Shown one piece after another: positions 1-53,577 of a stretch of DNA of 53,577 nt (position 1 is the first letter of the stretch; every line of letters starts with the position of its first letter). The stretch is from a virus, in the IMG/VR virus record IMGVR_UViG_3300033571_023126, positions 1-53,577 of that record; one strand, given 5' to 3'. Under the pieces are notes generated by a model. The model made no database searches and was not told where the DNA came from. It saw nothing but the letters and a program-made list of their open reading frames with translations. Position numbers and translations under genes: made by a program.

Positions 1-87
1 ATATATTTTATTAAATTATTTAAATATACTAGGTCCTTCTGGACCTTATAATAAATTAATATATATTTTATTAAATTATTTAAATAT
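1..87. repeat. 27-bp direct repeat pair in intergenic DNA
   Basis: Positions 1-27 and 61-87 are identical over 27 bases of pure A/T sequence, 60 bp apart. The sequence after each copy is also related: ACTAGGTCC follows the first, and ACTAGGGTCC occurs at 104-113 after the second. The first copy is followed by a perfect hairpin. This is probably the tail of an intergenic control region between an off-window gene and the late gene at 189. The pure A/T composition lowers the weight of the identity, but 27 exact bases is more than expected by chance. Confidence 0.6.
31..46. terminator. Short perfect hairpin, possible terminator
   Basis: AGGTCC (31-36) pairs with GGACCT (41-46) around a TTCT loop closed by a C-G pair, in otherwise A/T-only DNA. 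It is a plausible transcription terminator or mRNA-end stabiliser for a gene upstream of the window. There is no clean T tract after it, so a classical Rho-independent terminator is not certain. Confidence 0.4.
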
Positions 88-174
88 TAATATTATTAAT
101 ATATACTAGGGTCCAGTGCAATATAAGGGAATAAAAAAAAAAGTAAAGTATTTTTACAAAAAAAAATTTTTAAA

Positions 175-182
175 TATTTATA
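175..182 (+). promoter_or_regulatory. Putative phage late promoter, TATTTATA
   Basis: TATTTATA lies 6 nt before the ATG at 189. The same octamer, or TATTTATT, sits 3-20 nt before the start codon at 14 places in this window, nearly always at the head of a virion-gene unit. The short distance to the start implies a very short or absent 5' leader. Confidence 0.55.
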
Positions 183-188
183 AAATAA

Positions 189-3080
189 ATGGCAAACAAT
201 AGTTCATCAGTTATATTAAGAGAAATTGCAAATCAAGAAAGAATTAATCTTTTATCAAAAAATTTGCCATTACCTCCAGATACGATTCTTCAAGAATATT
301 CAGTAGATACTAGTGTATTTGTTAGAGATAATGATTTAAATAATCATATTCCAGAATATATTCAAAATAATTATAAACAAGGTAGTGAAGTATTAAATTC
401 AAATGGTTCAAATAAATATACTCCTGAAAATCCTTATAATTTAGAAAATGATAAACTTTCAAAAGTATTTGATGTAATCAATGGTATTTCAGATGTTTAT
501 AGGGGTAATTCAATTATAGGTAATATTGGAACTGGAGATTTTCAAACAAATTCAAAATTACAAAATAGTGTTATAGGTAGAATATTAAATAATCCAAATG
601 AAACTGAATTAGGTAAAATTGGTTTACAAAATTTAGTAATTTTATTTGCAAAAAGAACTTCTCAAGAATATTTACAAGGTTTAGTACCATCAATAGATAT
701 AAGGGATGAATCAGGAAGAATTAGTTTAAAACCTAATGATTGGAGTATTTCTGCACCTTATGTATCTGATGTAAGAGGATTTAGATACTATTATATAGGT
801 TCACCAATACAAGAACCAAGAGTTATCGGTAGAGACCATTCTTTACCACCCAATACTGTTGGAGGACAAGTAAACTTTAAAGGTATAGATTTAGATGATG
901 AAGGATTTGGTAGATTAGTTTATACTAATACAAATTTAATATTATCTAAAAATGATAAAGATTCTCAAATAACACCTGGTACTGCACTTCAATGGGAAAA
1001 TCAACAATCTTTAAAAGATAATCCAATTGAAAATGCATTTAGAGGCACAAATCCATATAAAAGAGGTTTATTAAGATTTACTCAACAATTAATAAATGAT
1101 GGACATTCTGATGGTACTGATAAATATCATCCAGGTAAAATAATCACTATGCCTTTTAAAGAAGGTGATAGTGCAACTGACCCATCTAAAGGTGCAATTC
1201 CAAGAGGTACAAGAGTTGGTGTTAATTATAGTTCTGATGGTACAGAAAATGGAACTTATTGTAGAAATTGGACAAAAAATAGAAGATATGATAATGTTGA
1301 TTCTTTAGTAAGAGGTAGTAACTCTACTTTTATAAAAGGTAATTTTTTAGAAAAACCAAATGGTTCTTTTTCAGTATTACAAGATAATGGTTTTATAAGA
1401 GTAGGTTATGATAAAAAAGATATTTCAATTAAAGATTTCATGTTCTCTATTGAAAATTTAGGATGGGAAGGGTTAACAGATGATTTACCAGAATTGGAAA
1501 GGGGTAAAAATCGTGGAAGGTTAATGTGGTTTCCACCATATAATTTAGAATTTTCTGAACAAAATAGTGCAAATTGGGAAACAACACAAATACTTGGTAG
1601 AGTTGAACCAATCTATACTTATAATAATTCTGAAAGAACAGGAACATTATCTTTTACAGTATTATCTGATTATCCTGCAATAATGGATTCAGATGATTTT
1701 AAAGATTTATCTTATGAAGAATTTCAAAAGTTTTTTTGGGGTTGTGAACCAAATTTTCCTGATATTCCAAATTTTGATAAAGAACAAGATTTAATTGTAA
1801 GTGGTAGTAAAATAATTAATAAAATACCAATTGGTGAAATAAGTGCGTTTTTTGAAAATGATATAACAACAATTAATTCTTCATGGTCTGGATGGGCAGT
1901 TGCTTATCCTGGTGGTTATAGTGATTTTGAAGATAAAATAAATGAAATAAAAAATGAATTAAGTCAATATCCTGATAATGAAATTATTATAACTATTGTA
2001 GGTTCTGCATCTAAAAGATGTATTCAAGGTAACAACATACCTAATTGTCAAGAATATAATAATGATACATTACCAAATGCAAGAGCAAAAGAATTTGAAA
2101 ATTTTTTGAAAAATGAACTTGGAAATAATCAAATATTTTTTAAATATATAATTGGTAAACCATTACCTGCAACAATAGGAGATAATAATCCAGGTGGTGA
2201 AAATACTGATAAAGAAATAAAATCACGTTTTGCAAAGGCAACAATTTTAGTAGGTGATAGTGTTAGTAATAGTTCTGTTTTAAAATATGTTAAAAAAACT
2301 GGAAAATACCAAAGAGTTGACTTAGATGAAAGAAATGAAAGAACTTTTGAAAAAATAGAAAGTGATTTTATTTTTGAAGATGAAATTGAATTTGAAACAT
2401 TAAAAAAAGATGCTATAATGAATGCAATGTTTAGAGATAGAATGAAAGAAAAAATAAGACATTTTCATCCTTCATTCCATTCTACGACACCTCAAGGTTT
2501 AAATAGAAGATTAACTTTTTTAACACAATGTACAAGACCAGGAAAAACAATTTCAAAAGAACGTTTTGAAGATGGTGTAAAAAAAGTATTAAATACAACA
2601 TTCTCAACACCACCAATTTGTATTTTAAGATTAGGTGATTTTTATAATACAAAAATAGTAATTGATAGTGTTAATATAGATTATGAAAAAATGTGGGATT
2701 TGAATCCAGAAGGAATAGGTGTTCAACCTATGATTGCAAATGTAACTATTAATTTTAAATTTATAGGTGGTTCTTCTATGTCAGGTCCTGTTAGTAGATT
2801 ACAAAATGCATTACAACATAATTTCTTTGCGAATACTGAATTATATCAAAAATTTGAAAAAGATAATCAAAAATATATAAAATATTCTGAAAGTGAACAA
2901 AATATGTATAACAAATCAATAAATATTGATACTATTGGATTTAATAAACCAATAACTTTAAAAGATTCTGATTTATTATCTACAAAATTTTCTAGTCCAT
3001 TAGGACCAACAATTGCAGCAGACCCACCAACATTACTTATGTCAGGTAAACAATTGGATGATTTTATAGATGACGAATAA
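189..3080 (+). CDS. Large virion (baseplate/tail) protein with an OmpA-like insert
   Basis: This is a 963-residue late protein and the first gene of a two-gene unit with the gp53-like protein at 3095. I recognise no full-length family. The N-terminal 500 residues are polar and rich in N, G and S, as in phage structural proteins. Residues about 565-695 look like an OmpA-type peptidoglycan-binding fold: a strand with IVGSAS near residues 600-605, then NARAKEFENFLKNELG, then a GDNNPGG turn and KEIKSRFAKA. The C-terminal part (from about 700) resembles baseplate scaffold segments. A cell-wall-binding domain would suit a baseplate protein that contacts the envelope on injection. The start is supported by the promoter octamer 6 nt upstream. 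Structural role is likely; the exact position in the particle is inferred. Confidence 0.6.
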   Translation: MANNSSSVILREIANQERINLLSKNLPLPPDTILQEYSVDTSVFVRDNDLNNHIPEYIQNNYKQGSEVLNSNGSNKYTPENPYNLENDKLSKVFDVINGISDVYRGNSIIGNIGTGDFQTNSKLQNSVIGRILNNPNETELGKIGLQNLVILFAKRTSQEYLQGLVPSIDIRDESGRISLKPNDWSISAPYVSDVRGFRYYYIGSPIQEPRVIGRDHSLPPNTVGGQVNFKGIDLDDEGFGRLVYTNTNLILSKNDKDSQITPGTALQWENQQSLKDNPIENAFRGTNPYKRGLLRFTQQLINDGHSDGTDKYHPGKIITMPFKEGDSATDPSKGAIPRGTRVGVNYSSDGTENGTYCRNWTKNRRYDNVDSLVRGSNSTFIKGNFLEKPNGSFSVLQDNGFIRVGYDKKDISIKDFMFSIENLGWEGLTDDLPELERGKNRGRLMWFPPYNLEFSEQNSANWETTQILGRVEPIYTYNNSERTGTLSFTVLSDYPAIMDSDDFKDLSYEEFQKFFWGCEPNFPDIPNFDKEQDLIVSGSKIINKIPIGEISAFFENDITTINSSWSGWAVAYPGGYSDFEDKINEIKNELSQYPDNEIIITIVGSASKRCIQGNNIPNCQEYNNDTLPNARAKEFENFLKNELGNNQIFFKYIIGKPLPATIGDNNPGGENTDKEIKSRFAKATILVGDSVSNSSVLKYVKKTGKYQRVDLDERNERTFEKIESDFIFEDEIEFETLKKDAIMNAMFRDRMKEKIRHFHPSFHSTTPQGLNRRLTFLTQCTRPGKTISKERFEDGVKKVLNTTFSTPPICILRLGDFYNTKIVIDSVNIDYEKMWDLNPEGIGVQPMIANVTINFKFIGGSSMSGPVSRLQNALQHNFFANTELYQKFEKDNQKYIKYSESEQNMYNKSINIDTIGFNKPITLKDSDLLSTKFSSPLGPTIAADPPTLLMSGKQLDDFIDDE

Positions 3081-3083
3081 TAA

Positions 3084-3091
3084 TATTTATT
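3084..3091 (+). promoter_or_regulatory. Putative late promoter, TATTTATT
   Basis: TATTTATT lies in the 14-nt gap between the stop at 3080 and the ATG at 3095, ending 3 nt before the start. If it is a -10-type element, the transcript would be leaderless or start inside the gene. Readthrough from the upstream gene is also expected. Confidence 0.4.
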
Positions 3092-3094
3092 AAT

Positions 3095-3418
3095 ATGGCA
3101 AATCAATATTTCAATAGATATGATAAATATTTTAATGATGGTCAATTTAAATTTATTCCATTCATTAAATTGGGTATTAAAAGTACTGATAAGTATGAAA
3201 CTTATAAAGATGGTGTAACAAGATTTGATAAATTATCACAAAAATATTATAATAATCCAACTTACGGATGGTTAATTCAACTAGCGAATCCACAATTCGG
3301 AGGGTTAGAGTTTGATTTTTACCCAGATTTACCCATTAGAATACCATTTCCACTACTTTCTTCCTTACAGGAATACCAAGACAAGGTAAATGAAGAAATT
3401 CGTTTAAATGGACTTTAA
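3095..3418 (+). CDS. Baseplate wedge protein, gp53/LysM-like
   Basis: The protein has 107 residues. The core reads DKLSQKYYNNPTYGWLIQLAN followed by a short loop and DLPIRIPFP. This is the pattern of the T4 gp53 / LysM-like small baseplate proteins (a start-up D-x-L-x-x-x-Y-Y-x-x-P, then W-x-I-x-x-A-N, then an I-P end motif). Such proteins clamp baseplate wedges and may touch peptidoglycan. The gene follows the large structural gene by 14 nt and its stop overlaps the stop of the converging gene at 3415. Length and motif order fit the family well. Confidence 0.65.
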   Translation: MANQYFNRYDKYFNDGQFKFIPFIKLGIKSTDKYETYKDGVTRFDKLSQKYYNNPTYGWLIQLANPQFGGLEFDFYPDLPIRIPFPLLSSLQEYQDKVNEEIRLNGL

Positions 3419-4674
3419 AATTGATTTTTCAATTCTAAGTAAAAATTTGTACTATAAATTGAATTACTTGAGTTATTACTACCCCATTGTACAGTAAAAT
3501 CTAATGTGTTAGAAATAGTAGTATTAAATGTTGAATTATTAGTAGTATCAAAACCACCACCTAAAACATCACTTGCAAAATTATGAAAACTAAATAAACC
3601 ATTTGTTTTAATTGATGCAACACCTACACCACCAGTTTCTCTTATAATAAAATCAATATAACATTGCCAGGGTCTATTAGAAATATTAGGAAATGTAATT
3701 GTGTCACTTCCCAAAGTGACACTTCCCGATTTTAATCTTATTGTTAATGTTTGTGAGTTTGCTGCAGATAACATACCACTTAATTTTGCAGTATAAATTT
3801 GACCAACCTTAAAAAAGTCTGCTGGTATTACTAATGTCCCTATACCACCATCAATTATTGTTGTTTCAACTGTTGTTCCACTTACTGTTGAACTATTACC
3901 TGTTTGAGTAAATAATAAATTACTATATTTTTTGGAAATAGATTTCCAACCAGTAAATCCACCAATATTACCTGGTGATTGTAAAATAATATAATCATTA
4001 TTGTTTAATAAAAACATATTTTCATAACCATCAATATCTTCAAAAATTGATGGTTGAATTTTAACATGATTAGATTGTGAAACTTTTTTAATAACTATTA
4101 TTTTACCCCTATAATTTGATAAACTTGGTAAATTAACTGTTATGTTATTTAATGATGTATCACATAATAATGTATATAAATCATTAGTGAAATTTACTGT
4201 ATTATCTGTTGTTGCAGATATTGATAGTGATAATCCACCATCAACACTTAATAAAGTTGATGATTCAATCAAACCATTACCACTATTAAAAATTACTTTA
4301 TTACCAAATTTATGAATGTAATTATCTTCTGAAATAATTACTAAACCAGAAGAATTAGTACCTTCAATATCATCTGCAAACAATAATACAGAATCAGTAT
4401 TACCTGATGTTGGTTTAATACCATTTCTTATAGATAATGTGTTAGTAACACCTACTTCATTTATAGAATTATTACCAATTATTAAACCTTCATTATCAAC
4501 ATTTATTTTATCAGTATTATTAACTTTAATCTTTATAGGTTGGTCATTTAAAGAACCAATAAAATCAGAAGAAGTAATAGTATTTCCAGTTAAATTCCAA
4601 CTGCCAGTTGCAGTTAAACCTGTAAAATTCTTAATTTGCCTTAAAAAATCAACTTTTGTTGTAAAATTACTCAT
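3415..4674 (-). CDS. Tail fibre or other surface structural protein
   Basis: The 419-residue protein is rich in S, T, N and G, with repeated short beta segments such as NTITSSDFIGSLNDQPIKI in the first 70 residues. This is the layout of phage fibre and whisker proteins, with an N-terminal attachment segment, a repetitive beta shaft, and a C-terminal globular region of beta strands from about residue 245. It is the second gene of a late unit, 1 nt after the stop of the neck-like gene. No catalytic motif was seen. A role in host recognition is inferred from composition and context only. Confidence 0.5.
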   Translation of the reverse strand: MSNFTTKVDFLRQIKNFTGLTATGSWNLTGNTITSSDFIGSLNDQPIKIKVNNTDKINVDNEGLIIGNNSINEVGVTNTLSIRNGIKPTSGNTDSVLLFADDIEGTNSSGLVIISEDNYIHKFGNKVIFNSGNGLIESSTLLSVDGGLSLSISATTDNTVNFTNDLYTLLCDTSLNNITVNLPSLSNYRGKIIVIKKVSQSNHVKIQPSIFEDIDGYENMFLLNNNDYIILQSPGNIGGFTGWKSISKKYSNLLFTQTGNSSTVSGTTVETTIIDGGIGTLVIPADFFKVGQIYTAKLSGMLSAANSQTLTIRLKSGSVTLGSDTITFPNISNRPWQCYIDFIIRETGGVGVASIKTNGLFSFHNFASDVLGGGFDTTNNSTFNTTISNTLDFTVQWGSNNSSNSIYSTNFYLELKNQF

Positions 4675-4675
4675 T

Positions 4676-5782
4676 TTAAATATGTATTATTGGTGCTGGG
4701 AATGGGTGAAACTGTAAAGACTTATTATGGTTTTCTGCTTGTTGAGCAACCCTTTCCATTATTTTTTGTGGATTTAATTTTTCCAATCTTTCAGATAATT
4801 TATCCATAAATTCTTTTCTTTCCTCTTTTGCTTCATTAAGTAGAGCATCATAATCTAAAGTTACTTCTGCTTCACCAATTTTAACTTGTCCAGAGTATTT
4901 TCCTCTAACCCTACCCAACATTTCTTTAGTATGTGATATGAATAATTTTCTTACATCATTTTTTGCAGTTTGATTCATTTGTGTATAAGAAAGTAATTGT
5001 AAAGGTACTTGTGTTGGATATTTGATAATATCAGGATTATCTTTTCTACAATCTTCTGGATTTTTATTATTAACATCATAATACCAATAATAAACTTTAC
5101 TACCATTATATTTCATTGCATTAAAATCAAAACGACCTCCAGGAGTGGGCATTAAATGTAAAATTTTTGTGCCATTTGGTCCTCCTGTGATTTTATAAAT
5201 TAAATCACCAAATAACATTCTATTTTTTAATGAAACATCTGTTAATCTTAATAGATAATCATGTGCAGGCATTATATAATGACCAGTTGGATTAAATGCT
5301 CCTGCTGCATTTGTTGCAACAGTAGGATTAATAAATGATGTATAAAAACCATCATTAAATGCTCTAAATAATGGTGGTGGTGTAAACCACAATACTTCAT
5401 TAACTTCACGTCCAGCAGGAATAATGTATTGTTGTTGATTTCTAACCAATTCAATAAAATCTTGTTTTAACTCCCAGGGTCCAACAGTTTGTAAACCAAC
5501 AATTTTTGAATAGGCATAAGAATATCTTTTTTCAAAATCAAGTGTAAAATTAGTAAGAGCAACAGTAAAATCTTGTACTGGTAAATCTAACCCTAATAAA
5601 CTGGGCCACTGATTCTCTGTAATCCATTCATTTAATTTACCTGAATATTCATCTATTGCCATAAAAAGTGCAGATTCTAATTGTTCATCTGCAATTTCTA
5701 TTTTTCTTATAGGAGCACCCAAAAGGTGTTTTACTAGTGTAAATAAAAATTCTTTTTCTTCTAATGTTATATCTACTTTCAC
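4676..5782 (-). CDS. Virion structural protein, possibly a gp13-like neck protein
   Basis: The protein has 368 residues and starts with GTG (AAA GTA GAT follows); no ATG lies between the promoter and the conserved N-terminus. The segment LVKHLLGAPIRKIEIADEQL near residues 16-36 resembles the start of T4-like neck proteins and related myovirus structural proteins, which have a leucine-rich helix, G-A-P-x, then a strand and a DDQ/ADEQ helix. The middle has several Y/W/F-rich beta segments and the last 80 residues are charged and helical, with EAKEERKEFMDKLSERLEKL. The putative late promoter lies 14 nt upstream. Structural protein is fairly secure; the neck assignment is tentative. Confidence 0.5.
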   Translation of the reverse strand: MKVDITLEEKEFLFTLVKHLLGAPIRKIEIADEQLESALFMAIDEYSGKLNEWITENQWPSLLGLDLPVQDFTVALTNFTLDFEKRYSYAYSKIVGLQTVGPWELKQDFIELVRNQQQYIIPAGREVNEVLWFTPPPLFRAFNDGFYTSFINPTVATNAAGAFNPTGHYIMPAHDYLLRLTDVSLKNRMLFGDLIYKITGGPNGTKILHLMPTPGGRFDFNAMKYNGSKVYYWYYDVNNKNPEDCRKDNPDIIKYPTQVPLQLLSYTQMNQTAKNDVRKLFISHTKEMLGRVRGKYSGQVKIGEAEVTLDYDALLNEAKEERKEFMDKLSERLEKLNPQKIMERVAQQAENHNKSLQFHPFPAPIIHI

Positions 5783-5796
5783 TTGATTTTTTTATA

Positions 5797-5804
5797 TATA
5801 AATA
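5797..5804 (-). promoter_or_regulatory. Putative late promoter, TATTTATA on the minus strand
   Basis: The plus strand reads TATAAATA, so TATTTATA points toward the GTG start at 5782, 14 nt away. The unit contains the neck-like and fibre-like genes. Confidence 0.5.
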
Positions 5805-5808
5805 TCAA

Positions 5809-6663
5809 TCAGTTCCAATTAGAAAAATCAAAATCTACAAAATTTTGACTAAAATTTTCTGTTAATAATTCTTCTTGATAAAATAAGATAAGATAATTTA
5901 AATTTTCATTAACATTTTTAGTGACAATTATTGAACCAACGAGTTTTAAAATTTTTCTATAAAGTTTTTGACCAGAAAATTTTATTTTCGTTGTAAAGAA
6001 TTTTTTAAACTGATTAAATGTGGTGAACTTATTTTTTAATTTAAAATAATCAAACAAATAATTCACTAACTTTAATAGATTATCTTTTTCTTCATTACTT
6101 AATTCATCTAATTCATTAATATCATAATTAATTAATTCAATAGAATCTTTAAAAGGTAGGGAATAATTTTTAATAAAATCTATTATTTCTTCTTTATTTA
6201 ATTTAAAAATTTCAGAATAAGTTTGTTGTACCCTTGCGTTTATTTCTTCATCCAAAGAAAGATAAAACATTTTTAAAAATTTATCTATAATTTTATTTTT
6301 TTTAAATTGGTAGTTTAATTGAAGAAGATTTCTAACATCATAATATTTTTTATAGTTTTTATTATATTTTTTTATTTTTTCATAAAAATGAAGTAATTCA
6401 TGACTTAATATAGATATTATTTTATCTTTAAGATTTTCATCTTTGTTAATTTTTAGATTAATAATAACATCTTTACCTAAATCTTTATTAATTAATTTAC
6501 CTGTTGTTTCATTATTGTTTATAACTGAAATAAAGATTTTATCAATATAGTCGTTGTAAACATCAATTATCATGTTATTTAAACCATTATCAAGTAATTG
6601 TTCAGTAATGTTTATTGACAAATTATTTATCCAATCAACTTTCCCTAAATCTTCATTTAACAT
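5809..6663 (-). CDS. Zincin-like putative metalloprotease (HELLH)
   Basis: The 284-residue protein carries HELLH at residues 88-92 within the helix IISILSHELLHFYEKI. A second helix about 48 residues later contains EEINAR (139-144). HExxH plus a downstream glutamate is the gluzincin arrangement, with two His and one Glu holding zinc and the motif Glu acting as base. A second protein in the window (13911-14831) has the same HELLH and an E-x-x-A-R helix at the same spacing, so the pair defines a family. The C-terminus contains LLTE before a polar tail, a possible prohead protease site. A late promoter is 15 nt upstream. Substrate unknown; wall-peptide or protein cleavage are both possible. Confidence 0.5.
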   Translation of the reverse strand: MLNEDLGKVDWINNLSINITEQLLDNGLNNMIIDVYNDYIDKIFISVINNNETTGKLINKDLGKDVIINLKINKDENLKDKIISILSHELLHFYEKIKKYNKNYKKYYDVRNLLQLNYQFKKNKIIDKFLKMFYLSLDEEINARVQQTYSEIFKLNKEEIIDFIKNYSLPFKDSIELINYDINELDELSNEEKDNLLKLVNYLFDYFKLKNKFTTFNQFKKFFTTKIKFSGQKLYRKILKLVGSIIVTKNVNENLNYLILFYQEELLTENFSQNFVDFDFSNWN

Positions 6664-6678
6664 TACTTTATTTTTTTA

Positions 6679-6686
6679 TATAAATA
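6679..6686 (-). promoter_or_regulatory. Putative late promoter, TATTTATA on the minus strand
   Basis: The plus strand reads TATAAATA 15 nt upstream of the ATG at 6663. It sits back to back with the early-type element TAAATTTA (6689-6696) of the divergent helicase gene, so this 38-nt gap appears to hold two promoters of different class. Confidence 0.5.
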
Positions 6687-6701
6687 GTTAAATTTATTTT
6701 A

Positions 6702-8441
6702 ATGCAAAAAATTTCAGAAAATAAATTAAAACGTTGTTACCAAATAATTGAAGATTATTCTGGTGAAAACCCTTACATACAAAAACTTAAAAAATTATTT
6801 AAAACTAAGTTATTAAACACCATAACCCCAAACCAATGTGATTATATTATTAAAAATAAAGAATATAAACCAAAGGAAGTTAATAAAATAGTAGAAATAA
6901 CAAAATATTTTGCAGAAGAATTAAAAAAACAAGAAGAATTAGAATTTCTACCCGAAAGAATTTTTATAGAGAAAGTAATAGGTGAAACTGAAAAGGCAAT
7001 GCATTGTTATGTTAAATTAACAAAAGGTGGAGATTCAAAATTAATATGGTTTCCAAAGTTTAATTTAAATGAAAATCTTTTTAAGGTAGAAAATGAAGTT
7101 AATATTGATTGGGAAAAATATAACTCAAGACCACCAAAAAATTATCAAAAAGAAGGTATTGAACATCTTTTAAAAAATGACAAATATATTCTTGCATTTG
7201 ACCCAGGTTGTGGTAAATCTCTTTGTGGTGTTATTGCAGGATTAGAATCCAAATCTAACAAAATATTAATAGTTTGTCCTGCAACACTTAAATTAAATTG
7301 GAAACATGAAATAATGTTCTATGATAGTGATGATAATATAAGTGTTATTAAAGATAAATGGAAAGTAAATAAATGGACAATAATAAATTATGATAGGTTA
7401 ATTAAATTTAAAAAACAAATAATTGAAGAAAATTTTGATTTAATTATTTCAGATGAATCCCATTATCTTAAAAATAAAAATACAAAACGTAGTAAAATAT
7501 TTGACCAAATACAAAGTACTGTTAAAAAAGTTTGGTTATTAACTGGAACGCCTATAACAAATAAACCATTTGATATTTTTAATTTACTTAGAATTGTAGA
7601 ACATCCAATTACATCAAATTGGGTTAGTTTTATTAAATCATATTGTAATGCAAAATTAATGATGGTAAGGGGAAGAATGATTTATGATTATAATGGTGCA
7701 TCAAATTTGGATGAATTAAACAGAAGAATTCAAACAGTAATGTTAAGAAAAAGAAGGGTTGATGTTTTATCTGAATTACCAGAAAAAATTATTAAACCAA
7801 TATATTTGGAAATTGATGAAAAAGGATATAATTCTGCAATTGATAGATACATTGAATGGAAAAGAAAAGAAGGAAGAAATATATCCGCAAATAACAAATT
7901 AGTTCAATTATCAGTTCTTAGAAAATATGTTGCAGAAGAAAAAATAAAACATACACAAGAATTAATTGATGAAATCATAGAAAACGGTGAAAAAGTGGTT
8001 ATTTTTACTTGTTATACAGAAGTGTTAAACCAAATCTTTGAAAAATATAAAGACATTGCAGTAAAAATTAATGGTGAAACAAAAACAGAAGATAGACAAC
8101 TTGCAGTAGAAAGATTCCAAAATGATGATAATGTAAAAGTTTTTGTTGGTAATATTATTGCCGCTGGAGTTGGAATTACTTTAACAAGTAGTAGAATTGT
8201 TATTTTTAATGATTTAGATTGGACACCTGCAAATATGCGTCAGGCAGAAGATAGAGTAATGAGAATTGGTCAAAACAGAAACGTGGTTATTTATTATCCA
8301 CTTTTCGATTCAACAATTGATACAATAGTTTATAAAATTCTTGAAAAGAAAAAAGAAGTAATTGAAATGACAGTAGATGGTAAATTAGAATCAACTACTT
8401 CTGAAATCATAAAAGAATTTGAGGAAGAATTAGGAATTTAA
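6702..8441 (+). CDS. SNF2-type DNA helicase/translocase
   Basis: The 579-residue protein is a superfamily 2 ATPase of the SNF2/SMARCAL1 type. Motif I is DPGCGKS (residues 167-173), motif Ia ICPATLKLNW-like, motif II is DESH (251-254) and motif III is LTGTP. The C-terminal RecA domain ends with QAEDRVMRIGQ (from 514), a motif VI typical of SNF2 proteins. The N-terminal 100 residues are helical with no recognised domain. Such phage enzymes remodel replication or recombination intermediates. The gene starts 39 nt from a divergent late gene and its last 12 bases overlap the converging gene ending at 8430. All ATPase motifs look intact. Confidence 0.9.
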   Translation: MQKISENKLKRCYQIIEDYSGENPYIQKLKKLFKTKLLNTITPNQCDYIIKNKEYKPKEVNKIVEITKYFAEELKKQEELEFLPERIFIEKVIGETEKAMHCYVKLTKGGDSKLIWFPKFNLNENLFKVENEVNIDWEKYNSRPPKNYQKEGIEHLLKNDKYILAFDPGCGKSLCGVIAGLESKSNKILIVCPATLKLNWKHEIMFYDSDDNISVIKDKWKVNKWTIINYDRLIKFKKQIIEENFDLIISDESHYLKNKNTKRSKIFDQIQSTVKKVWLLTGTPITNKPFDIFNLLRIVEHPITSNWVSFIKSYCNAKLMMVRGRMIYDYNGASNLDELNRRIQTVMLRKRRVDVLSELPEKIIKPIYLEIDEKGYNSAIDRYIEWKRKEGRNISANNKLVQLSVLRKYVAEEKIKHTQELIDEIIENGEKVVIFTCYTEVLNQIFEKYKDIAVKINGETKTEDRQLAVERFQNDDNVKVFVGNIIAAGVGITLTSSRIVIFNDLDWTPANMRQAEDRVMRIGQNRNVVIYYPLFDSTIDTIVYKILEKKKEVIEMTVDGKLESTTSEIIKEFEEELGI

Positions 8442-9272
8442 AGAATGTTCTTCTAAAAGTTCCTTTATTAAATATTCTGAATCATCAGTTTCAGTTAAAT
8501 CAATAGTATTAAAACTACAATTATTAGTTAATTTTTTGGTTTTTTTATCATAGTATATTAAATTATCTAAATAAGGTATATTACTATAATCAACTATATG
8601 GTAGTTTTTTTGATTATAAACAATTTGGAAAGTTGGAATATAATTTAATGAAATAGAAAAATAATTATCTTCACAATCCATGAAATTATTTATTTCTGAA
8701 ATCATTTCAATGTAGAATCTCCATAAAGGATTGTGTGAATAGATATTATCAAAAAACTTTTTTTTACCATTTTTCCATAATAAAGTTCTTGCAACAATTT
8801 TTTCTTTTTCTTTAATCACTAATAATGAAACATTTTTATTCTTACAATAAAAATTTAATTCATTTATTATTCCTTTTGACGTATTAGGGTTTTTACCATT
8901 AAATGTCATGCAAGATTTAACATTAGATTTAGTTGAATCATAACCCTGCAAAATATCTTTACCAGATAAAATATCCCAAGAACAATCCAGTTTAGTTAAT
9001 GAAAAAGATTCATATTCAATATTATTTGAATTATTAAAAACATTATATGGTTTTAAACCATTTTTATTGTTATCTAAAAAAAATAACCCATCTTTTATTG
9101 TTAATTTTTTATTTTCTAATTTAGAAAAATAAAGTTTATTACATTTATAGGTTAAATACCACCATTTAAAAAATAATTCAGAATTTAAATCACCAAAAGT
9201 AATATTAATTGGTAATTTTGTTTTTAAAATTTTCTTTTTTTGAATATCGGTTAAACCATTTAAACATTTCAT
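8430..9272 (-). CDS. Conserved phage protein, SCM/R-x-LLW family, member 1
   Basis: This is a 280-residue protein of unknown function. It has KSCMTFNGKNP at about residues 117-127 and, 30 residues later, a strand pair ending IVARTLLWKNG. Two other proteins in the window share this order: 45342-46322 (KSCMR, then GRALLW) and, more diverged, 43532-44437 (NSCA, then GRSYFF). The invariant Ser-Cys and the later Arg-x-x-x-W could form an active or binding site, but no family with known activity was recognised. Upstream is an early-type A/T-rich leader with TAACTTTG. The 3' end overlaps the helicase gene. Confidence 0.55.
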   Translation of the reverse strand: MKCLNGLTDIQKKKILKTKLPINITFGDLNSELFFKWWYLTYKCNKLYFSKLENKKLTIKDGLFFLDNNKNGLKPYNVFNNSNNIEYESFSLTKLDCSWDILSGKDILQGYDSTKSNVKSCMTFNGKNPNTSKGIINELNFYCKNKNVSLLVIKEKEKIVARTLLWKNGKKKFFDNIYSHNPLWRFYIEMISEINNFMDCEDNYFSISLNYIPTFQIVYNQKNYHIVDYSNIPYLDNLIYYDKKTKKLTNNCSFNTIDLTETDDSEYLIKELLEEHSLNS

Positions 9273-9327
9273 TTTAATTAATTTTGTTAAAACCTAACTA
9301 AAAAATTTAATTAAAACAAATGCAAAG

Positions 9328-9648
9328 TTAATTAAAAAAATGTTGGTTAAGTCTGATTACCAATTGAGAAATGCCAACATAAAAAGGGAAAAGAATTAAA
9401 GATATTGGTAAAGGAATTGAAAAAATTATAATAAAAGGAATATAGAAAAATAAATTTACCCAAAAAGAAAAACAATAAATACAACCACCTAATACCTTAA
9501 ATATTTTTGGATGATTATCATAAAATTTTTCTTGAATAAATTCATAATACCAATCAAATATATTTCCTTCATTAAAACAAAAATCAAGAAAATAATTAAA
9601 TAATCCTTGTCCAATTGCGAAAAATAAAATTAATAAAACAAAATTCAT
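9328..9648 (-). CDS. Small membrane protein with a paired-Cys motif
   Basis: The 106-residue protein has a hydrophobic N-terminal helix (MNFVLLILFFAIGQGLF), a hydrophilic middle, the sequence LGGCIYCFSFWVNLFF at about residues 53-68, and a hydrophobic segment of about 30 residues rich in I, L, F and P. The C-x-x-C-x-x-x-W pattern before membrane segments recalls DUF1360-type phage and sporulation membrane proteins. It is in a late unit, 3 nt after a 19-codon cysteine-rich ORF. A holin or other lysis role would fit the position and topology but is not shown. Confidence 0.5.
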   Translation of the reverse strand: MNFVLLILFFAIGQGLFNYFLDFCFNEGNIFDWYYEFIQEKFYDNHPKIFKVLGGCIYCFSFWVNLFFYIPFIIIFSIPLPISLILFPFYVGISQLVIRLNQHFFN

Positions 9649-9651
9649 AAA

Positions 9652-9711
9652 TTATTTTTTAGGTTTAATAGGTTTTTTAACTCCACCACAACCACATTTT
9701 TGTGTTTTCAT
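9652..9711 (-). CDS. 19-residue basic, cysteine-rich microprotein
   Basis: The ORF encodes MKTQKCGCGGVKKPIKPKK and ends with TAA. It is preceded by AAAAAGGT directly before the ATG and, 10 nt upstream, by the late-promoter octamer. The C-G-C-G-G core with flanking lysines could bind a metal or nucleic acid. It ends 3 nt before the start of the membrane protein at 9648, so it may also act as a translational lead-in. Very short, but the promoter, a good ribosome site and the tight spacing support it. Confidence 0.45.
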   Translation of the reverse strand: MKTQKCGCGGVKKPIKPKK

Positions 9712-9721
9712 ACCTTTTTAA

Positions 9722-9729
9722 AATAAATA
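9722..9729 (-). promoter_or_regulatory. Putative late promoter, TATTTATT on the minus strand
   Basis: The plus strand reads AATAAATA 10 nt upstream of the microprotein start at 9711. The divergent late promoter for the gene at 9776 lies only 25 bp away (9754-9761), so this is a compact bidirectional late promoter region. Confidence 0.45.
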
Positions 9730-9753
9730 TTATAAAAAAACAAAAAATTTTAA

Positions 9754-9761
9754 TATTTATT
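9754..9761 (+). promoter_or_regulatory. Putative late promoter, TATTTATT
   Basis: TATTTATT lies 14 nt before the ATG at 9776 and would drive the unit that runs from 9776 to at least 13630. Confidence 0.5.
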
Positions 9762-9775
9762 AAAAAACATTAGAA

Positions 9776-10405
9776 ATGAAAAAAAGAATATTTAAGAAAA
9801 GAGAATTGGAAGAATTGATTGATAAAGATGGAGCAATAATTGATGGGGATGATAAACCAAATCAATTTCAAAATCAAACTGGTTCTCAATCAACCACAGA
9901 TGATTTTGTAAAAACATCCAGACAAGACCCATCACTTCAAGGTGGGTATGCATGGGGTGGATTATTTGGTATTTCTGCAATGGGTATTTCTGAATCTTTA
10001 AATAAAAGTGAAGAAACTGACCTAAAAATTTATAAATCTGAATTAAATTTCTTGAATAAAATAAAATCTACATCTGAAAAATCCTTAAATAGAAAAAAAG
10101 AATTAGAAAAATTAATCCAAAATCTTGAGAAAAAACAATTGGATGAAATAAAGAAACAAAAATTTATTGAAATTTTAAAAGAACAAGAAGAAAATACGAT
10201 TGGTTTAGAACCAAAATTAAATGATATAATTTACCAATCACCAATTTTTCATAGAACTCTTAAATATATGATTGATATGGGTAATATGGATGTTGTATCT
10301 GGTGATGTATTATATGCTGGATTTTATAATTTATTAAAAACTTTTGATTTTTCAACAATAAATCCTGAACAAAAACAAATATTAACAAATTTAATAAATG
10401 GGTAA
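9776..10405 (+). CDS. Probable virion protein with central coiled coil
   Basis: The 209-residue protein is of unknown function. The first 75 residues hold a polar, low-complexity region with IIDGDDKPNQFQNQTGSQS and TTDDFVKTSRQDP, then a Gly-rich stretch ending GGLFGISAMG. Residues 80-140 are a strongly charged coiled coil (KNSEEKSLNRKKELEKL-like heptads). The C-terminus is globular. It is the first gene of a late unit and its last 8 bases overlap the start of the modular protein at 10398 in another frame. The overlap and shared promoter suggest linked production; a head or head-associated role is inferred. Confidence 0.5.
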   Translation: MKKRIFKKRELEELIDKDGAIIDGDDKPNQFQNQTGSQSTTDDFVKTSRQDPSLQGGYAWGGLFGISAMGISESLNKSEETDLKIYKSELNFLNKIKSTSEKSLNRKKELEKLIQNLEKKQLDEIKKQKFIEILKEQEENTIGLEPKLNDIIYQSPIFHRTLKYMIDMGNMDVVSGDVLYAGFYNLLKTFDFSTINPEQKQILTNLING

Positions 10406-13136
10406 TTTAAAACTAACTTCTAGAGCCAATCAACAAGAACTAAAGGCAATAGAATTTTATTCAAATAAAATTAAAAATAAGGAAAAATTTAATTTACCAG
10501 TAAAAGTTTTTATATTTTTACCAGATGATATAAAACGAAAATATGTTAGACATAAATTTGATAATGGACAAGTAATATATTATAATGAACTTGATTATTT
10601 GGATTTAAATGAAAAAGAAAAAGAATCATTTTATAATGAATTTGCTGGTAATATAAATAATAATATACCAAGTCAATATAAAGGTTATGAAATTTATAAA
10701 AATAGTTTGGAAGGTGTTGTAAGTTGGGAAAATGACAAATATTTGTTTTATGCCACACCTTTTTGGGATAATTATCCTGTTATTCCAATACATTTAAGTT
10801 ATGATAAACAAAAAAACATTGACACAGAGTTCCAAAGTATAATACACATACCTGAAACATATAATAGAATAATTGATAGTATTATATATAATTATAATTT
10901 AACAAACAAAGAAATTTTTGATTTTATAGGTAATTTTTATTTACCGAAGGTTTATGAAGAAATAAAAAAATTAGAGATAAAATATGAGAGTGAAAAAATA
11001 AATGAAGGTTTAAAACTAACTTCTCGTGCATCACAACAAGAAAAACAAAGGGAAGAATATATTAGAAATATATTATCCAAAAATATTAATGATGTAACAC
11101 CAGAAGAAATTAGATTTATTGGTGATGATAATGCAAAACCAATTTATGTTAAGATAATTGATAAACTTCAAAAATTACAACAAGAACCATATCATGAAAT
11201 TGAAAAGGATTTTAGAGATGATATAACAAAAATTACTTTTTCATTAGATGATAGTGGTTATTATAGAATTGAATTTTGGGATGATTTCATTCTTTTAATT
11301 AAAACTGAATTAGAAAATTTAAAAATAACTTTATATAAGGAATTTAAAACTGTTGGTGAATTATTGGATTTTTTAAAAAAAGAAAATATAAGTGAGGGAT
11401 TAAATTTAAAATCTCGTGCTGGAGACCAGGAAAGACAAAGGGAGGAATATATAAATCAAATATTAAAAAAAGGTTTAGAAAATTTATCAAATCCTGAATA
11501 TAATTTTTTATTAGATACCCACCCAAAATATACTTACAAAATAAGTGATTTCATAATTAAAGAAATGGGTGATTATGATTATGAAATAGAAGAAAGACAA
11601 GGATTAAAAGGTAAATTTATTAATTCAGTTACATTTGAACTTAAAGATGTTAATTTTAGATGTAATTTGCCTGATTTAACTTATTCTTATTCTACAATAG
11701 AAAGAAGAACATTATCTAATGGGGTTTCTTATAATCAACCAGTTAGAGTTTTTGGTAGTGCAAATACAATAAAAGAATTAATACAAAAAGGAAAAGAAAT
11801 TATTGAAAGAGAAAAAGAAACTTTTAAAGGAATTTTTAAACAAAAGGAAATAAAAGAAGGATTAAAATTAACTTCTCGTGCAAACCAAAATCTAAAACAA
11901 AAAATTGAATATATAAATAAAACCCAAGTAAATAAAAGTAATTGGGGAATGGTTTTGGATGACGAATATAATCCAATAAAAGAAGTATTTGATTCTGTTA
12001 ATGAAGAAAAAAGAAAAGAAATAACTAAATTATCTGAACAAATTAAATATTGGTATAAAAGAATAAAATATTATGAAAACGAATTAAAAGAAATATTAAA
12101 TAGAAGGGGTTTATTAAGTGATAATTTAGAATTAAATCCTTCACTTGAAGATGATGATTGGATTAATGTTGGGGTTCTGTATTATGGATATTTTTATTAT
12201 GATGATATGGATATTATAGGACATTATAATATATATAATGATACTTTTGATTTAGATAAAGATTCTTTAGAAAATATTGAAAAAATATTGACTGGTGGTA
12301 ACATTGAAGATGATTTTATAAAAGAGGGTTTAGGTGATAAAATAAAATCTCGTGCATCACAACAAGAAAAACAAAGGGAAGAATATATAAATCAGATTTT
12401 AAAAAAACCAATTGAAGAATTTACAACATCTGATTTGGGGTTTTTTACGTTGTATCATACTAATTTAAAAAAATTAAAAGAAAAATTTGAAAGGGAACTA
12501 AATAAAAAAATTAATTTCCCTATAACATTTGATAGAATAAGTATAATAATATATTCTGATTATTTGAAAAATTTATTTATTGGATTTAGTCATTTCGATA
12601 TACTTTTAGTACACCCAAATTTACCAACATTTCATGGATTTAATAAATTAGGTGATGCATTAGAAAAAATGAAAGAATATGAAGAAAATGATAATTCAAA
12701 ATATGATAGTTTTGGTAAACTTAATGAAACAAATTCTGAATTAGAAGGAAAAGAATTTGTAATACCTGGTTTTGTTAAAGAAGAAATAAAAAAATACCAA
12801 AAAGAATATGGAATGTCATCAAAACGTTCAAACTACCTTTTAAATCAAAATACTATTTCTTATTATGAAATTAAAAGGTTAAAAAACTTTTTTGACAAAA
12901 ATAATGATGGAATTGATTTTTATCTTGCAGGTGGATTGGAAATGAAAAGTTGGATTGAAAATATTTTAAATCAATACAGAGGTCAAATACATAAAAAGAA
13001 AGAAACCCTATATGATATAGGTTTGGATAATCAGTTTAAAAAAACACATACAAAAGATAAAAATAAAATGGTTAAACCATCATTAGGTATTGACAAAGTT
13101 CCAACAACATCAAGAGGAATAAAAAATAATCTATGA
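10398..13136 (+). CDS. Five-module late polyprotein with putative prohead protease sites
   Basis: The 912-residue protein is built from repeated modules. Each starts with G-x-x-L/I-x-SRA and a charged helix like QQEKQREEYI, followed by about 110 residues of mixed alpha/beta sequence. Modules begin at residues 2, 204, 334, 488 and 644. The last four are each directly preceded by I-x-E: INE (201-203), ISE (331-333), IKE (485-487), IKE (641-643). This matches the [I/L]-x-E rule for cleavage by T4 gp21-type prohead proteases, with Gly after the cut. The C-terminal 130 residues are different and basic. I infer a precursor packaged in the head and cut into five proteins. The same module occurs at 19607-21043. 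No enzyme motif was found in the modules. Confidence 0.65.
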   Translation: MGNLKLTSRANQQELKAIEFYSNKIKNKEKFNLPVKVFIFLPDDIKRKYVRHKFDNGQVIYYNELDYLDLNEKEKESFYNEFAGNINNNIPSQYKGYEIYKNSLEGVVSWENDKYLFYATPFWDNYPVIPIHLSYDKQKNIDTEFQSIIHIPETYNRIIDSIIYNYNLTNKEIFDFIGNFYLPKVYEEIKKLEIKYESEKINEGLKLTSRASQQEKQREEYIRNILSKNINDVTPEEIRFIGDDNAKPIYVKIIDKLQKLQQEPYHEIEKDFRDDITKITFSLDDSGYYRIEFWDDFILLIKTELENLKITLYKEFKTVGELLDFLKKENISEGLNLKSRAGDQERQREEYINQILKKGLENLSNPEYNFLLDTHPKYTYKISDFIIKEMGDYDYEIEERQGLKGKFINSVTFELKDVNFRCNLPDLTYSYSTIERRTLSNGVSYNQPVRVFGSANTIKELIQKGKEIIEREKETFKGIFKQKEIKEGLKLTSRANQNLKQKIEYINKTQVNKSNWGMVLDDEYNPIKEVFDSVNEEKRKEITKLSEQIKYWYKRIKYYENELKEILNRRGLLSDNLELNPSLEDDDWINVGVLYYGYFYYDDMDIIGHYNIYNDTFDLDKDSLENIEKILTGGNIEDDFIKEGLGDKIKSRASQQEKQREEYINQILKKPIEEFTTSDLGFFTLYHTNLKKLKEKFERELNKKINFPITFDRISIIIYSDYLKNLFIGFSHFDILLVHPNLPTFHGFNKLGDALEKMKEYEENDNSKYDSFGKLNETNSELEGKEFVIPGFVKEEIKKYQKEYGMSSKRSNYLLNQNTISYYEIKRLKNFFDKNNDGIDFYLAGGLEMKSWIENILNQYRGQIHKKKETLYDIGLDNQFKKTHTKDKNKMVKPSLGIDKVPTTSRGIKNNL

Positions 13137-13630
13137 CAATAGAATTTATTAAAAATATTATTAGTGAAGATAAATTTTTAAATCATTATGTGAATGAAAG
13201 AATTAGGAAATTACTATATTTTATTATATAGTTTTATACGGTTCGTTCAACTGCAACTGCATATAAAATAATTAATGATTTCATAAAGAATATTAATCCT
13301 GATACAATAAATTTTTCACCACAAACTGATGGAAACAAAAAAGTTTATTTTAATGAATTTTTTATAGATAGGTTACAAACTCTTTTTAACGGTTATGATA
13401 TTTTTTCTGATAAAATAAAAGAATATGTTTTAATGGTTAAAAAAGAAAAATCTAATGCAGGTGAAGAAAGAATAAAAAAAATAGTTGAGAATACTGAAAT
13501 GAATTATAATGATGCATTTAATTATGTAAAATACCCACATAAAAGAAAAAATAAAATGAAAGGAATTATTAGAAATGATTTTAGAAAAGAACAATTAAAA
13601 AGAATTGTCTATTCAATAAAATATTTTTAG
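13133..13630 (+). pseudogene. Late gene interrupted by an in-frame amber codon
   Basis: ATG at 13133 overlaps the previous stop in the form ATGA. The frame reads MTIEFIKNIISE at the N-terminus, meets TAG at 13229-13231, then stays open in the same frame to TAG at 13628. The total would be 165 residues with one amber codon. The part after the stop has normal phage composition (lysine-rich helices), so it was coding recently. TAG is a normal terminator for other genes here, so general recoding is unlikely. The first 12 residues resemble the N-terminal helix of the WYL-like protein at 14848 and end in ISE, a possible packaging signal. It may be a nonsense mutation, suppression, a sequencing error, or reinitiation at ATG 13433. 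Confidence 0.5.
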
Positions 13631-13633
13631 ATA

Positions 13634-13641
13634 TATTTATA
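13634..13641 (+). promoter_or_regulatory. Putative late promoter, TATTTATA
   Basis: TATTTATA lies 16 nt before the ATG at 13658, just after the stop of the interrupted gene. Confidence 0.5.
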
Positions 13642-13657
13642 TAAAAAACTAAATATT

Positions 13658-13903
13658 ATGCCATCACCATTAGAATTAATAGGAAATGTACAAAGACCTG
13701 ATAATAAGGCAAGAAATATATATAACGAACAACCAGGTTCATTATATGACACAAATCACCCAAATGCATTATCTACTGGAGATATTAAGGGTAAAGGTGA
13801 ATTAAATGGTTCAATTGGTTCTTCTTTGGATATTTTGGAAAGAGGTAATGCAACATCAAGAAATCGTTTTAATTCTTCTTACACTTATCCAGATTTTATT
13901 TAA
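13658..13903 (+). CDS. Small probable virion protein
   Basis: This 81-residue protein is polar and low in Lys compared with its neighbours, with a Gly-rich middle (STGDIKGKGELNGSIGSS) followed by LDILERGNATSRNRFNSS. Short proteins of this make-up, with D-I-x-x-R-x-x-x-x-x-R-N, occur among structural genes of large phages, but I cannot name its family or role. It has its own late promoter and is 7 nt from the zincin gene that follows. No membrane segment or catalytic motif. Confidence 0.5.
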   Translation: MPSPLELIGNVQRPDNKARNIYNEQPGSLYDTNHPNALSTGDIKGKGELNGSIGSSLDILERGNATSRNRFNSSYTYPDFI

Positions 13904-13910
13904 TTTATTT

Positions 13911-14831
13911 ATGAGGTATTTATTGGAATTATTACTTGAAAGTGGGTATTTAAAAGAAATGAAACCGACTTTAGAATATCTTTATAATATTATCTTAAAT
14001 AAATATAACAATAAAAAATGGAATTTAACATCACAAAATGAAATAAAAATTAATTTAAAAGAAAATATTAAATTAAAAGAATATAATATAAATGGACTAT
14101 TAATAGAATTGATTATAATCAAAAATGATTATACCATAAATCATGGTTGGTGTTCCAATAGATTTGATTTTTACGGTGATTTTGATGTATATGATGCAAA
14201 GATAGGAATTACATTAAATATTAATAATGAAGAAAATATAGAATATATTTTATCACATGAATTATTACATCTTTATCAGTTAATAAAAACATTTAATAAC
14301 AATAGAATTAATAAAGACATTGAAAATACAAAAATATATCAAAAACTTTATAATGAAGATGATATATGGAATTATTTCATTAACACACTTTACTATTTTT
14401 TAAATTCAGAGGAATCTGCTAGAATAAATTCTATACTACATCATATAAAAAATAGTAATCCAAATAACACAAAACAAAGTTGGGATATATTTTTTAATTC
14501 AGAAGAATTTAAATATCTAAATCAATATAAAAATTTTGATTTTAAGAAACATTTAAAAAATGTTAACAATATTGATGAATATATAAATAAATTTAAGGAA
14601 TTAAAAGGTGATAGAACAAGAAATACAGAACACTTTATTTCTTATTGGTCAGGAATGATTAAATCAAAAATAAACAATTACGAAAAGAAATTGTACAAAA
14701 AAATTAACTTATTGAATTATGAGATGTTTGGAAAAAATCTAAATGAAACTTTTTATTCTGAAATATCTGAACAACCTATTTTTGAATTTGATAGATTTTT
14801 GCATCCTTTAAATTCACCTATTATAAAATAA
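13911..14831 (+). CDS. Zincin-like putative metalloprotease (HELLH), second copy
   Basis: With ATG 13911 the protein has 306 residues; an in-frame upstream start would overlap the previous gene, so it is not preferred. HELLH is at residues 116-120 in the helix NIEYILSHELLHLYQLI, and EESAR follows at 167-171. The gap between motif and E-x-x-A-R is about 47 residues, as in the protein at 5809-6663; the rest has diverged strongly, so the two are old paralogues. The C-terminus holds FYSEISE followed by about 18 residues, a possible prohead protease site. Zinc binding and proteolysis follow from the motif; target and timing (virion-borne or late intracellular) are unknown. Confidence 0.5.
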   Translation: MRYLLELLLESGYLKEMKPTLEYLYNIILNKYNNKKWNLTSQNEIKINLKENIKLKEYNINGLLIELIIIKNDYTINHGWCSNRFDFYGDFDVYDAKIGITLNINNEENIEYILSHELLHLYQLIKTFNNNRINKDIENTKIYQKLYNEDDIWNYFINTLYYFLNSEESARINSILHHIKNSNPNNTKQSWDIFFNSEEFKYLNQYKNFDFKKHLKNVNNIDEYINKFKELKGDRTRNTEHFISYWSGMIKSKINNYEKKLYKKINLLNYEMFGKNLNETFYSEISEQPIFEFDRFLHPLNSPIIK

Positions 14832-14835
14832 TTGA

Positions 14836-14843
14836 TATTTATA
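14836..14843 (+). promoter_or_regulatory. Putative late promoter, TATTTATA
   Basis: TATTTATA begins 5 nt after the zincin stop and ends 4 nt before the ATG at 14848, so the mRNA leader would be almost absent. Confidence 0.5.
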
Positions 14844-14847
14844 AATA

Positions 14848-15279
14848 ATGAAATCAATATATAATCTATTTAAGGAAATTATTTCTGAAAGTGTTGCAAG
14901 ATACAGAGTACTTGATGCAATAACTAATAGAAAGGTTATTAGATTTTATTATATAGGTGATACAGTTAATGTTAGAGGTTATAGAACAGTTGAACCTGTT
15001 GCATTTGGTTTATCTAAGGCAAATAACCCTGTAATTAGGGCATGGCAAAGGGATGGAGTATCTGACCACCCAAATGAAGTTCCAGGTTGGAGATTATTCA
15101 GAACTGATAGAATAATTCAATGGCAAGTACTTAGAAATCAAAGATTTGATGAAGTTAGACCAGGATTTAATCCAAATGGTGATGAATCAATGAATAGAGT
15201 TGAGGCAATTGCAAATTTTAATGATGTTCCACCAAGAAATAATAATGAATTAACTGATGATTTTGGCGGTGCATTTTAA
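14848..15279 (+). CDS. WYL-like protein with putative capsid-targeting N-terminus
   Basis: The 143-residue protein starts with a short amphipathic helix, MKSIYNLFKEIISE, ending in I-S-E before a Ser. This matches a T4-type capsid-targeting peptide with its [I/L]-x-E cut. The rest (VLDAITNRKVIRFYYIGD, then RTVEPVAFG, then IRAWQRDG, then WRLFRTDRI) follows the strand order of WYL domains: an x-x-I-x-x-x-x-x-x-I-x-F-Y-Y start, R-x-V-E-P, and a final R-x-F-R-x-D-R-I. WYL domains sense ligands or nucleic acid in transcription regulators. The last 45 residues are polar and disordered. A WYL-like protein carried in the virion could act on host transcription at infection; that is inference. Confidence 0.55.
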   Translation: MKSIYNLFKEIISESVARYRVLDAITNRKVIRFYYIGDTVNVRGYRTVEPVAFGLSKANNPVIRAWQRDGVSDHPNEVPGWRLFRTDRIIQWQVLRNQRFDEVRPGFNPNGDESMNRVEAIANFNDVPPRNNNELTDDFGGAF

Positions 15280-15293
15280 AATTAATAATTATT

Positions 15294-15440
15294 TTAAAGT
15301 TTTGTATCAATTCTCCAAATATTATATCCATCTTTATGTTTTTTAAAAACAAAGAAATATTCAGGATTTTGATATTTTAGTTTTTTAATATGATAACTAA
15401 TTTTATATCTTTCTTTGTTTTTTTTCACAAAAATATGCAT
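15294..15440 (-). CDS. Short antisense-oriented ORF, 48 residues
   Basis: The ORF starts MHIFVKKNKERYKISYHI and ends DGYNIWRIDTKL. It is basic with alternating aromatic residues, suggestive of a small beta protein with a Y-x-F-x-V-F core and W-R-I end. It occupies most of an otherwise empty 200-nt gap between two plus-strand late genes. Upstream on the minus strand is AAATATTTGCAG, overlapping the divergent late promoter at 15465. Coding sense is suggested by composition and full use of the gap. No family recognised. Confidence 0.4.
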   Translation of the reverse strand: MHIFVKKNKERYKISYHIKKLKYQNPEYFFVFKKHKDGYNIWRIDTKL

Positions 15441-15464
15441 TTTTACTTTATTTTTTTCTGCAAA

Positions 15465-15472
15465 TATTTATA
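15465..15472 (+). promoter_or_regulatory. Putative late promoter, TATTTATA
   Basis: TATTTATA lies 11 nt before the ATG at 15484, at the head of the unit 15484-17118. Confidence 0.5.
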
Positions 15473-15483
15473 ATTAAAAAATC

Positions 15484-16239
15484 ATGGACATTAAAGTATC
15501 ACAAAAAGAGGCACAAGAAAGAGCAAATAAATTAACACAATTATTAAATAGAAGTAAAATGGTTATGGAGAAATCTGAATCTGTTGATATTAAAAATATA
15601 ACCAAAGACCCAATACAACCATCAAGATACCCCATAAATGAGGATTATAAGACTTATAACGAAGTTTCAGAAGATTATGATTCAATGTATGACCAAATAG
15701 AGAAAATGTCACCAAATCTATTACAAACAACAATTAACCCACAACAACATGGATTAATGGAAGAAAATACATTTGTTCCACAATATCATCCACAATATAT
15801 TCCTGAACAACCAAGTGGAAATATTAGGGAAGAAGTTAAAAAGAAACTACCAAAAGATATATTGGAAATAATGGAAAAAACTCCAATCCCAAAAATTGAT
15901 GCAACTGCAATAACTGGTAATATTGGTGTACCTATGAATATTATAAATAAAAGTAAGGATTTGCAAAATCGTTTGGATGAAAAATATGAAATTAAACCAC
16001 AAGGTAATATTAAGAAAGGTAATATTCAAAAACCAACAAATTTAAGGGATAGGGAAGTTTTAAAAGAAAATAGAAATTTTAATTTTGATATTAATGAACT
16101 AAGAAGTGTAATTAAGGAAATTGTTTATGAAACAATAAATGAGGTTTATGAGGAAAAATTAATTAAGGAAGATATTAATATTAAAATTGGTAATACAATA
16201 TTTTCAGGTAGTTTAAAACCAATTAAAAAGGTAAAATAA
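15484..16239 (+). CDS. Probable prohead core/structural protein with conserved C-terminal helix
   Basis: The 251-residue protein is polar and largely disordered for 190 residues (many N, Q, P, E), then ends in a charged helix, NFDINELRSVIKEIVYETIN, followed by LIKED and a beta hairpin IKIGNTIFSGSLKPIKKVK. A long charged helix followed by an I-G-N-x-x-F-x-G-x-L-x-x-I-K-K ending is a pattern I associate with head-core proteins of large myoviruses, though I cannot name the family. The helix NELRSVIKEI closely resembles NELRSLIKQI at the N-terminus of the protein at 33414-33896, which suggests a shared docking signal. It holds two I-K-E tripeptides. Role inferred. Confidence 0.45.
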   Translation: MDIKVSQKEAQERANKLTQLLNRSKMVMEKSESVDIKNITKDPIQPSRYPINEDYKTYNEVSEDYDSMYDQIEKMSPNLLQTTINPQQHGLMEENTFVPQYHPQYIPEQPSGNIREEVKKKLPKDILEIMEKTPIPKIDATAITGNIGVPMNIINKSKDLQNRLDEKYEIKPQGNIKKGNIQKPTNLRDREVLKENRNFNFDINELRSVIKEIVYETINEVYEEKLIKEDINIKIGNTIFSGSLKPIKKVK

Positions 16240-16242
16240 AAT

Positions 16243-16899
16243 ATGTTTTCATACTACGGAAGTAAAAGTAAAATAGTTAAATATTATCCACCACCTAAAT
16301 ATTCAAAAATAATTGAACCATTTGCTGGAAGTGCAAGATATAGTTTAAAATATTGGGAAAATGATATTTTGTTAGTAGATAAATATGAAAAAATTTATAA
16401 TTTGTGGAAATATTTACAATCTTGTTCTGAAAAAGATATTTTAAAACTACCAAATTTTAATAGAGGTGAATATTTTAATACAGATGGGTTAATAGAAGAA
16501 GAAATTACATTACTTGGTTTTATTGCAGGGCAAGGTGCATCAATCCCACAAAAAAAAGCAGGAACATTTCAAGGAATGAATCCACAAAAAACTAAAGAAA
16601 GAATATCATCTAATTTATATAAAATTAAACATTGGGAAATAAAGTTAGGTAATTATGATGAAATTAAAAATGAAGAAGCAACATGGTTCATAGACCCACC
16701 ATATCAATATGGTGGTCATAGATATAAATGGAGTAATAAACTTATAGATTTTAATAAACTTTCTGAATGGTCAAAATCTAGAATTGGTCAAATTATTGTT
16801 TGTGAAAATAGTAAGGCAGATTGGATGGAATTCAAACCAATGAAATCAATGAATGGTTCAAAACATCAAACAGTAGAATGTTTTTGGACTAATGAATAA
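16243..16899 (+). CDS. D12-class (Dam-like) DNA adenine methyltransferase
   Basis: The 218-residue protein has the N-terminal FSYYGSKSKIVKYY, the SAM-binding motif EPFAGSARYSLKYW (25-38), and the catalytic DPPY at 151-154 in ATWFIDPPYQYGG. This order is that of the D12/Dam family of N6-adenine methyltransferases. It is short for the family (about 260-280 residues), so the target recognition part is reduced. It starts 3 nt after the core-like gene and would be made late. It could modify phage DNA against restriction before packaging. A second, different D12 enzyme is at 47490-48299. Confidence 0.8.
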   Translation: MFSYYGSKSKIVKYYPPPKYSKIIEPFAGSARYSLKYWENDILLVDKYEKIYNLWKYLQSCSEKDILKLPNFNRGEYFNTDGLIEEEITLLGFIAGQGASIPQKKAGTFQGMNPQKTKERISSNLYKIKHWEIKLGNYDEIKNEEATWFIDPPYQYGGHRYKWSNKLIDFNKLSEWSKSRIGQIIVCENSKADWMEFKPMKSMNGSKHQTVECFWTNE

Positions 16900-16911
16900 A
16901 AAGTTAAATAA

Positions 16912-17118
16912 ATGAATGTATTAGATAATTTTATTGATAAAAATAAGAATAAAATTAAATTTTTATTAGTTTCATTTGAAATTTATGAAGAATTAAATAA
17001 AAATAATTTTTTAAAAAATGAAACATATAAAGATATAAGAATAATTAAAGATGGTTATATTCCTTATAACGTAGTCTATCCTATATTTCACACCAATAAA
17101 ATAAAATTAAATTTTTAA
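16912..17118 (+). CDS. Small unknown protein
   Basis: This 68-residue protein is lysine- and asparagine-rich with a hydrophobic strand, KFLLVSFEIYEEL, then a charged middle and YIPYNVVYPIFHTNKI. It follows the methylase by 12 nt and ends overlapping the stop of the converging tape measure gene at 17115. No family or motif recognised; it is probably co-transcribed with the methylase. Confidence 0.4.
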   Translation: MNVLDNFIDKNKNKIKFLLVSFEIYEELNKNNFLKNETYKDIRIIKDGYIPYNVVYPIFHTNKIKLNF

Positions 17119-19604
17119 CCTCTACCATTTAAAGAAGGAACAGATATTCTATTTGTATAAAATGCATCATTTAGTGATTGAATTACTTGTTCTTTAATAT
17201 TTTCCCTTAATTTAGAATTATTTACAACACTTGTTTCACCATTAATATTGATTTTTAAATCATCAAATTTGATATTAATATCATCAGTTACTTTAACAAC
17301 TAAAGGTTTTCCTTTTGATTGAGCAAATAGATTAGAAATTACTTTAAGTTTTTCACTATCAATTTTACTTAATTCCACAATTGGTTGAACAACACCTTCT
17401 ATTTTATTACCAAATAAAGATTCAGTAATTGCAGAACCAAAAGATTTTGTTGATTGTGATAATACATCACCCATAGAAGATAAAACATCTTTTAATTTGG
17501 TTGTATCAATAGAATTAACTCCCATAGATAAATTTTTAAAAGAATCACCTAAAGAATTTAATGCATAAGAGAAAGTAAATATTGGAAGTGATAATAAGGT
17601 TAATGTTCCTATTCCTGCAGCAATTATTCCAAAAACACCACCCCCAGAAGCACTAATTAAAACTCCAAGTTTTGCAGCTGCAAAACCAAGAGCAACTACA
17701 CCAGCCATAAGACCCCCAAGTTTACCAATATCAATATTACCCCAATTAACATCACCCAAACTTTTAAAGGCATAAGATAATCCAATTATAGCAACACTTA
17801 CACCAGCAATTAATGCAATACCTTTACCAACACTTAATCCACCAAAAAGTGATGAAAATATTCCACCTTTACCCAAAGTAGTTGCAGTTGACATTGCACT
17901 TGCAGAACCCATCTTATTTAATAATCCACCTGCCATTAATCTACCAATTCCACTTAAAAATACTGATGCAAAAGATAATAATACTGGAGCAACCCCTGCA
18001 ATAAGTAAACCACCCATCATTATTTTTTTTGCAAAACTATCACCATCTTCACCAAAAAGTGAATCTCTAAAACTTCTAAAGGAAATTAATGCTTCATTAA
18101 TACCTTTTAAAAGTGGTAAAAGTGTTGCTTTTAATTCTTCTGTAACAGATTTTAATGTATCATCAAAACCCATTGCTTGTTCTGCTCTTTCTTTCAAAGA
18201 CTGTTGTGTTTGTTTTAAATAACCCAAATCAGCACTTGTTAATTGTTCAATTGCTCTTGTAACTTGTTCTCCACCCTTTTCAAATGTAACATCAAACCCA
18301 CCTTTTTCATTTAATTTTGCCATATTGGCAATCATTTCCCTATCTTTTTTAGTACCAAAATTAATTTGAGATGATGCCTTAGATAGTTGAGCAAATTTTA
18401 ATGCAGATTCAGTTAATTCCTCAAAAGGGATACTAGTAACTTCTGCAATTGATTTTAATCTTTGTAATTCAAGAGCACTTATTTTAAATGTTTTTGATTT
18501 TTTATCAAAAGTTGCAATTTGGTCATTAGTTTTTACCAAAGATTCAACAAATCCTTCTATGTCATTTCTACTTTTAAATAAAAGTTCAAAAGGATTACCT
18601 AAACGAGCAAAAGAACCACCTAGTACTTGTAATTGTGCTGCAGTTTCTACTGCACCCTCAACAGTTTGTACTTTTTCTGCAAAACCTAATGCAGATTGTA
18701 TATTCATTCTATATTTTTCAGATAACATAACAATGTTACGTAATCCTTTATCTTGACCTTGTTTAAAAAAGAAACCTTGTGCCTTTTTAAGATTTTCACC
18801 AATTTTTTTGGTTACAGCAATACCATTTAAACCCATTTCATTTGACATGTTAAGGGTTTCCTCAATAAACATTTTTGTTGAATTAATACCCCTGCCAAAT
18901 AATTCCATTCCAGCAACAATTTCACCAATCATTTCTGCCTGTAAACCTGTTCCTTGAACCATTAATGCAATTGATTCAACATTTTGTCTATTTAAAAATT
19001 GTTGCCTACCAGTTTGTTCAGTAATTATTCTTTGAAATTGTGCCGCATCTGCCAAAGAAACTCCAATTCTACTTAAAAATCCTGCAGATTCTTCCAATGA
19101 AATTCTTATGTTATTATATCCTTCCTCACCACCACCTATTGCAAGATTGGTTTTTCTTATTTGTGAATCAATATCTGTTAAATAAGATAAAATTGATGAT
19201 ACTGAAAAATTTTGTTGTACATATTGTTTTGTGGTTTCACCAACACTTTCTAATGTTTCTTTAGTTCTTTTTTTTATTTCACCTTGTATTGCTCTTTGAA
19301 GATTACGTTCTTGTTTTATTAATTTTAATTTTTCTTCAACTAATGAATATTCATTTTCTAATTCTTTTATAACACCTTGTAATAATAATTTTCTTTGTTG
19401 GTCAGTAGTATTTAATTCTTCTTCTTTTAATTTATTTATTGTATCTTGTGATTTATTTAATTCCTTTTGAATTTTATTAATTTGACCATAAGATTTAACC
19501 CAAAGACCTAAATTACCATTAATAGATTTGGTTATTTCTTCCAATTCTTTAAGTCTTTCAATTTCTTTTTCAATGTCTTGTTTATTAAAAGGGTTATTTG
19601 CCAT
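17115..19604 (-). CDS. Tail tape measure protein
   Basis: With ATG 19604 (MANNPFNKQ) the protein has 829 residues; this start lies 2 nt past the upstream stop, while a longer in-frame start at 19643 would overlap that gene. Residues 1-120 are an uninterrupted coiled coil. The middle is helical and alanine/glycine-rich. Residues about 540-700 contain several glycine-rich hydrophobic segments (for example GGLLIAGVAPVLLSFASVF and VSVAIIGLSYAF), which are typical of tape measure proteins that enter the host membrane during DNA ejection. It sets tail length and plugs the tube. The protein is late, and second in its unit. Confidence 0.7.
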   Translation of the reverse strand: MANNPFNKQDIEKEIERLKELEEITKSINGNLGLWVKSYGQINKIQKELNKSQDTINKLKEEELNTTDQQRKLLLQGVIKELENEYSLVEEKLKLIKQERNLQRAIQGEIKKRTKETLESVGETTKQYVQQNFSVSSILSYLTDIDSQIRKTNLAIGGGEEGYNNIRISLEESAGFLSRIGVSLADAAQFQRIITEQTGRQQFLNRQNVESIALMVQGTGLQAEMIGEIVAGMELFGRGINSTKMFIEETLNMSNEMGLNGIAVTKKIGENLKKAQGFFFKQGQDKGLRNIVMLSEKYRMNIQSALGFAEKVQTVEGAVETAAQLQVLGGSFARLGNPFELLFKSRNDIEGFVESLVKTNDQIATFDKKSKTFKISALELQRLKSIAEVTSIPFEELTESALKFAQLSKASSQINFGTKKDREMIANMAKLNEKGGFDVTFEKGGEQVTRAIEQLTSADLGYLKQTQQSLKERAEQAMGFDDTLKSVTEELKATLLPLLKGINEALISFRSFRDSLFGEDGDSFAKKIMMGGLLIAGVAPVLLSFASVFLSGIGRLMAGGLLNKMGSASAMSTATTLGKGGIFSSLFGGLSVGKGIALIAGVSVAIIGLSYAFKSLGDVNWGNIDIGKLGGLMAGVVALGFAAAKLGVLISASGGGVFGIIAAGIGTLTLLSLPIFTFSYALNSLGDSFKNLSMGVNSIDTTKLKDVLSSMGDVLSQSTKSFGSAITESLFGNKIEGVVQPIVELSKIDSEKLKVISNLFAQSKGKPLVVKVTDDINIKFDDLKININGETSVVNNSKLRENIKEQVIQSLNDAFYTNRISVPSLNGRG

Positions 19605-19606
19605 AA

Positions 19607-21043
19607 TTAAATTTCTAATTGGGTTATATAAATCACACCCCATTCACAATTATTCATTTTGGGATAAGATTTTAAAATTTTTATATAATAATTTGTTTTA
19701 CATTTTATAAAAGAACCTGGTGTTAATTTTCTTGGTCTAAATCCTTTTTGCAAAGGTTTATTCAAAAAAGAAGAATCAAATTCATAAAATTCTATTTCAC
19801 AATTAACTAATTTTTCTTTTGTACTTTCTATTGAAATATCATCAAGTACAGTTACATTTGATATTTGATTGGTTTGATTTTGTGAATTTTGTTTTAACCA
19901 TTCATTAGTTAGTTGTTGATTTAAATTTTTAGTTAAAGGTGATTGAATTTTTTTAACTTCACCAAATTTATAATCAAAACCATTATATTTTAATGAATAA
20001 TTTTTAGGTATTGGATTAATTTTAAACCATTCATTATTTAATGTTGTTTGATTTGGTTGTACATTATTTTTTTTAGTGATAACCATACCACTTTTACCAG
20101 TTGTTCTATTATATGTTGCCCAACCAATATTTGTTTTTACATAATCAATATTATTATATGTTAAAAATTTATTTTTAGATTCATTTGTTATATACATACT
20201 ATTCAATATATTTGAAACTGTATTATTAACTTCGATTCCTTTGTTATCTAACCAAACTTTTTTATTATTAATTTTTCCCCACATATTACCTTGAAATTCA
20301 AAAGTAACACCAGATAATGTTATTTGAGAACCACCATTGGGTTGTTGATTTTGATTAACATTTACATTAGAAAAATTTAATGCAGAACCAAATAATCTAT
20401 ATGTATCTTGTGATTTTTGACTACCTGGGGTTAATACTGGGTTATTAATATCATTATATTTTATTAATCTAACATAAGAATTCATAAAAAAATCACCACT
20501 ATAACCAATTGGTATAGAACATTTTCCTTGACCGAAATTAACCCCCATATCCCTTAAAATATCTTTGGATTTACTTAAAGATATTTTTGCTCTGGCAATA
20601 TCTGTAACTGCTGGGTCAGTATTTTCATTTAAATTATTTTCTTCTAATTTTTTATTAAAATAATTAATAACATCACTTATTTTTTTATCACCCATCCATA
20701 AATCTAATCTAATAAAAACATCTTTATCTTCTTTTAAATAAAGAAATAAATAATATTCTGAACTTATTAAATTTTCACGAAAATGGGATGGGAAAACTTT
20801 ATATTCTATAAATGGATATTTATCTACTATTTTTTTACCAATTATATCTAATTGATTTTTATTTAAATTTAATTCTAAAACATTTAAATCTAATTCTTCA
20901 ATCGGTTTATTTAATTTATCTTTTATAAATACTTCCCTTTGTTCTAAATTATTTTTAGCACGAGATGTTAGATTTAAACCTTCTTTTAGTTTATTTAAAT
21001 TTTCTTGAACAATTTCATTTAATATGTCAGAAATTTTTAACAT
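19607..21043 (-). CDS. Late protein with N-terminal targeting helix and SRA module
   Basis: The 478-residue protein starts MLKISDILNEIVQENLNKLK followed by E and GLNLTSRA, so LKE-G at residues 19-22 is a candidate prohead protease site. Residues 22 to about 125 then match the repeated module of the protein at 10398-13136 (SRA, a Q-R-E helix, then a beta part ending RLDLWMGDKKISDVINYF). The region from about 130 to 360 has the sequence MGVNFGQGKCSIPIGYSGD and many N/Q/G residues, of unknown role. The gene directly precedes the tape measure gene, with stop and start 2 nt apart. The shared module links it to the packaged set. Confidence 0.55.
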   Translation of the reverse strand: MLKISDILNEIVQENLNKLKEGLNLTSRAKNNLEQREVFIKDKLNKPIEELDLNVLELNLNKNQLDIIGKKIVDKYPFIEYKVFPSHFRENLISSEYYLFLYLKEDKDVFIRLDLWMGDKKISDVINYFNKKLEENNLNENTDPAVTDIARAKISLSKSKDILRDMGVNFGQGKCSIPIGYSGDFFMNSYVRLIKYNDINNPVLTPGSQKSQDTYRLFGSALNFSNVNVNQNQQPNGGSQITLSGVTFEFQGNMWGKINNKKVWLDNKGIEVNNTVSNILNSMYITNESKNKFLTYNNIDYVKTNIGWATYNRTTGKSGMVITKKNNVQPNQTTLNNEWFKINPIPKNYSLKYNGFDYKFGEVKKIQSPLTKNLNQQLTNEWLKQNSQNQTNQISNVTVLDDISIESTKEKLVNCEIEFYEFDSSFLNKPLQKGFRPRKLTPGSFIKCKTNYYIKILKSYPKMNNCEWGVIYITQLEI

Positions 21044-21056
21044 TTATGTTTTTTTT

Positions 21057-21064
21057 AATAAATA
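21057..21064 (-). promoter_or_regulatory. Putative late promoter, TATTTATT on the minus strand
   Basis: The plus strand reads AATAAATA 13 nt upstream of the ATG at 21043. It would drive the two-gene unit ending with the tape measure gene. Confidence 0.5.
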
Positions 21065-21112
21065 TCTCTTTACTTTTTTCTGCAATAGTTTAACTTTAAA
21101 AAAAATATATAT

Positions 21113-21376
21113 ATGAAGGTATTTTTATTCACAATGCAAGGTTGTGATTATTGTAAGGAAATTAAGGAACTTTTAAATTCTTCTGGAATTGAATATTCAG
21201 AAAAAGATATTCATGAAAATGAAGAAGAATGGGAAACTTTTAAAGAATTTTCGGAATATGACCATGTTCCACAATTCTTGGTTAAAACAAAAATAGGATT
21301 TACACCAGTTTCAGATTTTGAAACATTAGAAGAGGCAGTACAAGAAGTACTAACCTTATTAGAAAATAATAAATAA
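21113..21376 (+). CDS. Glutaredoxin-like protein
   Basis: The 87-residue protein has the thioredoxin-fold redox motif CDYC at residues 11-14 after a MKVFLFTMQG strand, and the cis-proline segment HVPQF further on. Size and order match monothiol/dithiol glutaredoxins. Phage glutaredoxins usually supply electrons to ribonucleotide reductase. It is the first gene of an early run (21113-22960), with a short A-rich leader before the ATG. No reductase is visible in this window. Confidence 0.85.
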   Translation: MKVFLFTMQGCDYCKEIKELLNSSGIEYSEKDIHENEEEWETFKEFSEYDHVPQFLVKTKIGFTPVSDFETLEEAVQEVLTLLENNK

Positions 21377-21381
21377 ACATT

Positions 21382-21954
21382 ATGCCAATTAGAGAAAATA
21401 GAATAAGTGATGAAGAATTAGAACAAATTAATAGTCTAAGAAGAACTTTAGAAGAAAATTCATTAGAAGAAAATGAAGTTGTATATAATACAAGTATTAC
21501 AAATAGTACACTAATACCACAAGAAGGTAGGACAATATTTACTGTTACAGATGGTACTGTAACAATTCAGGATGAAGAATCAGTAGGTGAACAACCTATG
21601 CGGAATACTGAAAGAATATGGAAAAAAAGTGAATATGATAATTCTTTAGAAAAAAAATGTACTTTTATTGAAATTCAACCAACTGAAATTTTAGAATGTA
21701 ATGAACCACATTATATCAATGGTACTCATTTAAAATGGAAAGTATTAAAAGTTGACTTTAAAAAAGAATGTACCCCAAAATTAATTGAATATAAAGATTT
21801 AAAAGATTTTGATTATGTAATTGATGTTTATGATAATAAAGAGTATTTATATAGATGGGTAATTTCTTGCGAATCAATATATGAGATAGATTTTTCAAAT
21901 TCTGAATTTGTTAGAGTTATCATAAACCCAAAAGATTGTAATATAGTTAGATAA
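21382..21954 (+). CDS. Unknown protein
   Basis: The 190-residue protein is acidic. The first 60 residues are helical and disordered (SDEELEQINSLRRTLEE), followed by a beta-rich region with TIFTVTDGTVTIQDEE and a C-terminal domain with alternating charged and aromatic strands (KWKVLKVDFKKE, YVIDVYDNKEYLYRW). It lies 5 nt after the glutaredoxin gene and 1 nt before the RuvC-like gene, so it is surely translated. No family recognised. Confidence 0.5.
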   Translation: MPIRENRISDEELEQINSLRRTLEENSLEENEVVYNTSITNSTLIPQEGRTIFTVTDGTVTIQDEESVGEQPMRNTERIWKKSEYDNSLEKKCTFIEIQPTEILECNEPHYINGTHLKWKVLKVDFKKECTPKLIEYKDLKDFDYVIDVYDNKEYLYRWVISCESIYEIDFSNSEFVRVIINPKDCNIVR

Positions 21955-21955
21955 T

Positions 21956-22549
21956 ATGAAATACGTATTAGGATTAGATGTATCATCAAAAACAATTGGT
22001 GTATCAATTTTTTCTATTGAAGGTAAATTGATAGAATTAAGATATGTTACACCAAAAATTAAAACTAAAAATAAGGAAGATGATATTTTATTTGAAAAAT
22101 GTGATGTTTTTAAGGAGTTTATTCAAATTCAATTAGAAGAATTACCTGACATCTGGAATAATATAGAAAAGGTATTTATAGAAGAACCATTACTTAGAAG
22201 TAATAATATTTTTACAATTGCAAAATTATTACGTTTCAATGGTATGATTTCTAAATGTATATGGGATTTATTAAATATTAAACCAATGTATATATCTTCT
22301 TATGATGCAAGAAAATATGCATTTCCTGTTTTAATGCAAAAAAATAAATTGGGTAAATCAGTTTTATTTGGTGGTTATCCAAAAGATTGTGATAAGAAAA
22401 TTATTATATGGAATTTGGTATCAGAAAAAGAACCACAAATAATTTGGCCCCTAAATAAACATTCAATTCCAATTAAAGAATGTTATGATATGAGTGATGC
22501 ATATTGTGTTGTTTTGGGTGCAATGCGTAAACTTGGGTTGTGGAATTAA
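21956..22549 (+). CDS. RuvC-like Holliday junction resolvase
   Basis: The 197-residue protein has an RNase H-like fold with the acidic residues of the RuvC family: D8 in VLGLDVSSKTIGVS, E76/E77 in FIEEPLL, and D178/D181 in CYDMSDAYCV. The enzyme cuts four-way junctions, which in phages resolves recombination intermediates and branched DNA before packaging. Length is close to bacterial RuvC (about 170 residues). It lies in an early run 1 nt after the preceding stop. All expected acidic positions appear present. Confidence 0.75.
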   Translation: MKYVLGLDVSSKTIGVSIFSIEGKLIELRYVTPKIKTKNKEDDILFEKCDVFKEFIQIQLEELPDIWNNIEKVFIEEPLLRSNNIFTIAKLLRFNGMISKCIWDLLNIKPMYISSYDARKYAFPVLMQKNKLGKSVLFGGYPKDCDKKIIIWNLVSEKEPQIIWPLNKHSIPIKECYDMSDAYCVVLGAMRKLGLWN

Positions 22550-22573
22550 AAAAAAATTAAAAAAAATAAAATT

Positions 22574-22960
22574 ATGGTAGAACTATTAAAAATAGAACAA
22601 AATTCAAATGAATTAATTAGAAAATGGGAAATTATAGGTTTTTTAAATAAAACAAAAAACAAAAGAAATACTGCATTAGCATGTGAGTTATTCCAATTAC
22701 ATTTTTTAGATAACATTGAAACATATAAAGGTGATATTGCTATAATAATACCTGCTGTTATTGTTAGAATATTTAGTAATAATGTAAAAGATTTACCTAT
22801 TCAATTTATTTATAATAATGTGATTGAAATAATTAGAACATTCAAAATTAAATTTGAAGAAATTCAAAATACTGATGTATGGATTAATAATGAATTTACA
22901 GGAGATGTGGAAGCAGAATTTGTTAAAAATTTTTGTGATAATTTTACTTTGACTTTATAA
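22574..22960 (+). CDS. Unknown protein
   Basis: This 128-residue protein is mostly helical, with TKNKRNTALACELFQLHFLD in the first half and a C-terminal acidic part (NNEFTGDVEAEFVKNFCDNF). It follows the resolvase gene by 24 nt in the same direction. No motif or family recognised; its position suggests an early accessory protein. Confidence 0.45.
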   Translation: MVELLKIEQNSNELIRKWEIIGFLNKTKNKRNTALACELFQLHFLDNIETYKGDIAIIIPAVIVRIFSNNVKDLPIQFIYNNVIEIIRTFKIKFEEIQNTDVWINNEFTGDVEAEFVKNFCDNFTLTL

Positions 22961-23041
22961 AAATTAATAAGAATAAAACATTAAAACTGTTTATTTATTA
23001 GTCACCAAGTTGGTGCAATTTTAGAAGAGTGTGAAAATGTT

Positions 23042-23221
23042 ATGATTGTTAATGATAAAATTATACCACATAATGAAAATTTAAATGTAGAACATTTTTA
23101 CAATTTTTATAAAAATAATGAACCAATAAGGGTCTATATTGACAAAAATAAAGAAGATGTGGAAGTTATTGATTTTATGGGGAAAAAGAATATAGTTAAA
23201 ACTTTAAGAATTGTTTTATAA
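23042..23221 (+). CDS. Short ORF, 59 residues, possibly truncated
   Basis: The frame is open from about 22982, but the first ATG is at 23042, giving MIVNDKIIPHNENLNVEHFY and a beta-type middle (EPIRVYIDKNKEDVEVIDF). The in-frame sequence before the ATG (SHQVGAILEECENV) also looks coding, so the gene may have lost its 5' end or use a non-ATG start. It fills part of the 421-nt gap between 22960 and 23382. No family recognised. Confidence 0.35.
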   Translation: MIVNDKIIPHNENLNVEHFYNFYKNNEPIRVYIDKNKEDVEVIDFMGKKNIVKTLRIVL

Positions 23222-23261
23222 ATTATTTTTTAGATAAGATATTATATTTGATTTATCGTAG

Positions 23262-23369
23262 ATGGAGAATGTTAGGGATAAAATAAATGGTAAGACATTT
23301 TTATTATCTGATTATGTTAAAAGACGTAAATCTGAATATATATGGTATGGGAAATTAAAAAAAAAATGA
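23262..23369 (+). CDS. Short basic ORF, 35 residues
   Basis: The ORF reads MENVRDKINGKTFLLSDYVK and ends YGKLKKK. It is basic, with a single amphipathic helix. Upstream at 23243-23250 is TATATTTG, a match to the Bacteroidota -7 element, 11 nt before the ATG, though no TTG lies at the preferred distance. It ends 12 nt before the next gene. Weakly supported. Confidence 0.35.
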   Translation: MENVRDKINGKTFLLSDYVKRRKSEYIWYGKLKKK

Positions 23370-23381
23370 TGTTTTTAGATA

Positions 23382-24218
23382 ATGGAAAAATCAAGATACA
23401 GACCATATAAAAGTTATTATGAATTTGATTTTAAAATTTTTATTACCGATTGGAAAAAGAAACTTAAAATTGCAAATTTAGGTAAAACAAAAAGTGGTAA
23501 TAAATCTTTTGCATCAAAAAGAATTGGTAGATTATGGACTGCAATAGGTTATTATAAAAAATATATTGAATTATCATCCAATGTTTTTTTCCCATCTATA
23601 TACAAAATTACTAAAGGAACATCAAAATGTGATGTTGTTATAAAAAAAAATGAAGAAGTTATTTTAACAACATCAAGAAAAAATCTAAATCAAAATTCTT
23701 TACCTAAATGGTTAATTGATGGTGTTAGGGATAATTTAGGTAGAGAAGTTATTTTACAATCAACACATCCTGATTGGGTTATTTTACATGCATCACCCTG
23801 GAGAACAGAAGAAATTTTTAGTATTTATTCAGATAAAGAACCAAAAAAAAGAAAAGAATTAACATTTCTTGGTATATATGAAAATTTTATTATAAATAAT
23901 GATGTACCAAAATTCATATCTTATTTTAGAACAAAAATATATATAACAGATAATCATGATAGAATTTCTTTTTTAATTACCAAATGTGAATCTGATACTG
24001 AAAGATTCATATCAGTATTAAAACAAAAATTAATGGATGATAATTCTAAAGTACCTGTTGTTTTTTTAGGACAACTTACAGAAGATAATTTAAAAATTAT
24101 TCACGAAAACTTTATGAAACCAATATTTAATAAATCTTTAATGTATATGAGATTATACACAAAAGAGTATGAAAACCCATTTGATTTAAAAGAAGATTTT
24201 AAAAAGAAATTTGATTAA
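23382..24218 (+). CDS. Unknown protein
   Basis: This 278-residue protein is basic in its first half (RPYKSYYEFDFKIF, then KTKSGNKSFASKRIGRLWTA) with a C-terminal mixed alpha/beta region (RTKIYITDNHDRISFLIT, then KVPVVFLGQLTED). The segment THPDWVILHASPWRTEE is Trp-rich and may be a binding surface. No family recognised. The promoter of the next gene overlaps its last codons. Confidence 0.45.
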   Translation: MEKSRYRPYKSYYEFDFKIFITDWKKKLKIANLGKTKSGNKSFASKRIGRLWTAIGYYKKYIELSSNVFFPSIYKITKGTSKCDVVIKKNEEVILTTSRKNLNQNSLPKWLIDGVRDNLGREVILQSTHPDWVILHASPWRTEEIFSIYSDKEPKKRKELTFLGIYENFIINNDVPKFISYFRTKIYITDNHDRISFLITKCESDTERFISVLKQKLMDDNSKVPVVFLGQLTEDNLKIIHENFMKPIFNKSLMYMRLYTKEYENPFDLKEDFKKKFD

Positions 24219-24241
24219 TTGGTTTTTTTTTATTAAATTTA
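24211..24241 (+). promoter_or_regulatory. Early promoter, TTG-N20-TAAATTTA
   Basis: TTG (24211-24213) is followed after exactly 20 nt by TAAATTTA (24234-24241), and the ATG at 24246 comes 4 nt later. The geometry matches the Bacteroidota TTG / TANNTTTG promoter, with A in place of the last G. The transcript would be leaderless or nearly so. Six sites in the window share this exact spacing. Confidence 0.5.
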
Positions 24242-24245
24242 CAAA

Positions 24246-24707
24246 ATGAAAAGTTTTTTTGAAACAAAGAAAAACAGTTATATTAAATCAATTCCACCAC
24301 AAAGTTTATTAATTAAAGAAGGTTTTGATTCAATTCCAATTGGGGATAACCATTCTCTTTATGAAAAAGAAAGAAAAGAATTTTGGGAAAACCGTAAAAT
24401 AAATCAATCAAAACCAAAAGATATTTCATTACTTTTGAATTTTGTATTATTTCTGTTTAGTTTAGATTATAAACTTTGGATTAGAAATTATCTTATTATA
24501 AAGTTTTTTAGATTTTTATCTAAAAAAAATATTTTTCTACAAATTGTTTGGTCAAACAATAAAAGTTTACCAACAACAAAAAGTTTAGGTTTAGGTTATA
24601 CAAATCAATTTGAAGATTTTACTTATAGATTAAAATTTGTTCATGTTGAAAATAATGTAAATAAAAAAACATTTTCTAAAGATTTAAACTTTATATTATT
24701 ACCATGA
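24246..24707 (+). CDS. Unknown protein
   Basis: This 153-residue protein has a polar N-terminus, then a hydrophobic stretch around residues 60-95 (DISLLLNFVLFLFSLDYKLW and the following helix) that could be membrane-associated, and a beta-type C-terminus. The last 4 bases overlap the start of the J-domain gene (ATGA), so the two are translationally coupled. No family recognised. Confidence 0.5.
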   Translation: MKSFFETKKNSYIKSIPPQSLLIKEGFDSIPIGDNHSLYEKERKEFWENRKINQSKPKDISLLLNFVLFLFSLDYKLWIRNYLIIKFFRFLSKKNIFLQIVWSNNKSLPTTKSLGLGYTNQFEDFTYRLKFVHVENNVNKKTFSKDLNFILLP

Positions 24708-25531
24708 AAAATCCCTATGAAATTTTAGGTGTTACAAAAGATTCTTCAAAAGAAGAAATAAAAAAGAAATTTAGGGAATTATCAAAAAAATATCACCCTG
24801 ATAAAAATCCTGAATCAGAAGAAAAATATAAAGAAATTACCCAGGCATACGAAATACTTTCTGATGATGAAAAAAGAAATCAATATGATTCAGGTGGATT
24901 TAATATGGGTGGTGGAAATTTTGATTTTGATGATATAATAAATCAATTTTTTGGTGGTGGTTTTAGAACTAAAAGACAAAGAAGAGGTCAAAATCTTAAA
25001 ATTGATTTATATTTAACTTTAGAAGAAATTTATAGTGGTTGCATTAAAACCGTTGAATATAAAAGAAGAAAATTTGTTGATGGTTTATTTCAAACTGAAA
25101 CAGTTACAAAAGAAATAACTATTCCAGAAGGATTTGATACTGATTCGCAAATGATTTTAAATGGTATGGGTAATGATTGTGAAGGTGAAGGAGTACCAGG
25201 TGATTTATTTATTTTTATTAATCAAATCCATCACCCAAATTTAATAAGAATTAATAGTTTCGATATTGGATATAATTTAACTTTATCATATCCTGATTTT
25301 ATTTTAGGTTGTGAACATGAAATAACTTTATTAGATAAAACAAAAATTAAAGTTAAGGTTAAACCACTATCAGAACCTTTTTCCACTATGAGAGTAGGTG
25401 GAAAAGGATTTAAAACAATTTATAGAACAGGTGATTTATATATTAAACTTTTACTTAAAAATCCAAAACAAGTAAACGATAAAGAAAAAGAATTATTTAA
25501 AAAACTAAAAGAATTGGAAAATTTTAAATGA
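24704..25531 (+). CDS. J-domain co-chaperone, class B type (DnaJ/CbpA-like)
   Basis: The 275-residue protein has a J domain at residues 3-65, with the HPD motif at 31-33 and the helices YEILGVTKDSSKEEIKKKF and YEILSDDEKRNQYD. A short Gly/Phe-rich linker follows (GGFNMGGGNFDFDDI, FFGGGF), then two beta-barrel substrate-binding domains with ITIPEGFDTDSQMIL. The zinc-finger domain of class A DnaJ is absent. It should stimulate Hsp70 ATPase, presumably host DnaK since no Hsp70 is visible here. The start overlaps the preceding stop. Phage J proteins can serve replication or virion protein folding. Confidence 0.9.
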   Translation: MKNPYEILGVTKDSSKEEIKKKFRELSKKYHPDKNPESEEKYKEITQAYEILSDDEKRNQYDSGGFNMGGGNFDFDDIINQFFGGGFRTKRQRRGQNLKIDLYLTLEEIYSGCIKTVEYKRRKFVDGLFQTETVTKEITIPEGFDTDSQMILNGMGNDCEGEGVPGDLFIFINQIHHPNLIRINSFDIGYNLTLSYPDFILGCEHEITLLDKTKIKVKVKPLSEPFSTMRVGGKGFKTIYRTGDLYIKLLLKNPKQVNDKEKELFKKLKELENFK

Positions 25532-25965
25532 GTTTACATAATAATATAAAAAAATTTTTAACATATATTAATGTACCAAACTATTATATCTATGAGGAAG
25601 AAGAAAAGGGGTATGTTAAAATTTATATTGGTAATGATGTTTTTGGTTTCACATTAACGGTTGAAAATCATAATTTAATGGGTTTTGGTGAATTATTGGG
25701 TGTTAGTTTTATATTAAAAAATTTAACCAATAGTGAAGATTTTTTAAATCATTTTTTCAGTAAAGGGGATTATAAGTATTATGATATAATATTAAAACCA
25801 GATGTACTTAAAACAAAAAAATTTATAGTAACAGATTATAATACAACTGAAATATATAATTTAGAAGATTATAAAGAAATTTTTAAAACAATTGCAAACA
25901 ATTATGGTGATATTAAAAAAACTTATCACGATATTATTGCAAAAAATTATCCAATCATTTTATGA
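25528..25965 (+). CDS. Small unknown protein, member 1 of a six-gene cluster
   Basis: This 145-residue protein has a short helical start (MSLHNNIKKFLTYINVPNYY), strands with YVKIYIGNDVFGFTLTVEN, then a helix GFGELLGVSFILKNLT. It overlaps the J-domain gene by 4 bases and the next gene by 4 bases. The order of N-terminal helix, two strands, then a long hydrophobic helix is seen again in the next five genes. No family recognised. The tight coupling suggests a functional link with the co-chaperone. Confidence 0.5.
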   Translation: MSLHNNIKKFLTYINVPNYYIYEEEEKGYVKIYIGNDVFGFTLTVENHNLMGFGELLGVSFILKNLTNSEDFLNHFFSKGDYKYYDIILKPDVLKTKKFIVTDYNTTEIYNLEDYKEIFKTIANNYGDIKKTYHDIIAKNYPIIL

Positions 25966-26369
25966 TAAAAATTGAAGATATAAAACGAACTGTTGAAAGA
26001 CTTCTTAAAGAAGAATATGGAATTACAATAAGTAAAACTTCACATTTTTTAACACATGAACAATTAATTAAAATTTCTTTAGTAAAATCAAATAAAACTT
26101 TTTTAAGTATTTCAGATAGAAAATATAAAACTAAAGATATTGATGCAGATTTTCTTTGTTTAATATTATATAGTAATTTTCTTATTTTATATGAAGAATT
26201 ATCTGATTATCTTTTTACAATGGATTATTCAATAAATTATTTAAGGGTAACAAAAACATCATCTTATGTTGATAATAGAACAAATAAAGTTAAATTTATT
26301 GATAAAGAAAAAATTATACTTTCTTTAAAAGATATTATTGATTTAACTGAAATTAATTTATACCACTAA
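25962..26369 (+). CDS. Small unknown protein, member 2 of cluster
   Basis: This 135-residue protein starts MIKIEDIKRTVERLLKEEY, then a strand region (FLSISDRKYKTKD), then a hydrophobic helix (DFLCLILYSNFLILYEEL) and a polar C-terminus. It overlaps its neighbours by 4 and 1 bases. The layout resembles the previous gene, but the sequence identity is too low to claim homology by eye. Confidence 0.45.
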   Translation: MIKIEDIKRTVERLLKEEYGITISKTSHFLTHEQLIKISLVKSNKTFLSISDRKYKTKDIDADFLCLILYSNFLILYEELSDYLFTMDYSINYLRVTKTSSYVDNRTNKVKFIDKEKIILSLKDIIDLTEINLYH

Positions 26370-26725
26370 TGATTAACTCAAGTTCAATTATAGTTAGTTT
26401 TGCAAATTTTTGTATTCAAAATAAGTTGAATTATAAAAAAGATTTTGTTATTTTTAGGGGGGATAAAAATCAATCTTATACTATCACAAATAACAATAAA
26501 CTTAAATGTGACTTAATTTTTAAAAATGAATTTGAAGAATTGGTAATTATTATAATGTTTATGCATTGTTATGGTGAATTACAAACACTTTTAAGAAGAA
26601 TTTATGTTAATAAAATAAATAATAAATATAATTGTTTTATAGAAAATGGAAATGGTGTTATTATGTTAATATATGACCAAGAACAAATAAGTTTAATTAT
26701 AAAAAAATGGATATTAACCAGATAG
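26369..26725 (+). CDS. Small unknown protein, member 3 of cluster
   Basis: The 118-residue protein begins MINSSSIIVSFANFCIQNKL. A strand region with YTITNNNKLKCDLIF is followed by the helix EFEELVIIIMFMHCYGELQT and a C-terminal beta part. The start shares its first base with the previous stop (TAATG) and it ends in TAG. No recognised domain. Confidence 0.45.
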   Translation: MINSSSIIVSFANFCIQNKLNYKKDFVIFRGDKNQSYTITNNNKLKCDLIFKNEFEELVIIIMFMHCYGELQTLLRRIYVNKINNKYNCFIENGNGVIMLIYDQEQISLIIKKWILTR

Positions 26726-26769
26726 AAGTGTATCAAAAAGGGAAATTAATTTCCACAGAAAAAAAATAA
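26707..26769 (+). CDS. Very short overlapping ORF, 20 residues
   Basis: ATG 26707 gives MDINQIEVYQKGKLISTEKK. It overlaps the end of the previous gene by 19 bases in another frame and occupies most of the gap before 26803. A perfect 14-bp palindrome (GGAAATTAATTTCC, 26741-26754) lies inside it, so the stretch might instead be a regulatory site. Weak support. Confidence 0.2.
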   Translation: MDINQIEVYQKGKLISTEKK

Positions 26770-26802
26770 ATTGTTTTATAAAAATAGTAACAATTTACGT
26801 CT

Positions 26803-27288
26803 ATGAAAAGTAAATATACACAGTCGCTTAAAATTATTCGCTTGTCTAAAAATGTTGGACAGCAGATAGATATTATTGAAAAAGAAATAATGTCAAATTT
26901 TTATCTTTGGGCAAAAAATGAAATGTTAATGACATTATGTGGTATTTTTAAGTATAAGGTTAATATTAGTGCAAAAAATATGTATGGTAATTTTATAAGA
27001 TTTACTGTATCAATAAATGATGATGAAAAATTTTATTTTGAAACAGATAATAAAAGATTAATAGATTTTAAATTAATTTGTTTTTATCTTGCAATAGAAG
27101 AATATATTAAATTAATGGGTGTTCCTGATGAATATTTAGATTTTAATAGTTATGTATTTAAAAGAAAATTAACAATGAAATTTTATAGAAAAATAGGATT
27201 AAATAAAGATATTAAACTTTTATTGGACACATCATTTTTTAGAAATAAAGTTAAATATTATACTGAAAACTTTAATTATGGTGAATGA
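26803..27288 (+). CDS. Small unknown protein, member 4 of cluster
   Basis: The 161-residue protein is basic at the N-terminus (MKSKYTQSLKIIRLSKNVGQ), followed by a helical segment, strands with FIRFTVSINDDEKFYFET, and a hydrophobic helix IDFKLICFYLAIEEYIKLMG. It overlaps the next gene by 11 bases. The order strand-strand-hydrophobic helix repeats that of its neighbours. No family recognised. Confidence 0.45.
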   Translation: MKSKYTQSLKIIRLSKNVGQQIDIIEKEIMSNFYLWAKNEMLMTLCGIFKYKVNISAKNMYGNFIRFTVSINDDEKFYFETDNKRLIDFKLICFYLAIEEYIKLMGVPDEYLDFNSYVFKRKLTMKFYRKIGLNKDIKLLLDTSFFRNKVKYYTENFNYGE

Positions 27289-27643
27289 AAAAGAAATAAA
27301 CAGATTATTCCAATTGTATTCAAATGATTTTGATTTAAATTACATGATGCAAAAGGGTGATATTTTTATAATATTTAAAATACCATCCTTATTTACAGAA
27401 GAACATATTGTTTTTAAGAAAAAAATTAAAAGTATTAATTACCTTAATTTTTGGGAAGTTTTATTTAAACTTGCAGTTATTTTATTTAGACAAAATAATA
27501 CCATAAATGCAGGTGAGGAGTTTAATTGTAGATATGTTTCATCTCAAACTAATGATTTTTCTTTTATATTTAGTGATTCTAAAGATACATTATATTATGA
27601 AGTAACAAAAAAAGATATAATAAAATACTTAAAAAAATTGTAA
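27278..27643 (+). CDS. Small unknown protein, member 5 of cluster
   Basis: This 121-residue protein starts MVNEKEINRLFQLYSNDFDL, with strands DIFIIFKIPSLF and a helix YLNFWEVLFKLAVILFRQNN, then an aromatic beta C-terminus. Overlap with the gene before and a 1-nt gap to the gene after place it firmly in the operon. No domain recognised. Confidence 0.45.
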   Translation: MVNEKEINRLFQLYSNDFDLNYMMQKGDIFIIFKIPSLFTEEHIVFKKKIKSINYLNFWEVLFKLAVILFRQNNTINAGEEFNCRYVSSQTNDFSFIFSDSKDTLYYEVTKKDIIKYLKKL

Positions 27644-27644
27644 T

Positions 27645-28109
27645 ATGTTTCTTAATAAATGTTCTGATACTATTTTAAAGGTTTATAAGAAAATAGAACT
27701 TTTTTGTGATGCAAATTCATTAGATTTATCTTTTAGTGAAAATAAAGACTATTTAGAAGTAACAGTTTCTTATGATTCATTATTAATAGTTTCACTTAGT
27801 AATAAATTTAAAGAATTTGAATTATTAATACAATTATTAGGTATGTTATGGTATTTAAATTCTTCTCGTTTTAAAATTGAAATAATGGATGTATATAATT
27901 TTAATGAAAAAATAATTTCATTTGAATATTATCATTTACCAAAAATCCATAATGAAACCTTATTTTTTAATGATGAAACAAAAGAATGGGAAGTTAGAAC
28001 AAAAAGGATAAAAATAAAAATAAAAGAATACTCAAGACCTACGATTAAAGATTATATGGAATTAGAATATCCTATGATACAAAATTTATTCCATTTATAC
28101 ATTTTTTAA
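27645..28109 (+). CDS. Small unknown protein, member 6 of cluster
   Basis: This 154-residue protein begins MFLNKCSDTILKVYKKIELF, then strands (YLEVTVSYDSLLIVSLS), the helix EFELLIQLLGMLWYLNSS, and a basic segment RTKRIKIKIKEYSRPT. It is the last gene of the run that starts at the J-domain protein. No function can be given. Confidence 0.45.
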   Translation: MFLNKCSDTILKVYKKIELFCDANSLDLSFSENKDYLEVTVSYDSLLIVSLSNKFKEFELLIQLLGMLWYLNSSRFKIEIMDVYNFNEKIISFEYYHLPKIHNETLFFNDETKEWEVRTKRIKIKIKEYSRPTIKDYMELEYPMIQNLFHLYIF

Positions 28110-28140
28110 TTTTTTTACTTTACATTTGTTTTTTTTATCA

Positions 28141-28148
28141 TATATTTG
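28141..28148 (+). promoter_or_regulatory. Possible early promoter -7 element, TATATTTG
   Basis: TATATTTG matches TANNTTTG and is followed by a CATTATTAAG leader to the ATG at 28167. TTTG occurs at 28125-28128, but the spacing of 12 nt is shorter than the N20 seen elsewhere, so the upstream element is uncertain. Confidence 0.35.
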
Positions 28149-28166
28149 CATTATTAAGTGCAAATT

Positions 28167-28688
28167 ATGGTAGTAGGTATTACAATAGATGGTTGTTTAA
28201 GGGATACTTTAACTAAGTTAAATATGGTATTAAATAAATACCATAATAGAAAGAAAAAAGTAACCACTTATGACTTTTCTAAAGAATTAAAATTCCTTAA
28301 AAATAATATTATTAATTTCTTATTTCAAGAACATTCTCTTGAAATATTTGGTCATGCACATGAATCAGAAAATAATATAATTAATTATTTAAATAATCTG
28401 CAATTAGAAGGTTTTAAGATTAAATTAATATCCAGAGAATTTGGTAAGGCAATACCTAGTACATTATTTTTTTTATCAAAATATTCATCTACCGTACCAA
28501 ATATTGTTTTTACTGAAACTTATTCAGATTTGTGGAATGAGTGTGATATAATAGTTTCAGATAATAAAATGATATATGATTTAAAACCTGAAAATAAAAA
28601 ATTTATTAAATTTAATACAGAAAATAATAAAAATTGGGTTTGTGAAGAAAACATAAATTCATTAAAAGAATTAAAAGAAAAACTATGA
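28167..28688 (+). CDS. HAD-like protein without the usual nucleophile
   Basis: ATG 28167 is preferred over an in-frame GTG at 28158, giving 173 residues. MVVGITIDGCLRDTLTKL resembles motif I of 5'(3')-deoxyribonucleotidase-like HAD proteins (D-x-D-G), but the first aspartate is replaced by Thr. IKLISREFGKAIPSTLFFLS covers motif II and the motif III lysine, and ECDIIVSDNKMIYD resembles motif IV. It may bind a nucleotide or sugar phosphate without hydrolysing it, or use the remaining Asp. It overlaps the next gene by 4 bases in the operon leading to the glycosyltransferases. Confidence 0.45.
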   Translation: MVVGITIDGCLRDTLTKLNMVLNKYHNRKKKVTTYDFSKELKFLKNNIINFLFQEHSLEIFGHAHESENNIINYLNNLQLEGFKIKLISREFGKAIPSTLFFLSKYSSTVPNIVFTETYSDLWNECDIIVSDNKMIYDLKPENKKFIKFNTENNKNWVCEENINSLKELKEKL

Positions 28689-29077
28689 GAAACAAAAATC
28701 AAAAAGAATATTTTGAAATAGATGGTCATGATTATTATATTGATATTAATGCAATATCAGATATGATAAGAATAGAAGAAAACGATAGTGAAATTATGGA
28801 TTATGTTTTATCAATGAAATATGATGAAGAAGAAACAAGTGAAACTATTGAAAAGGAAAATGTTGAAAAACCAACAGAAAAAGAAATTCAAGAATTTATG
28901 AATGAACCACTTTATGTATTAGATACTGTTAAATTAGATTTTATAAGAATGATGGTTGATACTGTTTTAAATGCAGAAAATAAAGATGGTAAATTAGATT
29001 TTGAACGTGAAATGAGTTATGGTTTTAAATTAAGTTTTAATACCCTTTTAAAAAATGATATTATAAAAGAATCATAA
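28685..29077 (+). CDS. Unknown acidic protein
   Basis: The 130-residue protein is strongly acidic in its middle (EEETSETIEKENVEKPTEKE) with an N-terminal part YFEIDGHDYYIDINAIS and a helical C-terminus containing FIRMMVDTVLNAE. It is coupled to the HAD-like gene (ATGA overlap) and is 3 nt before the glycosyltransferase. No domain recognised. The H-D-Y-Y-I-D pattern may be a small beta hairpin. Confidence 0.45.
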   Translation: MRNKNQKEYFEIDGHDYYIDINAISDMIRIEENDSEIMDYVLSMKYDEEETSETIEKENVEKPTEKEIQEFMNEPLYVLDTVKLDFIRMMVDTVLNAENKDGKLDFEREMSYGFKLSFNTLLKNDIIKES

Positions 29078-29080
29078 AAT

Positions 29081-30157
29081 ATGACAAAAAAAGAAAGAAT
29101 AAAATTATTAGAAGAAAGTATTAATTCATTTAGTAATAAAAGTTTTAATATATATTTCTTTGTAATGGATACAAAAGGTAATCCATTAGGTTCTGTTGCA
29201 AACATATATCAACAGGCAAAATTTTTAAATGAATTAGGTTATAATTCATGGATTTTACATGAAAAAAATGACTACATTCCTGTAACAGAATGGTTAGGTG
29301 AAGAATATTCTTCTTTACCACATATTTCTGTTGAGTCTCAAAAACTTAAAATATCACCTAAAGATTTTTTAGTAATACCAGAATTATTTTTTAATGTAAT
29401 TGAACAAACAGAAAAAATGCCATGTCATAGAATTATAATGTGTAATAACTATGATTATGTTTTTGATTATCTACCACCATCTACTTCTTATAGTAAATAT
29501 GGTATTTCAGAAGTAATTACTAACTCTGAAACAGTTTCAGAATACTTAAAAACAATTATTAAAGATGTTGAATATTATTCAATACCTGTTGGTATTCCTG
29601 AATTTTTTAAAGAATCTGAAAAACCACAAAAACCAATCGTATCAATAGTAGGTAGAAATACCAGAGATATTATGCGTTTAATAAAAACATTTTATTTAAA
29701 ACATCCACAATTTAAATGGATTACCTTTAAAACATTAAGTGGTTTAGATAGAAAAACATTTGCAAATCATTTATCTGAATCTTGTTTATCAGTTTGGATT
29801 GATGAAATATCATCTTTTGGTACTTTCCCTGTTGAATCTATGAAATCTGGTGTACCTGTTATTGGTAAAATACCAAATTTAACACCAGAATGGATGACTG
29901 AAAATAATGGTTACTGGGTTAATAATGTTTTAGAAATACCTGATATGGTTGCAGGTTTCTTAAAAGATTGGTTAGAAGATGATGATAATCAAACCATTAA
30001 AGAAGAAATGTTAAAATTAAAAAATCAATATTCTTTTGAAATGAGTAAAAATAAAACAAAAGAAGTTTATGAAAAAATATTTGAAAAAAGACTTAAAGAA
30101 CTAATTGAAGTTCATAAAGAATTATTAGAAATAAATGAAGAATTAAATGAAAAGTAA
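29081..30157 (+). CDS. GT-B fold glycosyltransferase
   Basis: The 358-residue protein has an N-terminal Rossmann half (NIYFFVMDTKGNPLGSVANI, with a Gly-rich nucleotide loop), VITNSETVSEYL at the domain border, and a C-terminal half with SIVGRNTRDIMRLIKTF and SSFGTFPVESMKSGVPVIG. The last of these is the E-x-x-x-x-G-x-P-V-I-G donor-sugar motif of GT4-like enzymes. It would move a sugar to DNA, a virion protein or the cell surface. It overlaps the GT2 gene by 11 bases, so the two probably act on one pathway. Confidence 0.65.
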   Translation: MTKKERIKLLEESINSFSNKSFNIYFFVMDTKGNPLGSVANIYQQAKFLNELGYNSWILHEKNDYIPVTEWLGEEYSSLPHISVESQKLKISPKDFLVIPELFFNVIEQTEKMPCHRIIMCNNYDYVFDYLPPSTSYSKYGISEVITNSETVSEYLKTIIKDVEYYSIPVGIPEFFKESEKPQKPIVSIVGRNTRDIMRLIKTFYLKHPQFKWITFKTLSGLDRKTFANHLSESCLSVWIDEISSFGTFPVESMKSGVPVIGKIPNLTPEWMTENNGYWVNNVLEIPDMVAGFLKDWLEDDDNQTIKEEMLKLKNQYSFEMSKNKTKEVYEKIFEKRLKELIEVHKELLEINEELNEK

Positions 30158-30926
30158 TAATATAACAGTAATTATACCAATACATATATTAAAAGGTAAT
30201 GTAGAAGAATATTTTAAAACTGCAATAAAAAGTTTACAAGAACAACAAGTAAAACCTCATGAAGTTTTAGTGGTTAGATGTTTGTGTAAAGATGTAATTA
30301 AATTTGTTGATAATTTTAATTATGGGGATTTAGATGTTAGAATTGTTGAAAATAAAGAAAGTAAAGATTTTTGTACACAAATAAATGTTGGTGTAAAAGA
30401 AGTAAAAACACCTTATTTTTCTTATCTTGAAGTAGATGATGAAATGAGTAAAATATGGATTAAAAATGGGGAGAAATATATTAAATCCTATGGTGATGTT
30501 TCAGTTTTTTTACCCATTACTGTTGATGTAAATACTGATGGTAAAATGATTTCTTTTACTAACGAACCTGTTTGGGCAATGCAATTTTCTGATGAATTGG
30601 GTTATTTAGATAATAATATTTTACAAGATTATCCAAATTTTAATCCAAGTGGTGCAATAATTAACAAAGAAATGTTTGAAAAAGTTGGTGGTCTTAAAAA
30701 ATCTATTAAACTTTATTTTAATTATGAGTTTCTATTAAGAGTAACTTACAATGGTTATAAAGTAATGACAATTCCTAAAATTGGTTATAAACATACAAAC
30801 ATGAGAGAAGGTAGTTTATTTTGGTCTTATAAAAATGACAAAGATGAACAATTAACCCCTAATGATGCAAAAGAATATTACGAAATATCAAAAAAAGAAT
30901 ATTATTTTGCAGAAGATAGAAAATAA
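30147..30926 (+). CDS. Family 2 (GT-A fold) glycosyltransferase
   Basis: The 259-residue protein starts NITVIIPIHILKGNVEEYF (nucleotide-binding strand), with SLQEQQVKPHEVLVVRC, then FSYLEVDDEM as the D-x-D-type metal site (VDDE), and NPSGAIINKEMFEKVGGL with the acceptor-site segment. This is the standard order of GT2 enzymes. It is coupled to the GT-B gene before it and lies 11 nt before the sigma factor gene. The sugar and acceptor cannot be read from the sequence. Confidence 0.7.
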   Translation: MKSNNITVIIPIHILKGNVEEYFKTAIKSLQEQQVKPHEVLVVRCLCKDVIKFVDNFNYGDLDVRIVENKESKDFCTQINVGVKEVKTPYFSYLEVDDEMSKIWIKNGEKYIKSYGDVSVFLPITVDVNTDGKMISFTNEPVWAMQFSDELGYLDNNILQDYPNFNPSGAIINKEMFEKVGGLKKSIKLYFNYEFLLRVTYNGYKVMTIPKIGYKHTNMREGSLFWSYKNDKDEQLTPNDAKEYYEISKKEYYFAEDRK

Positions 30927-30937
30927 TATTTTAAAAA

Positions 30938-31675
30938 ATGGCAAAAGGATATTGGGGTAAAGAACAAGAGGATGCAGTAGTAAGGTACTTAGAAAGTAAT
31001 TCACAAGAGGAAAGAAATAGTATTTTTAATAAACATTTAAAAAATCCTCTTAAAAAAATGACCGATTCAATAATAAGAAGATATAAACTATATCGTCCAG
31101 ATTTAAATTATGATGATACTCATAATGATGTTTTATCTTTTTTAGTAACAAAAATGGATAAATTTAAACCTGAAAAAAATAAAAAATCATATTCTTATTT
31201 TGGAACAATCATTAAAAGACATTTAATTGTACAAATTAATAAATCAAAGAAAAATACTAAAACTAATGCATCTTATGAAGATATTTCACCATCCAATATT
31301 GAAACAATGGAAAATGATAGAAAGGATTTACAAACTGAAACTTTAAATTTAAATTATAATGAATTAATTATTGAGGTTTTTAAAAATTTATCTGTTGTGA
31401 TTTCTGATAAAATTGAGGAAAATGAAAAAAATATGACAAAAGAAGAATTAAAAGTTGGTTTGGCACTTGTTGATATTTTTGATAACTGGTATCAAATACA
31501 AGAATATTTTTTAAGAAATAATAAATATAATAAAAATTTAATATTTGAATATATCAGAACTATGACTGAACTGAATACCAAACAAATAAGAGATTCATTA
31601 AAATATTATAAGGATGTTTATCAATATTTTAAAACAGGATATATAGAAGAAAGGGATTATGAAATTTTGCATTAG
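30938..31675 (+). CDS. Late transcription sigma factor, T4 gp55-like
   Basis: The 245-residue protein has an N-terminal region close to phage late sigma factors: WGKEQEDAVVRYL, then EERNSIFNKHLKNPLKKMTD, then LLSFLVTKMDKF-like region 2 helices and KKSYSYFGTIIKRHLI. This follows the T4 gp55 pattern (R-N-x-I-x-x-x-x-L-x-x-P-x-x-K-x-x-x-x-I, then a P-E-K-x-K-x-Y-S-Y-F-G-x-I-x-K-R core). Gp55-type sigma directs host RNA polymerase to short -10-only late promoters. Fourteen TATTTAT(A/T) octamers before late genes are the expected targets. It has an early position after two glycosyltransferases. Confidence 0.75.
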   Translation: MAKGYWGKEQEDAVVRYLESNSQEERNSIFNKHLKNPLKKMTDSIIRRYKLYRPDLNYDDTHNDVLSFLVTKMDKFKPEKNKKSYSYFGTIIKRHLIVQINKSKKNTKTNASYEDISPSNIETMENDRKDLQTETLNLNYNELIIEVFKNLSVVISDKIEENEKNMTKEELKVGLALVDIFDNWYQIQEYFLRNNKYNKNLIFEYIRTMTELNTKQIRDSLKYYKDVYQYFKTGYIEERDYEILH

Positions 31676-31697
31676 ACAAATCAAAATTTATTTCTTA

Positions 31698-31957
31698 TAT
31701 TTGTTGTTATATTTAGTTAAACAAAATTTACAAATTAAAACTTAAAATTATGTTAGAATTAGAAAACAAAAGTTACAGAAGAATGTTGGTGGAAGTTATT
31801 GTAAAATATTTCATCACAGATTATTTATTTGATTCAAAGGATGGATTAAAAGAAATTTTACAAGAGAATTAGATTTAAACTTACGGTTTAATACAAAAGT
31901 TTCAGAAAAATTTCTTTTGAGGATGAAAATGGTATAGTATTTGTTGTTATATTTAGT
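31698..31957 (+). repeat. 20-bp direct repeat (31698-31717 and 31938-31957)
   Basis: TATTTGTTGTTATATTTAGT occurs at both positions, 240 bp apart, each time upstream of a short ORF (31750 and 31976). The copies begin with a TATTTG that resembles a promoter -7 element, so this may be a duplicated promoter with a short leader, or the trace of a small tandem duplication. Confidence 0.6.
31750..31872 (+). CDS. Short ORF, 40 residues
   Basis: The ORF reads MLELENKSYRRMLVEVIVKY and ends LKEILQEN with TAG. It is helical and amphipathic. TATATTTG at 31696-31703 lies 46 nt upstream as a possible promoter element. The gap between 31675 and 32148 otherwise holds only this and one further short ORF. No family recognised. 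Confidence 0.35.
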   Translation: MLELENKSYRRMLVEVIVKYFITDYLFDSKDGLKEILQEN

Positions 31958-31975
31958 AAAAATTAATTTATACCT

Positions 31976-32125
31976 ATGAAATACGAAGCACTTAAAAAAG
32001 AGTATTATGCGGTAGTAATTGTGGTGATGTCCATACCTACCACGATAGAATTAGTTCAGAAGAATTTAATAATAGAAACTCATAATTTTTTAAAAATTGA
32101 ACATAACGGACACAGATATATGTAG
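31976..32125 (+). CDS. Short ORF, 49 residues, possibly frameshifted
   Basis: ATG 31976 gives MKYEALKKEYYAVVIVVMSI and ends with TAG. The alternative frame inside it encodes CGSNCGDVHTYHDRISSEEF, which looks more protein-like than the in-frame version. The original gene may therefore have been MKYEALKKEY joined to that segment, now broken by an indel near 32008. Treat as a possible degenerate gene. Confidence 0.3.
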   Translation: MKYEALKKEYYAVVIVVMSIPTTIELVQKNLIIETHNFLKIEHNGHRYM

Positions 32126-32147
32126 TTTTTTCTTATAAAAGAAAATT

Positions 32148-32477
32148 ATGAGTAAAGAAATGAGACAACACATTGACAAATTTAACAAGTTTAAATTAAC
32201 CGAATCAGAAAACTTGAATATATCTGATGTTATGAAACGTTCATTGGAATATTATAGATATATTGATGTTATGGGTGAGAAATTAGCTAAAATCATATCA
32301 GAACAAATTGAACCATTATTAAACGAAGGTAAATATGTCGAAGCTAAACAAATGGTTAGAGATTTTTACAAACCGAGTAGATATAAAGAAAGTGATGAAC
32401 GAGAAGGTGATGTCATATTTATCGAGTATGATATGATTTTAGCGAACATCAATAGAAGGATGAAGAATGTTTCATAA
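32148..32477 (+). CDS. Unknown protein, first gene of the cassette-like island
   Basis: This 109-residue protein is helical and charged: MRQHIDKFNKFKLTESENLN, then MGEKLAKIISEQIEPLLNEG and a C-terminal acidic part. Base composition is less A/T-rich than the phage genes around it, with codons such as CGA, ACC and GCG. The stop lies within CATAACGTTTGGCAG, the element that also follows the next two ORFs. No domain recognised; probably acquired with the island. Confidence 0.45.
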   Translation: MSKEMRQHIDKFNKFKLTESENLNISDVMKRSLEYYRYIDVMGEKLAKIISEQIEPLLNEGKYVEAKQMVRDFYKPSRYKESDEREGDVIFIEYDMILANINRRMKNVS

Positions 32478-32490
32478 CGTTTGGCAGCTA
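32473..32490 (+). repeat. attC-like element A (CATAACGTTTGGC)
   Basis: CATAACGTTTGGCAG starts 2 nt before the end of the ORF at 32148-32477. It is the first of three near-identical elements placed directly after ORFs in this island (others at 32787 and 33200). The expected partner core site (GTT followed by purines) is not clear downstream, so this copy may be degenerate. Confidence 0.45.
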
Positions 32491-32534
32491 AACGAGGTGG
32501 CTGATTAATACCTCAAAACTTAATACGAAAAACA

Positions 32535-32781
32535 ATGGATAATTTAAACAAAAAACTTTCAAACGAAGCAGAAAGCCAGTAAAATTAAAATACCTGATTG
32601 GTGTCCTACATGGGACGATGATACTTCATCAGTTGAATGTAGATATGGAACAGGTGAAAAACTACATATATCAAGGTATTATAATGGTGAGTTACAATAC
32701 GAAGAAGTTGATATAAAATTTGTTGACAATATAATGATAAGTGAAACTGGGTTGGAGTACTTCCCACGTAATAATTTTTAA
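32535..32781 (+). pseudogene. Frameshifted cassette gene
   Basis: ATG 32535 opens MDNLNKKLSNEAESQ and stops at 32580. A different frame then reads SKIKIPDWCPTWDDDTSS, then GTGEKLHISRYYNGELQYEE and ends FPRNNF at 32781 without its own ATG. Joined by a single-base shift near 32575 this would be an 80-residue protein with a clean ending directly before the next attC-like element. The start region resembles that of the next gene (MENDNLKTES), as if each cassette start came from a shared leader. Confidence 0.5.
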
Positions 32782-32785
32782 TTAA

Positions 32786-32906
32786 ACATAACGTTTTGCA
32801 GACTGGCGTTGTTGCCACAAAGATGCTTAATTGAAACACTAAATTTAATAATATGGAAAATGATAATTTGAAAACGGAAAGCAATAACGCCAATGTGCTG
32901 TTATGC
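32786..32906 (+). repeat. attC-like site B
   Basis: The left arm, ACATAACGTTTTGCAGACTGGCGTT from 32786 (shown here only to locate ACATAAC and GGCGTT), pairs imperfectly with AACGCCAATGTGCTGTTATGC (32886-32906, key parts AACGCC and GTTATGC). The outer cores (CATAAC / GTTATG) and inner arms (GGCGTT / AACGCC) follow the attC plan of R''-L''-L'-R'. The variable part of about 75 nt contains the start codon of the next ORF. Confidence 0.5.
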
Positions 32907-33179
32907 GATGATTTGCGTGGGCTGATTAAAGGCTCATTTGGAATAGCTATGAACGCCAATGATTTTTTCAATTATGCGTGTGCAGATATGGTATTGATAG
33001 ATGCACAAGATTTGGAATGGGTGCTACCTATTTACAAAAAATATAGTTGGAATGGAATAGATGCTTGTATGTCTTACATATCGAAACAGATGCAAATAAA
33101 GCCACACATTACAAAAGAGTTTGAAGAAGCGTATGCAGAAATTGAAAAAATCAATCCTAAAGTTCATTCGGAGTATTGA
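32853..33179 (+). CDS. Unknown cassette-borne protein
   Basis: This 108-residue protein begins MENDNLKTESNNANVLLCDD and continues with GLIKGSFGIAMNANDFFNYA, a Trp/Tyr segment (EWVLPIYKKYSWNG) and an acidic C-terminus. Base composition is clearly richer in G+C than the phage genes. The first 17 codons lie inside attC-like site B, so the start is encoded by the recombination site and the body by the cassette. It resembles small unknown proteins of environmental Bacteroidota; no function can be given. Confidence 0.5.
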   Translation: MENDNLKTESNNANVLLCDDLRGLIKGSFGIAMNANDFFNYACADMVLIDAQDLEWVLPIYKKYSWNGIDACMSYISKQMQIKPHITKEFEEAYAEIEKINPKVHSEY

Positions 33180-33198
33180 GGGTGGTAAGCAAATTTTC

Positions 33199-33253
33199 GC
33201 ATAACGTTTTGCGTGTATAAAATCGTTTTAATGTTTTATACACGCTGTTAGTT
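33199..33253 (+). repeat. attC-like site C
   Basis: GCATAAC (33199-33205) and GTTAGTT (33247-33253) flank a perfect 12-bp inverted repeat, GCGTGTATAAAA (33211-33222) with TTTTATACACGC (33234-33245), around an 11-nt loop. The length of 55 nt, the core sites and the hairpin fit a compact attC recombination site. It follows the ORF ending at 33179 by 19 nt. Confidence 0.6.
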
Positions 33254-33413
33254 GTAGTTGCGGATTATTTACTACGGAACTCCAATCAAAGCACTAAGAC
33301 ATTTTTATTCTTTTTGTGTGGTGGATTATTTAAAATAATTTCTTAATCTTAAACTTTCACTAACTGGCTGTTGTTTTTTTTCCAAATTTTTTTATTAATT
33401 TTGTGTGTTGGGG
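33254..33413. other. ORF-free remnant at the right end of the island
   Basis: This 160-nt stretch has no ORF. It begins with cassette-like sequence of mixed composition (GTTGCGGATTATTTACTACG) and passes into A/T-rich DNA. TAATTTTG near 33390-33400, with TTG about 22 nt upstream, resembles an early promoter pointing right, into the antisense of the gene ending at 33414. It probably marks a truncated last cassette and the junction with phage DNA. Confidence 0.35.
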
Positions 33414-33896
33414 TTACACATTGGAAACTTTACTGTCAACCTTTTTTAGTCTAAAAAATTGATATAGACCACTATCCTTTTGACTATCCCACTTAAAAAT
33501 ATCTCCAGGATTTAATGCACCAACAACTTGTTTATTTGTCCAACCTTTAGACATAACTTTACCTCTATATGGTGATAATTGAAATTTATCAACTATTTTT
33601 TCTATATTGTTTAAGTCTTTTGGATTGAAGTGCATGTACAAGGATTGTTGTGAATCATTTTGGTCTAACACTAAACCCACAAGATTTGTGTTCGTTTTTA
33701 TTTGCTTCATATCTTCATCAGACATTCTACCACTCATAAATTTAACTTTAAAACCAGAATTTGTTAAATATTTTCCTAAATCCTTACCAAATTCCCTAAT
33801 ATCTTTATTTAGGGATTCATTCAGCATTCTTTCTTCCTTAATAATCTGTTTTATTAAGCTACGTAATTCATTTAAAGTAATTTTTGTTGTTCTCAT
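33414..33896 (-). CDS. Late protein with putative capsid-targeting N-terminus
   Basis: The 160-residue protein starts with the helix TKITLNELRSLIKQIIKEER, followed by MLNES. I-K-E at residues 19-21 and L-N-E at 25-27 are candidate prohead protease sites. NELRSLIKQI is nearly the same as NELRSVIKEI in the core-like protein at 15484-16239. The rest is alpha/beta with KVKFMSGRMSDEDMKQI, NLVGLVLDQNDSQQSLYMHF and a basic C-terminus with WTNKQVVGALNPGDIFKW. No enzyme family recognised. A late promoter lies 20 nt upstream. Virion cargo is inferred. Confidence 0.5.
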   Translation of the reverse strand: MRTTKITLNELRSLIKQIIKEERMLNESLNKDIREFGKDLGKYLTNSGFKVKFMSGRMSDEDMKQIKTNTNLVGLVLDQNDSQQSLYMHFNPKDLNNIEKIVDKFQLSPYRGKVMSKGWTNKQVVGALNPGDIFKWDSQKDSGLYQFFRLKKVDSKVSNV

Positions 33897-33916
33897 ATAA
33901 AATTGTTTTATTTTTA

Positions 33917-33924
33917 TATAAATA
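33917..33924 (-). promoter_or_regulatory. Putative late promoter, TATTTATA on the minus strand
   Basis: The plus strand reads TATAAATA 20 nt upstream of the ATG at 33896. It is divergent from the early promoter at 33935-33965. Confidence 0.45.
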
Positions 33925-33934
33925 TATTAAAAAA

Positions 33935-33965
33935 TTGTTTTTTACTAAAAATTTTTATATTTTTG
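33935..33965 (+). promoter_or_regulatory. Early promoter, TTG-N20-TATTTTTG
   Basis: TTG (33935-33937), exactly 20 nt, then TATTTTTG (33958-33965). This is a full match to the Bacteroidota promoter consensus and would drive the short leader ORF at 33994 and the recombinase at 34087. Confidence 0.55.
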
Positions 33966-33993
33966 TAGTGTGTAGGCAAAAAAAAGAATAAAA

Positions 33994-34074
33994 ATGTTTA
34001 CACAAATGTTTAATTTAAAAACAAATGTAGCAATTGCAACTAACTATTGTATATATCTAACTACCCATAACTAA
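33994..34074 (+). CDS. Possible 26-residue leader ORF before the recombinase
   Basis: ATG 33994 encodes MFTQMFNLKTNVAIATNYCI and six more residues, ending with TAA at 34072-34074, 12 nt before the recombinase ATG. It lies directly downstream of a consensus promoter. It may be a leader peptide that couples or attenuates recombinase translation, or a chance ORF. Confidence 0.3.
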   Translation: MFTQMFNLKTNVAIATNYCIYLTTHN

Positions 34075-34086
34075 TTGATTTTCAAT

Positions 34087-34887
34087 ATGAAAGAAACTAA
34101 CTATTACGAAATTTGTGTCCAAAAATTGAAATTAAAGGGTTTTTCTGAAAATACTAAAAATATTTATTTACATTATATTTGTGAATTTTTTAAAAAACAG
34201 AATAAATCATTTACAAGATTAAATTCTTCTGATTTCCAAGAATACGTTACAAATTACAATTATTCTTCATCTTCACAACAAAATCAAATAATCAGTTCCC
34301 TAAAATTTTTATATAAAGAAGTCCTAAATAAAAAATATGATAAAATTTCTTTTATTCGACCTTTAAAAGAAAAGAAATTACCTAAAGTAATTGATTCAGA
34401 AACAATTATTAAAAAAATTAATAATATAAAAAACTTAAAACATAAAACAATATTATCTTTATGTTTTTCAGTAGGTTTAAGAGTTTCAGAAATAGTAAAC
34501 TTAAAAATCGAAGATATTGATTCAAAAAGAATGATTATAAATATATTAAACTCAAAAGGAAAAAAAGATAGAATTGTACCATTATCAGAAAATATTTTAA
34601 ATCTTCTTCGTGATTATTATAAAATATACAAACCAAAAGTTTATTTATTTAATGGACAAAATTCAGGAAAATATTCTATAAAATCTTGTCAACAAATATA
34701 TAAAAAATATATTGATTATAAAACATCAATTCATAATCTGCGTCATTCATGTTTTACAACTCTTTTAGAAACAGGAACAGATTTAAAAATAATATCTAAT
34801 ATCGCAGGACATTCAAATGTAAAAACTACCGAAATATATACTCATATTTCAAATAAAATTCTTTCAAAAGTTAAATTACCAATTTAA
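34087..34887 (+). CDS. Tyrosine recombinase (XerC/D-like)
   Basis: ATG 34087 gives 266 residues; an upstream in-frame TTG is less likely. The N-terminal SAM-like core-binding domain spans about 1-95 (GFSENTKNIYLHYICEFF). The catalytic set is present: R132 in SVGLRVSE, K in NSKGKKDR, H216-x-x-R219-H in HNLRHS, His in IAGHSNVKTTE, and nucleophile Y251 in EIYTH. It is close to XerC/XerD in length. It lacks the extra insert of integron integrases, so it is not an obvious IntI. It could integrate the phage, resolve genome multimers, or act on the cassette island 0.8 kb away. Confidence 0.85.
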   Translation: MKETNYYEICVQKLKLKGFSENTKNIYLHYICEFFKKQNKSFTRLNSSDFQEYVTNYNYSSSSQQNQIISSLKFLYKEVLNKKYDKISFIRPLKEKKLPKVIDSETIIKKINNIKNLKHKTILSLCFSVGLRVSEIVNLKIEDIDSKRMIINILNSKGKKDRIVPLSENILNLLRDYYKIYKPKVYLFNGQNSGKYSIKSCQQIYKKYIDYKTSIHNLRHSCFTTLLETGTDLKIISNIAGHSNVKTTEIYTHISNKILSKVKLPI

Positions 34888-36341
34888 CCAAGATAATCCC
34901 TTGCAGTTAATAAATTAAATTTATCATCAACACCAACAACAAAGAATTTTAAAGTTTCATTATAGGTTTTAACATAATTTCCTGTTTCTAATTTAATATC
35001 CAAATAATAAATCGTTGGTAATAAAAAACTGGTATCTAATTCAAACCAATTATAAGTATAACCCCTATTAACATCTAACCAATTTGTTATAGGTATTTCT
35101 TCTGTACCTTGTTTTAAATATATTCTCCATTTTAATCCATCAATAACTTCATTATTTTTTTCAAAATCTTTTTTTGCAAAAACTGTAATTCTTCTAATAT
35201 CACCCCTTAAAATTGTTTCATCTTTTTTAATACCATTTAATGATATTGAATAATTGGTTGGTAATTTATCATTATTATTTATATAAAAGAATTTTGTATT
35301 TGGTTGTATTGTAAAATACATTTGCACATCAGGTTGTTTTACACCATTATAGTATATATCTTTCCATACATCAATAAAATTAACCTGACATTCTGAATCA
35401 GTATCTAAAACACTAAATTCAACATAATAAACACCTTTGGTTGATTGTTTTATTTGTTGGGATGAAAATGTTCTAAAAACATTACCTTCATTATCATATA
35501 TTTTAACCTGACCTATTTCAATATTTTCATAATTTCCACCAATATTTGCATAAAGATAAAGACGATTTAATTTGTTTTGATAAAATTTGTTTCTATCATC
35601 AAGTACAGTATCATCCCAAACTGTTTCTATATGTGGTTCAAAAAGTGTTTGTGTATATTTTGTGAAAAATCCAACATAATATTTTTCATCAGTAACTAAT
35701 CTTTCATAATCACTTCTAAATGCAATACCAAAACCATAATTTTCGGTTGTTCCAGTAATTAAATCATTTACAATATCTGTAATATCCATTTCAAGATTTT
35801 CATCACCATTATCAAAATGTTGTTCCCTTAATATTGTTGGATTACCACCAACTGCACCAGTTAATGTCCAATTTTGGTTTGTTCCCCTTTCTATGAAATT
35901 TGATGGACCCAATAAAAAAGTTTCATTTGTTTGGAAATTAATTGAATTTCTATTATTATAATCATATCCAACACCTTCATCCCAAGATTCTGGTATTCTA
36001 AAAAGAATTAAATCAAATGATGTTGCTCTAAAATAGTCTTTAAACGGTTTTCCTAAGAGACTTCTATCAAAAGATGATGTATTAGTCATTTTTAGTTTAT
36101 GAGTGATTGTGGTGGAAGATATGATGGTTTTATCCATATATTTTTCCCTTAATTCAGTTACATCAAACTGAAATAAGAATCTGGAAAAATCTGTTGTTCC
36201 ACTAAAACCACTTGTATTACCTGAAAATATAGGAACATCTTTACCGTAATATAATTCTGTTACTTGGTTTTTTGCAGTATTAACCAAACGATTTCTAAGT
36301 ATTGTATTATTCTTTGTAAAATATGTTCTGTAAAATCCCAT
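34884..36341 (-). CDS. Tail-associated structural protein, DNRLRE-like N-terminal half
   Basis: The 485-residue protein is beta-rich throughout. Residues 1-220 resemble DNRLRE/carbohydrate-binding-like jelly rolls: MDKTIISSTTITHKLKMTNT, then LILFRIPESWDEGVGYDYNN, then MDITDIVNDLITGTTENYGF. The C-terminal half has Ig-like strands. Such proteins form baseplate or fibre attachments that bind surface polysaccharide. The start is 9 nt after a late promoter. Its stop overlaps the stop of the recombinase gene. Structural role is likely; the site in the virion is unknown. Confidence 0.5.
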   Translation of the reverse strand: MGFYRTYFTKNNTILRNRLVNTAKNQVTELYYGKDVPIFSGNTSGFSGTTDFSRFLFQFDVTELREKYMDKTIISSTTITHKLKMTNTSSFDRSLLGKPFKDYFRATSFDLILFRIPESWDEGVGYDYNNRNSINFQTNETFLLGPSNFIERGTNQNWTLTGAVGGNPTILREQHFDNGDENLEMDITDIVNDLITGTTENYGFGIAFRSDYERLVTDEKYYVGFFTKYTQTLFEPHIETVWDDTVLDDRNKFYQNKLNRLYLYANIGGNYENIEIGQVKIYDNEGNVFRTFSSQQIKQSTKGVYYVEFSVLDTDSECQVNFIDVWKDIYYNGVKQPDVQMYFTIQPNTKFFYINNNDKLPTNYSISLNGIKKDETILRGDIRRITVFAKKDFEKNNEVIDGLKWRIYLKQGTEEIPITNWLDVNRGYTYNWFELDTSFLLPTIYYLDIKLETGNYVKTYNETLKFFVVGVDDKFNLLTARDYLG

Positions 36342-36350
36342 TTTTTATTT

Positions 36351-36358
36351 AATAAATA
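36351..36358 (-). promoter_or_regulatory. Putative late promoter, TATTTATT on the minus strand
   Basis: The plus strand reads AATAAATA 9 nt upstream of the ATG at 36341. The early promoter for the opposite strand begins 6 nt away. Confidence 0.5.
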
Positions 36359-36363
36359 TTGCA

Positions 36364-36395
36364 TTTGTTTTATTTGGGATTTTTGACTACTTTTG
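36364..36395 (+). promoter_or_regulatory. Early promoter, TTTG-N20-TACTTTTG
   Basis: TTTG (36364-36367), 20 nt, then TACTTTTG (36388-36395), a full match to the Bacteroidota consensus. It lies inside an in-frame upstream extension of the next gene, which shows that the extension from 36359 is not the real start. Confidence 0.6.
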
Positions 36396-36409
36396 GAAAA
36401 AAAACAATT

Positions 36410-36913
36410 ATGAAATTAAAACAAGAAATCTTAGAAAAAAACATTTTGTCATCTGAAATTATTTCTAAAATAGAAGAAAAAGAAAAATGGTGTAAAAAAT
36501 ATAATTATGATTTTGATAATAATCGTTTGATTGAAGTTATTTCTTCTGATAAAGAATCATTTGATAAATTTCACAATTTAGTAAAGGGTGGTGAAATTTC
36601 TTTAGATTTAAAAAATTTATATGATAGTTTAGAAGGACTTGATGAACGTTGTTTAGATTATGGTGTTTGGGATATTTCTGATATAGAATTTTTAGAAATT
36701 GGAAACGAAAATAAAATTTTTGATTTTAAATGTAAACATCCTGAATGGGTTATTGCAGATGGTTATGGTTTAGAATGTAGTGTGATTTTATCAAAAAAAC
36801 CAAATCGCATTGAATATGACGATTTACATGGTTGTTCTTTTGAAGGACATGGTACTTTAGCAGTAATTGATAATTGTCCAAAGAAAATTTTAATTATGGG
36901 TGAAAATGATTAA
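36410..36913 (+). CDS. Unknown early protein
   Basis: ATG 36410 is chosen because the promoter lies between it and the upstream in-frame ATG. The 167-residue protein has a helical start (MKLKQEILEKNILSSEIISK) and a C-terminal domain with DGYGLECSVILSKKPNRIEY and DDLHGCSFEGHGTLAVID. The two-Cys, H/G-rich part could be a small binding fold. It starts a four-gene early run (36410-38619). No family recognised. Confidence 0.45.
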   Translation: MKLKQEILEKNILSSEIISKIEEKEKWCKKYNYDFDNNRLIEVISSDKESFDKFHNLVKGGEISLDLKNLYDSLEGLDERCLDYGVWDISDIEFLEIGNENKIFDFKCKHPEWVIADGYGLECSVILSKKPNRIEYDDLHGCSFEGHGTLAVIDNCPKKILIMGEND

Positions 36914-36916
36914 AAT

Positions 36917-37417
36917 ATGGGTAATTTAAGTTTTATAGTACCAACAAAAAATAAAGAAAATTTTAATATTGAATTTATTAGTAATTTGATTAATTATCAA
37001 TTAAATTTTAATGTTGATAATTACTCGGAATTTGAACAGTTATCAATAACTACTGATTTTTTAGATACTTTTACCATTCTAAAAGGTAGATTAATTAAAG
37101 ATGTTAAAATTTGTGATATTTTCTTTAATCAAGAATGTTATATTTTGAATTTTGAAAAGGATTTAAAATATCTTCAAGAAATGATTAAAGAAAATAAAAA
37201 ATATGAAGAATTTTTTGTTGACTTAAAAAAATTAGAAGAATTAAAACCTAATTTAAAAAATTGTTTGCACATTACTTATGGTCAGGGAATGTTATTTAAA
37301 GAAAGAAACAGAATATTAAATTTATTAAAAAATCATTTTTATGCATATATTTTTGATGAAGGAATTCATCCTGAATTTATGTCACCAAACTTTCAATTTA
37401 AAGAAGAAAATTTATAA
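36917..37417 (+). CDS. Unknown early protein
   Basis: This 166-residue protein is helical with short strands: MGNLSFIVPTKNKENFNIEF, a middle helix DLKYLQEMIKENKKYEEFFV and a C-terminal part with HITYGQGMLFKERNRI. It lies 3 nt after the previous stop and 3 nt before the next start. No motif recognised. Confidence 0.45.
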   Translation: MGNLSFIVPTKNKENFNIEFISNLINYQLNFNVDNYSEFEQLSITTDFLDTFTILKGRLIKDVKICDIFFNQECYILNFEKDLKYLQEMIKENKKYEEFFVDLKKLEELKPNLKNCLHITYGQGMLFKERNRILNLLKNHFYAYIFDEGIHPEFMSPNFQFKEENL

Positions 37418-37420
37418 AAC

Positions 37421-38311
37421 ATGAAACTATATATCCCTGAAATCGGAGATTCAATCAAATTAGAGGAAGATTGGTCTTTTCTTCCAGTCAAAGAAAGTAG
37501 AAATTCTAAATTATTTGAATTTTTTCTACCAAAAGAATTTATTAATAATATGGTCGGAAGGGTAAATAATACTACATATTATTATGAAGGTCAAGGTTAT
37601 AATAGAAGGGGTACAAAAAGAAAAATTAATGAAGATTATGATGAAAGTTTTTTGATTAAAAATTCTGAAAAAGACAGTTTACCAAAAGAATTAAAAAAAC
37701 ATTTTTATTTTAATATATTTTCTAATGAAAATAAAGAAATAATAGGTGATTTTGAGGTAACAATACCAAAAGATTCAATTCTTAAAATTGATAGGGTTTA
37801 CATAAGAAAAGGTGCAAGTGATTATTCTTCTGTTACTTTTTATATTGAACATATTCCTGGAGTAAAATTAAAAGGAAAAGTTAGATTTTTTGCAAATCTT
37901 AGTGATGTTAATAATATTGAAATTTCTGTTAATAGATTAAATTTCTTAAAAATTGGAAAATCAAAATCCTTAACTAAATTAATTGAAAGTTTAAAATATC
38001 ATTCAAATATAGATGATATTAAATACAATATTTTTTTACACTATAATTATAGTGATGGTTCTAAGTTATTTTTAAAAAATATTCCAGTTACTTTTGAAAA
38101 GAAAGAGGTTTTAACTTTAAGTCCTATTGCAAATATTGAAACAATTGTAAAAAAAATAAAATATTTGGATAATGAAAAGGAAATTGATATTGTTAAAGAT
38201 TGGTCAATTGATGTTGTAGAGGATGGTTACACTATTTTTAATTCAAAAAGTGAAAAAGAATTAACTGATTTTATTACTAATTTTGTTATCCAAAAATACA
38301 TTAAAAAATGA
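37421..38311 (+). CDS. Unknown early protein
   Basis: The 296-residue protein is mostly beta with charged loops. It starts MKLYIPEIGDSIKLEEDWSF, has a tyrosine-rich basic loop NTTYYYEGQGYNRRGTKRK, and repeated strand pairs such as GDFEVTIPKDSILKIDRVY. The first line is similar in style to small barrel domains that bind nucleic acid, but no family was recognised. It overlaps the next gene by 4 bases. Confidence 0.4.
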   Translation: MKLYIPEIGDSIKLEEDWSFLPVKESRNSKLFEFFLPKEFINNMVGRVNNTTYYYEGQGYNRRGTKRKINEDYDESFLIKNSEKDSLPKELKKHFYFNIFSNENKEIIGDFEVTIPKDSILKIDRVYIRKGASDYSSVTFYIEHIPGVKLKGKVRFFANLSDVNNIEISVNRLNFLKIGKSKSLTKLIESLKYHSNIDDIKYNIFLHYNYSDGSKLFLKNIPVTFEKKEVLTLSPIANIETIVKKIKYLDNEKEIDIVKDWSIDVVEDGYTIFNSKSEKELTDFITNFVIQKYIKK

Positions 38312-38619
38312 ATTTCCAAGAAAAATTAGAATTGATTCAAAGAATTCATAAAGGTGATACTTTAAAAGATATTGCCTTATTCCATAATATTAATTTTTCT
38401 ATTAAAAAAATAGAAATTGATTATAAAAATAAAAAAATTAGTTTAAAAAACGATAAAGATAATGGTAAGATGTTTAAAACATCACCAAACCTTAGTAAAA
38501 ATCTTTGTAATATTTTTTTTAATAAAACTATAAAAAATATTTATAATGAGGTTAAAGAAAATGATGAAATTGAGTTAATAATGGATGAAGAAACTGAATT
38601 ATTACTTAATTTATTCTAA
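38308..38619 (+). CDS. Small unknown early protein
   Basis: The 103-residue protein begins MNFQEKLELIQRIHKGDTLK, followed by a strand-rich basic part (KKIEIDYKNKKISLKNDKDN) and an acidic C-terminus (MDEETELLLNLF). It overlaps the previous gene by 4 bases. Its 3' end overlaps the converging spike gene by 14 bases. No family recognised. Confidence 0.4.
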   Translation: MNFQEKLELIQRIHKGDTLKDIALFHNINFSIKKIEIDYKNKKISLKNDKDNGKMFKTSPNLSKNLCNIFFNKTIKNIYNEVKENDEIELIMDEETELLLNLF

Positions 38620-39469
38620 TTTTTTGATTACCTAAAATCCTACTTAAATCAAAATTTTTAATTTTTTCTAGTTGACCTGAACCTATATTTGACTCCAATC
38701 TGGAACCTGAATGAATGTGTGTAAGTGCAAATTGTTTAATTAATTCCAAAAATTCCAATAAAACATCACCATAAGGAAGTGGGTGAAGTTTATTAATATC
38801 CAAATCTACCCCATTAAAACTAACTTTTGGGTTTCCTTCGTGGGATATTAAATTTATTGTATCAGAAATAATATTTGTATTAGAAGTTTCACCATCCCAC
38901 TTTAACTCAATTTGAGCAGGATTTTTTCTATTTAATGCGATTAATTTATCAAATTCATCAATAATAATATTATTATCATATTTCCCTGCTCTTATTAAAA
39001 TCGCGTCATTTTGTAATTGTATATCTGTTGAACCCCTACCAATTAATGCAATTGTATTTTTATTTGGATAAACATCATTCATTTCAGGTATTTGTGAAAT
39101 TGGCGTATTTGATGATACATTTTCAAAAGTTTTACCATTAAATGCATTTACAAAATAACTTTGATAATCTACATTTTGTAATTGTGTTATAACTGGTCCT
39201 ATCCATTCCCTATTTCTTGTATCTTCACTATTTAAGAAAACTTTTACAGTTTCCCCAACTTTAGGTAAAATATTGAGATGTCTTGGTAGTAGTGGTGTTG
39301 CAAATGGTAATTCTGATAAAGGTGTTGTAATTTTATCTATATCAGGTATTCTACACTTTATTCTAAAAGATTCAGTAGGGTCATTATTATCAACCACTTC
39401 TGCATAATAAATAAAAGTTTTATTTTCTTTTATTTTTGAATTAATATTATTAAAAGAAAAATTACTCAT
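38606..39469 (-). CDS. Baseplate spike/hub protein with gp5-like OB fold
   Basis: The 287-residue protein has an N-terminal OB-type domain. FIYYAEVVDNNDPTESFRIK and CRIPDIDK are followed by LPFATPLLPRHLNILPKVGE and TVKVFLNSEDTRNREWIGPV. This is the pattern of T4 gp5 / VgrG-like OB folds, where P-x-x-G-E-x-V-x-V precedes the final strands. A region with polar beta repeats follows, ending in a helix ELIKQFALTHIHSGSR. It should sit at the tip of the tail tube. Its start overlaps the small gene upstream by 8 bases. Confidence 0.6.
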   Translation of the reverse strand: MSNFSFNNINSKIKENKTFIYYAEVVDNNDPTESFRIKCRIPDIDKITTPLSELPFATPLLPRHLNILPKVGETVKVFLNSEDTRNREWIGPVITQLQNVDYQSYFVNAFNGKTFENVSSNTPISQIPEMNDVYPNKNTIALIGRGSTDIQLQNDAILIRAGKYDNNIIIDEFDKLIALNRKNPAQIELKWDGETSNTNIISDTINLISHEGNPKVSFNGVDLDINKLHPLPYGDVLLEFLELIKQFALTHIHSGSRLESNIGSGQLEKIKNFDLSRILGNQKIRIN

Positions 39470-39665
39470 TTATTTTTTCCTCCACCTTTGTTTCTGATTT
39501 AAAACCAGTTCTTTTATTTAATTCTTCATATAATTCAATATATTCTTTTTCTTTTTCTTCCAACAAAATCATATCATTATAAATTTTAACTTTTAAATCC
39601 TCATGTTCTTTAAAAAGTTTACCCATTTTTTCAACCAATTCCTTATTTGTTAATAAAATATCCAT
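39462..39665 (-). CDS. Small coiled-coil late protein
   Basis: The 67-residue protein is a single charged helix (LVEKMGKLFKEHEDLKVKIY, then LLEEKEKEYIELYEELNKR). It is the first gene of the late unit with the spike protein, overlapping it by 8 bases. It could be a chaperone or small structural part of the spike. The late promoter is 4 nt before its ATG. Confidence 0.5.
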   Translation of the reverse strand: MDILLTNKELVEKMGKLFKEHEDLKVKIYNDMILLEEKEKEYIELYEELNKRTGFKSETKVEEKINE

Positions 39666-39669
39666 ATAA

Positions 39670-39677
39670 AATAAATA
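39670..39677 (-). promoter_or_regulatory. Putative late promoter, TATTTATT on the minus strand
   Basis: The plus strand reads AATAAATA 4 nt upstream of the ATG at 39665, back to back with the early promoter at 39684. Confidence 0.45.
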
Positions 39678-39683
39678 TTTGCA

Positions 39684-39714
39684 TTGACTTTTTATTGTTT
39701 TTTTATTATATTTG
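39684..39714 (+). promoter_or_regulatory. Early promoter, TTG-N20-TATATTTG
   Basis: TTG (39684-39686), exactly 20 nt, then TATATTTG (39707-39714). ATG 39719 comes 4 nt later, so the mRNA should be leaderless or nearly so. It lies inside the in-frame upstream extension of the LeuRS gene and so fixes its start. Confidence 0.6.
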
Positions 39715-39718
39715 TATT

Positions 39719-40945
39719 ATGAAAAATTTATTTATTACAGTTATGTTCCCTTATCCATCAGGTAGTGGATTACATTGTGGACATTGGTATAACTACTCAA
39801 TTGTAGATTCTTATTGTAAAATACAAAGATTTAAAGGATATAATGTTTTTCAACCATTTGGATTTGATTCTTTTGGACTTCCAGCAGAAAATTATGCAAA
39901 AAAAATTGGTAGAAATCCTAAAGAAGTAACTTATGAGAATATAGAAAATTTCCGCAAGGAAATGGTTAGAATGAATACTTCTTTTGAAGAGAAATTAATT
40001 ACATCTGAATCTTATTATATTGAAAAAACACAATGGTTATTTAAAGAACTTTATAAACATGGACTTGCTTATAAAAAAATGGGTTTAGTTAATTGGGACC
40101 CAATTGATAAAACAGTTCTTGCAAATGAACAAATTATAGAAGGAAGGGGTGAAAGAAGTGGTGCAATAATAGAACAAAAAGAAATGGAACAATGGTATTT
40201 TAAAATTACAGATTATAGAGAAAGACTTATTAAAGATTTAGAAAAAGTTGACTACCCTGAAAAGACTAAAAAACAACAACTTTATTGGTTAAGAGAAGAT
40301 AATTTTAGAGATTGGTGTGTATCAAGGCAAAGAAGTTGGGGTTGCCCAATACCAATGGAAGGTGAAAGTGATACTTTAGATACATTTGTTGATTCTTCTT
40401 TTTATACAATAATGTATGATAAAACTAAACCAGTTGATATATATGTAGGTGGAAATGAACATGCTTGTGCTCATCTTATTTACTCAAGATTTATAACTAA
40501 ATTTTTATATGATATTGGTTATATTGACTTTGATGAACCTTTTAAGAAGGTAGTACATCAAGGTATGATTCTTGGTGAAGATGGTAATAAAATGAGTAAA
40601 AGACTTAATAATGTTGTAGATTTAAATAAATATGAACCACAACTTCTTAGAATGTATTTGATGTTTATTAATCATTATTTTGAAGGTGGTAAATGGCAGG
40701 ATTCAGGTTATAAGGGTTGTGAACGTTTTAAAAATAGATTATTTAATTGGTTTAATAATTCTACTGAAAACGGTGAAGTAATAGATTTAAAAGAATTTAA
40801 AGATATAGTAATCAGTTATTTTGATTCTTGGAAAGTAAATAAAGTGGTATCAACATGGATGGAATTTTTTAATAAAAATAAGGGTAAAATAATTAATATA
40901 AAAACAAAACAAGAATTAGAAGAATTTTTTAATGTTTGTTTTTAA
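39719..40945 (+). CDS. Miniature leucyl-tRNA synthetase lacking the editing domain
   Basis: ATG 39719 gives 408 residues, against about 860 for bacterial LeuRS. The class I catalytic core is present: PYPSGSGLHCGHW with the HIGH-type motif HCGH at 19-22, FDSFGLPAENYAKKIG, NWDPIDKTVLANEQ, DWCVSRQRSWGCPIP, TLDTFVDSSFYTIM, and KMSKR at 291-295. In ordinary LeuRS the CP1 editing domain follows the W-P-E-K-V segment; here DYPEKTKKQQLYWLREDNFR joins it almost directly to DWCVSRQR, so the editing domain is cleanly absent. The anticodon-binding part is reduced to about 80 residues and the C-terminal domain is missing. It may charge a phage or host tRNA without proofreading, or have a non-translational role. 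Confidence 0.85.
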   Translation: MKNLFITVMFPYPSGSGLHCGHWYNYSIVDSYCKIQRFKGYNVFQPFGFDSFGLPAENYAKKIGRNPKEVTYENIENFRKEMVRMNTSFEEKLITSESYYIEKTQWLFKELYKHGLAYKKMGLVNWDPIDKTVLANEQIIEGRGERSGAIIEQKEMEQWYFKITDYRERLIKDLEKVDYPEKTKKQQLYWLREDNFRDWCVSRQRSWGCPIPMEGESDTLDTFVDSSFYTIMYDKTKPVDIYVGGNEHACAHLIYSRFITKFLYDIGYIDFDEPFKKVVHQGMILGEDGNKMSKRLNNVVDLNKYEPQLLRMYLMFINHYFEGGKWQDSGYKGCERFKNRLFNWFNNSTENGEVIDLKEFKDIVISYFDSWKVNKVVSTWMEFFNKNKGKIINIKTKQELEEFFNVCF

Positions 40946-40947
40946 TA

Positions 40948-42735
40948 TCATTGAGTAATTGCATAACCCTCACCCAAAGAAATGGTTGTACCAACCACTT
41001 GTACTGGTCCTAATGGTGAAGTTCCTGTTGCAGTAACCTGAACACCAGGTTGTATAACAACTGTTATTTTCATATCCTCAAGTATTCCCTTAATAATTTC
41101 TTCTACTCTAATAGTTTCCATCACTTCATCAGGTGAAATTGTACCATCAGGTAATGCACCACTTGGTATTCCTGCTTCATTTTGACGTTCAATAATTCTT
41201 GATGTAATTTTTGTTGCAGATAAACCAGGTTTTCTTGCAGATGCAAGTATTAATGGTGAAGGTATTTGTGGTGCTGGGGTATCTGGTACTTCTAACTTAT
41301 TTAATAAAGTTCTTATCAGTAATATTATAGCAGAAACTTCATTATCTGGTAATTCAGGTATGTTATCAGTAATATTATTTATAATATTATTTATATTATT
41401 TAATCCAACTAATGAACTATAAACCAATTTTTGATTTCTTACCTTTTCCTTTGTTTTTTCTGCAATAATTCTACTTACTAATTTTCTTATGAGTTTTAGT
41501 ATAATTGGATATAATATATTAATTATGGTTTTAAGTATAGATTTAGTTAGACTATAAAATACTTTTTTATTACTTTTTATAAAGTCAATTAAATTGTAGT
41601 CTTGATATGTATTTGTTATCTTTGCTCCTGTTATAAATAAAAAATTTATTTTTGGTGTTATTAAAAATGATATTAATAATTTTGGTAAACCTTTTATAAA
41701 TTCAACAATAAACCAATTTTTTGATGTTTGTTTATTAATTTGTGAAATATTATCATTTTCTGTAACCACTTCATTTATATTAAGTATTATTTGATTTTTA
41801 ATTTCATTGTATTTTGGTGAATTTTTAATTAATAAAAAAGATTGTGTAATAGATGATGTTGGTAAATTTAATTCATTAATATCACAAAATACTTGATTTG
41901 CAAAACCAGATAAAAGTTGATTAGTTTTAGTATTGTTAAGTAAAGTTTCTTCTTCGGTAAATTCAAAAAAAGAATTATCAATTTCAATTAATTCACCAGA
42001 ATTCAATAATTTATCAATAATTGTATTAACTTGTTCATCATAATTAATTTTATTTGAAGATAAAGATAGTTCATTTTTTATATTACCAAATATTTCATCC
42101 ATAAATTTAGAATATATATTTTCTTTTGGAAAAATATTAATTGAATTTATAAATTTTGTATAAAATTCATTAACAGTAGAAACATTTTTTACTTTAAATT
42201 CAAATTCTTCACTATTTTGCAAATAAGTAATTTCTAAAAAATCACCCCATGTAGATGTTGTTCCTGGAATTTGCAATACATTATCATAAAGAAATTTATT
42301 AAAATTATTGTCATAGTAAAAATTACCTAATTGTGTATTTGGATTAATTTTAAGTAATTCTGTCAAATCAAGTGATGTTATTTTAATTCTCCACCCTTGT
42401 GTCATAAAAAGTGGTAAACCATTTCCAGTCCAATTACATAAAAAATTTTCTTTTAATTCAAAAAATATAATTTCTTTAACCTTATTTTCAATGTTTGTTA
42501 ATTCCAATAAAATCTTATCAAACACTTCTTCTATTTTTTGATAACCATCTAAAGATTTCAACATATCCAAAAGAAAGGGTATTATATCCTCACCAATATC
42601 TTTTATTGAAGAAAATTGTTGTATAATTTTGGAAATACCTTTAATTGTTTTTTCTTTATTTGCAATAATTTGGGATATTGCTCTATTTGTTTCAATTTGG
42701 GTGAAAATCTTGGTTTTATTATCTATAAATGACAT
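40948..42735 (-). CDS. Large late structural protein
   Basis: The 595-residue protein is unknown. Residues 1-90 are helical (KEKTIKGISKIIQQFSSIKD), the middle is mixed, residues about 350-440 have several hydrophobic helices (IVEFIKGLPKLLISFLITPK, then ILKTIINILYPIILKLIRKL), and the C-terminus is beta and Gly/Thr-rich (VVIQPGVQVTATGTSPLGPV). The hydrophobic stretch could contact a membrane during ejection. A late promoter lies 12 nt upstream; the 3' end is 2 nt from the converging LeuRS stop. Virion protein is inferred from class and size. Confidence 0.45.
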   Translation of the reverse strand: MSFIDNKTKIFTQIETNRAISQIIANKEKTIKGISKIIQQFSSIKDIGEDIIPFLLDMLKSLDGYQKIEEVFDKILLELTNIENKVKEIIFFELKENFLCNWTGNGLPLFMTQGWRIKITSLDLTELLKINPNTQLGNFYYDNNFNKFLYDNVLQIPGTTSTWGDFLEITYLQNSEEFEFKVKNVSTVNEFYTKFINSINIFPKENIYSKFMDEIFGNIKNELSLSSNKINYDEQVNTIIDKLLNSGELIEIDNSFFEFTEEETLLNNTKTNQLLSGFANQVFCDINELNLPTSSITQSFLLIKNSPKYNEIKNQIILNINEVVTENDNISQINKQTSKNWFIVEFIKGLPKLLISFLITPKINFLFITGAKITNTYQDYNLIDFIKSNKKVFYSLTKSILKTIINILYPIILKLIRKLVSRIIAEKTKEKVRNQKLVYSSLVGLNNINNIINNITDNIPELPDNEVSAIILLIRTLLNKLEVPDTPAPQIPSPLILASARKPGLSATKITSRIIERQNEAGIPSGALPDGTISPDEVMETIRVEEIIKGILEDMKITVVIQPGVQVTATGTSPLGPVQVVGTTISLGEGYAITQ

Positions 42736-42747
42736 TAGTTTTTTAAT

Positions 42748-42755
42748 TATAAATA
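42748..42755 (-). promoter_or_regulatory. Putative late promoter, TATTTATA on the minus strand
   Basis: The plus strand reads TATAAATA 12 nt upstream of the ATG at 42735. An early-type TTG-N21-TAGATTTA (42762-42793) faces the other way. Confidence 0.5.
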
Positions 42756-42837
42756 TTGAATTTGACTTTTTAATTTTTTTTTGTTTAGATTTAATTTATG
42801 GTTTTTGGAACAATCTTAAATTCTTTTATAAAAAAAT

Positions 42838-43032
42838 ATGTTTAAAATAACATTAAATAATCATTGGAAAAATGTTCTTCTTGAATTACCAGAAACAGGA
42901 ATGGGTTTCCAAAAAGTTCTTGTTACATTAAAAAATGGTGAAATTATTAGGGGTGTTGTATTAAATGTAACAGAATTAAAAACAAATGAATTAGTTGATT
43001 TAAATAACATAATAAAAATTGAATTAGAATGA
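42838..43032 (+). CDS. Small conserved protein of unknown role
   Basis: The 64-residue protein is MFKITLNNHWKNVLLELPET followed by GMGFQKVLVTLKNGEIIRGV and a short acidic end. The P-E-T-G-M-G-x-Q-K-V and L-K-N-G-x-x-x-x-x-V-V elements suggest a small beta barrel, and similar short proteins occur in Bacteroidota and their phages. It overlaps the next gene by 4 bases. Function unknown. Confidence 0.5.
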   Translation: MFKITLNNHWKNVLLELPETGMGFQKVLVTLKNGEIIRGVVLNVTELKTNELVDLNNIIKIELE

Positions 43033-43544
43033 AAAAAGTATTTTGGTTTCACGGTTTAGGTGGAACACACGAAGAAGAAGTTAGGGAAATTTTAAAAAAT
43101 TATAAAGTTGATTTCTTTAACCCATCAATGGATTATGAGTTAAATAGAAATAACCCTAAATTTATTAAATATATAATGGAAATCGCAAAAGATTATGATT
43201 ATATAATTGGTAATTCAATGGGTGGGTTTTGGGCATTTCATGTTGGTACATTATTGGGTAAAAAAACAATTCTTTTTAATCCTGCAATATCTGAAATAAC
43301 CCTTTCCTATAAATGGTTTTATAAAGATTTTTTTAAGGTAAATAAGGAATTAACTAAAGAATTAAAAGAAAAAACTGATGTTACTTTGTTTATATCAACT
43401 GATGATACTGTTGTTAATTATGACAAAACATTTGAGTGGTTGAATAATATGGGTTATAAATATAACTTTGAATGGTTAAAAAACGAAACCCACTCTTTAG
43501 ATTTTAATTTAATTTTTAAAAAAATATTTACATGTATATATTAA
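43029..43544 (+). CDS. Alpha/beta hydrolase, YqiA-like esterase
   Basis: The 171-residue protein has an alpha/beta hydrolase core. VFWFHGLGGTHEEEV carries the oxyanion-hole HG, YIIGNSMGGFWAFHV the nucleophile elbow G-N-S-M-G-G, LFISTDDTVV the acid Asp, and NETHSLDF the His. The small size matches YqiA/UPF0227-type esterases. A phage esterase might modify a lipid or surface polymer, or be a moonlighting metabolic gene. It overlaps both neighbours, by 4 and 13 bases. Confidence 0.7.
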   Translation: MKKVFWFHGLGGTHEEEVREILKNYKVDFFNPSMDYELNRNNPKFIKYIMEIAKDYDYIIGNSMGGFWAFHVGTLLGKKTILFNPAISEITLSYKWFYKDFFKVNKELTKELKEKTDVTLFISTDDTVVNYDKTFEWLNNMGYKYNFEWLKNETHSLDFNLIFKKIFTCIY

Positions 43545-44437
43545 CAATACAAGAATCATTTAAAAATTTAATTCCTAAGTCAGAAACTAAAATAGGTTTT
43601 GAAATAAATAAATTATTTAAACCTAACACTTTAGAAGATATTTTTAATTACGGTCATTTGGTTGTTGAACAGGATAATTCTTATGATTATTTAGGTTTTG
43701 AAAATGGTAATTTTATTTATTGTCAACACAGTAGATTAAAAAATGGTGGATTTGAAAAAAATAAAATATTTACACCAAACATTCAAGGAGTTTTACAACA
43801 CATAATTAATTCATCTGAACACAAAGGAAGATTTAAAGAAAAGGATTTTTTTAATTTTAACAATAAACTTTTAGCAAAAATGGGAGATAATTTAACATTA
43901 CACTTTCCTTCTAACAAAGAAGAAATACTTGAGGCATTTAATTATACAAATAATGTAAATACAATTGCGATTAATTCTTGTGCCAATTTTAACTTAAAAA
44001 ATTCAGGTTGGGAAAAACCTGATGTGAGTTGGTATGAATTTTATTATAATAATTTGGATAAAATTCAATTGGTTGTTGTAAAAGATGAAAAAGGGGTTAT
44101 TCAAGGAAGAAGTTATTTTTTTCATGGTAATCAAGAAATTGATACAAAAGTATATGGAAAAAAAGAAATAAAAAAAGGAACTTATTTTAAATTTTTTAAT
44201 TCTGTTTATGGTTTACCAGTTGCACAAGCAAAAATAAGAGAATTTTTCAAATCAGAAGGTATTGTTCAAAGTAGTGAAGGATGTTTTGTATTAAAAATTA
44301 ATTTTTGTAAAAAATTCCCACCTGTTGATAGTTTAGTTGTTGATGAAGAAAAAGGTTATATTTGTACTATGAATCCTTATAATAATAATAACTACTTACC
44401 TTCAGCATATAAATACATTAGCAAAATTAAAAAATAA
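43532..44437 (+). CDS. SCM/R-x-LLW family member 2 (diverged)
   Basis: This 301-residue protein of unknown function has AINSCANFNLKNSGWEKPD near residue 150, followed about 30 residues later by LVVVKDEKGVIQGRSYFF. The order and spacing match the family seen at 8430-9272 and 45342-46322, with Ala in place of Met and a changed LLW. The N-terminus (MYILTIQESFKNLIPKS) is short and helical. It overlaps the hydrolase gene by 13 bases. Cys, Arg and the W/F pocket may mark a binding site. Confidence 0.5.
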   Translation: MYILTIQESFKNLIPKSETKIGFEINKLFKPNTLEDIFNYGHLVVEQDNSYDYLGFENGNFIYCQHSRLKNGGFEKNKIFTPNIQGVLQHIINSSEHKGRFKEKDFFNFNNKLLAKMGDNLTLHFPSNKEEILEAFNYTNNVNTIAINSCANFNLKNSGWEKPDVSWYEFYYNNLDKIQLVVVKDEKGVIQGRSYFFHGNQEIDTKVYGKKEIKKGTYFKFFNSVYGLPVAQAKIREFFKSEGIVQSSEGCFVLKINFCKKFPPVDSLVVDEEKGYICTMNPYNNNNYLPSAYKYISKIKK

Positions 44438-44468
44438 TTGATTATCCAATTTTTTTTCTTTAAATTTT
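44438..44468 (+). promoter_or_regulatory. Early promoter, TTG-N20-TAAATTTT
   Basis: TTG (44438-44440), immediately after the preceding stop codon, 20 nt, then TAAATTTT (44461-44468). It drives the short gene at 44485 and ClpP. The -7 element lacks the final G. Confidence 0.45.
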
Positions 44469-44484
44469 TAAAAAAACAAACAAT

Positions 44485-44655
44485 ATGAATCAAAACACAC
44501 AAAGAGATATTAATCTTGCATTAGAACAAAATAGGGGTGTAATTTGTATCCAAATAGCAGTAAGGGTAATATCACCTCATGGAGATGATTTTGTTTATGA
44601 AACAAATCCATGTATAGCAAATTCTTTAATAGAAATGGGTTGGAATAAAATTTAA
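44485..44655 (+). CDS. Small unknown protein, 56 residues
   Basis: The ORF encodes MNQNTQRDINLALEQNRGVI, then CIQIAVRVISPHGDDFVYET and a C-terminal ANSLIEMGWNKI. It is preceded by the 19-base leader AAAAAACAAACAATATGAA (44471-44489), repeated before ClpP at 44664-44682, which supports translation of both. It is the first gene after an early promoter. No family recognised. Confidence 0.55.
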   Translation: MNQNTQRDINLALEQNRGVICIQIAVRVISPHGDDFVYETNPCIANSLIEMGWNKI

Positions 44656-44677
44656 TAAAATAAAAAAAACAAACAAT

Positions 44678-45337
44678 ATGAACTTTACAAATGAATTCAC
44701 AAAATTCTCAAAAGACTTGGGATTGAATGAAAAAGAAATTAATTCAGAAATTTCAATGATGACACCACACATTGTTGAAGAAAGAGAAAAAAGATTTGCA
44801 ATCATGTCTGTTTTTGACAGATTAATGATGGATAGAACAATTTTCTTTGGAGGTCCTGTAACAGATACAGCAGCAAATGTAATAATTGCTCAATTATTAT
44901 TTCTTGAAAATTTAGACCATAAAAAAGATATAATAATGTATATTAATTCTCCTGGTGGTTCTGTTCAAGCAGGATTGGCAATATATGATACAATGAATTG
45001 GATTTCACCAGATGTACAAACAATTAATGTTGGTATGTCTGCATCAATGGGTGCAGTTTTATTATCATCAGGACAAAAAGGTAAAAGATTCTCTTTAAAA
45101 CACAGTAGAACAATGATACACCAACCTTTAGGTGGAACTCAGGGAAAGGCAACTGATATGGAAATCCAAATGGAAGAAATGAAAAAGTTACGTAAAGAAC
45201 TTTATGATATTTTATCTATTAATACAGGTAAATCTTATGAACAAATCGCAGAAGATTGTAATAACGGTGATAAGTGGTTTACAGGTCAAGAGGCAGTAGA
45301 ATACGGTTTAGTTGATGGATTAATCCTTAAAAAATAA
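44678..45337 (+). CDS. clpP: ClpP protease subunit
   Basis: The 219-residue protein is a full-length ClpP serine peptidase. The catalytic triad is visible: S123 in GMSASMGA (119-126), H148 in MIHQPLGG, and D213 in YGLVDGLI. MYINSPGGSVQAGLAIYDTM is the conserved oxyanion-side loop. The N-terminus is 20 residues longer than the mature bacterial form and may be removed. Fourteen subunits would form a chamber fed by a Clp ATPase; a ClpC-like ATPase is encoded at 51159. Translation is aided by a duplicated A-rich leader. Confidence 0.95.
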   Translation: MNFTNEFTKFSKDLGLNEKEINSEISMMTPHIVEEREKRFAIMSVFDRLMMDRTIFFGGPVTDTAANVIIAQLLFLENLDHKKDIIMYINSPGGSVQAGLAIYDTMNWISPDVQTINVGMSASMGAVLLSSGQKGKRFSLKHSRTMIHQPLGGTQGKATDMEIQMEEMKKLRKELYDILSINTGKSYEQIAEDCNNGDKWFTGQEAVEYGLVDGLILKK

Positions 45338-45341
45338 GTTA

Positions 45342-46322
45342 ATGTCATTATTTGTACAATTTACTGATTTTATTTTCCCATTTTCTTTTAAAAAACTTTC
45401 TTTTAAAAAAGAAGTTAAAGAAACCTTTGAAAAAATTAATTTAAATTTAGATTTATATAATCTTTTAAATAATTTTTCTTTCAAAGGTGTTTTTAAAGAT
45501 TCTCAAATAGAATTGGGTTTAAATAATAAAACTTCATTGTGTGATAAAACACTTAAATATTTGACATTTTTATCTGTTACAAATAACTGTCAAGTAAGTA
45601 AAAAAATTGTTAATGATTATTATTTAAATAAATTAAATTTAGGTGTTTTTAAATATATCAAAATTGAAGATAATGAAATCTTTGGTAGTCATAGTGACAA
45701 ATCAAAATGGAATAAAATAAAAATATCTAAATTATGTAGTTTTGTTAAGGATGATGTTTTAATACAGAATTTTATTACGAATTTCAAAAACCTTTTAAAT
45801 ATATCTAAGATTAATTATGATATTAAGGTTGTTTCAGGTGAAGAAATAACCTTTTGGTATTCAGAAAAAAATTATCATAAAGACAATTTTTTCTATGATG
45901 GTCCCAAAACAGTTTTAGGTAAATCTTGCATGAGAAATTCAAAACAAGGTTATTCACCAAAATTGTATGAACATAATCATGAAAAAGTTAATATGTTAAT
46001 TGTAACTGAAAATGGTAAATTAAAAGGTCGAGCATTACTTTGGAGATTAGATAACGGTCAAATTTTTATGGATAGATGTTATTATTTAAATGAGGAAATC
46101 GAAAAATTAATGTATTTGATTGGTTTTTTAAATGGTTTTATTGTAAAACTTCATTACATAAACAGATATTGGAATGGTACAAGAATTGTTGAATATTTGA
46201 AATTAAAAACAACAATCAATAACCTTAATAATATAAAATATCCTTATTTAGACACTTTTAATCGAGATGATTTATTTAATCAAGTGGCACACAAAAAATC
46301 TAAAATTTTATTAACTAATTAA
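45342..46322 (+). CDS. SCM/R-x-LLW family member 3
   Basis: This 326-residue protein has GKSCMRNSKQGYSPKLYEHN near residues 200-219 and then a strand pair LIVTENGKLKGRALLWRL ending DRCYY. The same order occurs at 8430-9272 and 43532-44437. The N-terminal 190 residues have no recognised domain. The motif order (S-C-M, K/E-x-G-x-x-x-x-R-A-L-L-W, M-D-R-x-Y) is, to my knowledge, common in phage proteins of unknown function. It starts 4 nt after ClpP, so it is co-transcribed. Confidence 0.55.
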   Translation: MSLFVQFTDFIFPFSFKKLSFKKEVKETFEKINLNLDLYNLLNNFSFKGVFKDSQIELGLNNKTSLCDKTLKYLTFLSVTNNCQVSKKIVNDYYLNKLNLGVFKYIKIEDNEIFGSHSDKSKWNKIKISKLCSFVKDDVLIQNFITNFKNLLNISKINYDIKVVSGEEITFWYSEKNYHKDNFFYDGPKTVLGKSCMRNSKQGYSPKLYEHNHEKVNMLIVTENGKLKGRALLWRLDNGQIFMDRCYYLNEEIEKLMYLIGFLNGFIVKLHYINRYWNGTRIVEYLKLKTTINNLNNIKYPYLDTFNRDDLFNQVAHKKSKILLTN

Positions 46323-46332
46323 AATAAACTAT

Positions 46333-46659
46333 ATGAAAGAAAAATTAATTCAACTATTCCACAATTTTTTACCAAAAACAAGTATCCACAATTTAAGAAT
46401 AAATGAAAATAATTTTTCATTTACTTTTATTTACGAAGAAAATAATGATGTAAAAAGTTTTGAACTTTTCGTTGAGTATAATCATGACCTAAGAAAACAT
46501 TTCATAAGTTTTTATTATCCTTACATAGATGTTTGGACACAAAAAAACTTGCAATCCATTAATAGTATTGAATTATCACCAAAGGAATATGAAAATTTAA
46601 AAAATATGTTTGTTGACCATTTTAATAACCAAATAAATAATTTTTTACCAAAAATTTAA
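46333..46659 (+). CDS. Small unknown protein
   Basis: The 108-residue protein has an alpha/beta layout: MKEKLIQLFHNFLPKTSIHN, strands FSFTFIYEENNDVKSFELFV, and a C-terminal helix YENLKNMFVDHFNNQINNFL. It follows the previous gene by 10 nt. No motif or family was recognised. Confidence 0.45.
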   Translation: MKEKLIQLFHNFLPKTSIHNLRINENNFSFTFIYEENNDVKSFELFVEYNHDLRKHFISFYYPYIDVWTQKNLQSINSIELSPKEYENLKNMFVDHFNNQINNFLPKI

Positions 46660-46665
46660 AATATT

Positions 46666-47427
46666 ATGATTTTTAAAGATAAAAGATATATATCGTTCCC
46701 AAGAGAAAATAATGAAGATGTTTTATTTAAAACATTCAATTTGGGGGATTTAGGGTTTAATGATTATGATTATATTGTTGTTAATGCAACAATTAATAAT
46801 GAAAATAAATTATCCATAACATTAAATGAAAATTCCAAAAAGGCAATAAAATTAATGGATATTCCAGAAGAGAATGTTAAACTTCTTTTGAAATCCATTA
46901 GAACCCATTTGAACGAACATAACATGATTATTTTTGAGGAAATTCAAAGACAACAACCAGTTAATTTAATGTATGGTGGTGGGGTTGCAGAACGTTTAAG
47001 AAGAAACATACTTGAAGATTATAATATTGATAATATTGATTTAAATCAATATCAAAATATTTTAATTAATAATATTGTAAGTATTGAAGAAGGTTTTGAA
47101 TTTAGAAATATCTTTATTGATAACTTAAATAGGTTGGATGATGAAAATGAAGTTCAATCAAAGATTAAAAAATCTATTGTTTGGATGTTGCATGAACAAG
47201 TAAACATAGGAACTGTAAGAAACTTCAATGAAGAAAGAACTTTTTATTCTGTGAAGGGTGACAGAATAGTTAATTTAAATACTGTTGAAATGATTGAAAA
47301 TTTGGGTATAGACCCTAATTTTGGAATTTATTCTGATATTCTTGTAGAAGTTTATGGTACAGTTGAATTACCGTTTAATAATCAAATAAACCATGTAATT
47401 TTATTTGAAGATAATTCGATTTGGTAA
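46666..47427 (+). CDS. Unknown protein
   Basis: The 253-residue protein starts MIFKDKRYISFPRENNEDVL. It has beta segments in the first 70 residues, a helix (NVKLLLKSIRTHLNEHNMII), a middle with NLMYGGGVAERLRRNILEDY, and a C-terminal beta part. The Gly-rich YGGGVAERLRR could be a phosphate-binding turn but is not a standard Walker motif. It lies 6 nt after its neighbour. No family recognised. Confidence 0.4.
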   Translation: MIFKDKRYISFPRENNEDVLFKTFNLGDLGFNDYDYIVVNATINNENKLSITLNENSKKAIKLMDIPEENVKLLLKSIRTHLNEHNMIIFEEIQRQQPVNLMYGGGVAERLRRNILEDYNIDNIDLNQYQNILINNIVSIEEGFEFRNIFIDNLNRLDDENEVQSKIKKSIVWMLHEQVNIGTVRNFNEERTFYSVKGDRIVNLNTVEMIENLGIDPNFGIYSDILVEVYGTVELPFNNQINHVILFEDNSIW

Positions 47428-47489
47428 TATTATTTATGATTAAATTTACTTTTAAATAAAATCCATTATCTTTCTAAGAAAATTTTAAT

Positions 47490-48299
47490 ATGTTTTCTTG
47501 GATTGGAGGTAAAAGTAGAATAGGTAAATGGATTAAAGAATATATACCAAACGATATTAATTCTTATTGTGAACCTTTTGGTGGTGCATTTTGGGTATAT
47601 TTTAATTTAACTACCGAACAATTGAATAATTTAAATGAAGTTGTTTATAATGATATTAATCCATTAAATGCAAATTTGTTTTTATGTATAAAACATCACG
47701 AAGAATTTTATAATCATATTAAAGACATTCCTGCACAAGAAAAGGAAAGATTTGATTTTTATCAGAAAAATTGTTTTAATAGTGATTTTAAATATAATCC
47801 CGAAAAACCTGATTTTGAAATTGGATTAAATTATATATATGTTGTTACACAAGTTTTTTCTGGTACTAAACCTGAAACAAGTAAATTTGTTGATTTAAAA
47901 GGTAAATATAAATCAAAATTTTTAACTTTTAAAGAAAGACTAATAAAACCTGAATGGGTTAATAAAATTGATAAAATAACAAATATTGAATGTTTAGATT
48001 TTGAAGAAGTAATAAAAAAATATCCTGAATCATATTTTTATATAGATGCACCATATTTTAAATTGGAAGATTATTATTCAAATCAATCTTTTAATTATGA
48101 TGACCATCTAAGATTGGGTAAGGTTTTGGATTCATTAAATAATAAAGTTTCTGTATCTTACTATGATTTTGAAGGTATTAACAATATATATAACCCTGAT
48201 AAATGGATTTATTTAAATAAAGAGTTTGTTAAACCAAGTATGGCAAGACAAAATCTAAAACAAACAAAATCAATAGAACTATTGATAAAAAATTATTAA
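47490..48299 (+). CDS. D12-class DNA adenine methyltransferase with DAPY
   Basis: The 269-residue protein starts MFSWIGGKSRIGKWIKEYIP and continues with SYCEPFGGAFWVYFNL (SAM-binding) and NDINPLNANLF. The catalytic motif is DAPY (186-189) in SYFYIDAPYFKLEDYY, where most Dam enzymes have DPPY; the Ala change may lower or alter activity. The C-terminus (SVSYYDFEGINNIYNPDKWI) fits the family. It is full length compared with the shorter enzyme at 16243. Early expression suggests it acts on replicating DNA. It joins the next gene with no gap. Confidence 0.8.
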   Translation: MFSWIGGKSRIGKWIKEYIPNDINSYCEPFGGAFWVYFNLTTEQLNNLNEVVYNDINPLNANLFLCIKHHEEFYNHIKDIPAQEKERFDFYQKNCFNSDFKYNPEKPDFEIGLNYIYVVTQVFSGTKPETSKFVDLKGKYKSKFLTFKERLIKPEWVNKIDKITNIECLDFEEVIKKYPESYFYIDAPYFKLEDYYSNQSFNYDDHLRLGKVLDSLNNKVSVSYYDFEGINNIYNPDKWIYLNKEFVKPSMARQNLKQTKSIELLIKNY

Positions 48300-48611
48300 A
48301 TGGATTTTTTTCCTATATTAATAGTATTACTTATTTTTGCATTTGCATACGGAATTTCTTTTTTAGAAACATCTGATGAATCTTTTACAAAATTTTTATC
48401 CACAAAAGATTCTTACATAGAACCAAAAAATCTACCAAAACAAACCCAAAAAAAATTAATAGAAGAATATTATTATTGGTTGATAAATTCTGAATATATT
48501 AATTTTAATGATTACAATAAATTTTTTCCTTATATAAAAGAAAATTTTAATCCACAAACCGAAAAACAATGGATAAGTATTTTGCATTTAATAAAAAAAG
48601 AACTTACTTGA
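48300..48611 (+). CDS. Small membrane-anchored protein
   Basis: The 103-residue protein has an N-terminal membrane helix (MDFFPILIVLLIFAFAYGIS) with little charge before it, then a soluble charged domain (QTQKKLIEEYYYWLINSEYI, and a final helix with W). It would face either side of the inner membrane. It starts at the base after the methylase stop (TAAATG). Phage proteins of this layout often modify host envelope or block superinfection, but no family was recognised. Confidence 0.5.
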   Translation: MDFFPILIVLLIFAFAYGISFLETSDESFTKFLSTKDSYIEPKNLPKQTQKKLIEEYYYWLINSEYINFNDYNKFFPYIKENFNPQTEKQWISILHLIKKELT

Positions 48612-48654
48612 TTTATTAAAAATATTTTGTTAAATTTTAAAAAATAACTATAAA

Positions 48655-49077
48655 ATGAAGGGAAAGGAATACGAACTCGAAAATAATTTCTTTAGAGTTA
48701 AGTGGGGATTTACGACTATAAATAATCCTGAAAGTTTTTACATCACCATTTGCGGGTGGGGTTTACCAATTTATGAAGATATTTTAGAAAGTAGAAAAAA
48801 AATAAGATTCTTTGAGGGTGAACTAAAAAAAAGAATTTATAAACGTATTGAAAAAGACAGTAATTTTAATAAGAATTTTATCTTAAATTTTGAATTTCCT
48901 GAATCAGGTTTAAAAAAAGATAAAAAAACTTATTTTTCTTTGGAATTGGTTTTTTATGTTAAAAATAAGAAACACATAAAAGATAAATTTTGGGTGGAAA
49001 CAACTCAAAAAATAAGTAGAATATTAGAAAAATATTTTTCATCATCTAAAGATTTTTTATTTTATAAATTTAAATAA
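48655..49077 (+). CDS. Unknown protein
   Basis: The 140-residue protein is beta-rich and basic: NFFRVKWGFTTINNPESFYI, then TICGWGLPIYEDILESRKKI, a middle helix, then strands NKNFILNFEFPESGLKK and FSLELVFYVKNKKHIKDKFW. It follows the membrane gene by 43 nt. No motif recognised. Confidence 0.4.
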   Translation: MKGKEYELENNFFRVKWGFTTINNPESFYITICGWGLPIYEDILESRKKIRFFEGELKKRIYKRIEKDSNFNKNFILNFEFPESGLKKDKKTYFSLELVFYVKNKKHIKDKFWVETTQKISRILEKYFSSSKDFLFYKFK

Positions 49078-49078
49078 T

Positions 49079-49309
49079 ATGAGAGATTTAACTTACGAGG
49101 AAAATAAAATAGATAAAAAGGGAATATGTTTTTTTATTAAACAAGAAAAATATAAAACTGAAAAAATTAAAGTTGAAGATATTACATATAATGAATCTCA
49201 AACCAAATTAAAAGAAGATGGATTTATAATTATGAAATTCTTTCCTTATGGTACTGTAATAAATCATTTTGGTAATAAATTAAAAATATCACCAGGTTGT
49301 TTTGATTAA
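49079..49309 (+). CDS. Small unknown protein
   Basis: The 76-residue protein is basic and beta-like (MRDLTYEENKIDKKGICFFI, then KFFPYGTVINHFGNKLKISP, ending GCFD). It starts 1 nt after the previous stop. Its promoter-proximal position before 49317 makes it the last gene of the ClpP-led run. No family recognised. Confidence 0.4.
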   Translation: MRDLTYEENKIDKKGICFFIKQEKYKTEKIKVEDITYNESQTKLKEDGFIIMKFFPYGTVINHFGNKLKISPGCFD

Positions 49310-49316
49310 TTTGCAG

Positions 49317-49347
49317 TTGTTTTATTTGGATTTTTTATTTACTTTTG
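49317..49347 (+). promoter_or_regulatory. Early promoter, TTG-N20-TACTTTTG
   Basis: TTG (49317-49319), exactly 20 nt, TACTTTTG (49340-49347), and ATG 49352 after 4 nt. This is a full consensus match with the same promoter-to-start distance as the LeuRS gene, which again predicts a leaderless mRNA. Confidence 0.6.
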
Positions 49348-49351
49348 TAGT

Positions 49352-51115
49352 ATGATTTTAAAAACAAAAGATTTTTTTAATGTAATTTACTCCCTTTCCT
49401 TACAAGGTTGTAATATATCTAAAAAAATTATTGACATATTAGATAATCCCCATAATTATGATTTTATAAAAAATCACGGTAATTATTTGGATTTTGGTAT
49501 AAATCCTGATGAAGTTTCATTAATACATTTAAAAAATATTAAAAATGATACTGATTCATGGAAATCAAAATCAAGATGTTCATTAAAGATTAATAAATTA
49601 TTGAAAAATTTAGTTAATCCTTATGAATTTTCTTTTATTGATAAAGATATGGAAAAATTCTCAAATAAATATAAAAAAATGGTTAGTTCAGTTAAAAAAT
49701 CAAAAGAAGTTAAAGTAAATAGAAATCAATTAGAACGTTTGAAAAAAATTGTTTCTATTCAATCCTATCATTCTGGTGAAGAAGGTATGATGGATAAATA
49801 TATTACTGATTTCATAAGGGGGTTAAAAGGAATAACCTATTACATAGAAAAAGATGAATATGGTAATAAAAATTTCTTTATAACAAAAGGTAAATCAAAA
49901 GTTTATCCTTGTATTGTTGCACATAAAGATACTGTTCATAAAATAATTGAAAAATATAAAGTATATCACATTGGTGATACATTATTTGCAATTGATGGTT
50001 CTAAAATAGAACAATATGGAACTGGTGGTGATGATAAAGTTGGTATATTTGTGGCACTTCAATTATTATTGGAATTACCACAAGTTAAAATTGCTCTTTT
50101 CCATAACGAAGAAATTGGACAAATAGGTTCATATACTTGTACAAAAGACTTCTTTTCAAATGTAGGTTATATATTACAAGCAGACAGAAAAGGTAATGAA
50201 GATATTGTTCGTTATGGTGATTATACTGAATTATTTAATGATGAACAAGAATTACTTTTAACACCTACTTTTCAAAAGTGGGGATATAAAACAACTGTTG
50301 GTAGTAAAACTGATGTTGTTGCTCTAAAAAGGGAAGGTGTTAATGTTTTAATGTTAAATGCAAGTTGTGGTTATCATAAACCACATACCAAAGAAGAAGT
50401 AATTCAAATAAGTGAAGTTTTTAATACAATAGGTTTATTTAAGGATATAATAAATTTATTGGGTAATAACACTTATTTTCATGATGATAAGTTTAAATAT
50501 GAACATTTATTTGGTGATAAACCTAATTCATTAGAACAGTTTAAAAGTAGTTTTAAGTGTAACGAGTGTAAATTAAAACCATTTGAAGAAGGTTTTAATT
50601 GTACTAAATGTGATAAATATAAAACTAAAAAAACTGAATCAAAAATAGATGGTAAATTTTTAGGTGAAGATGTAGTAAAATTAAATATTAAAGAAGATTT
50701 ATTAAAAAATCTTGATAAATATAAAGAAACTGTTGATAATGATTCTGTTAAAATAGTTAATATGTTATTAGTTGGTAATCGAATTGGTTATCCTAAAGAA
50801 TTCTTAAATGAAAACTATAATGATTATATTGCATATTCTAAAAAACAAGGTACTACCAACCTTTCTTACTTAAAAATAAAAACTTTTGAAGAATCAAAAG
50901 GAACTGTATTACAAATCCAAGACCCTTATATAACAACATCAAGAAAGTCTTGCAATATTAAAGAATTTTTAGAATTAACTTTTAGTCCAGACTTTTTAAA
51001 ATCAATAATATTAAAAGAAGAAGATTATTTGAATTTTGAAAAAGAAATTACTTTTTTAAGAACTGGACAATACCCAATTAATTTCAATAAAAATTTAACA
51101 ACCACAGTTGATTAA
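49352..51115 (+). CDS. M20/M28-type zinc peptidase with C-terminal zinc ribbon
   Basis: The 587-residue protein has an N-terminal region of about 115 residues of unknown role, then a di-zinc peptidase core. H191 is in AHKDTVH, the bridging D227/D228 in GTGGDDKVG, catalytic E253/E254 in HNEEIGQIGS, an Asp in LQADRKGN, and H342 in CGYHKPHT. These are the ligands of M20-family amino- and carboxypeptidases such as peptidase T. After the core, C403-x-x-C406 and C417-x-x-C420 form a zinc ribbon, then an unknown C-terminal part of 150 residues. It lies 43 nt before the ClpC-like gene and may finish peptides produced by Clp. Confidence 0.75.
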   Translation: MILKTKDFFNVIYSLSLQGCNISKKIIDILDNPHNYDFIKNHGNYLDFGINPDEVSLIHLKNIKNDTDSWKSKSRCSLKINKLLKNLVNPYEFSFIDKDMEKFSNKYKKMVSSVKKSKEVKVNRNQLERLKKIVSIQSYHSGEEGMMDKYITDFIRGLKGITYYIEKDEYGNKNFFITKGKSKVYPCIVAHKDTVHKIIEKYKVYHIGDTLFAIDGSKIEQYGTGGDDKVGIFVALQLLLELPQVKIALFHNEEIGQIGSYTCTKDFFSNVGYILQADRKGNEDIVRYGDYTELFNDEQELLLTPTFQKWGYKTTVGSKTDVVALKREGVNVLMLNASCGYHKPHTKEEVIQISEVFNTIGLFKDIINLLGNNTYFHDDKFKYEHLFGDKPNSLEQFKSSFKCNECKLKPFEEGFNCTKCDKYKTKKTESKIDGKFLGEDVVKLNIKEDLLKNLDKYKETVDNDSVKIVNMLLVGNRIGYPKEFLNENYNDYIAYSKKQGTTNLSYLKIKTFEESKGTVLQIQDPYITTSRKSCNIKEFLELTFSPDFLKSIILKEEDYLNFEKEITFLRTGQYPINFNKNLTTTVD

Positions 51116-51146
51116 ATTTGCATTTTAAAAAATTGAAAAAAATCAT

Positions 51147-51154
51147 TAAATTTA
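51147..51154 (+). promoter_or_regulatory. Possible early -7 element, TAAATTTA
   Basis: TAAATTTA ends 4 nt before the ATG at 51159, the same distance as in the promoters at 24211, 39684 and 49317. No TTG lies at exactly 20 nt, so the match is partial. Confidence 0.35.
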
Positions 51155-51158
51155 CATT

Positions 51159-53577
51159 ATGAGAAAACCTACAAGTAAAGTTACAAAAATTCTTAATTTA
51201 TCACATAAAAAGGCATTAGAATTGGGTGACTATGAAGTTAAACCTGAACATTTTTTATATTCTTTGATTATAAATGATGAAGATTGTTCTTTTGTAAATT
51301 ATATAAAAGATAAAGGTATTTTAGATAATCTTTTAGTTAGTTTAGAAAAAACTTTTTCTTTAAATAATAATTCTAAAAAATTAAGAGTATCTAAAGAATT
51401 AGATGAAATTTTCAACATTGCATCTGAATATGAATATAAAAAGTCAAAAGATACTTACACAACAACTGATGTTTTATTTGCATCTTTAATTCATAAAAAC
51501 AACAATATTTATAAAATTTTAAAAAACCACAACATGACAAAAGAAACTTTCACAGAAATCGAAACCAAATACAAAACAGTAGTATCACAAATGGGTGGTG
51601 CAACAGAAGGTGATGAAGAAGATGATAAAAAAGAAAGACCAACCAAAAATACTAAATCTAAAACACCTGTATTAGATTCTTTTGGTGTGAATATTAATAA
51701 AAGGGTTGAAGAAGGTAAAGTTGACCCAGTAATTGGTCGTGATGTTGATATTGATAGAGTTTGTCAGATTTTAGGTAGAAAAAAGAAAAATAATCCAGTA
51801 ATCGTTGGAGAACCAGGTACAGGTAAAACTCAATTAGTGTTTGGGATTGGTATGAAAATTGTCAATAAAACTGCGCCTAAACCACTTTTAAATAAAACAC
51901 TTTATATGTTAGACCTGAATTCTTTAATAGCAGGTACTAAATATCGTGGACAATTTGAAGAACGTATTAAGGCAATTCTTGATGAATTAGAAAAAAATTC
52001 TGATGTTATTCTATTCATTGATGAATTACATACTATTGTTGGTGCTGGTTCTGCAGCAGGTAGTTTAGATGCTGCCAATATTCTAAAACCAAAATTAGCA
52101 AATGGTGATATACAAATCATTGGGGCAACAACTTTAGAAGAATTCCGTACAATTGAAAAAGATGGGGCATTGAAACGTAGATTCCAAATGGTACAGTTAA
52201 ATGAACCAAATCATGAGGACACTATAAAAATTCTTAATCAAGCAAAATTTACTTATGAAAATTTCCATAAAGTAACTTATTCAGAAGAAGTTGTTGAAAA
52301 AATTGTTCAATTATCATCAAGATATATTACTGATAGATTTCAACCTGATAAATCTTTTGATATTATGGATGAAATTGGGTCAAGATTAAAAATGACTCAA
52401 GTAACTCCTGAAAAAATTAAAAATTTAGAAAAAGAAATAGAAATAGTGGTTAAAGAGAAACAAACCGCAGTGAAAAATCAAAATTATGAAGATGCAGGAA
52501 AAATTCGTGATAAGGAGAAAAAATTAAGAGATTCACTTGAGTTAGAACAAAAAAAGTATGAAGAAAGATTAGACAAACTTCGTATTGAAGTTACCGAAGA
52601 TAATGTTTATGAAGTTATTTCTTCAATAACAAATATTCCTGTACAAAAAATGACTGAAAATGAAAATAAAAAATTGTTAACATTAGATGAAACAATTCAG
52701 TCTAATGTAATCGGTCAAGATGAGGCAGTGAAAAAAGTGGTATCTGCAATTAAACGTAATAAATCAGGTATTCGTAAACATAACAGACCAATAGGAGTAT
52801 TTTTATTCGTAGGACCGAGTGGAGTGGGTAAAACTGAATTGGCAAAACAAGTTGCAAAAGAAATGTTTGGTTCAGATGAAAATGTTATCAGAATGGATAT
52901 GAGTGAATACGGAGAAAAATTTAATGTTTCTCGTTTGGTTGGTGCTCCTCCAGGATATGTTGGTTATAATGAGGGTGGTGAATTAACCGAAAAAGTTAGA
53001 AGAAAACCTTATTCAGTAATTCTTTTGGATGAAATTGAAAAGGCACACCAAGACATATATAATATTTTCTTACCAATGTTTGATGAAGGACATTTAACAG
53101 ATTCAACAGGAAGAAAAATAGACTTCAAAAACACCTTAATTATTATGACTTCAAATGTTGGGGTTAGAACATTAAATGATTTTGGTGGTGGTGTTGGATT
53201 TAAAACATCAAACAGAAATGAAGATGAAGATACAAAATATGTTCTTGAAAAAGAACTTAAAAAGAAATTTTCACCTGAATTCTTAAATCGTTTGGATGAA
53301 GTTGTTTATTTTAAATCTTTGGATAAAGAATCTTTATTAAAAATTGTTAATATACCCCTACAAGATTTGACAAAACGTGTAAATGATATGGGTTATGGTA
53401 TAGAAATTTCAACAGAAATGAAAGAATTTTTAATAGAAAAAGGATATGATTCTAAAATGGGGGCAAGACCTTTAAACAGGGCAATTCAAAAATATATTGA
53501 AGATTCAATTGCAAATAAATTATTGGATGGTTCTTTAGAAGAAGGTGATATATTAACTGTAAGTGTTGATAAGGAAA
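51159..53577 (+). CDS. clpC: ClpC-type AAA+ unfoldase (3' end beyond the window)
   Basis: The gene is open for 806 codons to the window edge and is almost complete. It has a Clp N domain in two halves (LSHKKALELGDYEVKPEHFL), a linker rich in E and D, and AAA-1 with Walker A GEPGTGKT at 217-224 and Walker B FIDELH near 287. A UVR-type middle segment follows (NYEDAGKIRDKEKKLRD, about 445-462), then AAA-2 with Walker A GPSGVGKT at 552-559, and MDMSEYGEKFNVSRLVGAPP. The UVR segment instead of the long ClpB coiled coil marks it as ClpC-like. It should unfold proteins for the phage ClpP at 44678 or for host ClpP. Confidence 0.93.
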   Translation, partial: MRKPTSKVTKILNLSHKKALELGDYEVKPEHFLYSLIINDEDCSFVNYIKDKGILDNLLVSLEKTFSLNNNSKKLRVSKELDEIFNIASEYEYKKSKDTYTTTDVLFASLIHKNNNIYKILKNHNMTKETFTEIETKYKTVVSQMGGATEGDEEDDKKERPTKNTKSKTPVLDSFGVNINKRVEEGKVDPVIGRDVDIDRVCQILGRKKKNNPVIVGEPGTGKTQLVFGIGMKIVNKTAPKPLLNKTLYMLDLNSLIAGTKYRGQFEERIKAILDELEKNSDVILFIDELHTIVGAGSAAGSLDAANILKPKLANGDIQIIGATTLEEFRTIEKDGALKRRFQMVQLNEPNHEDTIKILNQAKFTYENFHKVTYSEEVVEKIVQLSSRYITDRFQPDKSFDIMDEIGSRLKMTQVTPEKIKNLEKEIEIVVKEKQTAVKNQNYEDAGKIRDKEKKLRDSLELEQKKYEERLDKLRIEVTEDNVYEVISSITNIPVQKMTENENKKLLTLDETIQSNVIGQDEAVKKVVSAIKRNKSGIRKHNRPIGVFLFVGPSGVGKTELAKQVAKEMFGSDENVIRMDMSEYGEKFNVSRLVGAPPGYVGYNEGGELTEKVRRKPYSVILLDEIEKAHQDIYNIFLPMFDEGHLTDSTGRKIDFKNTLIIMTSNVGVRTLNDFGGGVGFKTSNRNEDEDTKYVLEKELKKKFSPEFLNRLDEVVYFKSLDKESLLKIVNIPLQDLTKRVNDMGYGIEISTEMKEFLIEKGYDSKMGARPLNRAIQKYIEDSIANKLLDGSLEEGDILTVSVDKE

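Follow-up and report, generated by a model that had tools for sequence, protein, structure and literature searches.

The window, a 53,577-bp stretch of viral DNA (IMG/VR record IMGVR_UViG_3300033571_023126, positions 1–53,577), encodes at 39719–40945 (+) a leucyl-tRNA synthetase (LeuRS) of 408 aa that lacks both the CP1 editing domain and the C-terminal domain. It belongs to a phage family of such small enzymes (mini-LeuRS) that is real, conserved and under selection. Based on sequence comparison, we consider it probable that the mini-LeuRS is a proofreading-free synthetase that charges phage or host tRNA-Leu and works in translation.

The open reading frame begins with an ATG and is intact over its 408 codons. 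The HCGH, LPAEN, DWCVSRQRSWG and KMSKR motifs, which a preliminary description of this DNA had listed, are all kept. The HxGH motif (HCGH, residues 19–22, 39773–39784 (+)) and the KMSKS-type loop (KMSKR here, residues 291–295, 40589–40603 (+)) carry H19, G21 and H22 and K291 and K294, respectively, which are invariant in all 43 phage proteins compared. The leucine pocket residues Y12, D50, F223, H248 and H252 are likewise invariant in 43/43, and M9, F10 and Y242 nearly so. We take D50, F223, H248 and H252 to be Asp80, Phe493, His533 and His537 in E. coli numbering. A loss of catalytic residues in relatives, which the preliminary description had considered, was not seen.

The top curated model for the window protein is the bacterial LeuRS TIGR00396 (347.9 bits, E 1.2e-103), and the next-best family scores 128.3 bits. 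The protein falls short of the cut-off for full-length members of TIGR00396 (equivalog, 548.4 bits). By its closest sequence and fold family it is classed as a LeuRS and not as an IleRS, ValRS or MetRS, and membership in a known non-synthetase family, also considered earlier, finds no match in this result.

The absence of the editing domain, claimed from the sequence at the outset, holds up. PF13603 (LeuRS editing domain) was not listed for the window protein by Pfam at E up to 1 and was found in 0/43 phage proteins, the window protein included, at E up to 0.01; the full-length bacterial LeuRS L254, used as control, scored 224.6 bits. All 43 scanned proteins match PF00133, and none matches PF08264 (Anticodon_1). 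CP1 has a median length of 205 residues (164–371) in those 61 of the best 80 of 541 bacterial LeuRS in which it was measurable, that is, where both boundary patterns were found. In the window protein only a few residues take its place, the junction being WLREDNFRDWCV (residues 190–201, 40286–40321 (+)) with WLENLHDWCV as the relatives' consensus. The anticodon-binding helices (residues ∼302–408, 40622–40942 (+), according to structure alignment and Pfam) are shortened, not lost, and still align structurally to the LeuRS of Thermus thermophilus. By its predicted structure, the protein retains the catalytic domain and some of the helical anticodon-binding domain, and has lost both CP1 and the C-terminal domain.

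An AlphaFold2 model of the window protein, made from an 11-row alignment, reached pLDDT 84 and pTM 0.81. A comparison of a predicted structure with LeuRS had been suggested in the preliminary description, and it agrees with the assignment. Foldseek against the PDB ranked the LeuRS of Mycoplasma mobile (PDB 3ziu) first (TMq 0.90), with only LeuRS at ranks 1–44. VIA-align superimposed residues 1–408 of the model on residues 29–783 of T. thermophilus LeuRS (Z 34.0, rmsd 2.2, 407 residues aligned). The latter chain has 878 residues and the window protein stops at the equivalent of 783, in line with the earlier statement that the anticodon and C-terminal parts are reduced. Such likeness of fold speaks for the architecture and is no test of function.

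Scans of viral contigs returned 14, 47, 2 and 28 loci, in sets that overlap one another. The spacing between GLPAE and DWCVSR is 143–147 residues in 41 of the 47 phage sequences measured (40 distinct), 157 in three (a 735-kb phage and two relatives) and 268 in one (L165), with fragments making up the last two. Between the KMSK motif and the C-terminus lie 116–134 residues in 40/41 minis and 183 in L147. The gene is carried, among others, by contigs 343,421 to 607,744 bp long and by LR745206 (634,780 bp). The 735-kb phage encodes a second type of CP1-less LeuRS, of 508 residues, which clears the TIGR00396 cut-off with 557.9 bits. By a crude count, two or more CxxC pairs are kept in 42/47 phage sequences; they are missing from the window protein, L125 and L156, and the remaining two are fragments.

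Across 11 pairs of mini-LeuRS genes dN/dS was 0.043–0.237, by simple Nei-Gojobori counts in which the distant pairs are close to saturation. The window is 99.99% identical over 53,577 bp to a 173-kb contig, and since the same spacing also recurs in 41 sequences, the frameshift or assembly error that the preliminary description had allowed for is very unlikely.

We found no mini-LeuRS in bacterial genomes among the best 80 of 541 matches. An ORF of more than 500 aa was present in 79 of these 80 (the ORF picked for L273, in the bacterial set, is a 405-residue piece), and 72 of them have both motifs, 384–584 residues apart compared with 163–167 in the phage minis. No description of a CP1-less phage LeuRS was found in the open-access texts searched. 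In the parts of their text available to us, Al-Shayeb et al. (2020; PMC7162821) describe complete phages of 634 and 735 kb, genomes that encode at most 15 synthetases and at most 67 tRNAs, and Bacteroidetes as the predicted hosts of the largest genomes. Two of the records analyzed here match the 634- and 735-kb sizes; the words leucyl and LeuRS are absent from the main text, and missing editing domains are not mentioned in the parts available to us (PMC7162821).

A tree of the quick type was calculated from 417 core columns for phage LeuRS and 22 bacterial LeuRS (2 of the 24 chosen bacterial rows were skipped, as no ORF fitted the patterns); it holds no mycoplasma sequence and leaves out the fragments L166 and L168 and the near-copy L157. 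This phylogeny, another check named in the preliminary description, places the 40 minis and L165 in one clade (SH-aLRT 100), separate from the 22 bacterial LeuRS. The group of three formed by the 735-kb phage's LeuRS sits among the bacterial enzymes, away from the mini clade. CP1 was therefore likely lost at two origins, once in the mini clade and once in the type of the 735-kb phage; we grade this only as likely because a tree that forces the latter group together with the minis survives the AU test (p 0.124).

L165 (IMGVR_UViG_3300006103_000007, locus 5001–6584) is a CP1-bearing relative, with a trimmed CP1 of 120 residues that matches PF13603 with 82.2 bits. It groups with the window protein, L124 and L126 (SH-aLRT 100 for the set of four, 97 inside it), and its placement as an outgroup that had kept CP1 was rejected (AU p 0.0255). 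Either L165 regained CP1, or CP1 was lost repeatedly at one junction. We infer that regain takes fewer steps, and the CP1 of L165 was apparently regained. No tRNA match was found in its 148-kb record.

ARAGORN found tRNA-Leu genes flanking many, not all, of the mini-LeuRS genes. Within 3 kb of the LeuRS gene there are at least 29 tRNA-Leu genes in 12 records (104–735 kb), against a mean of 8.84 when the labels were rotated along the tRNA order of each record, and 0/20,000 rotations were as high as 29. The 3-kb radius was set after the neighborhoods had been seen, the 12 come from related genomes, and tRNAs were listed for the fetched stretches. Among the matches listed, the tRNA nearest to the LeuRS gene is a tRNA-Leu in 8/12 records, 8 of the 10 tRNAs in one 343-kb record are for Leu, and five of the 12 (W01, G014, G015, G016 and G021) have no tRNA-Leu within 3 kb. 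In the 735-kb phage, five tRNA-Leu genes (UAG, UAA, CAA, GAG and UAG) precede the LeuRS gene on its strand at a distance of 0.8 kb.

In the mini-LeuRS records, A73 is present in 107/109 Leu tRNAs (69/69 with a long and 38/40 with a short variable arm). The 40 short variable regions (39 of ≤6 bases and one of 7–9) compare with 0/35 for Ser and 1/15 for Tyr tRNAs in the same records. We considered short arms as a sign of co-evolution with the stripped enzyme and rejected this, because control phages show short arms too: in six phages with no PF00133 match, 3/11 Leu tRNAs are short, all of them from KVP40 (Fisher p 0.74). All three Leu-anticodon tRNAs at 173–181.5 kb in this Vibrio phage (AY283928) are short-armed.

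Several other tRNA-like sequences were seen. A 122-base match in G002 (29.6 bits) resembles tRNA-Leu, but no proper anticodon arm could be placed and it was left uncounted. Those in G012 (22489–22593 (-)), G007 (476–573 (-)) and G006 (20264–20323 (-)) have, by eye and RNAfold, good acceptor and T arms, but also an extra hairpin within the D loop and an anticodon arm that is either oversized or irregular. LR756501.1 carries at 690585–690738 (+) two tRNAs with CUA anticodons (Pyl according to ARAGORN) that are possibly amber suppressors; 11 of 673 distinct tRNAs were called Pyl.

The window corresponds to bases 17–53593 of the 173-kb contig (G001), which has a GC content of 24%, shows no terminal repeats and is probably incomplete. 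A phage tRNA-Leu elsewhere in the genome, as the preliminary description had proposed to look for, was not found by ARAGORN in these 173 kb; the only tRNA called is a Lys tRNA, and no tRNA lies within 5 kb of the window's LeuRS gene. A 57-base tRNA-like match (161274–161330 (+), 35 bits) is without an anticodon arm. UUA makes up 65% of the Leu codons in 152 ORFs of this contig.

Only 10 of 205 ORFs (≥90 aa) of the 173-kb contig match the 180-kb contig G012, LeuRS among them; this may mean that the gene travels between dissimilar genomes or that the two contigs represent different parts of larger ones. In a tblastn comparison (E up to 1e-6) with 72 kb of G002 and the neighborhood stretches of G003 and L125, LeuRS is the sole ORF of the 173-kb contig that has a match. 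The gene next to LeuRS on its upstream side, in the opposite orientation, has a product similar to a baseplate hub protein (E 1.3e-5), and the window also encodes an SNF2-type helicase at 6702–8441 (+) (phrog_62, E 1.5e-102). A search with an exact 26-base repeat led back to the 173-kb contig and to just one other, of 82 kb, which is identical over the three stretches compared and gave no tRNA match. A near-DNA search of window positions 36000–53577 against annotated phages gave no match.

The preliminary description had also given the gene a strong early promoter of its own and concluded that it is used. A sigma-70-like sequence (TTGACT-17-TATATT, a 10-of-12 match, 39684–39712 (+)) does end 6 bases before the ATG, but it is not above chance: the region has 9 sites of this kind, whereas shuffled sequence gives 13.3 (sd 3.6). 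A comparable site lies within 60 bases of 2/190 contig ORFs, and by eye none is seen in the 60-base upstream stretches of seven relatives. We do not retain this claim.

We infer activity, substrate and misincorporation as follows. The enzyme would consist of the catalytic domain and a short helical tRNA-binding tail, and would activate leucine with ATP and load it onto the 3' terminus of tRNA-Leu, using the phage's own tRNA-Leu where one is encoded and that of the host elsewhere. It would recognize A73 and the tRNA body, not the anticodon or the variable arm. The supply of Leu-tRNA to phage mRNAs would then not depend on the host enzyme, the cost being that Leu codons would now and then be read as norvaline, isoleucine or valine.

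In E. coli, A73 is the chief identity base of tRNA-Leu, not the anticodon or the long variable arm; the anticodon arm is required for editing but dispensable for charging, and human mitochondrial tRNA-Leu, which has no long arm, is still charged (PMC9976931, parts of the text). Charging of tRNA-Leu is also described for an engineered LeuRS urzyme that has neither CP1 nor an anticodon domain (PMC9026127, parts of the text). Taken together, these identity rules, the mitochondrial tRNA and the urzyme make A73-based charging by the mini-LeuRS plausible. Deletion of the editing domain of human LeuRS abolishes activity (PMC9976931, same parts), which counts against our preferred reading, as do the missing CxxC pairs of the window protein, the five records that have no tRNA-Leu within 3 kb and the lack of a tRNA match in the L165 record.

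Given the clusters of tRNA-Leu genes at the LeuRS genes of relatives, a role in translation has the best support; the argument rests on these relatives since the window's phage has neither a tRNA-Leu in 173 kb nor any tRNA within 5 kb of the gene. The preliminary description had offered a proofreading-free enzyme that lets phage translation tolerate mischarging. Its first half fits the selection and the intact catalytic residues, and its second half, taken as a role in phage translation, is supported for the family and may hold for the window's own phage. Its other proposal, a paralogue that charges a non-tRNA acceptor, gains no pointer from neighborhood or residues. A LeuRS-derived protein outside translation, either making leucyl-adenylate or passing leucine to such an acceptor, would be in keeping with the missing C-terminal domain and with the lack of a tRNA-Leu in the 173-kb contig, and synthetase paralogues with other jobs do exist: LeuRS-I makes leucyl-adenylate and does not charge tRNA (PMC9437257, parts of the text). 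We nevertheless think it unlikely, as tRNA-Leu genes cluster with the relatives' LeuRS, the catalytic and pocket residues are those of LeuRS and invariant, and no partner gene is shared in the 72 kb of G002 or the G003 and L125 stretches. Even less probable is a decoy or regulator that binds tRNA without charging it, for which the reduced size and the tRNA-Leu binding of the non-charging LeuRS-I might be cited (PMC9437257, same parts); a decoy would not need the catalytic residues that are invariant in 43/43. A decaying gene or assembly artefact, to which the shortened protein and the loss of CxxC pairs from the window copy might point, is highly improbable given 41 phage sequences with the same spacing, dN/dS well below 1 and the presence of the same gene on two contigs.

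A complement to charging in translation, rather than an opponent of it, is that the host LeuRS edits mischarged Leu-tRNAs in trans, which would make the loss of CP1 cheap. PF13603 was above the cut-off in one of 18 carrier records, several of them fragments, and there it lies inside L165's own LeuRS; two weaker matches fall in the long PF00133 frames of W01 (an IleRS) and G015. The PF02580 deacylase was found in 0/18. With an editing domain above the cut-off in only one record, charging errors would either stand or be cleaned by the host enzyme in trans, and bacterial LeuRS do carry CP1, judged by the motif spacing in 72 of the best 80 of 541. Against this, one relative, L165, has an editing domain of its own, and cis editing may thus be worthwhile at times. 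We regard trans editing as a possibility on the doubtful side.

Proofreading by LeuRS is normally held necessary for fidelity, with mycoplasmas and a microsporidian with a deletion in the editing domain as natural exceptions. The deletion in this eukaryote is described in the available part of PMC7373986. Natural editing-free LeuRS are thus already known, and no description of them in huge phages was found in the open-access texts searched. As a tentative idea, huge phages might possess an error-tolerant set for charging Leu, in which a stripped LeuRS has arisen at least twice, tRNA-Leu genes form arrays, and editing is dispensable and, as in L165, regainable. Leu decoding would then lie outside host quality control, and such phages may tolerate or even exploit norvaline or isoleucine. 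The family offers a natural CP1-less LeuRS, probable tRNA partners and a close relative with a trimmed editing domain, and makes two questions accessible with ordinary proteins: how small a portion of LeuRS suffices for the charging of tRNA-Leu, and what level of mistranslation a phage can bear.

Short class Ia synthetases without CP1 are not confined to leucine in these phages. ValRS-like proteins without CP1 are encoded in LR745206.1 (34378–35709 (-), 443 codons, valine type according to NCBIfam), in G021 (98674–99696 (-), open frame 499) and in G015 (396731–397831 (+), open frame 516), the last two assigned by PF00133 and by eye. They resemble the mini-LeuRS in this respect, but are of the valine type and form a separate family. 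The IleRS of the 634-kb phage (382047–384254) has kept CP1.

Compared with full-length bacterial LeuRS of the TIGR00396 type, such as that of T. thermophilus (1obc/1h3n), the window protein shares the motifs and the pocket, but has neither the CP1 nor the C-terminal domain found there. The naturally CP1-less LeuRS of the M. mobile type has the same LeuRS core without CP1. M. mobile LeuRS, which we take to be the textbook CP1-less LeuRS, is bacterial-type like the window protein, and their alignment crosses the CP1 site without an insert; it is, however, a cellular enzyme with a chain of 637 residues compared with 408. LeuRS-I has a disrupted CP1 and a divergent acidic C-terminal domain and binds tRNA without charging it (PMC9437257, same parts). 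In the window protein CP1 is missing, and there is no C-terminal domain whatsoever. The LeuAC urzyme, a LeuRS core that lacks CP1 as the mini-LeuRS does, activates leucine and charges tRNA-Leu, but it is an engineered fragment of an archaeal LeuRS (PMC9026127, same parts), while the mini-LeuRS is a natural gene.
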